Shown here in pieces: positions 1-52,735 of a stretch of 52,735 nt of DNA (the stretch's first letter is position 1; every line of letters starts with the position of its first letter). Position numbers and translations under genes: made by a program. Source of the stretch: Acidimicrobiales bacterium (lineage in GTDB: Bacteria; Actinomycetota; Acidimicrobiia; Acidimicrobiales; MedAcidi-G1); contig JAERSW010000001.1 of the NCBI GenBank assembly GCA_016845305.1, positions 1 through 52,735 on the forward strand. Direction: 5' to 3'. Under the pieces are notes generated by a model. The model saw only the letters and a list, made by a program, of their open reading frames with translations. It was not told the origin of the DNA and made no database searches.

Positions 1-3
1 GCC

Positions 4-1125
4 ATGGACATCGGAGTCCCCGCAGAGATCAAGACCGCCGAGCGTCGCGTCGGCCTGACCCCCGCCGCCGCCGGCGAGCTCGTCAGCCGAGGCCACCACG
101 TCACCGTCGAGACCGGAGCCGGTGAGGGCGCCGGCTTCAGCGACGTCGACTACAAGGAGGTCGGCGCCGTCATCGCCGGCACCGCCGACGAGGTCTTCGC
201 CGACGCCGAGATGATCGTCAAGGTCAAGGAGCCCCTCGCCCCCGAGCGGGCCCGCCTCAAGCCCCACCACACGCTCTTCACCTACCTCCACCTGGCCGCC
301 GACCGCCCGCAGACCGACGAGCTGCTGGCCAGCGGCGCCACCTGCATCGCCTACGAGACCGTCACCGACGACGCCGGCCGCCTGCCGCTTCTGGCCCCCA
401 TGTCGGCCATCGCCGGTCGCATGTCCATCCAGGCCGGCGCCCACGCTCTGGAGGCCACCCAGGGCGGAGCCGGCCTCCTTCTGGGCGGCGTCCCCGGCGT
501 GCGCCCGGCCAAGGTCGTCGTCATCGGCGGCGGCGTGGTCGGCGAGAACGCCGTCGAGATGGCCGTCGGCATGGGCGCCGACGTGACGGTCCTGGACCGC
601 AGCCCCGCCGTCCTCGACAGCCTGGCCAAGCGCTTCGACAACCGCGTCACCACCGTGTTCTCGACCAGGACCGAGCTCGAGGCCTCGGTGCTCGACGCCG
701 ACCTGGTGATCGGCGCCGTGCTCGTCAAGGGCGCCAAGGCCCCCCACCTCGTCACCCGCGACATGCTCGGCCGCATGCGGCCCGGCTCGGTGATCGTCGA
801 CGTGGCCGTCGACCAGGGCGGCTGCTTCGAGACCACCCGACCCACCACCCACACCGACCCGACCTTCGTGGTCGACGGCGTCGTCCACTACTGCGTGGCC
901 AACATGCCGGGCGCCGTGTCCCGCACGTCGACGCTGGCCCTGTCCAACGCCACGCTGCCCTTCACCCTGGCGCTGGCCGACAAGGGCGCCGAGCAGGCCC
1001 TGGCCGACGACCCGCACCTGCGCAACGGCCTCAACGTCTGCGCCGGGCGCATCACCGACCACGCCGTAGCCGAGACCTTCGACCTCGAGTACGTGGATCC
1101 GATGGAGGCGCTCGCCCTCCGCTGA
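4..1125 (+). CDS. ald: Alanine dehydrogenase
   Basis: Catalyses the NAD-dependent reversible oxidative deamination of L-alanine to pyruvate and ammonia in the cytoplasm. At 373 aa it matches the normal family length. The N-terminal signature with Arg15, Lys75 (VKVKEP) and His96 (YLHLA) supplies the substrate-binding and catalytic residues. A Rossmann loop GGGVVG lies at 175-180, with the NAD-ribose acidic residue in LDRS (Asp198). Asp270 in the [14 protein letters not shown] block matches the second catalytic residue known in mycobacterial Ald. The start is the ATG at base 4, and only three bases precede it, so its promoter lies outside the window. It is a stand-alone housekeeping enzyme with no visible coupling to the next gene. 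Confidence 0.95.
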
Positions 1126-1283
1126 TCCTCCCCTCCCGACCCGGGCCGTCCCCCTGCGGTCCCGGTCGTCGAAACGGTCCCCGGCGTCGACCGCCCCGCG
1201 ACATGGCGGCCCCGACGCCGGGGCCTTTCGCTTTTCCACCGGCCTCTCCGGCCGGCTTTTCCGACCCCGGTAGCGTCCCGGCC

Positions 1284-2504
1284 ATGGCCTCCCCGAACGT
1301 GGACGTGGTGGTTGTCGGCGGCGGGATCCTGGGCCTGGCCACGGCCGACGCCCTCCAGTCCCGCCTCCCCGGCGGCTCGGTGCTGGTCCTCGAGAAGGAG
1401 GACGCCGTCGCCACCCACCAGACCGGACGCAACAGCGGGGTCATCCACGCCGGCCTCTACTACGCCCCCGGCTCGCTGAAGGCCACGCTGGCCGTCCGAG
1501 GCGGCGACCGCATGGTCGAGTTCTGCGCCGAGCACGCCGTCGCCCACGACCGGTGCGGCAAGCTCGTCGTAGCCACCGCTCCCGACGAGGTCCCGCGCCT
1601 GGCCGCCCTGGCCGAGCGGGCCCGTGCCAACGGGGTCGCCGTCGCCGAGGTGTCGCCCGAGGCGGCCCGAGAGCACGAGCCACACGTGGCCTGCGTGGCC
1701 GCCCTGCACGTCGCCCGTACCGGTCGGGCCGACTTCGCCGGCGTGGCCCGCGTGCTGGCCGACCGGGTCGTCGCTGCGGGTGGCGAGGTCCGCACCGGGG
1801 TCCGCTCCGGACGGGCCACCCCGACGACCGACGGCTGGACCGTCGACACCGGCGGCGGCCCGCACCCGCCGGTCAGGGCCCGCTTCCTCGTCGGCTGCGC
1901 CGGCCTGCACGCCGACCGGGTGGCCCGGGCCGCCGGCGAACGCCCCGACGCCCGCATCCTCCCCTTCCGGGGCGAGTACCCCGACGTGGTCGGCCCGTCG
2001 GCCGACCTTGTCCGCGGCCTCGTCTACCCGGTCCCCGACCCGAGGTTCCCGTTCCTCGGCGTGCACCTCACCCGCGGCCTCGACGACCACGTCCACGCCG
2101 GCCCCAACGCCGTGCTGGCGCTCGCCCGCGAGGGCTACCGCTGGTCCGACGTCCCGCCCCGGGACCTGGCCGACACCGCGTCCTGGCCGGGCACCGCCCG
2201 CCTCGTCGGCCGCTACTGGAGGCCGGGGCTCGACGAGGTGGCGCGCTCGGTCAGCCGCCGCCGGTTCGTGGCCGCCGCCCGCCGCCTCGTCCCCGACCTC
2301 GAACCCGCCGACCTGCGACGGGCCCCGGCCGGGATCCGCGCCCAGGCCGTGGACCGCCGGGGCGCCCTGCTCGACGACTTCGCCCTCGTCGACGGCGACC
2401 GGTCACTCCACGTGCTGAACGCCCCGTCGCCGGCCGCCACCGCCTCGCTCGAGATCGGCGGCATGATCGCCGACCGGGTGGCGGTTTCTCTGGGCGGCGC
2501 CTGA
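1284..2504 (+). CDS. lhgO: L-2-hydroxyglutarate oxidase (FAD)
   Basis: An FAD-dependent oxidase of the DAO fold that converts L-2-hydroxyglutarate to 2-oxoglutarate, a repair or lysine-catabolism step. The protein is 406 aa, normal for LhgO. It opens with a dinucleotide-binding loop GGGILG at 12-17, followed by the family-typical block [16 protein letters not shown] near residues 40-55. An in-frame ATG at 1203 would add 27 Pro/Ala-rich residues. I chose 1284 because a -10-like TAGCGT sits exactly 7 nt upstream and no Shine-Dalgarno is present, which suggests a leaderless transcript. It is followed after 38 bp by the DUF1214 gene, which has its own similar box. Confidence 0.88.
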
Positions 2505-2542
2505 CTCGTCCCCACGTCCGACCGACGGGGAGACTCCCGGCC

Positions 2543-3763
2543 ATGACCGACGCCGCCAGCACAGCCCCGGGACCCGACCCGGACCGGTCGCCGGAGGAGA
2601 CGGCCGCACGGCGGGCCGAACGCCTCCTCGACGGCTCGTCGTGGAACGACTTCTGCGACACCCTCAAGGCCGCCGGACAGGTCGTCCTCGAGGAGACCCC
2701 CGACGCCGACCCTGTGGACCGGTCCGAGGGCTTCCGCTACCTGGTGCGCATGCTGCTCATGGCCGCCTTCCGGGGCGTGGAGCGCCGCACCCCGTCGGGT
2801 CCGCCCAGCCGCATCGGCATCATCCCCCCGCCGCTCAAGGGCGGCATCGGCGTCCAGTCGCCGAACCAGGACCACATCGTCCAGCCCGTCGACCCGAGCC
2901 GGCGCTACCGCGTCACCGGCGACCCGGGCACCGCCTACGTGCACCTGTCGGCCTGGAGCCCACCCATCCCCGCCGACGTCGGGGCGTTCGCCAGCGGCGT
3001 CGAGGCCCGCGACCACCTCGAGGTGTTCAACCCCAACTCGTCGCACACGCCGTTCACCTGCGAGCTGGCCGACATGGTCGGCGAGGACGGCACCGTCGAC
3101 TTCGTCCTGTCGGCCGACGACCCCGGCGACGGGTCCCGCTGGCTGCCCCTGGTCCCCCAGACCCGGGAGCTGATGGGGCGCGTCGTCTACGACGACCGGG
3201 CCACGCAGTCCAAGCCGCGCCTCACCATCGAGTGCCTCGACGACCACGTCGAGCCCGAACCGCCGCCGCCCGACGACATGGCCGCCCGCCTCGCCGTCGG
3301 CGCCCAGCTGGTGCTCGGCATCCAGGCCGACTACGCGGCGTGGACCCGCGACCTCATCGCCCGCGAGAACCACCTCCAGCTCACCGACGACCACTACCGC
3401 CGCATCGGCGGGTCGCCGGACGACCGGCACTTCGAGTTCGGCTACTGGCGCCTCGCCCCCGACGAGGCCCTGGTGGTGGAGTTCACCGAGCCGGAGTGCC
3501 AGCACTGGAACTTCCAGCTGTGCAACCACTGGATGGAGAACCTGGCCGACTACACGTCCGGCACCGGCTACGTCGACCGCGAGAACGCCAGCGTCGGCCC
3601 GGACGGATCGGTGCGGATCGTCGTGTCGGGCAGCCGGCCGGCCGAGGGCGACTGGGTCGACCCGGCGGGCCGCGACCACGGCGTCATGGGCCTGCGGTTC
3701 GTGAAGCCGGCGGCCCGCCCCGAGACCCGCTGCACCGTGGTGAAGGCCGCCGACCTGGCCTGA
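2543..3763 (+). CDS. DUF1214 domain protein
   Basis: A 406-aa protein whose C-terminal third (about residues 290-405) has the DUF1214 pattern: [32 protein letters not shown], then a stretch ending in MGLRFVKP. Homologues are frequent in Actinobacteria, often beside steroid or fatty-acid genes, but no reaction is established, so I give none. It has no signal peptide and no membrane segment. The start at 2543 is preceded by GAGACT at a 7-nt spacing, a leaderless arrangement like that of lhgO. It lies between lhgO and the convergent lysR gene, only 17 bp from the latter's stop codon. Confidence 0.8.
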
Positions 3764-3780
3764 AGCCGCAGCGGCCGTCC

Positions 3781-4737
3781 TCAGGCCGCGCCGGTGGCCG
3801 CTCCGGTGGCCATGGCGGCGACCAGCCACTCCCGCAGTGCGGTGACGGCGGGTGACGCGTCCTCGTCCTCGGCCACCAGCACGAACGGCTCGCCGGTGGC
3901 CACCCGGTCGTCGCCGACGGCCACCAGGCGGCCCTGGGCGATGAGCGGGTCGACGATGTGGCGCCAGCCGAGGGCCACGCCCTGTCCGGCCATCGCCCCG
4001 TGGAGGATCAGCGAGTAGTCGTTGGACCGCTCGCCGGCCAGCCGTCCCTCCGGCTGGTCGGGCCGGGTCTCGGCGAACCAGCGGGCCCAGTCGAACCGGG
4101 GGCGGAACCGCTCCTCGAGGTGCAGCAGCGGTGCCGCCTCCAGTGGCGTGCCGTCGGCGTCGAGGCGGGCTGCCAGCTCGGGGCTGGCCACCGGGAAGAC
4201 CTCCTCGTCCACGAAGTGCCGGGTGGCCAGCCCCGGCCACGGCCCGGCGCCCAGCGGGATCCACAGGTCGGCGCCGTCGCGTCCCACCGAGCGGTCCGAG
4301 TCGTTGGTGATGCACCGCAGGTCGACCTCGGGGTGGGCGGCCTTGAACTCGGCCAGGCGGGGCATGAGCCAGTGGGCGGCCAGCGACGTCGACACCGACA
4401 GGGTCACGACCGACGGGTCGCCGGCCCGTTCCCGCACCAGGGCCACGCCCCGATCCAACTCCCGGAAACCGGCCCGCACGTGCTCGGCCAGCACCGACCC
4501 GACCTCGGTCGGCTCCACCCCCGACCGGCTGCGCTCGAAGAGGTCCGCACCGATGGCGGCCTCGAGGCGGGACACGGCGTGGCTGACGGCCGGCTGGCCC
4601 ACCCCGAGTTCCGCGGCGGCGGCCGTGAAGCTGCCGGCCCGCACCGCGGCGTCGAAGGCCCGCAGCCAGGCCTCCGACACGGGTGCGCCGCTGCCGGCCG
4701 TGGCGGAACCCGATCTGGATCCATCGATCTGAGTCAT
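3781..4737 (-). CDS. LysR-family transcriptional regulator
   Basis: A 318-aa regulator. After an unusual 20-residue Ser/Gly-rich N-terminal extension it has a winged helix-turn-helix (about 22-80: AFDAAVRAGSFTAAAAELGV, QPAVSHAVSRLE, LFERSRSGV) and then a GcvA-like substrate-binding domain to the C terminus. It is transcribed divergently from the dehydrogenase gene at 4871, with 133 bp between the two starts, the usual LysR arrangement for controlling the neighbour and itself. The inducer is unknown. From the context a hydroxyacid or methylamine-derived metabolite is plausible, but that is inference. Confidence 0.9.
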   Translation of the reverse strand: MTQIDGSRSGSATAGSGAPVSEAWLRAFDAAVRAGSFTAAAAELGVGQPAVSHAVSRLEAAIGADLFERSRSGVEPTEVGSVLAEHVRAGFRELDRGVALVRERAGDPSVVTLSVSTSLAAHWLMPRLAEFKAAHPEVDLRCITNDSDRSVGRDGADLWIPLGAGPWPGLATRHFVDEEVFPVASPELAARLDADGTPLEAAPLLHLEERFRPRFDWARWFAETRPDQPEGRLAGERSNDYSLILHGAMAGQGVALGWRHIVDPLIAQGRLVAVGDDRVATGEPFVLVAEDEDASPAVTALREWLVAAMATGAATGAA

Positions 4738-4760
4738 GCCTCCATGATGGAACTGGCCGA

Positions 4761-4790
4761 TTGCGCCGTCAACGACCCCTTCCCTACGCT
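4761..4790 (+). promoter_or_regulatory. Putative sigma-70-type promoter for the 4871 gene
   Basis: TTGCGC at 4761-4766 and TACGCT at 4785-4790 are separated by 18 bp. They lie in the lysR/dehydrogenase divergent region and would give a leader of about 75 nt ending in a strong AGGAGG ribosome binding site (4858-4863). Position and spacing support it, but expression is not shown. Confidence 0.4.
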
Positions 4791-4870
4791 CATGCTCCGT
4801 TCAGGGACGACCGGCTCCGGTCGCGCCCCACCTGTCGACCCACCTGTCAATGAGGCCAGGAGGCACCCCC

Positions 4871-5794
4871 ATGACCGACACCGCGCCCGAACGCATCGGC
4901 TTCATCGGACTGGGCAACATGGGCCGGCCCATGTGCCTGCGACTGCTGGCCGCCGGCTACGAGGTCACCGCCTTCGACCTCGTCGCCGAACCCCTCGCCG
5001 AGGTCGCCGCCGCCGGCGCCACCGCAGCCGGGTCCGCCGCCGAGGTGGCCGCCGCGGCCGACGTGCTCCTCACCTCGCTGCCCCGACCCGACCACGTCGA
5101 GGCCGTCATGGACGGCGCCGGCGCGCTGGCCGCGCTGCGCCCCGGCTCGTGCTGGGTCGACCTCACCACCAACCGCCGCGAGCTGGTCCAACGCCTCGCC
5201 GACCAGGCCCCCGACGGCGTCACCGTCGCCGACTCGCCGCTCACCGGCGCCGTCGACGGTGCCCGCAACGGCCGCCTCACGCTGTTCATCGGCGGCGACG
5301 ACGCCACCGTCGCCCGAGTCACCCCCATCCTCGACCACCTCGGCCGGGTCATCGCCTGCGGCCCGCTGGGCACCGGCAACGTCGTGAAGCTGGTGACCAA
5401 CCAGCTGTGGTTCATCGCCGCGGCGGCCATCGGCGAGGGGTTCGCCCTCGGCATGGACAACGGCGTGGAGCTGTCGGTCCTGTGGGACGCCATCACCGAC
5501 AGCGTCGGCGACTCGTTCGTGGCCCGTCACGACGCCCCGTCGATCTTCGCCGGCCACTACGACCCGTCGTTCACCCTCGACCTCTGCACCAAGGACCTCG
5601 CCCTCATCGGCGAGTTGGCGTCGACGCTGGGCACCGACCTGCCCATGACCGAGGCGGCGTCGGCCACCTTCACCCGGGCCACCGACCGCTACGGCGCCGA
5701 TGTCGGCGAGCTCCACGTGGCGCGGCGCATCGAGGACGACACCGGGCTGTCGTTCCGCCTCGACGGCGACTGGACGCCGCCCTGGGAACAGTGA
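4871..5794 (+). CDS. 3-hydroxyisobutyrate dehydrogenase-like NAD(P) oxidoreductase
   Basis: A beta-hydroxyacid dehydrogenase of 307 aa. The cofactor loop is GFIGLGNMG (residues 10-18). The substrate-binding block VADSPLTGAVDGARNG corresponds to the family's DAPVSGG motif, and the catalytic lysine sits in GTGNVVKLVTNQL. The substrate cannot be fixed from sequence: 3-hydroxyisobutyrate, tartronate semialdehyde and related small hydroxyacids are all served by this family. I start at the ATG at 4871 because AGGAGG lies 7 nt upstream, whereas an ATG at 4850 precedes that site. It ends 10 bp before the mttB-like gene, so the two are probably co-transcribed under the divergent LysR. Confidence 0.88.
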   Translation: MTDTAPERIGFIGLGNMGRPMCLRLLAAGYEVTAFDLVAEPLAEVAAAGATAAGSAAEVAAAADVLLTSLPRPDHVEAVMDGAGALAALRPGSCWVDLTTNRRELVQRLADQAPDGVTVADSPLTGAVDGARNGRLTLFIGGDDATVARVTPILDHLGRVIACGPLGTGNVVKLVTNQLWFIAAAAIGEGFALGMDNGVELSVLWDAITDSVGDSFVARHDAPSIFAGHYDPSFTLDLCTKDLALIGELASTLGTDLPMTEAASATFTRATDRYGADVGELHVARRIEDDTGLSFRLDGDWTPPWEQ

Positions 5795-5804
5795 CGCCGC
5801 GACG

Positions 5805-7358
5805 ATGACCGACGCCGTCGACGCCACCCCGGCGTCGCGTCCCCGCCGCACCCGCGGCGACCGGTCCCGCCGCGACCGCTCGCGGGCCGAGGCCACCGTC
5901 CGGCGCCTCGAACGCCGCATCCCGTACTACGACCTCCTCGACGAGGAGGGCCTCGACCGCATCGAGGAGCACGCCGACCGGATCCTCGCCGAGATCGGCA
6001 TCGAGGTGTGGGGCGACGACGAGGCCATCCGGCTGTTCCGCGACGCCGGCGCCACCGTCGACGGCCAGCGCCTCCGCTTCGACCCGGGACTGATCCGGTC
6101 CATCGTCACCGCCACCGCGCCCCAGCAGTTCGTCCAGCACGCCCGCGACCCCGAGCGGTCGGTCACCATCGGCGGCGACCACACCGTCTTCGCCCCCGGC
6201 TACGGCATGCCGTTCGTCCGCGACCTCGACCGGGGCCGCCGCTACGGCACCATGGCCGACTTCGACGAGCTGGTGCGGCTCAACCACACGCTGGAGTGGA
6301 CCCACCACTCCGGCCTCGTCACCTGCGAGCCCACCGACGTGCCCGTCAACAAGCGGCACCTCGACATGGTCGCCACCCACCTGCGCTGCTCGACCAAGCC
6401 GCTGCTCGGCGCCATCACCGCGCCGGACCGGGCGCTGGACTCCATCGAGATGGCCCGCATCGTGTTCGGGGCCGACCGCCTCGAGACCGACTGCGTGATC
6501 ATGGGCAACATCAACGTGAACTCGCCGCTGGTGTTCGACGGCCAGGTCACGCAGGTCATCAGCCACTACGCGGCGGCCAACCAGGGCATGGTCATCTGCC
6601 CGTTCATCCTCGGCGGCGCCATGGGCCCCGTCACCCCGGCCGGAGCGGTGGCCCAGGCCCACGCCGAGGCCATGGTCGGCGTGGCCCTCACCCAGCTCGT
6701 CCGCCCCGGTGCCCCCGCCATCTACGGCAACTTCCTGACCACCATGTCGCTGCGGTCCGGCGCCCCCACCTTCGGCACGCCGGAGGCCGGCCTCGCCTAC
6801 TTCGCCGTCGGCCAGCTGGCCCGTCGCCTCCGCATCCCGGTGCGCTGCGGCGGCTCGTTCACGTCGGCCAAGCTGCCCGACGCCCAGGCCGCCCAGGAGA
6901 GCGCCACGTCGCTGTCCACGGCGATGATGTCGGGTGCCAACTTCGTCCTCCACGCCGCCGGCTGGCTCGAGGGCGGCCTGGTCATGGACTACGAGAAGCT
7001 GGTGCTGGACAACGACCGCCTCGGCATGACCCACCACCTCTTCCAGGGGCTGGCCGTCGACGACAACGGCTTCGCCATGGACGGCTTCCACGAGGTCGGA
7101 CCCGGCAGCCACTTCCTCGGGTCGGCCCACACGCTGGCCAACTACGAGACCGCCTACTACGAGGCCACGTTCGCCGACTCGGCGTCGTGGGAGCAGTGGC
7201 GCGAGGAGGGCGAGCAGGACGCCCGCCAGCGGGCCAACACCGACTGGAAGAAGCGCCTCGCCGCCTACGAGGAGCCGTCGCTCCCCGACGACGTCGACGA
7301 GGCGCTGACCGAGTTCATCGAGACCACGAAGGCCGCGTCCGAGGACGCCTGGTACTAG
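5805..7358 (+). CDS. MttB-family (trimethylamine/betaine-type) methyltransferase, non-pyrrolysine
   Basis: A 517-aa TIM-barrel methyltransferase of the COG5598 (MttB) superfamily. Blocks such as LEWTHHSGLVTCEPTDVP, the LGGAMGPVTPAGAVAQAHAE segment and CGGSFTSAKLPDAQAAQESA are typical. Classic MttB reads an in-frame amber codon as pyrrolysine; here the frame is open and TAG occurs only as the terminal stop. That places the protein with the non-Pyl members, several of which demethylate glycine betaine, proline betaine or carnitine. Those enzymes pass the methyl group to a small corrinoid protein, and none is encoded in this window. It sits between a hydroxyacid dehydrogenase and a dimethylglycine-type dehydrogenase, so a quaternary-amine substrate is the best inference. 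Confidence 0.88.
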   Translation: MTDAVDATPASRPRRTRGDRSRRDRSRAEATVRRLERRIPYYDLLDEEGLDRIEEHADRILAEIGIEVWGDDEAIRLFRDAGATVDGQRLRFDPGLIRSIVTATAPQQFVQHARDPERSVTIGGDHTVFAPGYGMPFVRDLDRGRRYGTMADFDELVRLNHTLEWTHHSGLVTCEPTDVPVNKRHLDMVATHLRCSTKPLLGAITAPDRALDSIEMARIVFGADRLETDCVIMGNINVNSPLVFDGQVTQVISHYAAANQGMVICPFILGGAMGPVTPAGAVAQAHAEAMVGVALTQLVRPGAPAIYGNFLTTMSLRSGAPTFGTPEAGLAYFAVGQLARRLRIPVRCGGSFTSAKLPDAQAAQESATSLSTAMMSGANFVLHAAGWLEGGLVMDYEKLVLDNDRLGMTHHLFQGLAVDDNGFAMDGFHEVGPGSHFLGSAHTLANYETAYYEATFADSASWEQWREEGEQDARQRANTDWKKRLAAYEEPSLPDDVDEALTEFIETTKAASEDAWY

Positions 7359-7406
7359 GAGCGTTTCGGGCTCCGACGCCGGGGCCCGACGGGAAGGAAG
7401 CACACC

Positions 7407-9890
7407 ATGAGGACGAGGGTCGACGCAGCGGTGATCGGCGGCGGGGTCACCGGCGTCAGCGTGCTGTACCACCTGGCCAAGATGGGCATGCCCAACTGCA
7501 TGCTCATCGAACGGGACCAGCTGACGGCCGGGTCCACCTGGCACGCCGCCGGCGTGATCCACACCGTCAACTCCGACCCCAACATCGCCGCCCTGCAGGC
7601 CTACACGCTGGCCCTGTACGACGAGATCGAGGAACTGTCCGGGGTGTCGTGTGGCATGCACCGGCCCGGCGGCATCTACCTGGCGTCGACGCCCGAACGC
7701 CTCGACTACCTGAAGCTGGAGCGCGCCAAGGCCCGCTACATGGGGATGGACGCCGACTTCATCTCCATGGACGAGGTGAAGCGCCTCAACCCGCTGATCG
7801 AGACGTCGGAGTACCTCGGCGCCCTGTACGAGCCGGCCGACGGCCACGTCGACCCGTCCGGCGTGACCAACGCGTACGCCCAGTCGGCCGTCCACTACGG
7901 CGCCGAGATCGTCCGCAACAACCCGGTCCGCGACCTCGTCCAGCGTCCCGACGGCTCGTGGGACGTGGTCACCGAGAAGGGGACCATCCAGGCCGAGGTG
8001 GTCATCAACTGCGGCGGGCTGTGGGCCCGCGAGCTGGGCCGCATGGTCGGCGTCGAGCACCCCCTGCTGCCGATGGAGCACCAGTTCGTCATCACCGAGG
8101 AGCTCGACGAGATCGCCGACTTCGGCGCCGAGATCGCGGTGACCATCGACTACGAGGGCAACGCCTACACCCGCCAGGAGGGCAACAGCCTGCTGATCGG
8201 CACCTACGAGAAGGCGGGCAAGCCGTGGTCGCCGGACACCACGCCCCTGGACTTCGGGATGCGCCTCCTCACCCCGGACCTGGAGCGGTTCGTTGACCGC
8301 ATGGAGGTGGCGTACCGCCGCATGCCGGCGCTCGAGACGGCCCAGATCCGCAACGTCGTCAATGGCCCGTTCACGTTCGCCCCCGACGGCAACCCGCTGA
8401 TCGGCCCCGTCCCCGGCATCCCCAACTACTGGGTGGCGTGCGCGGTGATGGCCGGCTTCTGCCAGGCCGGCGGCGTCGGCCTGCGCCTCGCCGAGTGGCT
8501 GATCGACGGCGAGCCCGGCGCCGACGTCTACGCCATGGACGTCGCCCGCTTCGGGAACTTCGCCTCCAAGGAGTACACGTACCTGAAGTCGCAGGAGAAC
8601 TACCAGCGGCGCTTCATGATCACGTACCCCAACGAGGAGCTGCCGGCGGCCCGCAACTGGCGGACCACGCCGTCCTACGACGCCCTGGACGCCGCCGGAG
8701 CGGTGTGGGGCGCCTCGTTCGGCCTGGAGCACGCCCTGTGGTTCTCGCCCGACGGGCCCGGTCAGATCGAGACGCCGACGTTCCGCCGGTCGGACGCCTT
8801 CGAGCACGTGGCCGCCGAGTGCCGGGCGGTCCGGGAGGGCGTCGGCCTGCTGGAGATCGCCAACTTCGGCAAGTACGAGGTGTCGGGGCCGGGCGCGGCG
8901 GACTTCCTGGACGCCATCGTGGCCAACCACCTGCCGAAGGAGGGACGCCTGGCCCTCACGCCGATCCTGACCCCGGCCGGACGCCTGGCCGCCGACCTGA
9001 CCATCGGCCGCCTCCCCGGCGACCGGTTCGTGCTGTTCGGCTCCGGCTCGATGCCGGCCGTGACCATGCGGCTGCTGCTCCAGCGCCTCCACGAGCTGCG
9101 CCTGGCCGCCGGCACCGAGGACGTCGGCGTCACCGTCGTCGACCGGTCCGAGGACCTCATGGGCTGGCAGCTCTCGGGCCCGGATTCTCGCGAGCTGCTG
9201 TCGCGACTGACCGATGAGGACGTGTCGGCCCACGGCCTGCGGTTCCGCGACCTTCGGGAGATGACCGTGGGCGGCGTGTCGGTGACGCTGGCCCGCCTGT
9301 CGTTCACCGGCGAACTGGGCTACGAGCTGTACTGCGACGAGGAGCACCACGAGGCGCTGCGTGCCGCCATCGTGGCCGCCGGCGGGCCCGGGGGCGGGGC
9401 CGGTGGCGACGGGCGCGACCTCGACGTCACCCTGTTCGGCGGCCGGGCGTTCCTGTCGCTACGCCTCGAGAAGGGCTTCGGCGTGTGGAACCTGGAGTTC
9501 CGCCACGACTTCACCCCCGGCGAGGCGGGCATGGACCCGTTCGTGAAGGTGGACAAGGCCGCCGACTTCATCGGGAAGGAGGCCGCCCGGGCCGAGCGGG
9601 AACGGGGCCCCGAGCGGCGCCTCGTCACGTTCGTCGTCGACGCCGACGACGCCGATGCCATCCACGACGAGCCGGTGTTCCACGACGGCGAGGTGGTGGG
9701 GTTCCTCACCTCGGGCGGCTACGCCCACCACGTGGGCGAGAGCGTGGCGCTGGGCTACATCCCGGCCCATCTGGCCGACGGATCGGCCGGGACCGGTGGA
9801 TTCGAGGTCGAGATCCTCGGTGACCTCCGACCGGCCCGCCTGCAACGGGAACCGCTGTACGATCCCCTCGGCGAACGGATGCGTGGCTGA
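7407..9890 (+). CDS. Dimethylglycine/sarcosine dehydrogenase-like FAD-GcvT fusion
   Basis: An 827-aa two-domain enzyme. The N-terminal DAO-type FAD domain (about 1-400) has the loop GGGVTG (11-16) and the STWHAAG motif, in which His46 aligns with the histidine that carries covalent FAD in dimethylglycine oxidase. The C-terminal half (about 420-820) is a GcvT/aminomethyltransferase fold that channels the formaldehyde-level methyl group to tetrahydrofolate. The family oxidatively demethylates dimethylglycine, sarcosine or similar N-methyl amines. It is preceded by GGAAGGAAG and lies 48 bp after the mttB-like gene, so the two steps (betaine to dimethylglycine, then onward) would be linked. The exact substrate is not determinable from sequence. 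Confidence 0.9.
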   Translation: MRTRVDAAVIGGGVTGVSVLYHLAKMGMPNCMLIERDQLTAGSTWHAAGVIHTVNSDPNIAALQAYTLALYDEIEELSGVSCGMHRPGGIYLASTPERLDYLKLERAKARYMGMDADFISMDEVKRLNPLIETSEYLGALYEPADGHVDPSGVTNAYAQSAVHYGAEIVRNNPVRDLVQRPDGSWDVVTEKGTIQAEVVINCGGLWARELGRMVGVEHPLLPMEHQFVITEELDEIADFGAEIAVTIDYEGNAYTRQEGNSLLIGTYEKAGKPWSPDTTPLDFGMRLLTPDLERFVDRMEVAYRRMPALETAQIRNVVNGPFTFAPDGNPLIGPVPGIPNYWVACAVMAGFCQAGGVGLRLAEWLIDGEPGADVYAMDVARFGNFASKEYTYLKSQENYQRRFMITYPNEELPAARNWRTTPSYDALDAAGAVWGASFGLEHALWFSPDGPGQIETPTFRRSDAFEHVAAECRAVREGVGLLEIANFGKYEVSGPGAADFLDAIVANHLPKEGRLALTPILTPAGRLAADLTIGRLPGDRFVLFGSGSMPAVTMRLLLQRLHELRLAAGTEDVGVTVVDRSEDLMGWQLSGPDSRELLSRLTDEDVSAHGLRFRDLREMTVGGVSVTLARLSFTGELGYELYCDEEHHEALRAAIVAAGGPGGGAGGDGRDLDVTLFGGRAFLSLRLEKGFGVWNLEFRHDFTPGEAGMDPFVKVDKAADFIGKEAARAERERGPERRLVTFVVDADDADAIHDEPVFHDGEVVGFLTSGGYAHHVGESVALGYIPAHLADGSAGTGGFEVEILGDLRPARLQREPLYDPLGERMRG

Positions 9891-10040
9891 GCCTGCCGAT
9901 CGCCCTCTCCGGCAGCCCCACGAGGGGCCCCGGAACCGCAAGTGACAACTGTTTCAACCTGCACGCCCAAGGAGCCCCCACCAGGGGAACCCGACGGCGA
10001 GCAACCGAGCAACACGGACTCAACGATGAGAGGTGAGGAA

Positions 10041-11354
10041 ATGAGTGAGAACGAACGGTACGACGCCATCATCGTCGGCGCCGGGGTGATCGGCGCAGCC
10101 GTCGCCTTCGAGCTGGCGAAGAAGGGTTGGAAGACCCTCAACGTCGACAAGCTGCCGGCCGCGGGGTACGGCTCGACCAGCAACTCGTGCGCCATCGTGC
10201 GCGCCCACTACTCCACGTTCGACGGCGTCGCCATGGCCTACGAGGGCTTCTCGTACTGGAAGGACTGGTCGAACTACCTCGACAGCGAGGACGAGCGCGG
10301 CCACGCCCTGTACATGCAGAGCGGCACCGTGCTGTTCATGCTCGAGGGCGGCCACCACGAGAAGGTCCTGCCCCTGTTCGACCAGGTCGGCGTGCCCTAC
10401 GAGATCCTGTCCAACGACGAGCTGGGCGAGCGCTACCCGTTCTACGAGCACGGCACCCACGGCGAGCCGTGCCGGCCCGAGGACGACCGCTTCTGGGCCG
10501 AGCCCGAGGGCGAGCTCGTCGGCGCCATGTACACCCCGGATTCGGGCTACGTGTCCGACCCGCAGCTGGCGTCGCACAACCTGCAGCGGGCCGCCGAGGC
10601 CAAGGGCGGCGAGTTCCGCTTCAACACCGAGGTGGTCGACGTCCGCCGGGCCGACGGCCGCGTGGCCGGCATCACCCTGGCCGACGGCACCGAGGTCGAC
10701 GCCCCGGTGGTGGTCAACGTGGCCGGCCCGCACTCGTTCGTCATCAACAAGATGGCCGGCGTGTACGAGTCGATGAACATCAAGACGAAGGCGCTTCGCC
10801 ACGAGGTGCACCACGTGCCGTCGCCGGCCGGCATCGACTTCGAGAAGGACGGCCTGCACTCGTCGGACTCCGACCTGGCCATCTACGTCCGTCCCGAGTC
10901 GGGCAACAACATCCTCATCGGCTCCGAGGACCCGGCCTGCGACCCGCAGGTGTGGGTCGACGACCCGGACGACTACGACGACGTGGTGTCCGACGAGCAG
11001 TGGAACGCCCAGGTGCTGCGCCTGGCCCGCCGCATGCCCGAGTTGGGCGTGCCGTCCGAGAAGAAGGGCATCGTCGACCTGTACGACGTGTCCGACGACT
11101 GGATCCCGATCTACGACCGGACCGACCTGGACGGCTTCTACGTGGCCATCGGCTCCAGCGGCAACCAGTTCAAGAACGCCCCGGTGGCCGGCTACTGCAT
11201 GGCCGAGCTGATCGAGGCGGTCGAGGGCGGCCACGACCACGACGCCGACCCGTTGGTGGTGACCGGCGTGCACACCGGCCTCGAGATGGACATGGGCTTC
11301 TACCGGCGCAACCGGGAGATAAACCCCAACTCGTCGTTCTCGGTCAACGGCTGA
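10041..11354 (+). CDS. FAD-dependent amine oxidoreductase (sarcosine oxidase beta-like)
   Basis: A 437-aa DAO-family flavoprotein with the loop GAGVIG at 13-18 and a second conserved block GYGSTSNSCAIVRAHYST near residue 45. It has no GcvT domain, unlike its upstream neighbour, so it resembles SoxB-type or single-domain N-methyl amino acid oxidases. I chose the ATG at 10041 because GAGAGGTGAGG lies just upstream; starts at 9942 and 10026 would add an unstructured leader. The 150 bp before it hold no recognised gene. It probably completes the demethylation pathway (for example sarcosine to glycine), but the substrate is inferred from context. Confidence 0.82.
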   Translation: MSENERYDAIIVGAGVIGAAVAFELAKKGWKTLNVDKLPAAGYGSTSNSCAIVRAHYSTFDGVAMAYEGFSYWKDWSNYLDSEDERGHALYMQSGTVLFMLEGGHHEKVLPLFDQVGVPYEILSNDELGERYPFYEHGTHGEPCRPEDDRFWAEPEGELVGAMYTPDSGYVSDPQLASHNLQRAAEAKGGEFRFNTEVVDVRRADGRVAGITLADGTEVDAPVVVNVAGPHSFVINKMAGVYESMNIKTKALRHEVHHVPSPAGIDFEKDGLHSSDSDLAIYVRPESGNNILIGSEDPACDPQVWVDDPDDYDDVVSDEQWNAQVLRLARRMPELGVPSEKKGIVDLYDVSDDWIPIYDRTDLDGFYVAIGSSGNQFKNAPVAGYCMAELIEAVEGGHDHDADPLVVTGVHTGLEMDMGFYRRNREINPNSSFSVNG

Positions 11355-11386
11355 GCGACGTCGTCGATCGGCGGCCCGGCGGCGGT

Positions 11387-12061
11387 TCAGCCGTCGTCGG
11401 GCCCGCCCTCGACCAACTTCAGGGCCCGCCGGAACTCGCGGCGGGTGTGCTCGTCGCTGAGGCTGTCGGCGTCGCCGGGCTGCTCGACCAGCACCGGCGG
11501 GTCGGCGTCGAACTCGAGGCGCAGCGCCCGGCTCATCACGCCGTGCATGGCGTACGTGCACACGATGTAGGTGAGCTCGAGGATCTCCTCGTCGGACAGG
11601 TGCGCCTGGAGGGCCGCGAAGACGCCGTCGGGCACCCGGCCGTGCTGGATCGACAGGGCGTCGGTGTAGGCCAGCACCGCCCGCTCGTCGTCGTCGAAGC
11701 AGGTGGCCGTCTCCCACGCCTCGATGGCGTCGATCTTCTCGTCGGAGATGCCGACGGTACGGCACGCCTTGCGGTGCTGCGAGTAGACGAAGCGGCTGCC
11801 CACGCACCATCCCACCCGGGTCTGGCCGAGCTCGCGCAGCCTCGGGTCGAGGAGCCGCTTGGGGCTGCGGTACAGCGCGATGCCGGCCACCGCGTGGTCG
11901 AACACGTCGGGCACCAGGGCGAAGGTCGACCACCAGTCACCGGGCGACCCGGTGGGGGTGCCGGGTTCGTCGACCGGGTCGCGGTCGCCGAACAGCATCT
12001 GGAACACGGGCTGGGCGCCGGGGTGCAACTCGGAACGCCGGACCCGCCGGAGTCGGGACAT
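11387..12061 (-). CDS. Carboxymuconolactone decarboxylase / AhpD-like protein
   Basis: A 224-aa all-helical CMD-family protein with the conserved core RELGQTRVGWCVGSRFVYSQ followed by HRKA (around 77-100). In AhpD-type peroxidases this segment is CxxC followed by His. Here the cysteine pair is not retained (only WCVGSRFVYSQH), so disulfide peroxidase activity is doubtful and a decarboxylase-like or unknown role is more likely. It is convergent with the FAD oxidoreductase, with 32 bp between the stops. Upstream, TACGGT stands exactly 7 nt before the ATG, pointing to a leaderless transcript. Confidence 0.8.
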   Translation of the reverse strand: MSRLRRVRRSELHPGAQPVFQMLFGDRDPVDEPGTPTGSPGDWWSTFALVPDVFDHAVAGIALYRSPKRLLDPRLRELGQTRVGWCVGSRFVYSQHRKACRTVGISDEKIDAIEAWETATCFDDDERAVLAYTDALSIQHGRVPDGVFAALQAHLSDEEILELTYIVCTYAMHGVMSRALRLEFDADPPVLVEQPGDADSLSDEHTRREFRRALKLVEGGPDDG

Positions 12062-12278
12062 GGCCGGGACCGTAGGCGCGCGGCCCAGCGGTGCTCCCAG
12101 CGGGCTGGCCCCTCCTCATGGGCCGGCCGCCGGGGGGGCGACCGGACATCGTCACGGCCGCGCCGTACCATTCGGGTGACTCATCCAGAGGATCCGAGGG
12201 ACCCGGCCCGCTGACGATCCGCCAACCTGCCCGAGAGGGTGAGGTGGTCCCGCCGGGATCGATGAGGAGGTGGCCACC

Positions 12279-13736
12279 ATGGCCCGATCGTCCACCGGCT
12301 TCGACCGAGAGGCCTACCGCGCCGACCTGGCCGACCGCCTGATCCGAGGAGCCGCCTTCCGGGGCGGTCACCGGGAACGGGCCCAGATCCTCCAGCGACT
12401 GGCCCACAGCGACGACCACCGTGACCGGGCCCTGGCCGCCCGGTGCTCCCCCGACCCGTCCCTCCTCGAGGGCCTGGCCGGTGACCGCCACCGGGAGGTC
12501 CGCGGAGCCGCCGCCCTCAACCCCCGGACGCCTGCGGCCCTCCTCGCCGAGCGGGCAACCGACCGCGTAGCGCTCGTGCGGATGGCCGCGGCGACCAACC
12601 CGTGCACGCCACGCGACGCTCTGTTGACGCTGGCGTCGGACCCCGACGTCCGGGTGCGGCGGTCCGTGGCCGGCAACTCGTCCGCGTCAGCCGAAGCCTT
12701 CCGGATCCTCGTCGAGGATGCCGATGCGGTGGTCCATCAGCGCCTCGGCTGGAACGTGGCCATCCCCGGCGCGGTCGCCCTCCGCCTCGACGCGGCGGGA
12801 GAGTTCCCGATCCTGGCCATCACGGACGGCGTCGTCGACCTCGCCGCGGAGGAACTACGCGAGTTGGCCGGGTCCGACGTCGACCAGTTCCGGTACGCGG
12901 CCGCCGAGGATCCCGACACTCCGGCCGACGTCCTCGAGGTGCTGGCCGATGACGACGGGGCCAAGCCCGGGCGCTACATCGGCCACTGGATCCCCATCCG
13001 GAGTGCCGTGGCCGCCAACCGCTCGACGCCGACGCCGACGGTGGCCCGCCTCGCCGGCGACCCCGACCCCCGGGTCCGGGCCTCCGCTGCCGACAACCCC
13101 GGGTGTCCGGTGGACGTGCTCCGCCTCCTCGTCGACGACGACGCGTCGATCGTCCGCCTGTCAGCGGTCCACAACCCGCGGACGCCGGCCCGGTCCGTCT
13201 GGCGCCTCGTCGACGACCCCGAGGTCTCGGTCCGTCAGGCCATCGCCGACCAGGCCCGGTTCTCCCGCAAGTTGCGCGAACGGGCGGTCCCACCGCCGGC
13301 ACTCGAGCCCGAGCCCGAGGTCCAGCCCGAGCCGCCGCGGCGTCGACGGGCGATCCAGCCGCCGTCCCCACCGCCACCTCCGCCGCCGGAACCCACGCCG
13401 TGCGACGGAGAGACCTGTGCACGGACCCTCTGCGTGGCCGGCCTCCACGTCGGCGACGACGTCCTCGACGACCTGTGGGCCGTCGCCTCGGCCTCGCGGG
13501 AGGGCGGCTACCCCGGGGGCGGCGACACCGCCGAACTGCACGAGGTGGGCGACGACGTCTACGTCTGCTGGTCGGAGAACGGAGGCTGGAGTGCCCTGGG
13601 TCGGTTCGCCACCTTCGACGCCGCCGAGCGGGCCTGGCGGGACGCCTACGGCATCGACGACTGGGAGGACGAGGACGAGGACTGGGACGAAGACGACGAG
13701 GACGACGACTACGACAGCGGCGACGACGAGGACTGA
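12279..13736 (+). CDS. Leucine-rich-repeat-variant (LRV/HEAT-like) protein with acidic tail
   Basis: A 485-aa protein. Residues about 30-330 contain roughly 22-residue helical repeats of the type VRxAAAxNPxTPxxxLxxLAxDxD, the LRV/HEAT-like solenoid pattern. A proline-rich linker (about 335-375, with runs of P and EPEP) leads to a compact domain (CDGETCARTLCVAGLHVGDD to AAERAWRDAYGIDDW) and then a tail of almost only Asp and Glu. This suggests a protein-interaction scaffold; no enzyme motif is visible. I chose ATG 12279 because GAGGAGG lies 8 nt upstream, and an in-frame GTG at 12270 overlaps that site. Its last 28 bp overlap the 3' end of the opposite-strand RDD gene. Confidence 0.8.
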   Translation: MARSSTGFDREAYRADLADRLIRGAAFRGGHRERAQILQRLAHSDDHRDRALAARCSPDPSLLEGLAGDRHREVRGAAALNPRTPAALLAERATDRVALVRMAAATNPCTPRDALLTLASDPDVRVRRSVAGNSSASAEAFRILVEDADAVVHQRLGWNVAIPGAVALRLDAAGEFPILAITDGVVDLAAEELRELAGSDVDQFRYAAAEDPDTPADVLEVLADDDGAKPGRYIGHWIPIRSAVAANRSTPTPTVARLAGDPDPRVRASAADNPGCPVDVLRLLVDDDASIVRLSAVHNPRTPARSVWRLVDDPEVSVRQAIADQARFSRKLRERAVPPPALEPEPEVQPEPPRRRRAIQPPSPPPPPPPEPTPCDGETCARTLCVAGLHVGDDVLDDLWAVASASREGGYPGGGDTAELHEVGDDVYVCWSENGGWSALGRFATFDAAERAWRDAYGIDDWEDEDEDWDEDDEDDDYDSGDDED

Positions 13737-14254
13737 CGGCTCCGGTCGACGACGACGCGGGTGCGCAGGACCTTGTCGATGAGGCGCTGGTTCCGCTCGT
13801 CCCAGACCGGCCACAGGTAGTCGACCAGCTGGACCACGTTGCCCGGGCCCTGCACGCCGCCGACCAGGCCGGGGACCAGCCAGCGGCCCACGCCCTTCGC
13901 CCCACCGGGTGGCTCGCCGGTGTCGACGTCGACGAGGCGGATCCCGAGGCGCCGCTTGCCGGGCGTGGTGCCGCTGACGCCCTGCCGGTAGCCGAACAGC
14001 CAACCGCCCCAGACGAACACCCCGAGGCCGAGGACGGCGCCGACGGCGATCAGCAGGATGCCAACCCCGTCGGCCACGAACTCGTCGGCGGGTTCGTCCC
14101 AGCACAGGACGACGCCCACCACGACGACGACGGCCGGCACCACCAGGGCGAGGAGGAACAGCACGATGTCGATGAGGGCCGCCCACGCCCGCGTCCACCA
14201 GCGGGCGCCGACCAGGTCGCCGGGCACCTCGGGGGTCAGAGGGTCGTCGGACAT
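13709..14254 (-). CDS. RDD-family integral membrane protein
   Basis: A 181-aa protein with an RDD domain. ARWWTRAWAALIDIVLF opens the first hydrophobic helix (about 25-50), a second helix runs about 62-85, and the motif TPGKRRLGIRLVD follows. The C-terminal part is soluble and ends WDERNQRLIDKVLRTRVVVDR. Function is unknown for most RDD proteins; some act in ion homeostasis. Its 3' end overlaps the LRV gene by 28 bp tail to tail. Its start is separated from the divergent phyH gene by only 24 bp, which hold two overlapping leaderless promoters. Confidence 0.85.
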   Translation of the reverse strand: MSDDPLTPEVPGDLVGARWWTRAWAALIDIVLFLLALVVPAVVVVVGVVLCWDEPADEFVADGVGILLIAVGAVLGLGVFVWGGWLFGYRQGVSGTTPGKRRLGIRLVDVDTGEPPGGAKGVGRWLVPGLVGGVQGPGNVVQLVDYLWPVWDERNQRLIDKVLRTRVVVDRSRQSSSSPLS

Positions 14255-14278
14255 GGCCCGAGACTAGGTTCGGCGGCC
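14255..14278. promoter_or_regulatory. Overlapping bidirectional leaderless promoters (RDD / PhyH)
   Basis: The 24-bp gap between two divergent start codons contains AGACTAGGTT (14261-14270). Read rightward, TAGGTT (14265-14270) lies 8 nt before the phyH ATG. Read leftward, TAGTCT (14266-14261) lies 6 nt before the RDD ATG. The two -10 boxes share the central TA, and neither gene has room for a ribosome binding site. Confidence 0.6.
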
Positions 14279-15109
14279 ATGCCGGAGCGTTCGCCCGTCC
14301 TCCCCACCGACGAGCAGGTGGCGACCTTCCAAGAGGACGGCGTGGTGCACGTGCCCGGCGCCGTGGACGCCGCCTTCGTCGACGAGGTGCTGGCCCTGGC
14401 CGACCGGCAGCTGGTCGAGCCCGGACCGTGGGTGACCGACACCGGCGCCGAGGCGGTGGCCGGACGGCTGTTCACGTCGCGGTACCTGTGGCGCGACGAA
14501 CCGGTGGTCCGCCGCTTCGCCCTCGAGTCGGGGGTGGCCGGCCTGGCCGCCGCCTGCCTCGGCTCGTCGTCGGTGCGGCTCTACTTCGACCACCTGCTGG
14601 TCAAGGAGCCGGGGACGGCGTCGCCCACCCCGTGGCACCAGGACATCCCGTACTGGCCCTTCCTGGGCCGGTCGATCTGCTCGGTGTGGGTGGCCTGCAC
14701 GTCGTCGACGGTGGCCGACAGCTCGCTGGAGTTCGTGCGGGGGTCGCACCGGTGGGACCGGTACTTCGCCCCGAGCTCGTTCGACGGCGAGCCGGGGTGG
14801 ACCGACGACTTCGAGGGCGAGGAGGTCCCCGACGTGGAGGCCGACCGGGCCGCCTACGACGTCGTCGGCTTCGACGTGGAGCCGGGCGACGCCATCGTGT
14901 TCTCGGCGTGGGCGGTGCACGGCGCCCGCGGCAACGACGGGACGGGGCGGCGGGTGGCGTTGTCGACCCGCTGGCTGGGCGACGACGCCGTGTGGCATCC
15001 CCATCCCGGATGCGACCCGACGGTCACCCAGGCCGACACCACGGCCGTGCCCGGGCAGTACCTGGCCGACGACGACCGGTTCCCGGTGGGGTGGTCCGTC
15101 CCCGGCTGA
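14279..15109 (+). CDS. Phytanoyl-CoA dioxygenase (PhyH) family Fe(II)/2-oxoglutarate oxygenase
   Basis: A 276-aa cupin-fold oxygenase. The iron ligands are visible as H120-x-D122 (PTPWHQDIPYW) and His214 (AVHGARGN), with the 2-oxoglutarate-binding arginine in GRRVALSTRW. Members hydroxylate CoA-bound or small organic substrates, and the substrate here is unknown. The short N-terminal segment DEQVATFQEDGVVHVPGAVD is family-typical and supports the start at 14279, which has a leaderless TAGGTT box. The gene converges on the HD-domain gene with 75 bp between stops. That gap contains a 13-bp direct repeat (15127-15139 and 15143-15155) but no clear terminator. Confidence 0.88.
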   Translation: MPERSPVLPTDEQVATFQEDGVVHVPGAVDAAFVDEVLALADRQLVEPGPWVTDTGAEAVAGRLFTSRYLWRDEPVVRRFALESGVAGLAAACLGSSSVRLYFDHLLVKEPGTASPTPWHQDIPYWPFLGRSICSVWVACTSSTVADSSLEFVRGSHRWDRYFAPSSFDGEPGWTDDFEGEEVPDVEADRAAYDVVGFDVEPGDAIVFSAWAVHGARGNDGTGRRVALSTRWLGDDAVWHPHPGCDPTVTQADTTAVPGQYLADDDRFPVGWSVPG

Positions 15110-15184
15110 GCCCTCCCGGGGCCCGCTGGGTCCCCGGCCGGTTGGGTCCCCGGCCACCTCGGGCCATCCGGTCGGACCTCCGGC

Positions 15185-16411
15185 TCAGGCGTGTGCCGCC
15201 AGGTTCCGTAACTCGTCGACCGTCCGGCGGAGTTCCCGGGCGGCACGGCCCGGGCGGTGACGGTCGAACGCCGAGGCCAGCTCGCCGTAGTACCAGGCCT
15301 GGTCGGCGGCTCCGGCGTTGAACCGGCCCCAGAAGTCGGTGCCGTCCACGTCGGCGGCCCGGGCGTCGTCGACGATGCAACGGGCGTTGTGCCGCTTGTC
15401 GGCCAGCGACACGCACAGGGTGGCCCGGTCGGCCTCGGCCAGGTGGTCGACGTAGGCCTGCTTGCGGTCCCGCCACGGGCCCTTGTCGCCGTCGGCGGTC
15501 GGCTCGGTGGCGTCGCTGCACCCGTCGACGATGGAGGCCACCTCGTCGCCGAACCGCTGCCGCAGCATCGGCACCGTCACGCGCCGGCGCCCACGGTCGA
15601 TGGTGTCCTCGACGACGTCGTGGAGGATCGCCGCGATGGCGATGTCCTCGGTGCGGTCGACGAGGTCGGGGTCGGTCGCCGCGTCCTCCATGGCCAGGGC
15701 GGCGACGGCCAGCAGGTGGCCGAGGTAGGGGATGTCGGTGCCCTTGCGGACCTGCCCGTCGTGCATCGACCGGGCGTACTCGACCGCCTCGACGAACCGC
15801 CCCGAGATCGGCGGCGGATCGGGCAGCTGGTCCGTCGATGGCGCCATGGGCCCACTCTCGCGCGGTTCCCCGGGCTCCCGCTCCCAGGCGGCGGGGAGCG
15901 GGTAGCCGTATCGGCCGACGTCCAGGGGTGCCCACGAAGGCCGGTCCCGGGGCGGCAGCTCGAAGACGTCGCCCGTATCGGTCACGTACTCACGGACGTC
16001 CTGGTCGTCGGCCCCGTCGGCCGAGGCAGCGGCCGTTCTCGCCGCGGCCAACCCGGCCGGAGAGTCGGGCGGTGGCACCTCGATCCAGCGTCCCGTCTCC
16101 GGGTCCACCTCCCGGTACTCGTTCTCGTAGCCGGGGAGGTCGACGACCCCGCCTGATGCCCTGATCTCGGCGATCTGCTCCTCGAGCCGCCGCCAGGACC
16201 CTTCGTTCTCCGGCGTGACCGGAATGAAGGAACGCTCATCGCCGTAGGGGATGCCCTTCATGATCTCGATCGAGATCCGGTACACGTCGGGTCGGCTCAA
16301 CTCTTCCTCCGCCCCCCTGTCCCGTCCCGCCGTGACACCCGAACCCTTCCCACTCCTGGAGACCGGCCAGTTACCGTCCTCCCTCTCCGGCCCACTCGCC
16401 GCATCGACCAC
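15185..16411 (-). CDS. HD-domain protein resembling a small alarmone (ppGpp) hydrolase
   Basis: A protein of 408 aa if the GTG at 16411 is used. The C-terminal half is a RelA/SpoT-type HD phosphohydrolase: RKGTDIPYLGH (222-232), ILHDVVEDT (HD 264-265, ED 268-269), and SLADKRHN. This is the motif set of MESH1-like alarmone hydrolases, which remove the 3'-pyrophosphate from (p)ppGpp. No synthetase domain follows. The first 190 residues are unlike known hydrolases and include a Pro/Asp-rich stretch. An internal ATG at 15847 would give a hydrolase-only protein, so the start is uncertain. The gene is divergent from hicA, only 41 bp away, and could share its control region. Confidence 0.75.
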   Translation of the reverse strand: MVDAASGPEREDGNWPVSRSGKGSGVTAGRDRGAEEELSRPDVYRISIEIMKGIPYGDERSFIPVTPENEGSWRRLEEQIAEIRASGGVVDLPGYENEYREVDPETGRWIEVPPPDSPAGLAAARTAAASADGADDQDVREYVTDTGDVFELPPRDRPSWAPLDVGRYGYPLPAAWEREPGEPRESGPMAPSTDQLPDPPPISGRFVEAVEYARSMHDGQVRKGTDIPYLGHLLAVAALAMEDAATDPDLVDRTEDIAIAAILHDVVEDTIDRGRRRVTVPMLRQRFGDEVASIVDGCSDATEPTADGDKGPWRDRKQAYVDHLAEADRATLCVSLADKRHNARCIVDDARAADVDGTDFWGRFNAGAADQAWYYGELASAFDRHRPGRAARELRRTVDELRNLAAHA

Positions 16412-16415
16412 TCCC

Positions 16416-16440
16416 CTTGTCTTTGTTCGACAAGTAGATT
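16416..16440 (+). promoter_or_regulatory. Palindromic operator and -10 box of hicAB
   Basis: A perfect inverted repeat CTTGTC (16416-16421), 7 nt, GACAAG (16429-16434) is followed directly by TAGATT (16435-16440), 12 nt before the hicA GTG. This is a typical layout for autorepression by a HicB-type antitoxin. It also lies just upstream of the divergent HD gene. Confidence 0.5.
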
Positions 16441-16452
16441 GGCCTGCAACGA

Positions 16453-16704
16453 GTGAAGTCTTGGACGAGCCGGGCGCTGCTCCGGTTCCTGCAGAGAACC
16501 CATGGAGCGACCGTCATCCGCCAGAAGGGATCCCACGCACGCCTCGAGGTCATGGGGCCCGATGGCACGACGTCCAGGACCACCATTCCCCTGCACGGTG
16601 GCGACCTGACACCGAGCACCGTGCGGAGCATCGAACGCCACCTGGCACCCGCGCTCGGCGATGGCTGGCTGCGCCGTGAGCGCCGACCGGGAGGAAGCGC
16701 ATGA
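16453..16704 (+). CDS. hicA: HicA-type mRNA interferase toxin
   Basis: An 83-aa protein with the HicA double-stranded-RNA-binding-like fold: SRALLRFLQRTHGATVIRQ, the catalytic-loop motif GSHARL with His28, and TIPLHGGDLTPSTVRSIERH. Such toxins cleave mRNA and are neutralised by HicB. The start is the GTG at 16453, placed by the TAGATT box upstream. The stop overlaps the next gene's start by 4 nt (ATGA), so toxin and antitoxin are translationally coupled, toxin first as in other hicAB pairs. The C-terminal RRERRPGGSA tail is slightly longer than usual. Confidence 0.85.
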   Translation: MKSWTSRALLRFLQRTHGATVIRQKGSHARLEVMGPDGTTSRTTIPLHGGDLTPSTVRSIERHLAPALGDGWLRRERRPGGSA

Positions 16705-17084
16705 GCTACGACATCCGACTCGTCCAGGACCCGGCCGGCCCGTGGACCGGGGTCTGCGACCAGGTCAACGCGGTGACACAGGCCAGGACGGTCCGTGGTG
16801 CCCTGTCGCACCTCCGCAGCGCCATCGCGCTCTCGGTCGACGGCGACGAGGACGACGTGGCCTACGGGACGGTCGAGATCGTCCTCGCCGACGGGCGGGA
16901 CGCCACGGAACTCCTTGACGAGGTCCGCGAGGCCCGGGTCCGACTCGCCGACCTCGAGACGAGGACGAGGACGCTGACGCGCGAGGCCGTCCGCGTCTTC
17001 ACGGACGCCGGCCTGCCCCGCCGTGACGTCGGCGAGATCCTCGGCCTCTCCGGCCAACGCATCACCCAGATCCTCGACGCCTGA
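16701..17084 (+). CDS. hicB: HicB-like antitoxin with C-terminal HTH
   Basis: A 127-aa partner of HicA. The N-terminal half (DIRLVQDPAGPWTGVCDQVN, then TVRGALSHLRSAIALSV) has the degraded RNase H-like HicB pattern. A helical segment (about 78-100) follows, and the C terminus carries a helix-turn-helix (LPRRDVGEILGLSGQRITQI, about 104-123) that would bind the upstream palindrome. It overlaps hicA by 4 nt. Confidence 0.8.
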   Translation: MSYDIRLVQDPAGPWTGVCDQVNAVTQARTVRGALSHLRSAIALSVDGDEDDVAYGTVEIVLADGRDATELLDEVREARVRLADLETRTRTLTREAVRVFTDAGLPRRDVGEILGLSGQRITQILDA

Positions 17085-17103
17085 CCGGGCTGTCGGGCAT
17101 GTG

Positions 17104-17129
17104 CGTAACATCTACGTTACGGATACTCT
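17104..17129 (+). promoter_or_regulatory. Operator palindrome and leaderless promoter of the higA-like gene
   Basis: An inverted repeat CGTAAC (17104-17109), 6 nt, GTTACG (17116-17121) is followed at once by TACTCT (17124-17129), 6 nt before the ATG at 17136. The palindrome covers the -35 to -10 zone, so binding there would block transcription. Confidence 0.55.
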
Positions 17130-17135
17130 GATCGG

Positions 17136-17444
17136 ATGAACGAGCCACGAACCGCTGCTGAGCGGTACCTCGCCGAGCGGCGGGCAGAGCCCGGAGGCGA
17201 GGCGGCCTACCAGGCGGCACGAAGTCGGATCGACCGCATCGACGCCATCATGCGAAGGCTCGACGAGCACCGACGCCACCAGGAGTGGTCCAAGGCCGAA
17301 CTCGGCAGGCGTTCCGGCCTCGATCCGGCAGCCATCCGTCGGCTCTTCTCGACCGCGAGCCCGAATCCCACGCTCTCGACGCTCGTGGCCCTCGCCGACT
17401 CCATGGGACTCGAGGTCGACCTGAAGCCGACCGCTGGCCGGTAG
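17136..17444 (+). CDS. XRE/HigA-like antitoxin
   Basis: A 102-aa protein. A helical N-terminal half (RSRIDRIDAIMRRLDEHRRH) precedes a Cro/CI-type HTH (WSKAELGRRSGLDPAAIRRL and then NPTLSTLVALADSMGLEV, about 51-97). This is the layout of HigA-type antitoxins that pair with Gp49/HigB toxins. It has a leaderless promoter inside a palindrome, consistent with autorepression. The likely toxin lies on the opposite strand, tail to tail, 6 bp away, instead of in the same operon. Confidence 0.75.
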   Translation: MNEPRTAAERYLAERRAEPGGEAAYQAARSRIDRIDAIMRRLDEHRRHQEWSKAELGRRSGLDPAAIRRLFSTASPNPTLSTLVALADSMGLEVDLKPTAGR

Positions 17445-17450
17445 TCGCCC

Positions 17451-17879
17451 TCAGGCCCACACCCGCCCGGTCCGCCGGAACTCCGCCCGATCGGCCAGCA
17501 CCGTCCGGTAGTCCCGCGACGCTGCCGGCGACCGTCGAGGCTTCGACAGGCCACCGAGGACGACGATCGAGGGCCCACCCAGGCCCTTCCCATCACGGAC
17601 CAGCAGGCAGAAGACGCGATGGTTCCGACCTCCGCCGCGGACCCGCACCTCGTAGATCCCGGCCATCGCTCCGCTCATGGCCTCCCACATCCCGCCTCCC
17701 GAGAACGAGGGCGGCGGTCCCGCAGCGACGGCGTCGAGGATCGCCGAGACCTCTGCCGTCGTCGACGTCGACAGGCCGTCGAGGAAGTCCATCGCCGGGA
17801 CCCGGCCCGACCCTCCATCGGGTTCCGTCCGCTGGAAGAAGTGGATCCTCCAGGGATCCCGACGCCTCTCGGCCCCCAT
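17451..17879 (-). CDS. HigB/Gp49-like (RelE-fold) toxin candidate
   Basis: A 142-aa protein from the ATG at 17879. Its core resembles the phage-derived Gp49/HigB family: RIHFFQR, a central helical region FLDGLSTSTTAEVSAILDAV, AGIYEVRVRGGGRNHRVFCL and LVRDGKGLGGPSIVVLGGLSK, ending RTVLADRAEFRRTG. RelE-fold toxins cleave mRNA at the ribosome. An in-frame upstream start at 17978 would add 33 low-complexity residues and is less likely. It converges on the HigA-like gene, which is unusual. If the two do not form a pair, this could be an orphan toxin relic. Confidence 0.65.
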   Translation of the reverse strand: MGAERRRDPWRIHFFQRTEPDGGSGRVPAMDFLDGLSTSTTAEVSAILDAVAAGPPPSFSGGGMWEAMSGAMAGIYEVRVRGGGRNHRVFCLLVRDGKGLGGPSIVVLGGLSKPRRSPAASRDYRTVLADRAEFRRTGRVWA

Positions 17880-17991
17880 GACACCACCATCCAGCCGAAG
17901 CGCCGGCTCTCGTTCGAGTCGGACGGCGGGAACCGGGGGTGTCCCACCCCGCAGGCGATGGTCGGCCGTGAAGACCAACGCCGGGCGAATC

Positions 17992-18810
17992 CTAGGAAGG
18001 GTCCTCGGCAGAGGTGCGGACGCGCTCCATCGAGGTGACGCGGCGGAGATGCCGGCGGTGGCCGGGATGGTCGTTGCTGGCGTGGTGCAGGGTCACCCGG
18101 TTGTCCCACACCAGGAGCTGGCCGTCGGTCCACGGCGCCGCCATCCGGAACTCGTCGCACACCTGGTGGGCGAACAGGACGGCCAGCAACTCGGCACCCT
18201 CGTCGCCGGGCAGTTCCACGATCCGGACGGCGAACGCCGGGTTGACGTACAACGCCTCCTCGCCGGTGACCGGGTGGGCCCGCACCACCGGGTGGACGGC
18301 CGCCGTCTCGGGTGTCTCCTCCATGTCCGGGTAGGCGTGCACCGCCGTCAGGCCGTCGAGCCGGTCCCGCACGTCGGCGGGCAGGGCGGCCAGTGCCGCC
18401 ACCTGGTCGGCGAACAGCGTGTCGCCCCCGACCGGTGGGACCTCGAGGGCGTACAGCAGCGACGTGGCGGCAGGCGGCGATCGGAACGAGATGTCGCAGT
18501 GCCAGTACTCGCCGCCGAACGCCTCGGCCTCGTCGGGTTCCTGGAACACCTGCAGCACGGCCGGATGCTCGGGCACGGCGTCGAGGAACGGGTGGACGTA
18601 CGGGTCGCCGAAGTGCTCGCCGACGGCGACGTGCTGCTCGACGGTGAGGTCCTGGCCGACGAAGGCCAGCACCCGGTGTCGGGCATACAGGCGGTCGACC
18701 TCGGCCCAGCCGTCGGCGTCGAGGGCCCGCAGGTCGCACCCCTCGATGCGGGCACCGAAGCGCTCCGACAGTGGCGTGACGGTCCAGTCGCCGACCCGGG
18801 TGGCATTCAT
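17992..18810 (-). CDS. TauD/TfdA-family 2-oxoglutarate dioxygenase
   Basis: A 272-aa Fe(II)/2-oxoglutarate dioxygenase. The iron site H104-x-D106 is in EYWHCDISFR, and the distal histidine and 2-oxoglutarate arginine are in the segment DNRVTLHHASNDHPGHRRHL. TauD relatives oxidise taurine, sulfonates, alkyl sulfates or carboxylic acids; the substrate is not determinable. A start at 18828 is also possible and adds MWSDAR. I prefer 18810 because the protein then begins at the conserved strand (VTPLSERFGARIEGCDL). No transport genes accompany it. Confidence 0.88.
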   Translation of the reverse strand: MNATRVGDWTVTPLSERFGARIEGCDLRALDADGWAEVDRLYARHRVLAFVGQDLTVEQHVAVGEHFGDPYVHPFLDAVPEHPAVLQVFQEPDEAEAFGGEYWHCDISFRSPPAATSLLYALEVPPVGGDTLFADQVAALAALPADVRDRLDGLTAVHAYPDMEETPETAAVHPVVRAHPVTGEEALYVNPAFAVRIVELPGDEGAELLAVLFAHQVCDEFRMAAPWTDGQLLVWDNRVTLHHASNDHPGHRRHLRRVTSMERVRTSAEDPS

Positions 18811-18877
18811 CCGCGCATCAGACCACATCCCGTCACCACCGCGCCGCCCCTGTCACGGCTCGACCGGACCAAGGGAC

Positions 18878-19329
18878 ATGGCACCCCGGAAGCCCGCCGC
18901 CCGACGGTCCCGCCGCCCGAACTTCATGAAGGACGAGCCGCCGGCGATCGTCGAGACCGACGCCGGCCCCCACTACGACCTCGACGCCGACGACATCGCG
19001 GCCATCCTCCACCACACCCACTGGATCGCCGCCAAGCAGGGGAAGCACGTCGAGTTCTGCCGCCGGAACTATCCCGGCTGGTCGATCCGCGAGCTCGTCC
19101 AGGTCCTGAAGGACGCCAAGGCACTGGCCCGCGAGCGCTACCACTTCTCCGGCCACCGCCCCCGGGTCCACCTCCCCGAGGTCCTGATCCCCGTCCGGGA
19201 GATGTCGCCGCCCGACCGGCGGCCATCCTGAATCGCTACCCGCCCCTGGACGACGAGATCGTCGAGGAACTCGGCGCCGCCCTCCAGGAGTTCACCGCCA
19301 TGACCGAGGCCCTCCGCCCCGCCGGCTGA
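18878..19329 (+). pseudogene. Unknown small gene, probably frameshifted
   Basis: From the ATG at 18878 the frame encodes 117 aa with plausible, non-repetitive sequence (HYDLDADDIAAILHHTHW, CRRNYPGWSIRELVQVLK) and stops at 19231. The adjacent frame, open from about 19201 to 19329, has strongly coding-like third positions and encodes DVAARPAAILNRYPPLDDEI and onward to MTEALRPAG, but it has no ATG or GTG of its own. A -1 shift near 19195-19205 would join them into a protein of about 150 aa. I do not recognise a family. It converges on the disrupted nuclease gene. Confidence 0.45.
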
Positions 19330-19336
19330 TCGACGC

Positions 19337-20254
19337 TCAGACCGATCCCTGCACCCGGGCGTAGAACGCCTTCCGCAGTTCGGAGAGCGACCGGTCGCCG
19401 CGGGCGGGAATCCGCCAGACACCCCATCCGGGTACCGCCACCATCCCCGACACCAACTTCCCGGCCAGCGACGGCGAGTCGCAGAGCCGACCGTCGTCGA
19501 GGCGGATCCGACCGCCTTCGACGATCTACGCCCCGAATGTCTCGCCCGTCGTTGAACGATGCCACGCCAGTCGGTCGCCCACCTCGACGACACCCTCGTC
19601 CAGCAGGTCCGACAGTTGCAACCGCCGCCCCTGGTACATGTGGATGCGGGGTCCAGCGACCGGGTCCCGTTCGGTGGGCTCGATCGGCGAGTCGTCGTAG
19701 GTGCTGTCGATGTGGAAGTAGCGGGCACCGGACTCGTCCTCGTAGGCCTCCACGGCGACGACGTCGATGGGGACCCGGCTGGCTTCCAGGAAACCGATGG
19801 CCGACCGGGTCCGGTCATCGAACTCGGCGGCGATGAGGTACAGCAGCGGCTCCTGAGAGATCACCACCGGCGAACTGGTCCCGATGAACTCCTGCCATGC
19901 CTCGAAGAAAGCCGCCATCCCATCCGGGAACAGCGAGGCGATCTCGTCGAGGCTCGTCGACCGACCCCAGCCCGCATACTCCAGGCACTGGGCCAGCTGT
20001 CCCCGGTCGATCGACCGCTTCACCTCGAAGATGACGACCCGGCCGGTGCCGTCCAACGCCACCACGTCCGGAATCATCGACGCATCCCCGGCCCGCACCC
20101 GGGCCTGACGGCACACCGGGAACAGGTCGGTTCCCGTGAACGCCTCGAGGTTCTCCCAGAGGAGCGCCTCGATCTCGCGTTCGTAGAGGTCGGGTCCGGC
20201 CGCCACACGCGTCAACGCCGACAACTGGTCCCCGTCAGATCGAAAGATCGGCAC
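19337..20254 (-). pseudogene. PD-(D/E)XK nuclease with RAMA domain, split by an in-frame TAG
   Basis: The frame from the GTG at 20254 (GGAGG upstream) encodes a nuclease-like domain (PDVVALD with Asp63, then IFEVKR with Glu77 and Lys79). It then encodes LLDEGVVEVGDRLAWHRSTT, the start of a RAMA domain, up to a TAG at 19526-19528 (codon 243). The same frame continues open for 62 more codons (LDDGRLCDSPSLAGKLVSG, then PGWGVWRIPARGDRSLSELR) to a TGA at 19337. That is the second half of RAMA, a module often fused to modification-dependent nucleases and adenine methylases. A CAG-to-TAG change would explain it. It may be a pseudogene, a truncated but active nuclease, or read through. Confidence 0.7.
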
Positions 20255-20356
20255 GGCACTCCGCCTCCGCACTCGTCCGCTGCCCACAGGCTCCCAGAGA
20301 AGCCGTTACCCGGCAACCGGCACCAGAACCGACTCCTACGGGTCCCGGTACGAGGA

Positions 20357-20407
20357 ACGGCCCCAGCCGTTGGCTGGGGCCGTCAGGCCGGGACTACTCG
20401 TCCCGGC
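20357..20407. repeat. Two tandem perfect hairpins in a divergent intergenic region
   Basis: Hairpin 1 has a 12-bp perfect stem (20357-20368 with 20372-20383, core CGGCCCCAGCC) and a 3-nt loop. Hairpin 2 has an 8-bp stem (GCCGGGAC at 20387-20394 with GTCCCGGC at 20400-20407) and a 5-nt loop. They are 3 nt apart, with no T-tract. They lie between the nuclease start and the NYN gene and may be a terminator/attenuator or a structured leader. Confidence 0.55.
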
Positions 20408-20468
20408 GGGGTTGAGGTCCACTGTACACACCTGCCCCCCGACCGTCATGGCTACCGTCCGTCCACAC

Positions 20469-21101
20469 ATGGGAAACGTACGGGTCATCGCCTACATCGA
20501 CGGATTCAACCTCTACCACGGTCTCTGTGATTCAGGTCTCCGCACATCCCGGTGGCTCGACCTCAGCCGCCTCTGTCAGTCTCTCCTCCTCCCAGGACAG
20601 GTCCTCGAAGCCACCAAGTACTTCACGAGCATGACGCGGCGGTCGGACCGAAAGATCGACCGGCAGACCCGCTATCTCGACGCACTGCGGACCGGCGACG
20701 GCATCACGATCGACTTCGGTCACTTCCTCTCCACGAAGGTGACCTGCCGGGAATGCGGCCACTCGTGGGAGAAGCCCGAGGAGAAGAAGACAGATGTGAA
20801 CATCGCCGTCCGACTCCTCCAGGACGCCTTCGACGACCTGTTCGACACGGCGGTCGTCATCTCGGGAGACAGCGACCTAGCTCCCCCGATCGCCTCGATC
20901 CGGAACCGACTCCCCGACAAGCGGATCGTCGTGGCCTTCCCGCCGGGTCGGTCGTCAGCGGAACTTCGCCGAACGGCACACGCGTCCTTTCGAATCGAAG
21001 CCCGGACGGTCCGGAACAGCCGGCTACCGGCGGTCGTGACCACCGCCGACGGCTTTGATCTCAGCGCGCCCGCGGGGTGGCTTCCCTCGACCGCTACCTG
21101 A
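20469..21101 (+). CDS. NYN-domain (PIN-like) ribonuclease
   Basis: A 210-aa protein of the NYN/LabA-DUF88 family. The acidic metal-binding residues are visible in VRVIAYIDGFNLYHG, KKTDVNIAVRLLQDA and AVVISGDSDLAPPI. A single CRECG motif (about residue 96) may be half of a zinc site. NYN proteins are metal-dependent RNases. I chose ATG 20469 because the family core begins four residues later; TACCGT lies 10 nt upstream. The stop is 6 bp from the displaced 3' end of the acyl-CoA dehydrogenase gene, so before island insertion this gene was the direct convergent neighbour of that dehydrogenase. Confidence 0.85.
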   Translation: MGNVRVIAYIDGFNLYHGLCDSGLRTSRWLDLSRLCQSLLLPGQVLEATKYFTSMTRRSDRKIDRQTRYLDALRTGDGITIDFGHFLSTKVTCRECGHSWEKPEEKKTDVNIAVRLLQDAFDDLFDTAVVISGDSDLAPPIASIRNRLPDKRIVVAFPPGRSSAELRRTAHASFRIEARTVRNSRLPAVVTTADGFDLSAPAGWLPSTAT

Positions 21102-21102
21102 C

Positions 21103-21242
21103 CGCCTCTACTCAATGCGCATGCCGGAGATGGCCCGGGAGATCACCAGCTGCTGGATCTGCTCCGTGCCCTCGAAGATGTCGTGGATCTTCGCATCCCG
21201 ATGCCACCGCTCGACCGGCACCTCACGGGTGTAGCCGGCCCC
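21103..21242. repeat. Left attachment-site repeat (att, displaced copy)
   Basis: It matches 37446-37585 at 135 of 140 positions. The longest identical run, 56 bp (21187-21242), ends exactly where similarity stops, so strand exchange most likely took place within it. The five differences (21114, 21139, 21140, 21183, 21186) are all synonymous in the dehydrogenase frame. Confidence 0.9.
21108..21242 (-). pseudogene. Displaced 3' fragment of the acyl-CoA dehydrogenase gene
   Basis: It encodes the last 44 residues plus TAG of the dehydrogenase at 37451-38665 (AKIHDIFEGTEQIQ, ISGMRIE), identical in protein sequence. It has no start codon and the frame is lost beyond 21242. It is the native gene end stranded by island insertion. 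Confidence 0.85.
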
Positions 21243-21267
21243 GATGGACAGCCAGAGCAGATCAGTC

Positions 21268-21385
21268 GTCTCGCCGACAGGCGAGACACCGGATTATTCG
21301 GTTGTCACTGCCACCGTACGGCATGGCGGTGACAATGTCTGATCGCCCCGGACAGCGCTATCGGAGGCCGTATGGGCCTGTCCGG
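21268..21385. repeat. Cluster of inverted repeats at the island's left end
   Basis: Three inverted repeats lie inside 120 bp of gene-free DNA next to the attachment repeat: GTCTCGCC/GGCGAGAC (21268-21275, 21280-21287), a 12-bp arm with one mismatch TTGTCACTGCCA/TGGCGGTGACAA (21302-21313, 21324-21335), and CCGGACAG/CTGTCCGG (21348-21355, 21378-21385). Recombinase arm sites, oriT or a replication origin are candidates. Confidence 0.5.
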
Positions 21386-21412
21386 AAAACACCTGCACCA
21401 AGAGAGTCGTGG

Positions 21413-21868
21413 CTAGAGAATTGAGCCGCCCTTGGGCGTTGCCCGTGCCTTGGCGAGGTTCTTGGCGGTGTCCGGACGCTTGTGGGCCACCACCTTGACC
21501 CAGTACGGCGACTTGCCTTGGGTCATGTAGGCCTTGACGAGGTACGGCGTCGCCCCTACCAGAATCTCGGCGGCGCCTTCTCGGGTCGGGTTCCCCGTCT
21601 TCTTGGCTGGATGTACTCCTCCCATCGGGATGAGCGTGTTCTCCAACCTCAGGTAGGTCTCCATGCCGGACGGGAGGGGTACCGAGTTCTGCGAGTACTC
21701 GTAGAACCAGTTCCCCGCCTTGCTCTTCTTGCGGTCAATGCCGATCTGAAACGGCCTTTCAGCCGTAGTCGGATCAACGCCTACCTTCTCGAGGAATTCG
21801 AGACCCAGATCTAGTAGGCCTATTGGCTGCCCACTGGGATACAGAAACTCCAAGACCAGCTTTTCCAT
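21413..21868 (-). CDS. Hypothetical island protein
   Basis: A 151-aa protein of unknown family with no membrane segment or recognised motif. The sequence is mixed and plausible (MEKLVLEFLYPSGQPIG, NWFYEYSQNSVPL), and the C-terminal half is rich in Lys (YLVKAYMTQGKSPYWVKVVA). I begin at the ATG at 21868, preceded by AAGGGCGG; the upstream extension is antisense to the neighbouring nuclease gene. It is divergent from that nuclease gene (84 bp apart), so the two may act together, possibly as nuclease and partner. That is inference. Confidence 0.6.
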   Translation of the reverse strand: MEKLVLEFLYPSGQPIGLLDLGLEFLEKVGVDPTTAERPFQIGIDRKKSKAGNWFYEYSQNSVPLPSGMETYLRLENTLIPMGGVHPAKKTGNPTREGAAEILVGATPYLVKAYMTQGKSPYWVKVVAHKRPDTAKNLAKARATPKGGSIL

Positions 21869-21884
21869 GATTCCGCCCTTACCT

Positions 21885-21904
21885 GACTCTCCGGATACAG
21901 AGTC
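21885..21904. promoter_or_regulatory. Operator-like palindrome between divergent island genes
   Basis: GACTCT (21885-21890), 8 nt, AGAGTC (21899-21904) lies in the middle of the 84-bp gap between the genes at 21868 and 21953. A shared regulator site is the simplest reading. Confidence 0.35.
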
Positions 21905-21952
21905 AACTACACCTTCGAGCCTTCCTCCAGCGGAACCAGCCATGGAGACCAC

Positions 21953-22492
21953 ATGATCGCCACCAACTTCGACCAGTTCCGTAGATGGGCGCTCGGCGAT
22001 CTCGTTGACAACCTGACCCGAGCCACGTTCGCCGAGTGGCTCGTCGGGCAAGCTCTTGGCGTCATTGGCCCCGATGAGGTTCGGCTCGAGTGGGACGCTG
22101 CTGACTTTCGATATCGGGGGAAGCCAATCGAGGTGAAGGCGGGAGGCCGGGGACAGCGGTGGGGCCAGAACAAGCCGTCGACCGTCCGTTACGACATTGC
22201 CCGGCGGCAAGAAGCGTGGAACGCCTCGACGGGCGAATGGGAGCCGCATGATGTGCCGCTTCGCAATGCCGACGTGTACGTCTTCTGCTTGCACACCCCC
22301 GTCATGGCAACGAACGAAAACGTCGCCGACCTTTCCTGTTGGGAGTTTCGAGTCGTGGCTGCCGCCGTCCTCGACAACAAGTTGGGTGATCAGAAGACCG
22401 TTGGGATCACCACTCTCGACGGCCTCGCCAAGTCGGTCGGGTGGGATGGCCTCCGGACGGCTGTCGATGCCGCTCTTGGAGGCGGCAGTTAG
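21953..22492 (+). CDS. Putative PD-(D/E)XK nuclease-fold protein
   Basis: A 179-aa protein. The segment RLEWDAADFRYRGKPIEVKA (about 43-62) has the Asp, spacer and Glu-x-Lys pattern of restriction-endonuclease-like folds, after a helical N terminus (FAEWLVGQALGV). A conserved-looking aromatic and polar segment follows (NADVYVFCLHT). It could be a restriction-type nuclease, but the assignment rests on the short motif only. GGAGA precedes the ATG at 21953. Its stop overlaps by 4 bp the stop of the convergent Cys-rich gene, the last member of the defence-like operon. Confidence 0.6.
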   Translation: MIATNFDQFRRWALGDLVDNLTRATFAEWLVGQALGVIGPDEVRLEWDAADFRYRGKPIEVKAGGRGQRWGQNKPSTVRYDIARRQEAWNASTGEWEPHDVPLRNADVYVFCLHTPVMATNENVADLSCWEFRVVAAAVLDNKLGDQKTVGITTLDGLAKSVGWDGLRTAVDAALGGGS

Positions 22493-22743
22493 ACCCTCGG
22501 CGGTCGGCAGGTCTTACAGGGCTTTCGGCTCTGTGCGACCTCTGAGCCGAGGGAGACGGGCAGGATCGGTTCCGGATTGGCCGCTTTCGACTGGCCCTCG
22601 GCTAGCGCCGGGCAACTCGGGGTGGCGTGATACTTCATGCCGCCACCGGAGATGTAGACGGTCGGCATTGACTGCGCCTTGCAGCTCGAGCATGCGGTCG
22701 AGGGGTAGATCCCGTGCTTGCAGGTGTGTAGTTCGTCGGCCAT
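22489..22743 (-). CDS. Small Cys-rich (zinc-binding-like) protein
   Basis: An 84-aa protein with CKHG and CSSCK near the N terminus, then CPAL and CKTCRP near the C terminus, suggesting one or two zinc-ribbon-like sites. Function is unknown. Its ATG overlaps the stop of the DUF5655 gene by 1 nt (TGATG), so it is translationally coupled as the last gene of the leftward operon. It could serve as a DNA-binding accessory of the methylase-helicase system; that is inference from position. Confidence 0.65.
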   Translation of the reverse strand: MADELHTCKHGIYPSTACSSCKAQSMPTVYISGGGMKYHATPSCPALAEGQSKAANPEPILPVSLGSEVAQSRKPCKTCRPPRV

Positions 22744-23660
22744 CAGCTGGCCTCGTAGCTCTGCCGGAAGAGGGTGGCCGCCCGTTCGACGTCTTGGACG
22801 GAGTTGAGGGTCACTTCGAGGTCGCCGGGTGCGAGGTGGCCGATCTCTCGGACATCCCGGGTGAACCCTTCCTCTAGGTCAACCTCGTCGGGATCGACCT
22901 TGAGGTAGACGACCAGCCGTGTCTTCTGCATGACCGGGCAGACGCAGGCGAAGTTCTTGATCCTCCGAAAGGCGAAGTAGGTGTTCAGTGTTCGTTCTTG
23001 TACGTCCTCGCCCATGGCTAACAGGACGTCACGGAGCTCGCCATAGAGCTCCCGGAGGGCTGGGGCGGCCTGCTCCAACGATTCGCTGGCCGTCTTCCAC
23101 GTCTTGGGCTTGTCTGGCCCGGCGCCGTCAGACGCTCCACTGGTCGGTGACGAGGTCGACACAGAGTTCACCAGTTCGAGGATGAGGAAACCCTCGGCGT
23201 AGGTCCGATACCGGAGCAGGTCGATGTTTCGATCGATCTGTTGAACGGCGTGTTCGTCGTACCGGGTGAAGTCGCCGCCGATGCACAGCAGCCGGGGTGC
23301 CGTCCAGTCGATGCCGTCCGCTGCCTGCTGCCCGTAGGTCTTCTGGACCAACTGTTCAAACTCGGCTCGATGGTCGAGAAGCCAGTCGAGGTAGAAGAGG
23401 CCCTGATTGATGACGTTCTCAGACGAGTGCCGCTTGTACTCGACGATGACAGGGGCGTCGTTCTCGTCGAGGCCAAGCGTGTCGATCCGTCCCCGGTGGG
23501 TCTTGCCGGTCGAGTACTCGGTGGCCAAGAACCGGACAGCCAGCAGCGCCTCCATGTGATTTTCGACAAGGGCCTGTAGTTCCTTCTCAGCATCGAAGGT
23601 GCCGCCGTGCATCGGTTCGACGCCCGATGGCTGGACCCGGAAAAGCTTGATGTCGCTCAT
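22743..23660 (-). CDS. NucS/DUF91-like nuclease with DUF5655 domain
   Basis: A 305-aa two-domain protein. The N-terminal half has the pattern of DUF91/NucS-type PD-(D/E)XK nucleases: FDAEKELQALVENHMEALL, then GRIDTLGLDENDAPVIVEYK with catalytic-type Asp, Glu and Lys, then INQGLFYLDWLL. After a Ser/Gly-rich linker (about 170-185) the C-terminal about 115 residues match DUF5655 (LRELYGELRDVLLAMG, RIKNFACVCPVM, LVVYLKVDPDEVDLEEGF). It lies 9 bp downstream of another nuclease-fold gene in the same operon. A DNA nuclease is the likely role; the cognate structure or modification is unknown. Confidence 0.8.
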   Translation of the reverse strand: MSDIKLFRVQPSGVEPMHGGTFDAEKELQALVENHMEALLAVRFLATEYSTGKTHRGRIDTLGLDENDAPVIVEYKRHSSENVINQGLFYLDWLLDHRAEFEQLVQKTYGQQAADGIDWTAPRLLCIGGDFTRYDEHAVQQIDRNIDLLRYRTYAEGFLILELVNSVSTSSPTSGASDGAGPDKPKTWKTASESLEQAAPALRELYGELRDVLLAMGEDVQERTLNTYFAFRRIKNFACVCPVMQKTRLVVYLKVDPDEVDLEEGFTRDVREIGHLAPGDLEVTLNSVQDVERAATLFRQSYEAS

Positions 23661-23669
23661 CGCCCCCCC

Positions 23670-24551
23670 CTAGTCGTAGTACTGCTCGTGGGCCATCTCG
23701 AACAGACGCCGGAAGATCTCCCGATTCTCCTCGAACGTGGAGTGCGTGGCGACCGGCCGGTAGGCGCCCCGCCGGACCCGATAGGCATTTACGACGAGCG
23801 AGGATTGCTCCAACAGACGATCGGCCTCGTCGCCTCTCTGCAACTTGATCACGAGGTTGATCTGCTTGGGCTTCGGGTAGAAGACGACGTAGTTACAGGC
23901 CGTGCCGTTCCTTGCTAACCCGATGTACCGCTTCGTGAAGTTCAGGGTCACGCCCGGATCGACCGACTGGACTAGTGCGAGACAGTCGTCGACCAGCTTC
24001 ATCGTCTCTGGGGAGGCATTGGTCTCCCAGTAGGAACGGTCTGCGGCGACGATGTCGTCTTCTTCCTCATCGGCAAGGGTCTGGTGGTCGAGGATCCGGG
24101 TGAAGACAAGGGTCACCTCGTCGTCACCGACCTCGAGCGCCGCTACCTGAATGGCCACGATCGGGATGAAGCCGTTGAACAGGCCTATGACATTGAAGAA
24201 CCGTGCAGTGATCTCTTCGGCGACGATCACTGCCACGTGGTCGTACTGCGGATAGCGACGCCGTTCGAGGTCCCAGTACTCGATGGCCCGGATGATGTGC
24301 GACTCATCAGTTGCGCCAAGCTGCAGTTCGACCTCGTAACGAGTTCCGGTCTCGCTGTCGCTGAGCAGCAGGTCGAGCCGACCACCCTTCGGAAGCGTCT
24401 TCTCTGAAGCCCGAACATTCAGTGGTCCGAATCCGAGCAGCGAAGGGTCTTCGAGGATCCGTTCCTGCAGCCACTTCTCCGACAGGTTCGGATTCCCCTT
24501 CAAACGGATGGGGACCCTCTTTACGTACTTCACCCCAACCTCCTCATTCAT
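23670..24551 (-). CDS. NucS-like PD-(D/E)XK-fold protein with altered active site
   Basis: A 293-aa protein. The segment LSEKWLQERILEDPSLLGFG, then GGRLDLLLSD and RYEVELQLG, matches the start of NucS/DUF91-like nuclease folds, but the usual E-x-K is EVELQ, with no lysine at the expected place. The nuclease may therefore be divergent or inactive and act as a DNA- or end-sensing subunit. The rest (NVIGLFNGFIPIVAIQV and onward) is unrecognised. I start at ATG 24551 because it overlaps the helicase stop as ATGA; an ATG at 24566 would precede that junction. It is the third gene of the leftward operon. Confidence 0.7.
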   Translation of the reverse strand: MNEEVGVKYVKRVPIRLKGNPNLSEKWLQERILEDPSLLGFGPLNVRASEKTLPKGGRLDLLLSDSETGTRYEVELQLGATDESHIIRAIEYWDLERRRYPQYDHVAVIVAEEITARFFNVIGLFNGFIPIVAIQVAALEVGDDEVTLVFTRILDHQTLADEEEDDIVAADRSYWETNASPETMKLVDDCLALVQSVDPGVTLNFTKRYIGLARNGTACNYVVFYPKPKQINLVIKLQRGDEADRLLEQSSLVVNAYRVRRGAYRPVATHSTFEENREIFRRLFEMAHEQYYD

Positions 24552-27500
24552 GTCCGAGCCACCCATGCGACGACGTGGAGGTCGTCGCTGTTGATGGGCG
24601 GGAGCGGTTCTGGCTCCACCGGCGGCTCGAGCCCGTGCCGCTGAGCCACGACCTCCAGCGCACGAACCTGATCGGCAGGGTTCTCGGATGCTCCGAGAGC
24701 TATCCGAATGTCCTTGAGGACCCGATGGTCGTGCGGCGCTCGGTAGCTCTTGACGAGATTGTCGGCGACTCGCCGGTCCAGCACTCGTTCTCCGTGCTCA
24801 CGGACTAGGTCTGCAGCCCGTCGTGCAGCGAGCGGCAGCTCCGCTCGGACATCACCCTCGCTGTTCCACTGTTCAACGAGGTGGCCCCGGGCAAGGTCCC
24901 ACGCCCTAAAGGCCCGATCGAGCAGCCCGTCGTCTAGATCCCTCGGAGCCGGGGCCATAGTCGACGGTCCAGCCCGTTCGACTGTCGGCTCCTTCGGTGG
25001 CTGTGCCAGTCCGAGGCACCCATACACGGCCGTTCCGACGACCGCCTCGCCATCCTCACCGGTAGTGACCGAGCAGAACCGGGGACGTGGGTAGTCGCCC
25101 GCTCGAACACAGAACACGAAGCCTTCAGGGCCGTCTCCAGCGTCGACCACCGTCCCCGACCCGTAGGGCAGGGCCTTGATCTGCTCGGCAAGGTGGCTGT
25201 CTTCGAGTGCACGGCGAAGCATCTGGCGGTATTCCTCGCCGGAGAGCACGCCGAGCGGACCGTCCTCGTCGAAGAAGGTGGTGTCTCCGGCACGGACACG
25301 GTCGATGGCGGCCTTGGTGGTGTCGCCGTAGCTCACGTCTCCGGCGGCCACGCCGGGGAGGACCCTTCCGCCGCCGAATGTGGCGACGGCCTGCTTGAGC
25401 TTTCGGATCAGCCGGTCTTCGAGGCCGAGGAGGTCGTCGATCTGGTCGGCTGGGAAGAAACAGCGCATGTGAACCGTGTCGTGGAGGCAGCCGATGCGGT
25501 CGATTCGGCCGTGCCGTTGGACGAGTCGCATCGGGTTCCACGGCAGGTCGTAGTTCACGATGTGCCGTGCCTGCTGGAGGTTGACGCCTTCGGCGAGCAC
25601 GTCGGTGGCGATCACGATGTCGTACTGGTCCGGGTAGCCGTCTGGTGCCCCGGCGGTCTGTGGGGCGAATCCCCACATGGCGTCCTTCTGGGTGTCTTCC
25701 TTGCCCCGGGTCATGACGATCCGTCCCCGATAGTCGGCGAGTCGTGGATCGGTTTCGACTGTGGCGACGAGGTGGTCGTGGATCCATTGGACCGTGTCAG
25801 AGAAGTAGCTGAAGATCAGGACCTTGCGCCGGTTCTGGGTGTCGGCCTCGCCGATGCCGTCGGCGTTCGCCTCGGCGGCGACGACGGCGAGTTCGTCGAC
25901 GAGAGCGGCCAACTTCGGGTCGTCGCTCGGGGCGACCTTCTCGGCTTCTCCGGCGAAGAACAGGAAGAGGTCCCGGTCGGTCTCCAAGTCCCTGACCAGT
26001 GCGTCGGCGTCGTAGTCGGATGCCTCGTCCAACTCGCCGAAGTTTGAGTCGAGGAATGCGTCTACCTCTTCGACGTCGTCCGAGTCGGTGGCGAACCATT
26101 CCGTCAGGGCCGTCCCGGTTCCGACCTTGCCCTGATCCCTGATCAGCTCGATCAGCCCGTCGTGACCCGACGCCATCTTCCGACACGTGGAGGCAAACGC
26201 ATGGGCTGACGATTCGAAGCGCTTCAGGAGGCTGGACCGGTGGAGCTTCCCGAGATTGAGCTCGTGGTGGACGAGGTGCGACTGGTCGTGCCGGTACATC
26301 GACGGCTTGTACCGGGCCATGGCGAACACGCCCTCCGGTGGGGGTTCCCCCCAGTTGTAGGTGTACCCGTCGAGGGCGTGCTCGAGCTTGTGGAACAGCG
26401 TCGGGAAGGCCGCCGTGAGGTCGTAGTCGACACGGTCGACCTCGACGGCGGGGAAGACGATCTCTTCCTCGGTGCCGTCCGGGTGGCGGATCCGGTCGTG
26501 GGCGTAGTGGCGTTTCACGAACGGTCGTGTGCGGCGGACGCATACCGGGTCGATGATCTCGAATAGGTAGCTGGAGTCGAGCTGGTCGGGGTCTTCGGCG
26601 ACCGCTTCGTCGAACTTGGCTTTGATCGATGGGATTCCCTCGCCGAGCAGGGCGGCGTCGTTGCGGATGAAGAGCCGGAGGAGTTCGTAGACGTCTAAGA
26701 GGGTGTTGTTGACCGGGGTGGCCGTCAGCAGGACGAGGTCCTTCTGCGGCGTTCCGGCCAAGAGATTTCGCATGGCGTCGGCCTGCAGGGTTCCGGGGTT
26801 GCGGAGGTGGTGGGCCTCGTCGATCACGACCATCTTGTAGTGAGCCGGGTCGTGCAGCAGCTTGGTGGTCGCTGCCGATGGTTCGAGTTCCGGGTTGAGT
26901 CGGTGATCGCCGACGAGTTCCTGAAAGGAGAGACATTCGACAGCCAAGCCACGGTCGTGCAGGTACTTGTTCCATGTGCTGTCTCGGAGCGCCGCCGGGC
27001 AAATGACGACGACCCGTTGGAGCCGGTTCTTCACGGCCGGTTCGATGAGCGCTCCGGCCACGAATGTCTTGCCGAGTCCGACTTCGTCGGCGATCAGCAC
27101 GCCGCTGTGCCGGTCCAAGTACTGGGAGGCCCGGTAGACGCCAGCCTTCTGGAAGTCGGTCAGGTAATTGATCTCCTGCCCGTAGTAGGCCCGCTCGGCT
27201 TCGATCTCAACGCCGTACTGCTCCCACAACATCCGTAGGAAGACGAGCTTCGGTGGTTGCGCTTCGAACGCCGCCTCGTAGATCCCGGCAAGGTCGAAGT
27301 CCTCGGCCTCGCACCACAGGTCCTTGTACCAGTCGATGACATCACCGACGATGCCCGGCTCGTACCGGGCCAAGTTGAGCTCGAGGTTGGAGGCCAACCC
27401 GGCACCGGTGAAGTTCGACGACCCGGCCAGCACGCTCGGATCTCCGGCAGTGACGATGAACGCCTTGGCGTGGAGGAATCGGCTGGTGACCCGTCTGACG

Positions 27501-27910
27501 TCGACCCGGCCGCTTCGCAGCCAGTCGACGAGCCGCCGTGCATCTCGGTAGGCCTTGGGGCTGAACCCGGAATGGTCCCGATCCATCCGAAGGTTTCGGA
27601 GATGCCGATCGAGCGCTTCACGAAGGTTCTTGGCAGCGATCCTCTCCGGCGTCGCCGACCCGCCGAGCGGCCGGACCCGGTGTTCCGGAACGGTCGGCTC
27701 GGCACCGATCAGGAGCCGCACCGACCCGCACTGCTCGAGCTCGTCAGCGATCAGGGCAAACCCGGCCGGATTGAAGTAGGCGGTAGCTATCGACAGCTCG
27801 ACCGGATCAGCGAGGCTCGTGCGGAGGTGGCCGAGCCGTTCGTTGATAGCCGCAGCGGTCTGCTCCCCTGCCCGGTTCGTCGACCACTCAGGCTTCCCCA
27901 CAACGGTCAC
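24548..27910 (-). CDS. PLD-domain SNF2/RapA-type helicase
   Basis: A protein of about 1120 aa. Residues about 20-190 form a phospholipase D-like nuclease domain with the HxK and GSSN signature (FLHAKAFIVTAGDPSVLAGS; His147, Lys149). A superfamily 2 helicase follows: ADEVGLGKT (about 275-282), IDEAHHLRN (about 363-371), LLTATPVNN, and the C-terminal lobe ATDVLAEGVNLQQARHIVNY, then RHGRIDRIG. The C-terminal 250 residues are unassigned. Such proteins translocate on duplex DNA in phage-defence loci. I start at GTG 27910 because it overlaps the methyltransferase stop as GTGA; a GTG at 27919 is an alternative. DrmD and Mokosh proteins are the nearest functional comparisons, but not clear matches. 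Confidence 0.9.
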   Translation of the reverse strand: MTVVGKPEWSTNRAGEQTAAAINERLGHLRTSLADPVELSIATAYFNPAGFALIADELEQCGSVRLLIGAEPTVPEHRVRPLGGSATPERIAAKNLREALDRHLRNLRMDRDHSGFSPKAYRDARRLVDWLRSGRVDVRRVTSRFLHAKAFIVTAGDPSVLAGSSNFTGAGLASNLELNLARYEPGIVGDVIDWYKDLWCEAEDFDLAGIYEAAFEAQPPKLVFLRMLWEQYGVEIEAERAYYGQEINYLTDFQKAGVYRASQYLDRHSGVLIADEVGLGKTFVAGALIEPAVKNRLQRVVVICPAALRDSTWNKYLHDRGLAVECLSFQELVGDHRLNPELEPSAATTKLLHDPAHYKMVVIDEAHHLRNPGTLQADAMRNLLAGTPQKDLVLLTATPVNNTLLDVYELLRLFIRNDAALLGEGIPSIKAKFDEAVAEDPDQLDSSYLFEIIDPVCVRRTRPFVKRHYAHDRIRHPDGTEEEIVFPAVEVDRVDYDLTAAFPTLFHKLEHALDGYTYNWGEPPPEGVFAMARYKPSMYRHDQSHLVHHELNLGKLHRSSLLKRFESSAHAFASTCRKMASGHDGLIELIRDQGKVGTGTALTEWFATDSDDVEEVDAFLDSNFGELDEASDYDADALVRDLETDRDLFLFFAGEAEKVAPSDDPKLAALVDELAVVAAEANADGIGEADTQNRRKVLIFSYFSDTVQWIHDHLVATVETDPRLADYRGRIVMTRGKEDTQKDAMWGFAPQTAGAPDGYPDQYDIVIATDVLAEGVNLQQARHIVNYDLPWNPMRLVQRHGRIDRIGCLHDTVHMRCFFPADQIDDLLGLEDRLIRKLKQAVATFGGGRVLPGVAAGDVSYGDTTKAAIDRVRAGDTTFFDEDGPLGVLSGEEYRQMLRRALEDSHLAEQIKALPYGSGTVVDAGDGPEGFVFCVRAGDYPRPRFCSVTTGEDGEAVVGTAVYGCLGLAQPPKEPTVERAGPSTMAPAPRDLDDGLLDRAFRAWDLARGHLVEQWNSEGDVRAELPLAARRAADLVREHGERVLDRRVADNLVKSYRAPHDHRVLKDIRIALGASENPADQVRALEVVAQRHGLEPPVEPEPLPPINSDDLHVVAWVART

Positions 27911-30900
27911 GACGCCCACCGCTCGAAGTGCTCGAGGACGGCATCCAGTCGAGGCTGGTGATCCCAGCCCCTGTGAAACGTCTCGAAGATGACGGTCACG
28001 TCGTCGGCATCGAGGCCATAGGCGTGAGCGGCCAATGCGTCCAGTTCGTCAATCGACCGCTGTCTTTCTTCCGGTTCGGTGCAGCTCCCGACCGGCACGC
28101 CAACACCAGATGCCCAGTCAGCAAATCGACCGTCAACTGCCGCCAGCCTCCCCGCCACTTCCACGATCCGGTCCGAAACCCGGTCAGCAATCTCTTCAGG
28201 GAACGGAAGTCCCAAGAAAATGTGCAGGTTGACGTTCAGTTCCACGAATCGTCGGGCATACCAGTCGAAGACTCGGCTAGACATCACTCCAACGACTACG
28301 GCTTCGTCGGCTGCACCCCCGCTGACTTGGGCCAGATAGGGGGCCTTGTTCGTGGTTACCACCTCAGGTGGGAGCAACGCCGTGACCAAGGTCCGCTGAT
28401 TGGTGCGGTTGGTCACGTCTCTGAATGCGATCCGAGGCTTGCGGCATGGAAGCGTCAAGTAGTCGTCGATGAATGACCTCGAGAACATCCGCCAGACTGA
28501 GTTGGACCTCGTCGAGGCGGTTCGCCGCCTCGCCTGAAGAACCTCTGTGATGTAGTCCGGGTCGGCCCATGCATAGACCACCGGTGCGCCGTCACTTTCG
28601 TGTACCGACGGCTGCCACAGGTTGAACGACGCTCCTCCGTAGACAGGCCAGAAACCAGCGGTCGACGGCGGATCAAAAACCATATGTGGCCTGCCCTGCG
28701 TGGCATGCAAGTCACCCAAGACGGGTACGAACCTTGAACTCACAGGCGATTCATCGAATCGAGGATGCCGCCTCATCTTGAGGAACACCCGGCCAGCAGC
28801 CGATCCCGGGATAAGCGGAAAGGCCGCCCCGGTCGTCCACTGGAGGAGGCCGGACGCCGGGAGAATGACCGGATCCTCAGCGATCCCTGCCCGGTAGGAG
28901 GCGAGCGAGTCATACGGGCCACGGATGTCAACCTCGTCGTCAGGTTCGTCGGTCTTGCGGATCGAGACCAGCCCAATCGTGTACCGGTGTTCCATTCCGT
29001 CGAAGAGCCAGCCGCCCGTGTTCGTTCCGGTTGTGACTTCCATGAAATCCCCGGACTGGAGGACTCGGGTACGCCAGTCCGCCATGCCTGCGGCCCCGAG
29101 CGCCACCCGAGGCAGGACCACTCCGATGGTTCCTCGATCGGCGACCAACTGCAGGTACCGCCATGCGAACGCCTTGTAGAGGTCGGGGTCACCAGAGCCG
29201 AGGTCGGCCGGGCCCGAACGGAGAACCGACCGCATCCTCTCGGTCGAGGCGAGTTCCTCTTCGAACTCATGGGCAAGGTCGGGCCGTTCGGTTCTGAGGC
29301 GCTCGATTGCCTGATGCATCTCGTTGACCTTGAGCGATCGGAGGCCCGGGAAACGCAGACCCCACCATCCGTCAACGTCAGCCTTCACCTTCTCCCATGG
29401 TGGATTGCCGAGGATGCAGTCAAACCCCGGCCGGTCCCGGAGGAACACCTCTGGGAACGCCACCGGAAAGTGCAGCGGCTGGAGGTCGTCGATGACGCCA
29501 CGGACCTCGCCACCTTCTCGGATTCGGTCGGCGTCATCGAGGGCAGCCACGACGGTCATCAGGTCCACCGACGTCAACTGCGACCGGGCGACCACGAAGA
29601 GGTCGAGGATGGTGGCGAGAGGTGCCAGAACGTCCCGAGCCTCGATGGTGGCTTCCCGGGCGGCCTCGATGTCGTCGGTCGTGGCGTCGGCGACCGTGGC
29701 GAGCCGGACCATGGCGGGACCGGCCTTCTCGAGTAGGTCCGTGAGGTCCCCGATCCCCATGACGGGCGTCCCTGTCGGGCTGGTCTCCAGCAGCTCAACT
29801 GCCTCGACGAGGGTTCCTATCCCGGTGAGGGTGTTGCCGACGGTCAGGTTGTGGTCAAGGAATGTGAGGGGCAGGCCGGGCACGAACGTGTGGATCCAGA
29901 TGGACAGCCTCGCCAGTTCGGCGGAGATGGGGTTGAGGTCGACTCCGTAGATGCACCGTCGGGCGATGAGGCGTCGGATGAGGGCAACGTCTTCGATCGT
30001 CGACCCGACGAGAACGGCATGCTCGCTGCCGAGAGCGGATCGGAGCTGGTTGACGGCTGCTTCACGAAGTGTCGAGAGGGTCCGCTGCACTCCGGGGACT
30101 GGCCGGTCGGCGAGGAACGCTGAGAGGCGTGCCTCGATGTGGTCGACGGCAGCGACAAGGAAGTGCGCTGAGCCCATGGCGATGTCCACGCACCGGAAGT
30201 CGAAGAACTGGTCGGCAGCGGCCTTCTCGTCTCCGCTATCGAGGAGTGCCGTGATCCGGTCGAGATGGTCGTCGAGGGCCGGGTGCAGGGCGTTACGGAG
30301 CAGGTGGTCGACGGCGAATGGTTTGGTGAAGTAGCTGCCGGTGGACTTGCGTACCCCGGATCGGTTGTGGAAGTAGACGGTTCCTTCTTCGACCTCGACC
30401 GTGTCGTCGTCCCCGGCCGGGGCGTAGACCTCTCGTCCCTTCTCCTTGGTGACCGTCAGGTCGGCCGGTGCGATGCCGAGTTCGGATTCGAGGAGGCCTT
30501 CGTAGATGGTGCCGAACTCCCGTACCGAGAGCGAGGCGAAGTCCACGGGACCAGTCACGCCGTCCGGGCCTTCGTCCACGAGAAGGGCGTCGAGGACGGG
30601 ACCGAACTCGGCGTTGGTGAGGGTGAGCGCTGCGACAGCAGCACCACCGTCGGACGTGTCGTCGAAGAGGCCTCCTCCGTAGGGGGGCACGCCCCAGTCC
30701 CGGTTTCCGGACCGGACGGCGTCGACCAGTTGGTCGACTCCCTGCCAAAGGTCGCTGGCCGTGTCGTCGAAGCCGTCGGCGTCCCGTTGTGCCAAGTGCC
30801 GGGCCAACTGCTTGAGCGAGTGGGTCGTGTACCGGTCGTTGATCCGATACGGGAGGAGGCCCTTGTCTTCGCCGTAGGCGATGAACAGGAGCCGGAAGAG

Positions 30901-31971
30901 CACGAGCATGGTCTGCTCGTAAGCGAGGGCGAGGTCGTCGTCGCCGAGGGGCTGAGAGAGTCTCCGTCCGATGGCCTCGGCGAGTGCCGGGACGGCTTCG
31001 AAATAGACCCGTTCTCTGAGCCGTGATCCGAGGTCGGCGGCGTGGTCGGCCGACGCCTCGAGGATCTCGGTCAGAGTCCCGTCGTCGGCGAGCGCTGCAG
31101 CGCCGAAGACCAGCGGAAGGTAGCCGACGGTGTCGTCGGACAGCAGCGACAGGTCGAGTCCGAAGTTGGTCGACGCCCGACCCTTCCGACCAACCCCAAC
31201 CTCTGGGCGTGCCGAGTAGAGCCGGATGTGCGAGCCTCGGGTGAGGACCACCCAGTTGAGGTGCTCCCGGTCAGCCATGGCGAGAGCGTGCGAGACCGGG
31301 CTTGTGCCGCCGAAGCGGTCACTGTTGCCTTCGAACGTCTCGTCCTGTTCGAGGAAGACCGCTACCGCACGGCGAGAACCTTGGTCGGTGAGAACGGCGG
31401 TGAGGTCAGGTGCCGACTCGATGTCGAAGCCGAGGGCTTGAATGAGGTCCCGGTCCCGATACGAACGGATCGCCGCCCCTGTCGCCGTGGCCTTCCCCCA
31501 GTCGGGGCGCTGGCGCACGCCCGTAATGAGCTCGTGGGCGGCGAGGAGCCCGTCGTTGCGGACTCCGGGGATCTCGGACTCGACGTCGTCGAGGGCCGCC
31601 CAGAGGTACCGCTCGGCGGTCAACCAATCGGCCTTGCCGAGGGCTTCAGCGCAGACCGCCTCGGCGGCGGCCTTTCCAACTCCGACCCGGACGGGCGGCG
31701 TCTCGCCGCCCGGCCCGCAGACGCAGCATCGGTCGGCAGCCGGGCCGTAACGGACGATGAGGACGACCGGGTAGGCCTGTCTGCCCCAGAGTTCCTTCCA
31801 GACGGCCCGGATGTCGGTGATCCGGGGTTCGTCTGGGCAGGTCAGGACCCGGACCTGAACCTGACTGGTGCTGCTCAGGAAGTAACTGTCAATGGTCCAA
31901 TCTCCCGGTGCCTTTTCGGGCAGATTGGACCACGGCCGATCGTCGATCTCGCTAAGAAAAACCCCCACCAC
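27907..31971 (-). CDS. Large Eco57I/PglX-type adenine-specific DNA methyltransferase
   Basis: A protein of 1354 aa. The methyltransferase core has GSYFTKP (545-551), the AdoMet-binding motif VDIAMGSAHFL (595-605) and the catalytic motif NPPW (856-859), so it methylates adenine N6. The first 500 residues carry no recognisable domain, and the last 350 resemble the target-recognition and helical regions of type IIG/BREX PglX-like enzymes. I set the start at GTG 31971 because TACTGT lies exactly 6 nt upstream (leaderless). The open frame extends 83 codons further, but with Trp/Arg/Gly-rich, non-coding-like sequence. It heads the operon and would protect self DNA, or act jointly with the helicase. 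Confidence 0.9.
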   Translation of the reverse strand: MVGVFLSEIDDRPWSNLPEKAPGDWTIDSYFLSSTSQVQVRVLTCPDEPRITDIRAVWKELWGRQAYPVVLIVRYGPAADRCCVCGPGGETPPVRVGVGKAAAEAVCAEALGKADWLTAERYLWAALDDVESEIPGVRNDGLLAAHELITGVRQRPDWGKATATGAAIRSYRDRDLIQALGFDIESAPDLTAVLTDQGSRRAVAVFLEQDETFEGNSDRFGGTSPVSHALAMADREHLNWVVLTRGSHIRLYSARPEVGVGRKGRASTNFGLDLSLLSDDTVGYLPLVFGAAALADDGTLTEILEASADHAADLGSRLRERVYFEAVPALAEAIGRRLSQPLGDDDLALAYEQTMLVLFRLLFIAYGEDKGLLPYRINDRYTTHSLKQLARHLAQRDADGFDDTASDLWQGVDQLVDAVRSGNRDWGVPPYGGGLFDDTSDGGAAVAALTLTNAEFGPVLDALLVDEGPDGVTGPVDFASLSVREFGTIYEGLLESELGIAPADLTVTKEKGREVYAPAGDDDTVEVEEGTVYFHNRSGVRKSTGSYFTKPFAVDHLLRNALHPALDDHLDRITALLDSGDEKAAADQFFDFRCVDIAMGSAHFLVAAVDHIEARLSAFLADRPVPGVQRTLSTLREAAVNQLRSALGSEHAVLVGSTIEDVALIRRLIARRCIYGVDLNPISAELARLSIWIHTFVPGLPLTFLDHNLTVGNTLTGIGTLVEAVELLETSPTGTPVMGIGDLTDLLEKAGPAMVRLATVADATTDDIEAAREATIEARDVLAPLATILDLFVVARSQLTSVDLMTVVAALDDADRIREGGEVRGVIDDLQPLHFPVAFPEVFLRDRPGFDCILGNPPWEKVKADVDGWWGLRFPGLRSLKVNEMHQAIERLRTERPDLAHEFEEELASTERMRSVLRSGPADLGSGDPDLYKAFAWRYLQLVADRGTIGVVLPRVALGAAGMADWRTRVLQSGDFMEVTTGTNTGGWLFDGMEHRYTIGLVSIRKTDEPDDEVDIRGPYDSLASYRAGIAEDPVILPASGLLQWTTGAAFPLIPGSAAGRVFLKMRRHPRFDESPVSSRFVPVLGDLHATQGRPHMVFDPPSTAGFWPVYGGASFNLWQPSVHESDGAPVVYAWADPDYITEVLQARRRTASTRSNSVWRMFSRSFIDDYLTLPCRKPRIAFRDVTNRTNQRTLVTALLPPEVVTTNKAPYLAQVSGGAADEAVVVGVMSSRVFDWYARRFVELNVNLHIFLGLPFPEEIADRVSDRIVEVAGRLAAVDGRFADWASGVGVPVGSCTEPEERQRSIDELDALAAHAYGLDADDVTVIFETFHRGWDHQPRLDAVLEHFERWAS
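31893..31932. repeat. Long inverted repeat inside the 5' coding end of the methyltransferase
   Basis: Perfect 11-bp arms TGGTCCAATCT (31893-31903) and AGATTGGACCA (31922-31932), extended by CCCG/CGGG with one bulged base, give a stem of about 15 bp with a 9-nt loop. It starts about 39 nt into the reading frame. A protein-binding site or an mRNA structure limiting early translation are both possible. Confidence 0.5.
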
Positions 31972-31983
31972 GGGACGACAGTA
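31972..31983 (-). promoter_or_regulatory. Leaderless -10 box of the methyltransferase operon
   Basis: On the minus strand TACTGT (31983-31978) is followed by CGTCCC and then GTG (31971). The 6-nt spacing equals that of other leaderless genes in the window and decides the start codon. Confidence 0.5.
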
Positions 31984-32283
31984 CTTCTCTGCCGTGACGG
32001 GTGCCCGAGGAGTGTCACAGCAGCCTCGAGGCAGCAGCCAGTTCGTGCTGATGGCGAGCGGCGGCCCGTTGTTGTCTGGTTTCCACCTGCCATAGACACG
32101 GCCGTGGCCGCTTCGCCACCCACCGTGACCTCTCTGTGGCCAATGGCCACGGAGCGTGAGCCGACAGCGAGCCGACACGACTCGACTGGGAATCCACGTT
32201 GCTGGTGACGGCGAGTACACACATCTCGGGCAGGGGGATGAGGGGCCCCACGTGGGGGCCTACCGATTCCCGAGGAGATTCTC
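31984..32283. other. 300-bp control region between the defence-like operon and the xis-rep genes
   Basis: No gene is visible. It holds the palindrome GTGGCC-AAT-GGCCAC (32136-32150), two copies of GAGCCGACA exactly 11 bp apart (32158-32166 and 32169-32177), and the perfect 12-bp palindrome CCCCACGTGGGG (32246-32257), with GAGGAGA just before the xis GTG. The helical-turn-spaced repeats could be iterons of a replication origin, and the palindromes operators for the divergent units. Confidence 0.45.
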
Positions 32284-32472
32284 GTGGAGACCGACATCCC
32301 CCTGATCACCGCATCCGAGGCCGCTGAACGGCTTGGCTGCACCGAGAAGATGGTCCGCAAGATGGCCAACGACGGACGGCTCCCGTCGGTGAAGGTCGGA
32401 GCCCTTCTGCGGTTCCGACCTCTAGACATCGATGCGTTCGTGGCAACGAACCTTCGCCCAGCGGTCCGGTGA
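32284..32472 (+). CDS. Excisionase-family HTH DNA-binding protein
   Basis: A 62-aa protein that is almost entirely a MerR/Xis-type winged helix (LITASEAAERLGCTEKMVRK, then LPSVKVGALLRFRPLDIDAF). Proteins of this kind act as recombination directionality factors or repressors in actinobacterial integrative elements. The GTG start at 32284 follows a GAGGAGA ribosome binding site. The stop overlaps the ATG of the replication gene by 1 nt (TGATG), so both are made together, as in the rep-xis-int modules of AICEs. Confidence 0.8.
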   Translation: METDIPLITASEAAERLGCTEKMVRKMANDGRLPSVKVGALLRFRPLDIDAFVATNLRPAVR

Positions 32473-34124
32473 TGGGTTCACTCAGTGACGCCGAACTCTT
32501 CGTGCTGGCCGACCAGCTGGCCCTGCCACCTGACCGGCTGGTTCCGCCGAATGACTGGGAGGCCTCGGCTCCGTTCACCCCGTTGTTTCTCGACAGCGAC
32601 AACGACAAAGCGGGTTACGTCGACTCGCTGGTCGACGCATGGCTCTCGGGGCGGCCCTTCTGCTGCAACGTGCGGTCCGAAGTCGTGGTCGTCGACATCG
32701 ACCACAGCGACCAGCCTTACCTGCAGGACTTCAGGCAGCTGATCGATGAGTCCGGGTTTCCGGTCCTCGAAGTGGCATCGGGTGGGATGAACCGCCCCAA
32801 CCGGCACTTCTATCTCTGGGCCCCTGATGAATCCGCTCGGGACCCGCTCGTCCACCAGCTGAAGTCGATCCGCCGTCAGCCGGTCCGAGTCGGCAACGGC
32901 CAGAGGATTCGGCTACCCGGGGTCCGTCACCGCCAGATGCGACAACGGGCTCTCCCTGTGGACGACCAGCAGGCGAGGGCCTTCCTCAAGGCGGTCACTC
33001 CAAGTGTCGAGACCCTGTGGTCCCAAGCACGCCCGTCGACTCGGGAAGCTGCCGACGCCCAGCCACCAGAGGATCGAAGCAGCTGGGATCAGCACGTCAT
33101 CTTTCAGATGGTCCTCGATGGGCTTTCTGCCGGTCAGATCGTGTGCCTCGCCCTTCACGTGGGCGAGACGTTCTCGACTAAGGCTCGGGATCTTGCCAAA
33201 CAGAGCCCTCAGGGAGCGCTCCGCTATCTCCTCGGCAGTATCCGTAGCGCCGAGCGGCTCTATGCGAAGAGCTATTGGGGTGAAGCCCCGATGGCTCGGA
33301 CCCGAGCTGACGCCGACTGGATGCTGGGCGGCTTCGCCGCCGCTGTAGCGGCAGCGGATCCGGCGATGTTCGGCGGGATGCGGGACGCTCGGGTGCTGGC
33401 CGGTGTAGTCGACCTCTGTCGAGAGCAGTCGACATTCGAACGCCCGATGGGCGTTCGGTGTCTGGCTGATCGTGTCGGTGTCGGAACTGAGAGTGCGGTA
33501 CGTCGTCTCGGCCGACTGGTTGAGGGCGGCTGGATCTCCCGGACTGACGTCCGGGGTCCGGCATGTGGCTACCGGCTCGAAACCCGAAAGCTCTGGACAC
33601 TTCTAGGTACAACGGTTGGGGGGTGTGTCCCTAGGAGTGTTCCGCTTCCTCGGTTTTCCCGACCTCACCTCTTCTGTCACGGCTTCGGAAACGAGTCTGG
33701 ATGGAGGGCCTATCAGGCCCTCCAAGCTCTCGGCGGCGAGGCCGGTACGGGCCAGATTGCTGCTGAGGCCCACCTAAGGGCTGGCGACCTCGGTCTGGTG
33801 CTGAATCGTCTCTCAGACCTCGGCGTGGTTGAAAAGGTCCGACACGGCGTGTGGCGCCTCACAGGCGCCGATGTCGACCTCCTCGCCGAGCAATGGGGCG
33901 CAGACGTGGTTCTCAAGAATCGGCGACGTCGGATGGAGATGGAACAGATCGCCTACGGCCAGCTCCAGCTGGCTCGACTGGTCGAGTCCGGGCTGATCAC
34001 CGACGCCTCGGACCTTGTTGTCCGAAACTCGTGGTCAGCGACCGATTCGTGGACTGGAGAGGTCGTGCGCTTCGACGACCTTCGTCGAGGCGCCCAGCAG
34101 GGCGGCCGTGGAGGGGTTCAGTGA
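32472..34124 (+). CDS. Primase-like (AEP) replication protein
   Basis: A 550-aa protein. The N-terminal 200 residues have the archaeo-eukaryotic primase pattern: VVVVDIDHSD with Asp75 and Asp77 as metal ligands, and SGGMNRPNRHFYLW with His112. The C-terminal half contains winged-helix segments (VRCLADRVGVGTESAVRRLG; ALGGEAGTGQIAAEAHLRAG) that could bind the origin. No helicase domain follows, so host helicase would be needed. Rep proteins of this Prim-Pol type replace RepSA in some actinobacterial integrative elements. It is coupled at both ends (TGATG with xis, GTGA with the next gene). Confidence 0.7.
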   Translation: MGSLSDAELFVLADQLALPPDRLVPPNDWEASAPFTPLFLDSDNDKAGYVDSLVDAWLSGRPFCCNVRSEVVVVDIDHSDQPYLQDFRQLIDESGFPVLEVASGGMNRPNRHFYLWAPDESARDPLVHQLKSIRRQPVRVGNGQRIRLPGVRHRQMRQRALPVDDQQARAFLKAVTPSVETLWSQARPSTREAADAQPPEDRSSWDQHVIFQMVLDGLSAGQIVCLALHVGETFSTKARDLAKQSPQGALRYLLGSIRSAERLYAKSYWGEAPMARTRADADWMLGGFAAAVAAADPAMFGGMRDARVLAGVVDLCREQSTFERPMGVRCLADRVGVGTESAVRRLGRLVEGGWISRTDVRGPACGYRLETRKLWTLLGTTVGGCVPRSVPLPRFSRPHLFCHGFGNESGWRAYQALQALGGEAGTGQIAAEAHLRAGDLGLVLNRLSDLGVVEKVRHGVWRLTGADVDLLAEQWGADVVLKNRRRRMEMEQIAYGQLQLARLVESGLITDASDLVVRNSWSATDSWTGEVVRFDDLRRGAQQGGRGGVQ

Positions 34125-34384
34125 GCCGCCGAAAGTCTGGGCCGTACAGCTCGGATGGCCATGCGATGAACATTCAGCGACGACCCGGTGGGCGGGGTCG
34201 GAAGCCGCAGAAGCGGACCCGGAGAGAGGCGCCGGTGACCACTCGACGGCTTGACCGTGAGGAAGGAGTCGATTGCGTGGGCTGTGGTCGCCGGATCTTC
34301 AAGACGGTGAAGAGAAACGGCACTTCTGGGGTGCCGTTCGAGATCCAACGGTGCGGCCCTTGCTGGCGGGACCGAAACAAGTGA
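34121..34384 (+). CDS. Small zinc-ribbon protein
   Basis: An 87-aa protein with a basic N-terminal half (GGRGRKPQKRTRRE) and a CVGC ... CGPC pair (about residues 61-82) typical of a zinc ribbon. The start is the GTG at 34121, which overlaps the rep stop as GTGA and follows GGAGGGG. A nucleic-acid-binding accessory of the replication module is likely from position; no family name is recognised. Confidence 0.65.
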   Translation: MSRRKSGPYSSDGHAMNIQRRPGGRGRKPQKRTRREAPVTTRRLDREEGVDCVGCGRRIFKTVKRNGTSGVPFEIQRCGPCWRDRNK

Positions 34385-34415
34385 GATCAGGCCTTCAACA
34401 AAGGGCGGATTCGAC

Positions 34416-35390
34416 CTAGAGCACGTCGACCTCGGAATCATTGGTCTTGTCGCCATACGAACACCTCGTCCAATAGTCGCAATAGTGGGGCGTGCAGTAA
34501 GGCGACTCCGGGTTGGGCAGATACGGCCCACCGGCGTCGATCAACGTCGCCAGACGAGACGCTTGGTCCATCGTGGCGGCGATCTGGTCAGCGGACCGAG
34601 GAGCCTCGATCCGCCAGAACACGTCAGGCTGGGACGGAACCCTCTTGCCGTCCTCCTCGGCGGCCTGCACGGCGGCCGCCCAGTCCTCCATGACCGTGGC
34701 GCACTCCATCAGCAGCACGTCGTAGACGAACCGGACGTTGCGGTCGGCCACGGACACGCCGCCGATCTCGCCGAGCTCGGCGAGGGCATGCAGGTAGAAG
34801 GCGGCCTGCGGCGTCTTGTGCGCCAAGTACTTGTCTGGCCTCGGCTTGCCGAGCACACACTTGTGGTCGACGATCAGGACGTCCCCGGTCGGGATGTGCT
34901 CGAGGATCAGGTCCGGCGACCCGTGCAGGACCCAGTCCGGGTGGCCCTCCCAGTCGAGGTTGAACGTGTGCTCGAGGCCCAACACCCGGTACTCGTCCGG
35001 CCAGTACAGGCCCGCAGCGTGGTAGTAGCGGACCGCCGACCGGATCATGTCCATGGCCTGACCCATGTTCAAGACGACCTCGTCCTGCCGGGACGACTGG
35101 GGCCGGAACGTCCAGCTGAAGTGCTCGTCGGCCCGCTCGACCTCGTTCCACAGGGACTCGATGGCGACCCGCAGGAACCCTTCGACGTCGGACGGGTCGG
35201 CGGCGGCCGGTTCGGACATCGGGACCATGCGGCCCCGGTAGTAGTCCTCGTGGGCGGCGTGGATCGCCGTCCCGATCGCCCGAACGATCCCCGACGAGTA
35301 CGGGATCTCCGGGTCGAGGTCGTACGTCAGGCGCTGCTGGCAGATCGTCGCCGTGTTCAGCGTCGACTGGCGCATCTTACGGCGAGGCAT
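34416..35390 (-). CDS. Cas4/RecB-like PD-(D/E)XK exonuclease
   Basis: A 324-aa protein of the PDDEXK_1 group: GTAIHAAHEDYY (motif I His), LHGSPDLILEH and VLIVDHKCV (Asp, Asp-x-Lys), and the QxxxY motif QAAFYLHAL. Cys17 near the N terminus and three cysteines near the C terminus (PYCTPHYCDYWTRC) resemble the 4Fe-4S ligand set of Cas4 and AddB nucleases. No cas genes or repeat array lie nearby. It probably processes DNA ends for the island's replication or recombination. The ATG at 35390 is preceded by GAGGGA. Confidence 0.8.
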   Translation of the reverse strand: MPRRKMRQSTLNTATICQQRLTYDLDPEIPYSSGIVRAIGTAIHAAHEDYYRGRMVPMSEPAAADPSDVEGFLRVAIESLWNEVERADEHFSWTFRPQSSRQDEVVLNMGQAMDMIRSAVRYYHAAGLYWPDEYRVLGLEHTFNLDWEGHPDWVLHGSPDLILEHIPTGDVLIVDHKCVLGKPRPDKYLAHKTPQAAFYLHALAELGEIGGVSVADRNVRFVYDVLLMECATVMEDWAAAVQAAEEDGKRVPSQPDVFWRIEAPRSADQIAATMDQASRLATLIDAGGPYLPNPESPYCTPHYCDYWTRCSYGDKTNDSEVDVL

Positions 35391-35451
35391 CAGCTACGTC
35401 CCTCTTCGGTGCGGTTCCGATCGGGTCGTGACGTCCTACTGGAGCTCGGGC

Positions 35452-36213
35452 TCAGGTGAACCAGTCCCGGGTAGGCCAAGCGGCCTCCGTAAAGCGGCCC
35501 GTCTCGTTGAGAAGCTCATGGTGGATGGCATCTCCGAGAACGCCGCCACCGGTCAGGGTCCATGCGGTCAGGCAATTGAACAGTCGCCGTTGGTTAGCGG
35601 CCCGGTTGGCCCGGGTCTCGCCGCCCAGCTCTGGCTGGTACGGCTCCTCGGGGAACCATTTCCGAACCATGTCCTCGAGGGGGCGGAACTCAGAGCCAGA
35701 AGGAGTGATCATGGCCATCCCCTCGTTGGAGATGTACCGGAGCCCGACTGTCAGCTCGTGTTCCAGATCTTCGGAGAGCTGGAAGCGGTGCCGTGGCTGG
35801 AAGGCGTCGAGAACGGCGGCGCCATAGAAGACGTGCTCAGCCTTCTGGTGGAAGGTCAGTCCGTACTCGTCGAAGCTACGGCTGTCGTAGGCGGCCGCCA
35901 TGCCGCAGAGGAGAGCCATGAACTCGAGCCAATGGGCCAACTCGTCGATGTCGAAGTTCCGCATCTGGTGGATGGGTACGGACACATCGGCTTCCCATCG
36001 CAAAGCGGTGAGCGCTTCGTCGACGTCGATGTAGAAGGCACGTGTGACCTCTTGGCTAACGAGCGTGTATCCGCCGTCCTCAGACCAGCCAAAGACGACG
36101 TTCGGATCCCAGCCGCTGCCCACGGACCGGACAGAAACGCCGCCCCGATCTCCTTGGATAGAAGGAGTTGGTTTCCGGCGTGCCGCCTGCCGGAACCATT
36201 CGATGATTCCCAT
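35452..36213 (-). CDS. Hypothetical island protein
   Basis: A 253-aa protein of no recognised family with no membrane segment. It starts MGIIEWFRQAARRK and contains HWLEFMALLCGMAAAYD and FQLSEDLEHELTVGLRYI. I chose the ATG at 36213 because GGAGAACAAC precedes it; the longer frame from 36465 is poorly coding-like and runs into the integrase 3' end. It lies between the nuclease and the integrase, both also leftward, and could be co-regulated with them. Confidence 0.6.
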   Translation of the reverse strand: MGIIEWFRQAARRKPTPSIQGDRGGVSVRSVGSGWDPNVVFGWSEDGGYTLVSQEVTRAFYIDVDEALTALRWEADVSVPIHQMRNFDIDELAHWLEFMALLCGMAAAYDSRSFDEYGLTFHQKAEHVFYGAAVLDAFQPRHRFQLSEDLEHELTVGLRYISNEGMAMITPSGSEFRPLEDMVRKWFPEEPYQPELGGETRANRAANQRRLFNCLTAWTLTGGGVLGDAIHHELLNETGRFTEAAWPTRDWFT

Positions 36214-36323
36214 GTTGTTCTCCGCTCGCCTAGCGGCCTCCGTCATTGCCCGAAGGGTTCGGCCAGACAGTACGAGAGTTCCGTGACATGCGCCCGGGAG
36301 TCGCTTTGTCGGCGACATTCTCC

Positions 36324-36340
36324 GAAGGGTTTCTCCCTTC
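36324..36340. repeat. Hairpin in the integrase/35452 intergenic region
   Basis: GAAGGG, 5 nt, CCCTTC forms a 6-bp perfect stem 65 bp downstream of the integrase stop in the 191-bp gap before the next gene start. It has no T-run on the integrase-coding strand, so termination is only a possibility. Confidence 0.25.
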
Positions 36341-36404
36341 TTCCCCGTGGCCCGCTTATGGACCCCGGTTGCCGCACACACCACCTCCACGGGTTTCCCG
36401 GCCG

Positions 36405-37361
36405 TCAGAGCCGGAGCGCCCCAACTGCTTGGAGCGCCCGGGTCGGATTGGGGGCGAGATAGCACCGCACCGTGGTCTCCGGGCTGCCGTGTCGAAGCGC
36501 CATCTGGATGGTCCTCAGGTCGATGCCGTTGCCGTCAAGGAATCCGGCGAAGCTTCGACGCAGGTCGTGGGGTGCAACGTGGCCGATCCCGGCGAGTCGG
36601 GCCCGGTATGCGAGCACCGATCGGACGAGGGAGATCGATGACCGATCGGCCCAGTCGAACCAGTATCGGCTTGCCGATCCGTTCAGGCCACCGATGCAGT
36701 TCGACCGGCAGAACACCGGCCAGTCGGCCCGCACCTCTTCCCGTGTGCAGGTGTTGGCCAACTGCCGCCATTGCTGCAGGGCCTGTCGGGCCTGTTCTGC
36801 AATGGCGACGTCGGCGACCTTGCGGCCCTTGCCGACCAATCGGATCCGGCCGATGTCGAGGTCCACGGCCCCCCACGTGAGCCCGATCAGCTCTGCGGCC
36901 CTCAGGCCGCTGAGCAGCGCCGTCGTCAGCAGCGCCCGGTCCCGGACACCCCTCGGCGTGTCGTCACAGGTAGCCAACAGATGTCGGGCCTCGACATCGG
37001 TTAGCCACCGGCCGGGCCGTACCCGGCGGCACGGCAGGACCACGGACCGCAGAGCGGGCCGATGATCGACCGCCACGTGGCCACGGTCATGCGCCCACCC
37101 GTAGAAGGCTGACAGGGCGGTGCGGTACCGCTTGAGGGTGTTGGCGGCCAGCGTGCGGCGACGCCCCTCAGCGTCGAGCAGGACCACGTCACAGACCTCC
37201 CGGGACGTGGCAGCCATCGGATCGTCGAACCGGTCAGCGAGCTCTGAGAGCACCGGCCGGTACGTGGTGACCGTGGTGTTCGTGTAGTCGGACTGGTCGA
37301 GCCACTGCTCGACCAGAGCATCAAAGCCGAGCCGTTCGGGCTGGCTGTTCAGGGTTGTCAT
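36405..37361 (-). CDS. int: Tyrosine recombinase (island integrase)
   Basis: A 318-aa phage-type integrase. The N-terminal core-binding domain (about 10-100) has SAM-like helices (YTNTTVTTYRPVLSELADRF). The catalytic domain has Arg154 (LLSGLRAAEL), Lys178/181 (VGKGRK), His265 and Arg268 (HDLRRS), His291 and the nucleophile Tyr301 (RHGSPETTVRCYL), so all key residues are intact. The ATG at 37361 follows GGAGGA. Its start is 84 bp from the right attachment repeat. It is a simple, short integrase, as in AICEs and satellite elements. Confidence 0.93.
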   Translation of the reverse strand: MTTLNSQPERLGFDALVEQWLDQSDYTNTTVTTYRPVLSELADRFDDPMAATSREVCDVVLLDAEGRRRTLAANTLKRYRTALSAFYGWAHDRGHVAVDHRPALRSVVLPCRRVRPGRWLTDVEARHLLATCDDTPRGVRDRALLTTALLSGLRAAELIGLTWGAVDLDIGRIRLVGKGRKVADVAIAEQARQALQQWRQLANTCTREEVRADWPVFCRSNCIGGLNGSASRYWFDWADRSSISLVRSVLAYRARLAGIGHVAPHDLRRSFAGFLDGNGIDLRTIQMALRHGSPETTVRCYLAPNPTRALQAVGALRL

Positions 37362-37445
37362 GGGCGGGTCCTCCGGACCTGTCGGTCCGGTGCCTCAACC
37401 GAAGTCGAGAACCCAACGGCGACCCGTCAGGCCGGTCTCGACATG

Positions 37446-37585
37446 CGCCTCTACTCGATGCGCATGCCGGAGATGGCCCGGCTGATCACCAGCTGCTGGA
37501 TCTGCTCCGTGCCCTCGAAGATGTCATGAATCTTCGCATCCCGATGCCACCGCTCGACCGGCACCTCACGGGTGTAGCCGGCCCC
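37446..37585. repeat. Right attachment-site repeat (restores the dehydrogenase gene end)
   Basis: It is the partner of 21103-21242 (135/140 identical). It forms the 3' end of the intact acyl-CoA dehydrogenase gene, so the island supplied a new gene end with the same protein sequence. The 56-bp perfectly matched part (37530-37585) is the likely crossover zone. Confidence 0.9.
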
Positions 37586-38665
37586 ACCCAGGATCTGGAT
37601 GGCCCGCTCCGTCACCCACGTCGCCGTCCGGGCCGCCTTCAACTTCGCCATCGACCCCTCGGCGTTCACGAACCCCTTCTGCTTGCCCAGCCACGCCGCC
37701 CGCCACACCATCATCCGGCTGGCGTCGATCTCGGTGGCCATGTCGGCCAGCATGAAGGCGATCCCCTGGTTGGCGATGATCGGCCGACCGAAGGCGTGCC
37801 GCTCCTTGGCGTAGTCGAGCGCGTACTCGTAGGCGGCCCGGGCCACGCCGAGTGCCTGGGCGCCGACGGCCGGCCGGGTGGCCTCGAAGGTCTGCATGGC
37901 GGCCTGGGCGTTGCCCTTCTCGCCACGCCGCACCCGGGCCAGGCGTTCCTCGAGCTTCTCCCGGCCGCCCAGCAGGCACCGGCCCGGCACCCGCACGTCG
38001 TCGAGCAGCACCTCGGCGGTGTGGCTGGCCCGGATCCCGTGCTTCTTGTACTTCTGGCCCTGCGACAGCCCCGGCGTCCCCGGCGGCACGACGAACGAGG
38101 CGTGGCCCTTGGAACCCAGCTCGGGGTCGACCACGGCGACGACCACGTGCACGTCGGCGATCCCGCCGTTGGAGATCCACGCCTTGGCGCCGTTCAGGAC
38201 CCACTCGTCCTTCGCCTCGTCGTAGACGGCGCGTGCCCGGTAGCCGCCCACGTCGGAGCCGGCGTCGGCCTCGCTGGCGCAGAACGCCCCGAGCCGCACG
38301 TCGTCGGCCGTGCCGTAGCACTGCGGCACCCACTCCATGACCTGCTCCTGGGTGCCCGACGCGGCGATGCCCGCCGCGGCCAGACCGGTGCCCATGATGG
38401 CCATGCCGATGCCGGCGTCGCCCCAGAACAGCTCCTCGATGGCCACCGGCATGGTCAGGCCGGTCTTGTCGCCGAGCATCCCCTGGGCGAGGAAGTCCCA
38501 GCCGTACAGGCCGATCCGGGCCGCCTCCTCGACGATGGGGTACGGATGCTCCTCCCGCTCGTCCCATTCGGCGGCGGCGGGCCGCACCACGTCGACGGCG
38601 AACTGGTGGACCCAGTCCCGCAGCTGTTCCTGCTCGTCGGTCAGGTGCAGGCTGAACTCGTTCAT
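37451..38665 (-). CDS. Acyl-CoA dehydrogenase
   Basis: A 404-aa flavoenzyme that introduces a trans-2 double bond into acyl-CoA. The ACAD blocks are present: GAFCASEADAGSDVGG (FAD/substrate), WVLNGAKAWISNGG, and the C-terminal signature GAGYTREVPVERWHRDAKIH, then FEGTEQIQ. Chain-length preference is unknown. I start at ATG 38665 with GGGAG upstream; a longer frame is not coding-like. The C-terminal 44 codons lie in the island-derived repeat, so the gene is a host/island hybrid at DNA level but unchanged in protein. A palindromic operator lies 62 bp upstream of the start. Confidence 0.93.
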   Translation of the reverse strand: MNEFSLHLTDEQEQLRDWVHQFAVDVVRPAAAEWDEREEHPYPIVEEAARIGLYGWDFLAQGMLGDKTGLTMPVAIEELFWGDAGIGMAIMGTGLAAAGIAASGTQEQVMEWVPQCYGTADDVRLGAFCASEADAGSDVGGYRARAVYDEAKDEWVLNGAKAWISNGGIADVHVVVAVVDPELGSKGHASFVVPPGTPGLSQGQKYKKHGIRASHTAEVLLDDVRVPGRCLLGGREKLEERLARVRRGEKGNAQAAMQTFEATRPAVGAQALGVARAAYEYALDYAKERHAFGRPIIANQGIAFMLADMATEIDASRMMVWRAAWLGKQKGFVNAEGSMAKLKAARTATWVTERAIQILGGAGYTREVPVERWHRDAKIHDIFEGTEQIQQLVISRAISGMRIE

Positions 38666-38726
38666 GGTGGGTGCTCCCGTGGCTGGCGGCTCCGCGGTTG
38701 GACGACTCGCGGGCGGTTCCCGGAAT

Positions 38727-38742
38727 GTTACCCGTTGGTAAC
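38727..38742. promoter_or_regulatory. Palindromic operator upstream of the acyl-CoA dehydrogenase
   Basis: The perfect inverted repeat GTTACC-N4-GGTAAC lies in the 85-bp gap between the dehydrogenase start and the upstream MFS stop. TetR-family repressors of fatty-acid genes often bind TTAC...GTAA sites of this kind. The regulator is not in the window. Confidence 0.45.
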
Positions 38743-38750
38743 TTCGTGCG

Positions 38751-39980
38751 CTAGTGCTCGTCGCCGCGGGACGGGACGACGGCCAGCGCCACCACGGCCA
38801 GCCCGGCCGCCACCAGGTACGGCGCACCCACGCCCACCCGGTCGAACAGCACGCCGGCCAGCACCGGGCCGATGATCCGCCCCAACGCCCCCGCCCCCTG
38901 CTGCAGGCCGAGGGCCGACCCCCGACCAGCCGAGCCCACCGCCTCGACCGTGGCGTTCGACAGCGTCGGACCGAACACGCCCTGGCCCACCACCAGCAGC
39001 ACCAGGGCCACCGACAGGCCCACCCAGCCGCCGCCCGCCGACAGCACCACCATCCCGGCCGCCACCAGGGCCAATGCCGCCCGCAACGCCCGACGCGAGC
39101 CCAGCCCGGCGTTGGCCGGCCCCACGATCCGCGTCTGGACGATCACCATCAGCAGGCCGATCGAGGCGAACAATCCGTAGACCGTCGGGTCGCCCACGTC
39201 GGGGAACCGACGCTCCACCAGCAGGGCGAACGTCGCCTCGAACCCGGCGAAGCCCACCATCGACACCAGCGACAGCACGGCCAGCCGGCGAGCCACCGGC
39301 ACCGCGGAGCCCCACCGGCGCGCGGTCGCGCCCGGGCCCGGCCCCGACACCGTTCCCCCGGCCGACCCGGCGACGGGCCGCCCACCGGGCAACCGCACCA
39401 GGGCCACGCCGGCGTTGCCCGCGGCCAGCGCGGCGGCCACGAAGAACGGCAGTTCCCGACCGCCCAGCGCGGCGAACGACCCGATCAGCGGTCCGGCCAC
39501 GAACCCCACCCCGAACGCCGCGGCCAGCAGGCCCAGCAGCCGCGGCCGGTCCTCCGGCTCGGCCAGGTCCGACACCGCCGCCTGGCCCACCGCATACGAC
39601 GACCCCGAGAACCCGTCCAGCAGCCGCCCCAGGTACAGCACCCACAGCGCCCCGGCCAGACCCGTCACCAGGCTCCCCACCGCGGACCCCACCAGCGCGG
39701 TGACCAGCACCGGGCGCCGGCCGAACCGGTCCGACAGGCGTCCCCACAGCGGCGCGGCGACCATCTGCGCAGCGGAGAACACCGCGACCAGCGCGGCGGC
39801 CGACGCCGGCGACGCCCCGAAGTCCTCGGCGTACAGCGGGAGCACCGGCAGCACGATCCCGAAGCCGACCATGTCCAGCGCCACCGTCGACCACACCACC
39901 CCGAAGCCCCTGGGAGCGCGCCGCCGACCACCGCGCTGCGGCGTGGAACCGTCTGCCGCGCCGTCGGGGTGGCTCGTCAC
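38751..39980 (-). CDS. MFS transporter (drug efflux-like)
   Basis: A 409-aa membrane protein with 12 predicted helices and the MFS motif A LWGRLSDRFGRRPVL between helices 2 and 3. An N-terminal basic, soluble stretch (GGRRRAPRG) precedes helix 1. It resembles TetA/MdtG-type proton antiporters for drugs or metabolites; the substrate is unknown. The start is the GTG at 39980, because TAGCGT lies exactly 7 nt upstream (leaderless). It is divergent from valS, with 52 bp between the starts. Confidence 0.85.
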   Translation of the reverse strand: MTSHPDGAADGSTPQRGGRRRAPRGFGVVWSTVALDMVGFGIVLPVLPLYAEDFGASPASAAALVAVFSAAQMVAAPLWGRLSDRFGRRPVLVTALVGSAVGSLVTGLAGALWVLYLGRLLDGFSGSSYAVGQAAVSDLAEPEDRPRLLGLLAAAFGVGFVAGPLIGSFAALGGRELPFFVAAALAAGNAGVALVRLPGGRPVAGSAGGTVSGPGPGATARRWGSAVPVARRLAVLSLVSMVGFAGFEATFALLVERRFPDVGDPTVYGLFASIGLLMVIVQTRIVGPANAGLGSRRALRAALALVAAGMVVLSAGGGWVGLSVALVLLVVGQGVFGPTLSNATVEAVGSAGRGSALGLQQGAGALGRIIGPVLAGVLFDRVGVGAPYLVAAGLAVVALAVVPSRGDEH

Positions 39981-40032
39981 GGCGGGCACGCTAGCGGGGC
40001 CCCGGAGGCCCGCCGGTAGCCTCGTCGCCGTC

Positions 40033-42687
40033 ATGCAGCACCCCGACGCCTCGGCCGACGCGCCTCCGCCCGCCATCCCGGACCGGCCCGGCCTCGACGG
40101 CCTCGAGGACAAGTGGGACGCCGCCTGGGACGACCGCGGCACCTACCGCTTCGACCGCACCGCCGAGCGGGCCGACGTCTTCTCCATCGACACGCCGCCC
40201 CCCACCGTCAGCGGATCGCTGCACGTCGGCCACGTCTTCTCCTACACCCACACCGACACCATCGCCCGCTACCAGCGGATGGCCGGCCGCGAGGTCTTCT
40301 ACCCGATGGGCTGGGACGACAACGGCCTCCCCACCGAGCGCCGGGTCCAGAACTACTTCGGCGTGCGCTGCGAACCGTCCCTTCCCTACGACCCCGACTT
40401 CACCGCTCCCGCCGACGCCGGCGACCCGAAGGCCATCAAGAAGCGGGGCGACGTCGACGTCAGCCGGCGCAACTTCATCGAGCTGTGCCACGTGCTCACC
40501 GCCGAGGACGAGAAGGCCTTCGAGGCCCTCTTCCGCCGCCTCGGCCTGTCCGTCGACTGGACCCAGCACTACGCCACCATCGACGAGCGCTGCCAGCGCA
40601 CCTCCCAGCGGGCCTTCCTCCGCAACCTGGCCCGCGGCGAGGCCTACCAGGTCGAGGCGCCGTCGCTGTGGGACGTCACCCACCGCACCGCCGTGGCCCA
40701 GGCCGAGCTCGAGGACCGCGACCGCCCCGGCGCCTACCACCGCCTCGCGTTCCACCTGTCCAACGGAGCCACCGGCCCCGACGGCACCGGCGACCTCCAC
40801 ATCGCCACCACCCGGCCCGAGCTGCTGGCCGCCTGCGTCGCCCTCGTCGCCCACCCCGACGACGAGCGCTACCGGCCGCTGTTCGGCGGCACCGTCACCA
40901 CGCCCGTGTTCGGCGTCGAGGTCCCGGTGCTGGCCCACGAGCTGGCCGACCCCGACAAGGGCACCGGCATCGCCATGATCTGCACGTTCGGCGACACCAC
41001 CGACGTGACCTGGTGGCGCGAGCTCAACCTCGACGTGCGGGCCATCGTCAACCGGGCCGGCCGCATCAACCCCGAACCCCCCCACGGCATCGACTCCGAG
41101 GCCGGCCTCGCCGCCTACGCCCGCCTCGCCGGCAAGACGATGTTCTCCGCCCAGGCCGAGATGGTCGAGATCCTCCGCGAGACCGGCGAGCTCATCGGCG
41201 AGCCGGAGCCCATCACCCACCCGGTCAAGTTCTTCGAGAAGGGCGACAAGCCCCTCGAGATCGTCACCAGCCGCCAGTGGTACATCCGCAACGGCGGCCG
41301 CGAGGCCGAGCTGCGTGCCGCCCTCATCGCCCGCGGCGACGAGATGACGTGGCACCCCGCCTACATGCAGGCCCGCTACACGAACTGGATCGACGGCCTC
41401 AACGGCGACTGGCTCATCAGCCGCCAGCGCTTCTTCGGTGTGCCGCTTCCGCTGTGGTACCCGCTCGACGCCGACGGCGAACCCGACCACGACCACCCCA
41501 TCGTCCCCGCCGAGGCCGACCTGCCCGTCGACCCGTCGTCGGACACCGCCCCCGGCTACGACGAGTCCCAGCGCGGCGTCCCCGGCGGCTTCGTCGGCGA
41601 CACCGACGTCATGGACACCTGGGCCACCTCGTCGCTCACCCCGCAGATCGCCTGCGGCTGGAAGGAGGACGACGACCTCTACGGCCGCACCTACCCCATG
41701 GACCTGCGCCCCCAGGCCCACGACATCATCCGCACCTGGCTGTTCTCGACCGCCGTGCGCTCCCACTTCGAGGCCGACGCCGCCCCGTGGGGCCACTGCG
41801 CCCTGTCGGGATGGATCCTCGACCCCGACCGCAAGAAGATGTCCAAGTCCAAGGGCAACGTCGTCACCCCGGTCGACCTGCTCGACCAGCACGGGTCCGA
41901 CGCCGTCCGCTACTGGGCCGCCAACGGCCGCCCCGGCACCGACACCGCCTTCGACGACGGCCAGATGAAGATCGGCCGGCGCCTCGCCATCAAGGTCCTG
42001 AACGCCAGCCGGTTCGCCCTCGGCTTCGGCGCCGACGCGGGCGCCCCGCTGGCCGTCGACCCGGCGGCCGTCACCCATCCGCTGGACCGGGCCATGCTGC
42101 TGTCGCTGGCCGGTCTGGTCGACGAGGCCACCCGCGCCTTCGACGACTTCGACTACGCCCGGGCGCTCGAGCGCACCGAGACGTGGTTCTGGTCGTTCAC
42201 CGACGACCACGTCGAGCTGGTCAAGACCCGGGCCTACGAGGGCTCCGACGCCGACGCCGAGTCGGCCCGCCACGCCCTGCGCCTCGCCATCTCGACGCTG
42301 GTCCGCCTGTTCGCCCCGTTCCTGCCCTTCGTGACCGAGGAGGTCTGGTCATGGTGGCGGGGCGGCTCGGTCCACCGCCAGCCGTGGCCGACCGCCGACG
42401 AGCTGCGTGCCGCGGCTGCCGGGCCCGACAGCGCCGAGCCGGTCGACGTGGCCGTGGCCGCCGTGGCCGCCGACGCCCTGGCCGAGATCCGCCGCCACAA
42501 GACGGTCGAGAAGCGCTCGCTGGCCACGCCGGTGGTGGCGTGCACGGTCACCGACACCGCCGAGCGGATCGCCCTGCTGCGCCTCGCCGTCGACGACGTG
42601 GCCGCCGCGGCCCGGGCCACCGGGATCGACCTCGCCGAGGGCGACGCCCTGTCTGCCACCGTCGAGCTGGAACCCGCCGCCGAGTAG
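40033..42687 (+). CDS. valS: Valyl-tRNA synthetase
   Basis: An 884-aa class I synthetase that charges tRNA-Val. The HIGH motif is HVGH (64-67, in SGSLHVGHVF), and KMSKS is at 602-606 (DRKKMSKSKGN). An editing (CP1) domain lies between, and an anticodon-binding helical domain occupies the C terminus. The block GWDDNGLPTERRVQNYFGVR followed by a reading such as KKRGDVDVSRRNFIELC is that of the archaeal-like ValS form found in some bacteria. The start follows TAGCCT by 10 nt, giving a leader of only a few bases. Confidence 0.95.
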   Translation: MQHPDASADAPPPAIPDRPGLDGLEDKWDAAWDDRGTYRFDRTAERADVFSIDTPPPTVSGSLHVGHVFSYTHTDTIARYQRMAGREVFYPMGWDDNGLPTERRVQNYFGVRCEPSLPYDPDFTAPADAGDPKAIKKRGDVDVSRRNFIELCHVLTAEDEKAFEALFRRLGLSVDWTQHYATIDERCQRTSQRAFLRNLARGEAYQVEAPSLWDVTHRTAVAQAELEDRDRPGAYHRLAFHLSNGATGPDGTGDLHIATTRPELLAACVALVAHPDDERYRPLFGGTVTTPVFGVEVPVLAHELADPDKGTGIAMICTFGDTTDVTWWRELNLDVRAIVNRAGRINPEPPHGIDSEAGLAAYARLAGKTMFSAQAEMVEILRETGELIGEPEPITHPVKFFEKGDKPLEIVTSRQWYIRNGGREAELRAALIARGDEMTWHPAYMQARYTNWIDGLNGDWLISRQRFFGVPLPLWYPLDADGEPDHDHPIVPAEADLPVDPSSDTAPGYDESQRGVPGGFVGDTDVMDTWATSSLTPQIACGWKEDDDLYGRTYPMDLRPQAHDIIRTWLFSTAVRSHFEADAAPWGHCALSGWILDPDRKKMSKSKGNVVTPVDLLDQHGSDAVRYWAANGRPGTDTAFDDGQMKIGRRLAIKVLNASRFALGFGADAGAPLAVDPAAVTHPLDRAMLLSLAGLVDEATRAFDDFDYARALERTETWFWSFTDDHVELVKTRAYEGSDADAESARHALRLAISTLVRLFAPFLPFVTEEVWSWWRGGSVHRQPWPTADELRAAAAGPDSAEPVDVAVAAVAADALAEIRRHKTVEKRSLATPVVACTVTDTAERIALLRLAVDDVAAAARATGIDLAEGDALSATVELEPAAE

Positions 42688-42773
42688 CCCCCCCTCCCGA
42701 GCGAACCCGTCCCGGCTCGCAGGGTGGGATCGCCGGGTGGGCCGGCCGACCGGCCGTCGGGCAGGATCGGCCC

Positions 42774-43604
42774 ATGGCCGACGCAACCCTCTCCCGCTGG
42801 TCCGAGCCACCCGAGTTCGAGACGATCACCGTCGCCTGCGACGGTCGCCGGGCCACCCTCACCCTGAACCGCCCCGAACGCCTCAACGCTCTGTCGAACC
42901 TGCTCATGGCCGAGGTGGCCGACGCCGCCGCCTGGTTCGACCACCAGCCCGACCTGCGGGTCGTCGTCGTGCGCGGCGAGGGCCGGGCCTTCAGCGCCGG
43001 CTTCGACCTGACCGTCTTCGACGACGAGGGTCCGTCGCCAGCCGGCGGCCGCGTCCCCGCCGACACCGGCCGCCTCATGGCCGACGCCCTTGAGCGAACC
43101 TCGCCGGTCCTGATCGCCGCCCTGCACGGCCACGTGGTCGGCGGCGGGCTCGTCGTGGCCGCTGCCTGCGACCTGCGGGTCGCCACCGACGACGTCTCGT
43201 TCTCCATCCCCGAGGTCGACCTGGGCATCCCGCTGGCCTGGGGCGGCATTCCCCGCCTCGTCCGCGAGGTCGGACCGGCGCTCACCAAGGAACTGGTCAT
43301 GACGTGCCGACCGTTCGGTGCCGACGAGGCGCTGAACGCCGGCTTCCTGAACCGGGTCGTGGCCGCCGCCGACCTCGACGCCGCGGTCGACGAGCTGGCC
43401 GAGTCGGTGGCGTCCCGGCCCCGTGCGGCCGTGCTGGCCACCAAGCGCCACGTCAACGCGGTGACCGACCAGATGGTCGGCACCGGGCGGTCGTGGTCCG
43501 ACGCCGACGGCCTCACCGCCGCGCTGCGCGACCCGGAGGGCCGGGCCTCCCGGTCGGCCTACATGGAGCGGCTCATCGCCAAGAAGAAGGCCAGAGAGAA
43601 CTAG
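42774..43604 (+). CDS. Enoyl-CoA hydratase/isomerase family protein
   Basis: A 276-aa crotonase-fold protein: RATLTLNRPERLNALS, the oxyanion-hole segments GRAFSAGFDL and HGHVVGGGLVVAAACDLRVA, then FSIPEVDLGIPLAWGG. It would hydrate or isomerise an acyl-CoA; catalytic specificity is not clear. The start at 42774 is preceded by CAGGAT at 6 nt (leaderless pattern). The stop lies 10 bp before the amidohydrolase gene, so the two may be one transcript. Confidence 0.88.
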   Translation: MADATLSRWSEPPEFETITVACDGRRATLTLNRPERLNALSNLLMAEVADAAAWFDHQPDLRVVVVRGEGRAFSAGFDLTVFDDEGPSPAGGRVPADTGRLMADALERTSPVLIAALHGHVVGGGLVVAAACDLRVATDDVSFSIPEVDLGIPLAWGGIPRLVREVGPALTKELVMTCRPFGADEALNAGFLNRVVAAADLDAAVDELAESVASRPRAAVLATKRHVNAVTDQMVGTGRSWSDADGLTAALRDPEGRASRSAYMERLIAKKKAREN

Positions 43605-43614
43605 GAGAACTCCC

Positions 43615-45204
43615 GTGCCCATCGCCGACCGCCTGTTCACCAACGCGTCCATCCGCACGATGGACCCCGCCAACCCGACCGCCGGAGCGCTGGCCTCGTG
43701 GCGGGACCGCATCGTCGCCGTGGGCGACCCCGCCGACGTCGATGCCCTCGTCGGCCCCGGGACCGAGGTCGTCGACCTGGGCGGCGCCACGGTGCTGCCC
43801 GGGTTCATCGAGACCCACATGCACCCCATCGGCGCCGGCGTCCAGATGTCGGCACCGCAGGTCGGCTACCCGGACTGCCGGACCGTCGACGACGTGGTCG
43901 CCGCCCTGACCGAACGGGCCGCCGTCACCCCGACGGGCGAACCCATCCAGGCCTGGGGCTACGACGACTCCCTCATGGCCGAGGACCGGCACCTCACCCG
44001 CCACGACCTCGACCGGGTGTCGACCGAGCATCCCGTCTACCTCCGCCACATCTCCGGGCACCTCGGCTACGCCAACTCCCGGATGCTGGACCTGGCCGGC
44101 GTCACCGACGACGTCGTCGACCCCGAGGGCGGCCACTTCCAGCGGGACGAGGCCGGCCGGATCACCGGCTGCCTGGAGGAGACGGCCAACTTCGCGGTGG
44201 GCTCCGTCCTGCCGTTCGCCGACCCGGAGGTCATGCGGGCCGGAGCGAAGGCCATCAGCGACCACTGCCTGTCGGTCGGCACCACCACGATGACCGACGC
44301 CGCCGTGATGGCCGAGGCCATGTACGCCGTCTACCAGGACGGCGTCGACGACGGTTCGATCCGGGTCCGGACCCGGATCTTCCCCAGTTGGCGGTTCACC
44401 GGCAGCCTCCCGCTGCGCACCGGCCTCGGCGACGAGCGGTTCTCGATCGGCGCCCTGAAGTTCATCTCCGACGGTTCGATCCAGGGCTACACGGCGTGCC
44501 TGTGCAAGGGGTACCACGACCGGCCCGACGTGAACGGCTACCCGGTCATCCCGCCCGACGAACTGGTCGACAAGGTCACCGAGGCCCACGCCGTCGGCTG
44601 GCAGGTGGCCGTCCACGCCAACGGCGACCAGGCCATCGACAACACGCTGGACGCCTTCGAGGCCGCACTCACCGCCCATCCCCGCGACGACCACCGGCAC
44701 CGCATCGAGCACTGCCAGACGGCCCGCGAGGACCAGCTGGAGCGGATGGCGCGCCTCGGCGTCCTGGCATCCGTGTTCGCCAACCACATCTGGTACTGGG
44801 GCGACCGGCACCGTGACCGGTTCCTCGGCCCCGAGCGGGGTGCCCGCATCGACCCGTTGGCCAGCTTCACCGCCCACGGCATCGTCCACGCCCTGCACTG
44901 CGACATGCCGGTCACGCCGCTGGACCCGCTGTTCACCATCTGGACCGCCGTCAACCGCGTCACCCGCGACGGCGAGCTGCTGGGCCCCGAGCAGCGGGCC
45001 CGCGTCGAGGACGCCGTGGCGGGATACACGTCGGCCGCCGCCTTCGTGAACCGCCAGGAGCACGACCGGGGCACCCTCGAGGTCGGCAAGCTGGCCGACC
45101 TGGTGGTGCTCGACGGCGACCCGTTCACGGTCGATCCGATGGCCATCCGCGACATCGGCGTGCAGGCCACCGTCGTCGGCGGCGAGGTCGAGTACCGGGC
45201 CTGA
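43615..45204 (+). CDS. YtcJ-like metal-dependent amidohydrolase
   Basis: A 529-aa amidohydrolase-superfamily enzyme (COG1574). The metal-binding HxH is in GFIETHMHP, with a later VHANGDQA histidine, an IEHCQ motif and a C-terminal composite domain (GTLEVGKLADLVVLDGDPF). Family members hydrolyse N-formyl or amide compounds; the substrate is unknown. The GTG at 43615 is preceded by AGGAGA. It is the first of two such enzymes here, and its relative lies at 49225-50862. Confidence 0.88.
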   Translation: MPIADRLFTNASIRTMDPANPTAGALASWRDRIVAVGDPADVDALVGPGTEVVDLGGATVLPGFIETHMHPIGAGVQMSAPQVGYPDCRTVDDVVAALTERAAVTPTGEPIQAWGYDDSLMAEDRHLTRHDLDRVSTEHPVYLRHISGHLGYANSRMLDLAGVTDDVVDPEGGHFQRDEAGRITGCLEETANFAVGSVLPFADPEVMRAGAKAISDHCLSVGTTTMTDAAVMAEAMYAVYQDGVDDGSIRVRTRIFPSWRFTGSLPLRTGLGDERFSIGALKFISDGSIQGYTACLCKGYHDRPDVNGYPVIPPDELVDKVTEAHAVGWQVAVHANGDQAIDNTLDAFEAALTAHPRDDHRHRIEHCQTAREDQLERMARLGVLASVFANHIWYWGDRHRDRFLGPERGARIDPLASFTAHGIVHALHCDMPVTPLDPLFTIWTAVNRVTRDGELLGPEQRARVEDAVAGYTSAAAFVNRQEHDRGTLEVGKLADLVVLDGDPFTVDPMAIRDIGVQATVVGGEVEYRA

Positions 45205-45247
45205 CGGGGCCCGGGAGGCTGTCACACCCCTCCGGCATGATCCCTCC

Positions 45248-46717
45248 ATGCCGGCGACGACCCTGCCGTTCCCGGACACCGATCCGGTGGTCCGCGACCC
45301 GTCCCTCGACGGCACGGCCCCCGACGGCGCGGACCTCGACGGCGCGGACCTCGACGAGGTGGTCGCCTCCCTCGGCCGCATGGTCGAGGGCCTCCGGCCG
45401 GGCGCCCTGTCGACCGGCCAGCGCACCGCGTGGCTGCGGTCGCTGTCGCGCCTCGACGGGCTGGTGGCGGCCGGTCGGTCCCGCCTGCTGAGCCCCGATC
45501 CGGCCACCCGGTCGATGCCGCCGGCCGAACGCTCCGCCGAGCTGGTCCGCACCACCGGCGTGTCGTGCGCCGAGGCCCGCCGGGCCGTCCGCCTGGCCGA
45601 CACGTTGCAACGGGTGCCCGCCGCGGCGTCCGCCCTGGCCGACGGCACCATCACCGAGGGCCACGCCACGGTCCTCGCCACGGGGATCGCCCGGCACGAC
45701 CGGGGTGCCGCCGCCGACCCGTCACTGCTGGCCGCCGCCCGCTCCCAGACCGTCGACGAGTTCGCCGCCACCGTCGCCGAGTGGGACCGCCACGCCAACG
45801 GTGATGCCGACGGCCGCCTCCTCGCCGCCCGCCAGCACCGGCGCCGACGGGCCGGCTGGTGGACCGGCCCGGACGGCATGATCCGCATCGACGCCGAGTT
45901 GGCGCCCGACGCCGGGTCGGTGGTGACCGGTGCCCTCCAGTCGATCTCCGAGGAACTCTGGCGCACCCACGATGGCCGCCCGTCCGGCGACGCAGCCGAC
46001 GGCGGGCTGGCAGGTGCCGGCCTGGACGGCGACGCCGGGCGGACGATCCCACAGCGCCACGCCGACGCCCTGGAGGAGATGGCCCGTCGCGCCGGCGCGC
46101 CGGCGGGAACCTCCGGCGGCCGGGTCCGCACCGACCTCGTAGTCACCGTCGGGCTCGACACCCTGCGAACCACCCCGGCCGGCGCCGCCGGGGAGTCCGC
46201 AGCCGCAAGGAAGCCCGAGGCCGCACGGGAGTCCGGAGTCGCAGGAAAGCCCGAGGCCGCACGGGACCGGTGCGTCACCGCCGACGGGGTCGCCCTCACC
46301 CCGACGGCCGTCCGCCGGCTGGCCTGCGACGCCGGCGTGGTCCCCGCCGTGCTCGGGTCCGACGGGGCGGTGCTCGACGTTGGTCGCCGCACCCGCGCGG
46401 TCGGCACCGCGCTGCGCCACGCCCTGGTCCTCTGCGACGACGGCTGCGCCTTCCCCGGCTGCGACCGACCGCCGTCGTGGTGCGATGCCCACCACGTCCG
46501 CCACTGGGCCGACGGTGGGCCCACCGACCTCGACAACCTCGTGCTGCTCTGCTCGGCCCACCACCACCTCGTCCACGAGGGCCGGTGGACCATCGGGCTC
46601 GCCGCCGACGGTCGACACGGCTTCCGATCACCCACCGGGGCCCACCCCGGGGCCGATGTCGATCGTGGAGCCGACGTCGGCAGGAGGGCCGGTCCCGAAG
46701 CGGGACCGGCGCCCTAG
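45248..46717 (+). CDS. DUF222/HNH endonuclease-domain protein (13E12-like)
   Basis: A 489-aa protein. The N-terminal DUF222 domain (about 35-330) is followed by an HNH nuclease motif: CAFPGCDRPPSWCDAHHVRH, then GGPTDLDNLVLLCSAHHHLVH, with zinc-type Cys and His residues. Such proteins are multicopy in Actinobacteria, and their role is not settled. A 12-residue duplication (ESxxAxKPEAAR) lies at residues about 316-339. CATGAT stands 6 nt before the ATG. It converges on the serine-hydrolase gene; a strong hairpin covers its last codons. Confidence 0.85.
   Translation: MPATTLPFPDTDPVVRDPSLDGTAPDGADLDGADLDEVVASLGRMVEGLRPGALSTGQRTAWLRSLSRLDGLVAAGRSRLLSPDPATRSMPPAERSAELVRTTGVSCAEARRAVRLADTLQRVPAAASALADGTITEGHATVLATGIARHDRGAAADPSLLAAARSQTVDEFAATVAEWDRHANGDADGRLLAARQHRRRRAGWWTGPDGMIRIDAELAPDAGSVVTGALQSISEELWRTHDGRPSGDAADGGLAGAGLDGDAGRTIPQRHADALEEMARRAGAPAGTSGGRVRTDLVVTVGLDTLRTTPAGAAGESAAARKPEAARESGVAGKPEAARDRCVTADGVALTPTAVRRLACDAGVVPAVLGSDGAVLDVGRRTRAVGTALRHALVLCDDGCAFPGCDRPPSWCDAHHVRHWADGGPTDLDNLVLLCSAHHHLVHEGRWTIGLAADGRHGFRSPTGAHPGADVDRGADVGRRAGPEAGPAP
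46193..46264 (+). repeat. Two tandem 36-bp units inside the HNH gene
   Basis: 46193-46228 and 46229-46264 are imperfect copies sharing an identical 3' half (GCCCGAGGCCGCACGG). Each adds 12 residues to a low-complexity linker between DUF222 and HNH, so copy number could vary without shifting the frame. Confidence 0.75.
46688..46710. terminator. Strong hairpin between convergent genes
   Basis: GCCGGTCCC (46688-46696) pairs with GGGACCGGC (46702-46710) in a perfect 9-bp stem with a 5-nt loop. It lies at the HNH stop and 21 bp beyond the serine-hydrolase stop. It has no T-tract, which is common for high-GC actinobacterial terminators. Confidence 0.45.
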
Positions 46718-46730
46718 AGCCGCTCGAGGA

Positions 46731-48035
46731 CTAGAGCCGGTCGAGGAGTTGCCGGTAGAGCGACAGGTGGGGCACGTCGTTGGCGACGTTGCCGCCGATC
46801 GGGTGCGAGCCGAACCGTGCCACCACCAGGTCCTCGCCCGGATGGCAGAACGAGCGTTGGCAGCCGATGCCCAGCGGGGTGAAGCCGCCCAGCACCTGCT
46901 GGAGGTTCCAGCACTGTCGGTGGTACGTCCACCCGCGCCTCGTCGGGTACTGGTCGCCGATATCGCCCGACGGGTCGCCACCTCCGGCGATGTCGTCGGC
47001 CACGGCGGCCGGGATGGCCTGGCGCTCGTCGGCGCCCTCGCCGACCCGGCCCGACCGCCCCAGTATCCGGGTGAACCGGACGAGGTCGCGCAGCGTGCAC
47101 GACATCCCACCCGACGACACGGCGATCCCCCGGTCGTCGAGCATCACCGAGGCATCCACCTCGGCACCCATGGGCGTCCAGATCGACTCGGCGACGGCGT
47201 CGGACCACCGCTTCCCGGTGGCCCGGGCGACCGCCCACGCCAGCACGTCGGTGGTCACCGACTTGTAGGCGAACGCCTCGCCGGGCGCGTGCTGCCGGAC
47301 CCGCTGGTCGAGGATCCCGGCGTGCACCCCGTCGGGTCCGTCGTAGCCGGCCGGCACCGGCGTGAACGCCATGGCGATGCCGTACCGGTGGATGTCCGAA
47401 TCCCGACCGCCGTAGTCCTCGTCGAACCGGATCCCGTCGGTCATGTCCAACGCCTGGCGCACCGTCACCGGCGCATAGGCACAGTCGGCCAGTTCGGGCA
47501 CGTGGTCGACGAGCAGGTCGTCGAGGCCCATGAGCCCGTCGTGGATGGCCGACAGCGCCAGCACCCCGGTGACCGTCTTGGTCATCGAGAACATGATGTG
47601 GCGGGTGAGGCGGTCCATCCCGTCGAGGTACCACTCGGCCACCACCCGTCCCCGGTGGGCGACGAGCAGCCCGTCGGCGTAGGTCCGGCGGAGGAACTCG
47701 TCGATCGTCCACGTCCCGCCCTCGCCGTCGTCGACGGCCATCCCCTCGAGCACACCCAGGCCCGGCACGTCCTCAGGGAGCCGGTCGCCGATGGGACCGG
47801 CGGTCCGGATGCGGGCCGAGGCGCGCAGTTCGTCCATGTGGGTGCCGGCCCAGCGACGGTGCGGCCAGCCGAACCAGGTGCCGTGGTGGACCCGCAGGTG
47901 CTCGGGCACCGGGTCGCCGACCATCAGGCCGGCCTCGGCGGCCGTGACGGGCTCGGGCAGCGTGTTCTCCGCTGCGCCTCGCAGTGCTCCGGTCTCCGGG
48001 TCGTTGACGAGGTAGCGGTACCTGGGCTCGCTCAC
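46731..48035 (-). CDS. Serine hydrolase, beta-lactamase/esterase family
   Basis: A 434-aa protein of the class C beta-lactamase fold: nucleophile motif S150-x-x-K153 in IMFSMTKTVTG, and AYKSVTTDVLAW as the Tyr-x-Ser region. It has no signal peptide, so a cytoplasmic esterase or amidase is more likely than antibiotic resistance. The GTG start overlaps the upstream GTPase stop by 4 nt (GTGA). It is the last gene of a three-gene coupled operon. The stop region contains a 17-bp tandem duplication (46714-46730 and 46731-46747, one mismatch). Confidence 0.85.
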   Translation of the reverse strand: MSEPRYRYLVNDPETGALRGAAENTLPEPVTAAEAGLMVGDPVPEHLRVHHGTWFGWPHRRWAGTHMDELRASARIRTAGPIGDRLPEDVPGLGVLEGMAVDDGEGGTWTIDEFLRRTYADGLLVAHRGRVVAEWYLDGMDRLTRHIMFSMTKTVTGVLALSAIHDGLMGLDDLLVDHVPELADCAYAPVTVRQALDMTDGIRFDEDYGGRDSDIHRYGIAMAFTPVPAGYDGPDGVHAGILDQRVRQHAPGEAFAYKSVTTDVLAWAVARATGKRWSDAVAESIWTPMGAEVDASVMLDDRGIAVSSGGMSCTLRDLVRFTRILGRSGRVGEGADERQAIPAAVADDIAGGGDPSGDIGDQYPTRRGWTYHRQCWNLQQVLGGFTPLGIGCQRSFCHPGEDLVVARFGSHPIGGNVANDVPHLSLYRQLLDRL

Positions 48036-49228
48036 CGGACGTCGGCTCCTTCCATCAGGGGAGTCCCGGGGACGGCGTCCACGGGGTACAGGTTCATCGG
48101 GGATGGGTTCCCCCTCGCGGTCGCCTCCGGGTCGGATGCTGCGGTGCCGGGAGCCGGAGCGCCCAGTCCGACCGCCGGGTCGATCCCGTCGAGGGCACCC
48201 GGGGCGGCGATCAGCACCATGGTGGCCGCACCGGCACCCGGGCCCGCGGCCGTCGCCCGGTCGGGGGCCGGCTCGACCGACACCCGGCCGGCGGACAGGT
48301 GCACGGCCACCGGCGATCCGTCCGGGCCGACCACCACCGCCTTGGCCCGCAGCAGGCCCGGACCCACCCGGTCCCGCAGCGACCCGAGATCACGTGCCAG
48401 CCGGTCCACATCGACCCGGTCGCCCAGCGGCACCGACCGGGTCTCCACCGGCAGGTCCAGGGCCGGACGGACGCCCGACACGCGCCCATCTTCGGCCCGT
48501 TCCCCATCGGAATCCGAGGACGGGCCGTCACCCGGGGGCACCGCGTCCCGGGCCACCCCCTCCTGAGCCACCTCGTCCGGCACCGGGCTGGCCAGCAGCT
48601 GGCCGACCCACTGGTCGCCGCCCGAAGCCGAGACCGTGAGCACGGGCGTGCCGGGCGCCATCTCGGCGCACCAGGCACGGGCCGCGGCGCCGCCGTCGGC
48701 CGCCAGGTCGGCCTTGGTCACCAGCAGGAGGTCGGCCGCCTCGGCCTGACGCCGGACCAGCGGCCCGTAGGTCCGGTCGGCGGCCCGGGCCACCACGTCG
48801 GTGGCGTCCACGGCCACCACGATCCCGTCGGGACGCAGGCGGCGCCGGTCGCCGTAGGCGGCCACCCGGTCAGGTTCGGCGACGCCGCTGGCCTCGACCA
48901 CCACCCGGTCCGGCGGACGATCGCCGAGGACCAGGTCGCGCAGGGTCAGCGACAGCGAGTCGCCGATGGTGCAGCAGACGCAACCGTTGGTCAGCTCCAC
49001 CGTGTCGCCGTCGCGCGAGGCCACCAGCTCCACGTCGAGGTTGACCTCGCCGACGTCGTTGACCAGCACGGCGATCCGCTCCTCGGCGTCGGCGGCCCGC
49101 AGCAGGCGGTTCAGCAGGGTCGTCTTCCCGGCGCCCAGCCACCCGCCCAGCACCGCCATCGGGATCCGAGCACCCGGAGCCAGCGCCCCCGCCGTCGGCG
49201 ATCCGACCCGGGACACGAGACCCGTCAC
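48032..49228 (-). CDS. COG0523 (CobW-type) GTPase metallochaperone
   Basis: A 398-aa P-loop GTPase. Walker A is GGWLGAGKTTLLN (28-40), the metal-binding CxCC motif is NGCVCCTIGD (Cys83, 85, 86), and VTKADL is the guanine-specificity motif. Members deliver zinc, cobalt or similar metals to client enzymes. The C-terminal half is extended and Asp/Pro-rich, with low similarity. The GTG at 49228 overlaps the amidohydrolase stop (GTGA), and its own stop overlaps the next start (GTGA), so the three proteins are made together and the amidohydrolase is a natural candidate client. Confidence 0.88.
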   Translation of the reverse strand: MTGLVSRVGSPTAGALAPGARIPMAVLGGWLGAGKTTLLNRLLRAADAEERIAVLVNDVGEVNLDVELVASRDGDTVELTNGCVCCTIGDSLSLTLRDLVLGDRPPDRVVVEASGVAEPDRVAAYGDRRRLRPDGIVVAVDATDVVARAADRTYGPLVRRQAEAADLLLVTKADLAADGGAAARAWCAEMAPGTPVLTVSASGGDQWVGQLLASPVPDEVAQEGVARDAVPPGDGPSSDSDGERAEDGRVSGVRPALDLPVETRSVPLGDRVDVDRLARDLGSLRDRVGPGLLRAKAVVVGPDGSPVAVHLSAGRVSVEPAPDRATAAGPGAGAATMVLIAAPGALDGIDPAVGLGAPAPGTAASDPEATARGNPSPMNLYPVDAVPGTPLMEGADVR

Positions 49229-50862
49229 GTGGGCAGCGGGTAGACCCGCCCGGACAGCATCGTGGCCCGGATGCCGATGTCGGGCCAGCCGACCGGGTCC
49301 ATGGCGAACGGGTCGTCCTCGAGCACCGTCACGTCGGCCAGCTTGCCGGCGGCCAGCGATCCGATCTCGTGGTCCAGGAACAGCTGCCACGCCGGTTCGA
49401 TCGTCACCGCGGCGATGGCGTCGTACGGGCTGAGCCGCTCGTGCTCGCCCAGCACCACCCCGGAACCCGACAGGCGGGTGGCGGCGACCGACGCCGCCAG
49501 CAGCGGCTCGAGCGGCCCCATGGGCAGGTCGGAGTGCAGCGCCACGCTCATCCCGTTGCGGCGGGCCGATCCCACCCGGGTCATCTGCGACGCCCGTTCG
49601 GTGCCCAGCCCCTCGGCCACGTACTGGTCGCCGAAGAACCGCAGGTAGTAGCCGTTGGCCTGCACGGCACAGCCCAGAGCGGCGGCCCGTCGCGACTGCG
49701 CCTGGGTCGACACGCCGAAGTGGTGCAGCACCGTGCGGTGATCGAAGCGTGGCGTCTCGGCCAGCAGGGTGGCGATGGCGTCCAGCGTGGCGTCCATGCC
49801 CCGGTCGCCGTTGACGTGCACGTTGACCTGTCGGCCCGCCTCCCAGGTGGTGCGGATGTGTCGCACGATCCGCTCGGGCTCGGCCATCCACGCACCCTCG
49901 TGGCCGTCGATGTACCCGGGTTCGCCCAGCTGCATGAGCTGGGCGATGAAGGCGCCGTCGGCGAAGAACTTCCCGGACTCCAGGAACCGGATCCGCTCCG
50001 ATGCCCGCTCCGACAGCGCCGCGATGCGGTCGTCGGCCTCAGGGCCGTACTGGCCCTTGAACGCCGCCACCTGGGGAATGAGGTACTGCCGGAACGGCAC
50101 GTGGTCGCCCTCGTGCACCTGCGCCATCACGTCCAGCTCGCGGTCCACGCCGGCCTGCCCGCCGAAGCCGGCGTCGGCGATGGTCGTCACGCCACCACGG
50201 TGGACGAGCTGGCCGACCTCCTCCATGAGGACCTCGTAGCGACCCTCGGCGAGGAGCATCTCCCGGAGCCGCGGCAGGCCCCAGCCGAACATGCCCGACT
50301 CCCACAGCCGTCCCGTCTCCAGGTCGACGTGCGGGTCCCAGGCGGCCGCCTCCTCGGCATCCACCATCTCCAGCGCCGGACCGTTGAACCGGGCCTCGTG
50401 GAACGAGCGGCCCCACACGACGATGGGTCGGGTCGTCGAGATGGCGTCGAGGTGGGCCCGGACGACGTCGCCGTGGAACTGCCGGTGCCAGCCGAAGCTG
50501 ACCAGCGGCTGCCCCGACGGGTGCCCGGCCTCGATCTCGGCCAGGCGGGCCAGGTAGGCGTCGTGTCCGACGGTGGCGGGGACGTCGCGGCCCGGCAGGT
50601 CCCACGCCTCGGGGGTGATCCACTCCGTGGCCATGAGCATCGCCATCATCGACGGATGCACGTGGGGGTCGATCAGGCCGGGGAGCAGCACGGCGTCGGC
50701 GAAACGGTCGTCGACCTCGTGCTCGTGGGCGTCCAGCCACGGCCGTAGCGACTCGAGCGTGCCCACCTCGACGATGCGGTCGCCACGCACGGCAAGCGCC
50801 GTGGCCTCGGGCAGCGACGGGTCCATGGTGTGGATCCGTCGGGCGGTGTACACGGTGATCAT
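49225..50862 (-). CDS. YtcJ-like amidohydrolase
   Basis: A 545-aa metal-dependent amidohydrolase (COG1574): LIDPHVHPS as the HxH metal motif, GRSFHEARFNG, KFFADGAFIAQ, NVHVNGDRGMD, LHHFGVS, and the C-terminal GSLAAGKLADVTVLEDDPFA. Its substrate is unknown. It heads the operon with the COG0523 GTPase and the serine hydrolase. The 79 bp between it and tetR contain short direct repeats (CTTGTCGGGT twice) but no clear promoter. Confidence 0.88.
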   Translation of the reverse strand: MITVYTARRIHTMDPSLPEATALAVRGDRIVEVGTLESLRPWLDAHEHEVDDRFADAVLLPGLIDPHVHPSMMAMLMATEWITPEAWDLPGRDVPATVGHDAYLARLAEIEAGHPSGQPLVSFGWHRQFHGDVVRAHLDAISTTRPIVVWGRSFHEARFNGPALEMVDAEEAAAWDPHVDLETGRLWESGMFGWGLPRLREMLLAEGRYEVLMEEVGQLVHRGGVTTIADAGFGGQAGVDRELDVMAQVHEGDHVPFRQYLIPQVAAFKGQYGPEADDRIAALSERASERIRFLESGKFFADGAFIAQLMQLGEPGYIDGHEGAWMAEPERIVRHIRTTWEAGRQVNVHVNGDRGMDATLDAIATLLAETPRFDHRTVLHHFGVSTQAQSRRAAALGCAVQANGYYLRFFGDQYVAEGLGTERASQMTRVGSARRNGMSVALHSDLPMGPLEPLLAASVAATRLSGSGVVLGEHERLSPYDAIAAVTIEPAWQLFLDHEIGSLAAGKLADVTVLEDDPFAMDPVGWPDIGIRATMLSGRVYPLPT

Positions 50863-50941
50863 GGCGTGCGCCCTCTTGTCGGGTGGCTTGTCGGGTCGTC
50901 CGGCCGACCGGGATCAGGGGGCCGGGACCGGGGGGTCGGGA

Positions 50942-51628
50942 TCAGGGAGTCGGGGTTCGCGGCGTCCAGCCGTCGGGAGCCTCGTAGCCGAGTGCCCGGA
51001 CGGCCAACGCCAGGAACCCGGCCACGGCCTCGTCGGTGATCTCCTGTGCCTCGAGGATCCCCCGGTAGTAGATGGGCCCGACCAGGAACTGCTCGAGCAC
51101 GTCCACGTCGACGTCGGGTGCGATGTCCCCCCGGTCGATGGCCCGGCCGAGGACCTCCCTCAGGGTGTTCCAGGTGGCCCGCCGGTCGGCGGCCATGGCC
51201 CGGCCGAGTTCCGGGTCGTGGACCGACAGTTCGACCAGGCTGACGGCTACCGGACGGAAGGTCGGCGAGTTGTAGGCCACCTGGCGGTCCGCGTACCAGG
51301 CTTCGAGCTCGCGTCCGAGGTGGCCCAGGTCCGACACCTCGGCCCGTCGTCCCCAGTGGCCCATCACGGCCAGGAAGATGGCCTGCTTGTCGGGCCAACG
51401 TCGGTAGATCGACGTCTTCGACACCCGGGCCTCCGACGACAGGCGGTCGACGGTGAACGACGACAGGCCGCCGTCGGCCAGCATCCGGACCGCGGCGTCG
51501 AGGATCAGCGCACCCGCCGGATCGTCGCCGGCCCCCGGGGCGCGGATCGAATCGCGGGTGGGGTCGTCGGGCGCGTCGTGGGCGACCACGTCCGGCGCCA
51601 CTGCCGTCACGGAATCGTCATCACCCAT
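50942..51628 (-). CDS. TetR-family transcriptional regulator
   Basis: A 228-aa repressor. About 38 disordered residues precede the HTH (GALILDAAVRMLADGGLSSF, then TVDRLSSEARVSKTSIYRRW, PDKQAIFLAV). The ligand-binding domain is of the C-terminal TetR_C type seen in Actinobacteria. GGAGA precedes the ATG. Upstream lie a near-consensus promoter and two overlapping palindromes, so autoregulation is very likely. It may also control the divergent ABC lipoprotein and the downstream amidohydrolase operon, which runs in the same direction. Confidence 0.9.
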   Translation of the reverse strand: MGDDDSVTAVAPDVVAHDAPDDPTRDSIRAPGAGDDPAGALILDAAVRMLADGGLSSFTVDRLSSEARVSKTSIYRRWPDKQAIFLAVMGHWGRRAEVSDLGHLGRELEAWYADRQVAYNSPTFRPVAVSLVELSVHDPELGRAMAADRRATWNTLREVLGRAIDRGDIAPDVDVDVLEQFLVGPIYYRGILEAQEITDEAVAGFLALAVRALGYEAPDGWTPRTPTP

Positions 51629-51741
51629 GTTTGCGTCTCCTGCGGCGGCTGCCCTACCGTCCGACGATCGGTGACGGCCACCGTGTCCTCCACCGGCCGG
51701 GCCAGGTCGGGATCCCCTCCGGAATCGGGCGGGATCTCCCC

Positions 51742-51789
51742 TTGTCCGCTGCGGGAGAATACAGTACCGTACCGTACTGTCAAGACAGT
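51742..51789. promoter_or_regulatory. Divergent promoters overlapping two TetR-type operators
   Basis: Leftward: TTGACA (51783-51778), 16 bp, TATTCT (51761-51756), almost perfect consensus for tetR. Rightward: TTGTCC (51742-51747), 17 bp, TACCGT (51765-51770) for the lipoprotein gene. Operator 1, ACAGTAC-N6-GTACTGT (51761-51780), fills the leftward spacer and the rightward -10. Operator 2, ACTGTC-AA-GACAGT (51776-51789), overlaps it. Confidence 0.65.
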
Positions 51790-51858
51790 GACCGGCGTCA
51801 CGCCCGCCTCCCGGTGGGCGAGGGCGCCGTTTTCGATTCCCAAACCATGGAGGGGACC

Positions 51859-52735
51859 ATGCGTCGACATCGACGTGTTCTGATGGCCCTGGGCCTCGCG
51901 TTCACCCTGATCGCCAGCGCCTGTGGGTCCGACGGAGACGACAGTTCTTCGTCCGCAAGCTCGTCGGGGGGTGACTCGGCCGCGGCGACCACCGCCGCAC
52001 CGGCCACCACCGCCGCACCGGCGACCACCGCCGCTCCGGCCACCACGGCCGCTCCGGAGCCCGAGGAGGTCGGCACCGAGGCCGATCACCTGGGTGACGG
52101 CAGCCTCGGCGAGGTCCGGGTCGGTCCGGGCGAGGAGATCCAGATCCGGTCGCTGAACGCGATCTCCGGTGACGTGGCCTGCCTCGGCATCCCGAACCAG
52201 CGCGGTGTCGAGCTCGCGATCCGCGACTACGGCCAGATCGGTGGCCACGACGTCACGATCGGCACCGGTCTCGACGACCTGTGCTCGGCCGACGGTGGCC
52301 AGGCGGCCGCCCAGACGATCGTCGCCGACGACCAGGTCGTGGGCGTGATCGGCACCTCCTGTTCGGGCGCTGCGGCGGCTGCGGCTCCGCTGATCTCCGA
52401 GGCCGGCATGGTCATGATCTCCGGTTCGAACACCTCGCCGTCGCTGACCAGCGACCTCGCGGGCACGGCCGGCGAGAACAACTACGAGGGCTACTACCGC
52501 ACGGCGCACAACGACCTGTACCAGGGCGCCGCCGCGGCACTGTTCGCCTTCGAGGTGCTGGGCAAGACGACGGCCGCCGCCATCCACGACGGCGACCCGT
52601 ACACCAACGGCCTGGCCCAGGCGTTCGCCGATGCCTTCGAGGCCGCCGGTGGCACCATGACCGGCTTCACCGCCGTGAACAAGGGCGACACCGACATGAT
52701 CCCGGTCCTGACCGAGATCGCCGCCGGTGCCCCCG
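51859..52735 (+). CDS. ABC transporter substrate-binding lipoprotein (LivK-like), partial
   Basis: The frame is open from the ATG at 51859 (GGAGGGG upstream) to the window end: 292 codons, no stop. A lipoprotein signal peptide ends in the lipobox SAC with Cys22. It is followed by an Asp/Ser stretch and four TTAAPA units (about 43-65), a flexible wall-spanning linker. A periplasmic-binding-protein fold of the branched-chain amino acid type (Peripla_BP_6) begins with IRSLNAISGDVACLGIPNQRG and includes GVIGTSCSGAAAAAAPLIS and HDGDPYTNGLAQAF. The ligand may be an amide, urea or amino acid; the permease and ATPase genes would lie beyond the window. Confidence 0.9.
   Translation, partial: MRRHRRVLMALGLAFTLIASACGSDGDDSSSSASSSGGDSAAATTAAPATTAAPATTAAPATTAAPEPEEVGTEADHLGDGSLGEVRVGPGEEIQIRSLNAISGDVACLGIPNQRGVELAIRDYGQIGGHDVTIGTGLDDLCSADGGQAAAQTIVADDQVVGVIGTSCSGAAAAAAPLISEAGMVMISGSNTSPSLTSDLAGTAGENNYEGYYRTAHNDLYQGAAAALFAFEVLGKTTAAAIHDGDPYTNGLAQAFADAFEAAGGTMTGFTAVNKGDTDMIPVLTEIAAGAP

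Follow-up and report, generated by a model that had tools for sequence, protein, structure and literature searches.

Gene content of the ACAD locus

The stretch of DNA analysed here, the window, is 52,735 nucleotides of contig JAERSW010000001.1 from an Acidimicrobiales bacterium. It contains an intact gene for an acyl-CoA dehydrogenase (ACAD) and, beside it, an island of ~16 kb whose GC content is 0.64, compared to 0.73 for both positions 1-15000 and those from 38001 onward. The island lies between two copies of the ACAD 3' end, and its tyrosine integrase gene occupies the terminus adjoining the intact ACAD, starting 89 bp from the ACAD stop (Table 1). The integrase is an open frame with a full match to the catalytic domain.

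Table 1. Features at the ACAD locus, in window positions
Feature	Position	Strand	Basis
Displaced copy of the ACAD 3' end (putative far att site, attL)	21103..21242	-	repeat comparison
DUF5655 protein, candidate defence family PDC-S18	22743..23660	-	Pfam, PADLOC
Candidate defence protein	23670..24566	-	weak PDC-S11 match
PLD-SNF2 helicase	24548..27919	-	Pfam, PADLOC; under curated DrmD cut-off
Type IIG restriction enzyme-methyltransferase	27907..32220	-	PADLOC 817.6 bits; Eco57I (Pfam)
Excisionase-like HTH protein, 62 aa	32284..32472	+	above curated cut-offs of TIGR01764 and HTH_17
551-aa protein, no family above cut-off	32469..34124	+	Pfam, PHROGs
PD-(D/E)XK nuclease	34416..35390	-	PF12705
337-aa ORF, no family found	35452..36465	-	Pfam, PADLOC, PHROGs
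Tyrosine integrase, 318 aa	36405..37361	-	PF00589
3' end of intact ACAD (putative near att site, attR)	37446..37585	-	crossover expected within 37530-37585
Intact ACAD gene, 404 aa	37451..38665	-	four ACAD Pfam domains

No phage structural or packaging gene was recognised in ten island proteins scanned with Pfam and five with PHROGs, and the excisionase-like protein gave a weak PHROGs match to a terminase small subunit. Likewise, no conjugation translocase was recognised in the ten proteins scanned with Pfam, of which the 551-aa and 337-aa proteins belong to no recognised family; the 551-aa protein is possibly a replication protein. The nearest plasmid relative of the type IIG enzyme, among the matches listed, is from Rhodococcus (48% identity). 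A DISARM defence system was considered for the helicase and rejected, the DrmD match scoring 164.9 bits against a curated cut-off of 610.

The two copies of the ACAD 3' end

As originally predicted, a direct repeat of 140 nt brackets the island, its copies identical at 135 of 140 positions (96%) and each encoding the last 44 residues of the ACAD and the stop. The five mismatches (21114/37457, 21139/37482, 21140/37483, 21183/37526 and 21186/37529) are spread over four codons and are all synonymous, including the two-base serine swap (AGC/TCC) on which the prediction had drawn; five random substitutions left the peptide unaltered in 0.06% of 200,000 trials. The replacement end leaves the protein unchanged, as expected for icd-type gene-restoring islands, and the claim that the enzyme had been left intact is supported. 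BLAST found no third copy of the repeat in the window apart from short chance matches, and a single 44-nt match, within an ACAD paralogue, in the remaining genome. An assembly duplication of one stretch was rejected because the copies differ and the window contains no N.

All five mismatches lie 3' of an identical 56-bp block (37530-37585 and 21187-21242), the distance by which the repeat extends inward of the last mismatch, and to judge from the sequence the crossover should fall inside this block. The last 105 nt of the working gene are identical to genome G003, while the gene around its positions 945-1035 is only 73-77% like G003 and its upstream part is usually nearest to genome G005. G003 agrees with the right-hand copy at every one of the five differing sites. 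The right-hand copy, which lies in the working gene, thus appears to fit an imported end, with moderate support, since G005 agrees with the left-hand copy at two of these sites and with the right-hand copy at three.

Distribution in the genus and the left flank

The island is sporadic: both the window integrase and a doubled ACAD end were found in one of 17 genomes of the genus, that of the window itself. In 11 other genomes the ACAD end of the orthologue is single (in G004 it is cut by its contig); G007 gave only weak, paralogue-like matches to the ACAD end and four genomes gave no match. An orthologue of the window gene at 13103-15109 directly adjoins the ACAD in eight of ten fetched genus regions; one known gene stands between them in G015 and several in G014. 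The ACAD neighbourhood is uninterrupted in relatives compared at genus level.

Immediately left of the island, positions 18045-21102 carry genes for an Hjc-like nuclease and a NYN protein and are also accessory. No alignment of this stretch (18.05-21.10 kb) to G014 or G015 was obtained, and of 48 family genomes the other 47 lack the NYN gene. The originally predicted empty site, joining the NYN gene directly to the ACAD, was not found, as the NYN stretch is accessory too; what adjoins the ACAD in the relatives is the 13103-15109 orthologue. The history of the locus accordingly holds more than one clean event, with at least one further step. Neither an excised circle nor a same-species empty site was seen.

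Recurrence of ACAD 3'-end copies in other genomes

When the repeat was scanned against 397 genomes of the order, second, shorter copies of the ACAD end were indicated; as best matches were listed with two candidates per genome, the number of genomes with a second copy is a lower bound. Short 3'-end copies were found in 11 of the 16 regions fetched after the scan. We measured 11 gene-copy pairs from different genomes, the window and G060 among them. The inner boundary of the copy lies 77-79 nt from the stop, at codon 380, in eight of these pairs, and at 84 nt in G595, 135 nt in the window (codon 361, not the common codon 380) and 150 nt in G029. Where gene and copy share a contig, the copy is downstream of the gene (9/9). 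Differences between the two ends are wholly synonymous in four pairs (window, G210, G592 and G584) and include one or two amino-acid differences in the other seven.

Both copies and an integrase adjoining the ACAD were found on one contig in G210, G431 and G060. A 366-aa integrase adjoins the ACAD between the copies in G210 and G431, the G210 element also carrying a TrwC-type relaxase; in G060 the same two ends are present and the integrase is broken, and in G638 the two ends are split between two contigs and the integrase is partial. A profile search found no integrase between the copies in four of the pairs (G592, G584, G240 and G595) or in G029. By locus, L084, L085, L086, L087 (in G029) and L095 lack an integrase by profile and are probably scars of lost elements. 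G042, G316 and G615 were searched for the exact empty sites of G210 and G431; in them the gene and its fragment align, as does the upstream side for G431, and the downstream flank does not.

Several side observations accompany these loci. The ACAD-end copies at L084, L085, L086 and L095 have roughly the usual boundary. At L087, in G029, a 3.1-kb insert with VWA and carbonic anhydrase genes lies between copies forming a 150-nt repeat, and the copy and part of this insert are also present, at a contig edge, in G033 (L094). A DNA methyltransferase gene stands near the far 3'-end copy at L091 (G483, 257-2383) and is a candidate DNA-modification cargo. Two candidates were set aside: at L031 (G024, 2568-2981) an identical 105-bp stretch is repeated across a run of N, an artefact of scaffolding that looks like a true case, and L083 (G605) contains two full ACAD genes.

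An integrase clade associated with ACAD genes

The 397 genomes of the order were searched for relatives of the G210 integrase, and a tree of 41 integrases was built. Fourteen of them form a clade with 100/100 support, and 12 of these 14 lie just downstream of an ACAD, on the same strand and starting about 65-135 bp past its stop (the position of L107, which has a broken start, is approximate). As for the two exceptions, L109 is truncated where its contig ends and L108 lies away from any ACAD. By contrast, no ACAD was found in the flanks, of at most 1.5 kb, of 16 more distant integrases from the same search (0/16; Fisher 1e-6, kinship ignored). Three partial integrase loci adjoining an ACAD (in G573, G520 and G570) and L089 (in G638) were left out of the count because they had been selected by position or come upon by chance; L035 was kept in the tree and omitted from the profile.

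L102 and L107 lie beside ACAD paralogues that are 36-39% identical to the window ACAD, both of which carry the motif ITQIYEGTNQIQR, so that the original guess that paralogues can serve holds for this clade in two cases. In 257 genomes of the class, six of seven similar loci from other orders, which were selected for profile scores exceeding 270 bits and are absent from the tree, adjoin an ACAD, L185 showing only the ACAD end at a contig edge and L184 (44% identity) having no ACAD. Near-complete clade members score 365-611 bits with the clade profile, and a phylum sample of 396 genomes gave no match above 201 bits outside the class. In viral contigs the profile found six loci at 32-34%; identities of the clade integrase were below 28% both to plasmids (10 matches listed of 47) and to phage (10 listed of 436). 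At L172 (G449, 3330-4427) the integrase adjoining the ACAD is followed, 2 kb further on, by a second and distant one (28%), possibly as part of stacked elements.

The integrase of the window stands outside this clade, with 31% identity to the G210 enzyme, and groups with L032 (99/93), both on long branches. Some match to it was found in 373 of 395 genomes, and among the best 29 loci besides the window (identity at most 37%) none had an ACAD in its flanks. The original prediction that relatives of the integrase adjoin ACAD 3' ends therefore failed for the window's own enzyme (0/29) but held for a different clade (12/14). Since the window integrase has no close relative, its site preference is judged from one case. 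A search of viral contigs returned no relatives, 12 phage records matched at no more than 36% identity, plasmid matches reached at most 33% among 20 listed of 1551, and a search of genome contigs gave two distant matches; a degenerate pattern of the ACAD end found no match in viral contigs. As the window integrase is outside the clade and lies at the same gene end, two lineages use the ACAD end, and their inner boundaries differ by 19 codons.

Origin of the island

These observations lend support to the original prediction of a site-specific island with the ACAD 3' end as attB, and the segment between the copies is very probably an integrative element put there by its own tyrosine integrase. 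The integrase would insert the element at the ACAD 3' end by a crossover within coding sequence, in the 56-bp identical block. The attP of the element would bring a replacement for everything 3' of the crossover, so that the gene at the integrase end would stay intact, and the displaced native end would stay as a fragment at the far end (21103-21242).

An origin of the repeat in segmental duplication or homologous recombination, with no part played by an integrase, is very improbable: the identity is indeed long (140 nt) and most other cases do not reach as deep into the gene, but only 89 bp separate the integrase from the gene end, the island has a sporadic distribution and a lower GC content, and the arrangement recurs with a common boundary in many genomes. 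A composite history is a more serious rival, one we regard as quite conceivable though somewhat short of probable, in which an older element, represented by the 18.05-21.10 kb remnant with its NYN gene, used the site before the present island did, so that an earlier event may have given rise to the left copy. The stretch fails to align with G014 and G015, its NYN gene is present in one of 48 family genomes, and its GC content (0.69) is intermediate between those of the island and the flanks; however, a standing tandem pair would be expected to leave a third copy of the ACAD end to the left of 21103, where none was found.

The presence of 3'-end copies lacking an integrase at L084, L085, L086, L087 and L095 indicates that decay at the ACAD site is common, and the window element might itself be a fossil, fixed in place and immobile. 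We consider this unlikely, given the open 318-aa frame of its integrase with a full catalytic-domain match and the presence of an excisionase-like gene. We infer that the integrative element may still be active and capable of excision.

In this bacterial class the ACAD 3' end serves repeatedly as an attB, mostly for the separate, well-supported integrase clade; the distantly related integrase of the window acts at nearly the same position, and use of the site extends far beyond what the window alone reveals. The chance is about even that two distant tyrosine-integrase lineages came separately to target the conserved C-terminal codons of ACAD genes, that one of them diversified across the class and switches between paralogues, that a protein-family motif serves as a portable attB, and that repeated integration trades ACAD C-termini between species, the last being suggested by the chimeric window gene. 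A catabolic-enzyme gene joins those coding-sequence attachment sites at which a clade of dedicated integrases and a shared crossover boundary can be demonstrated. The site predicts the positions of islands in the class, gives tools for poorly cultured groups a natural attB, and points to a route by which enzyme ends could pass between species with the protein little or not changed.

Comparison with known integrative systems

Integrative elements of actinomycetes of the pSAM2/SLP1 type carry an integrase, an excisionase, a replication protein and a translocase and use a tRNA gene as their site, while in E. coli the element e14 and phage 21 integrate into icd. The window island shares with the pSAM2/SLP1 type an integrase, an excisionase-like gene and a possible replication protein, but no translocase was recognised in the proteins scanned and its site is not a tRNA gene.

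Mapping with TIGER/Islander has placed 43.4% of ~1.76 million islands in coding sequences (PMC12424338), and these are, like the present one, integrase-carrying. The text of that paper does not name ACAD as a target, though database entries with such a site may exist; no ACAD attachment site appears in the accessible portions of PMC7466150 and PMC12884075. A description of an ACAD-end attB was not found in the searchable literature, and the site may be new. An ACAD gene is the target of a Mycobacterium abscessus prophage, which, according to the available part of PMC9934374, occupies attB-21 in MAB_1851, a probable FadE. That prophage differs in using a serine integrase and in entering at about position 280 of 1140 bp, where the gene is likely inactivated and its end is not replaced.

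The closest parallel is provided by 50icd and 61icd, icd-integrating elements of E. coli described in the accessible text of PMC10111431, which favours the analogy with icd drawn in the original prediction. The target there is isocitrate dehydrogenase rather than an ACAD, the hosts are unrelated, and no phage structural gene was recognised in the proteins of the window island that were scanned. In both systems the integrase targets a site within a protein-coding gene, and the attP carries a replacement end with a long block of att identity that restores the gene; mechanistically this is gene-restoring integration of the already known icd type.
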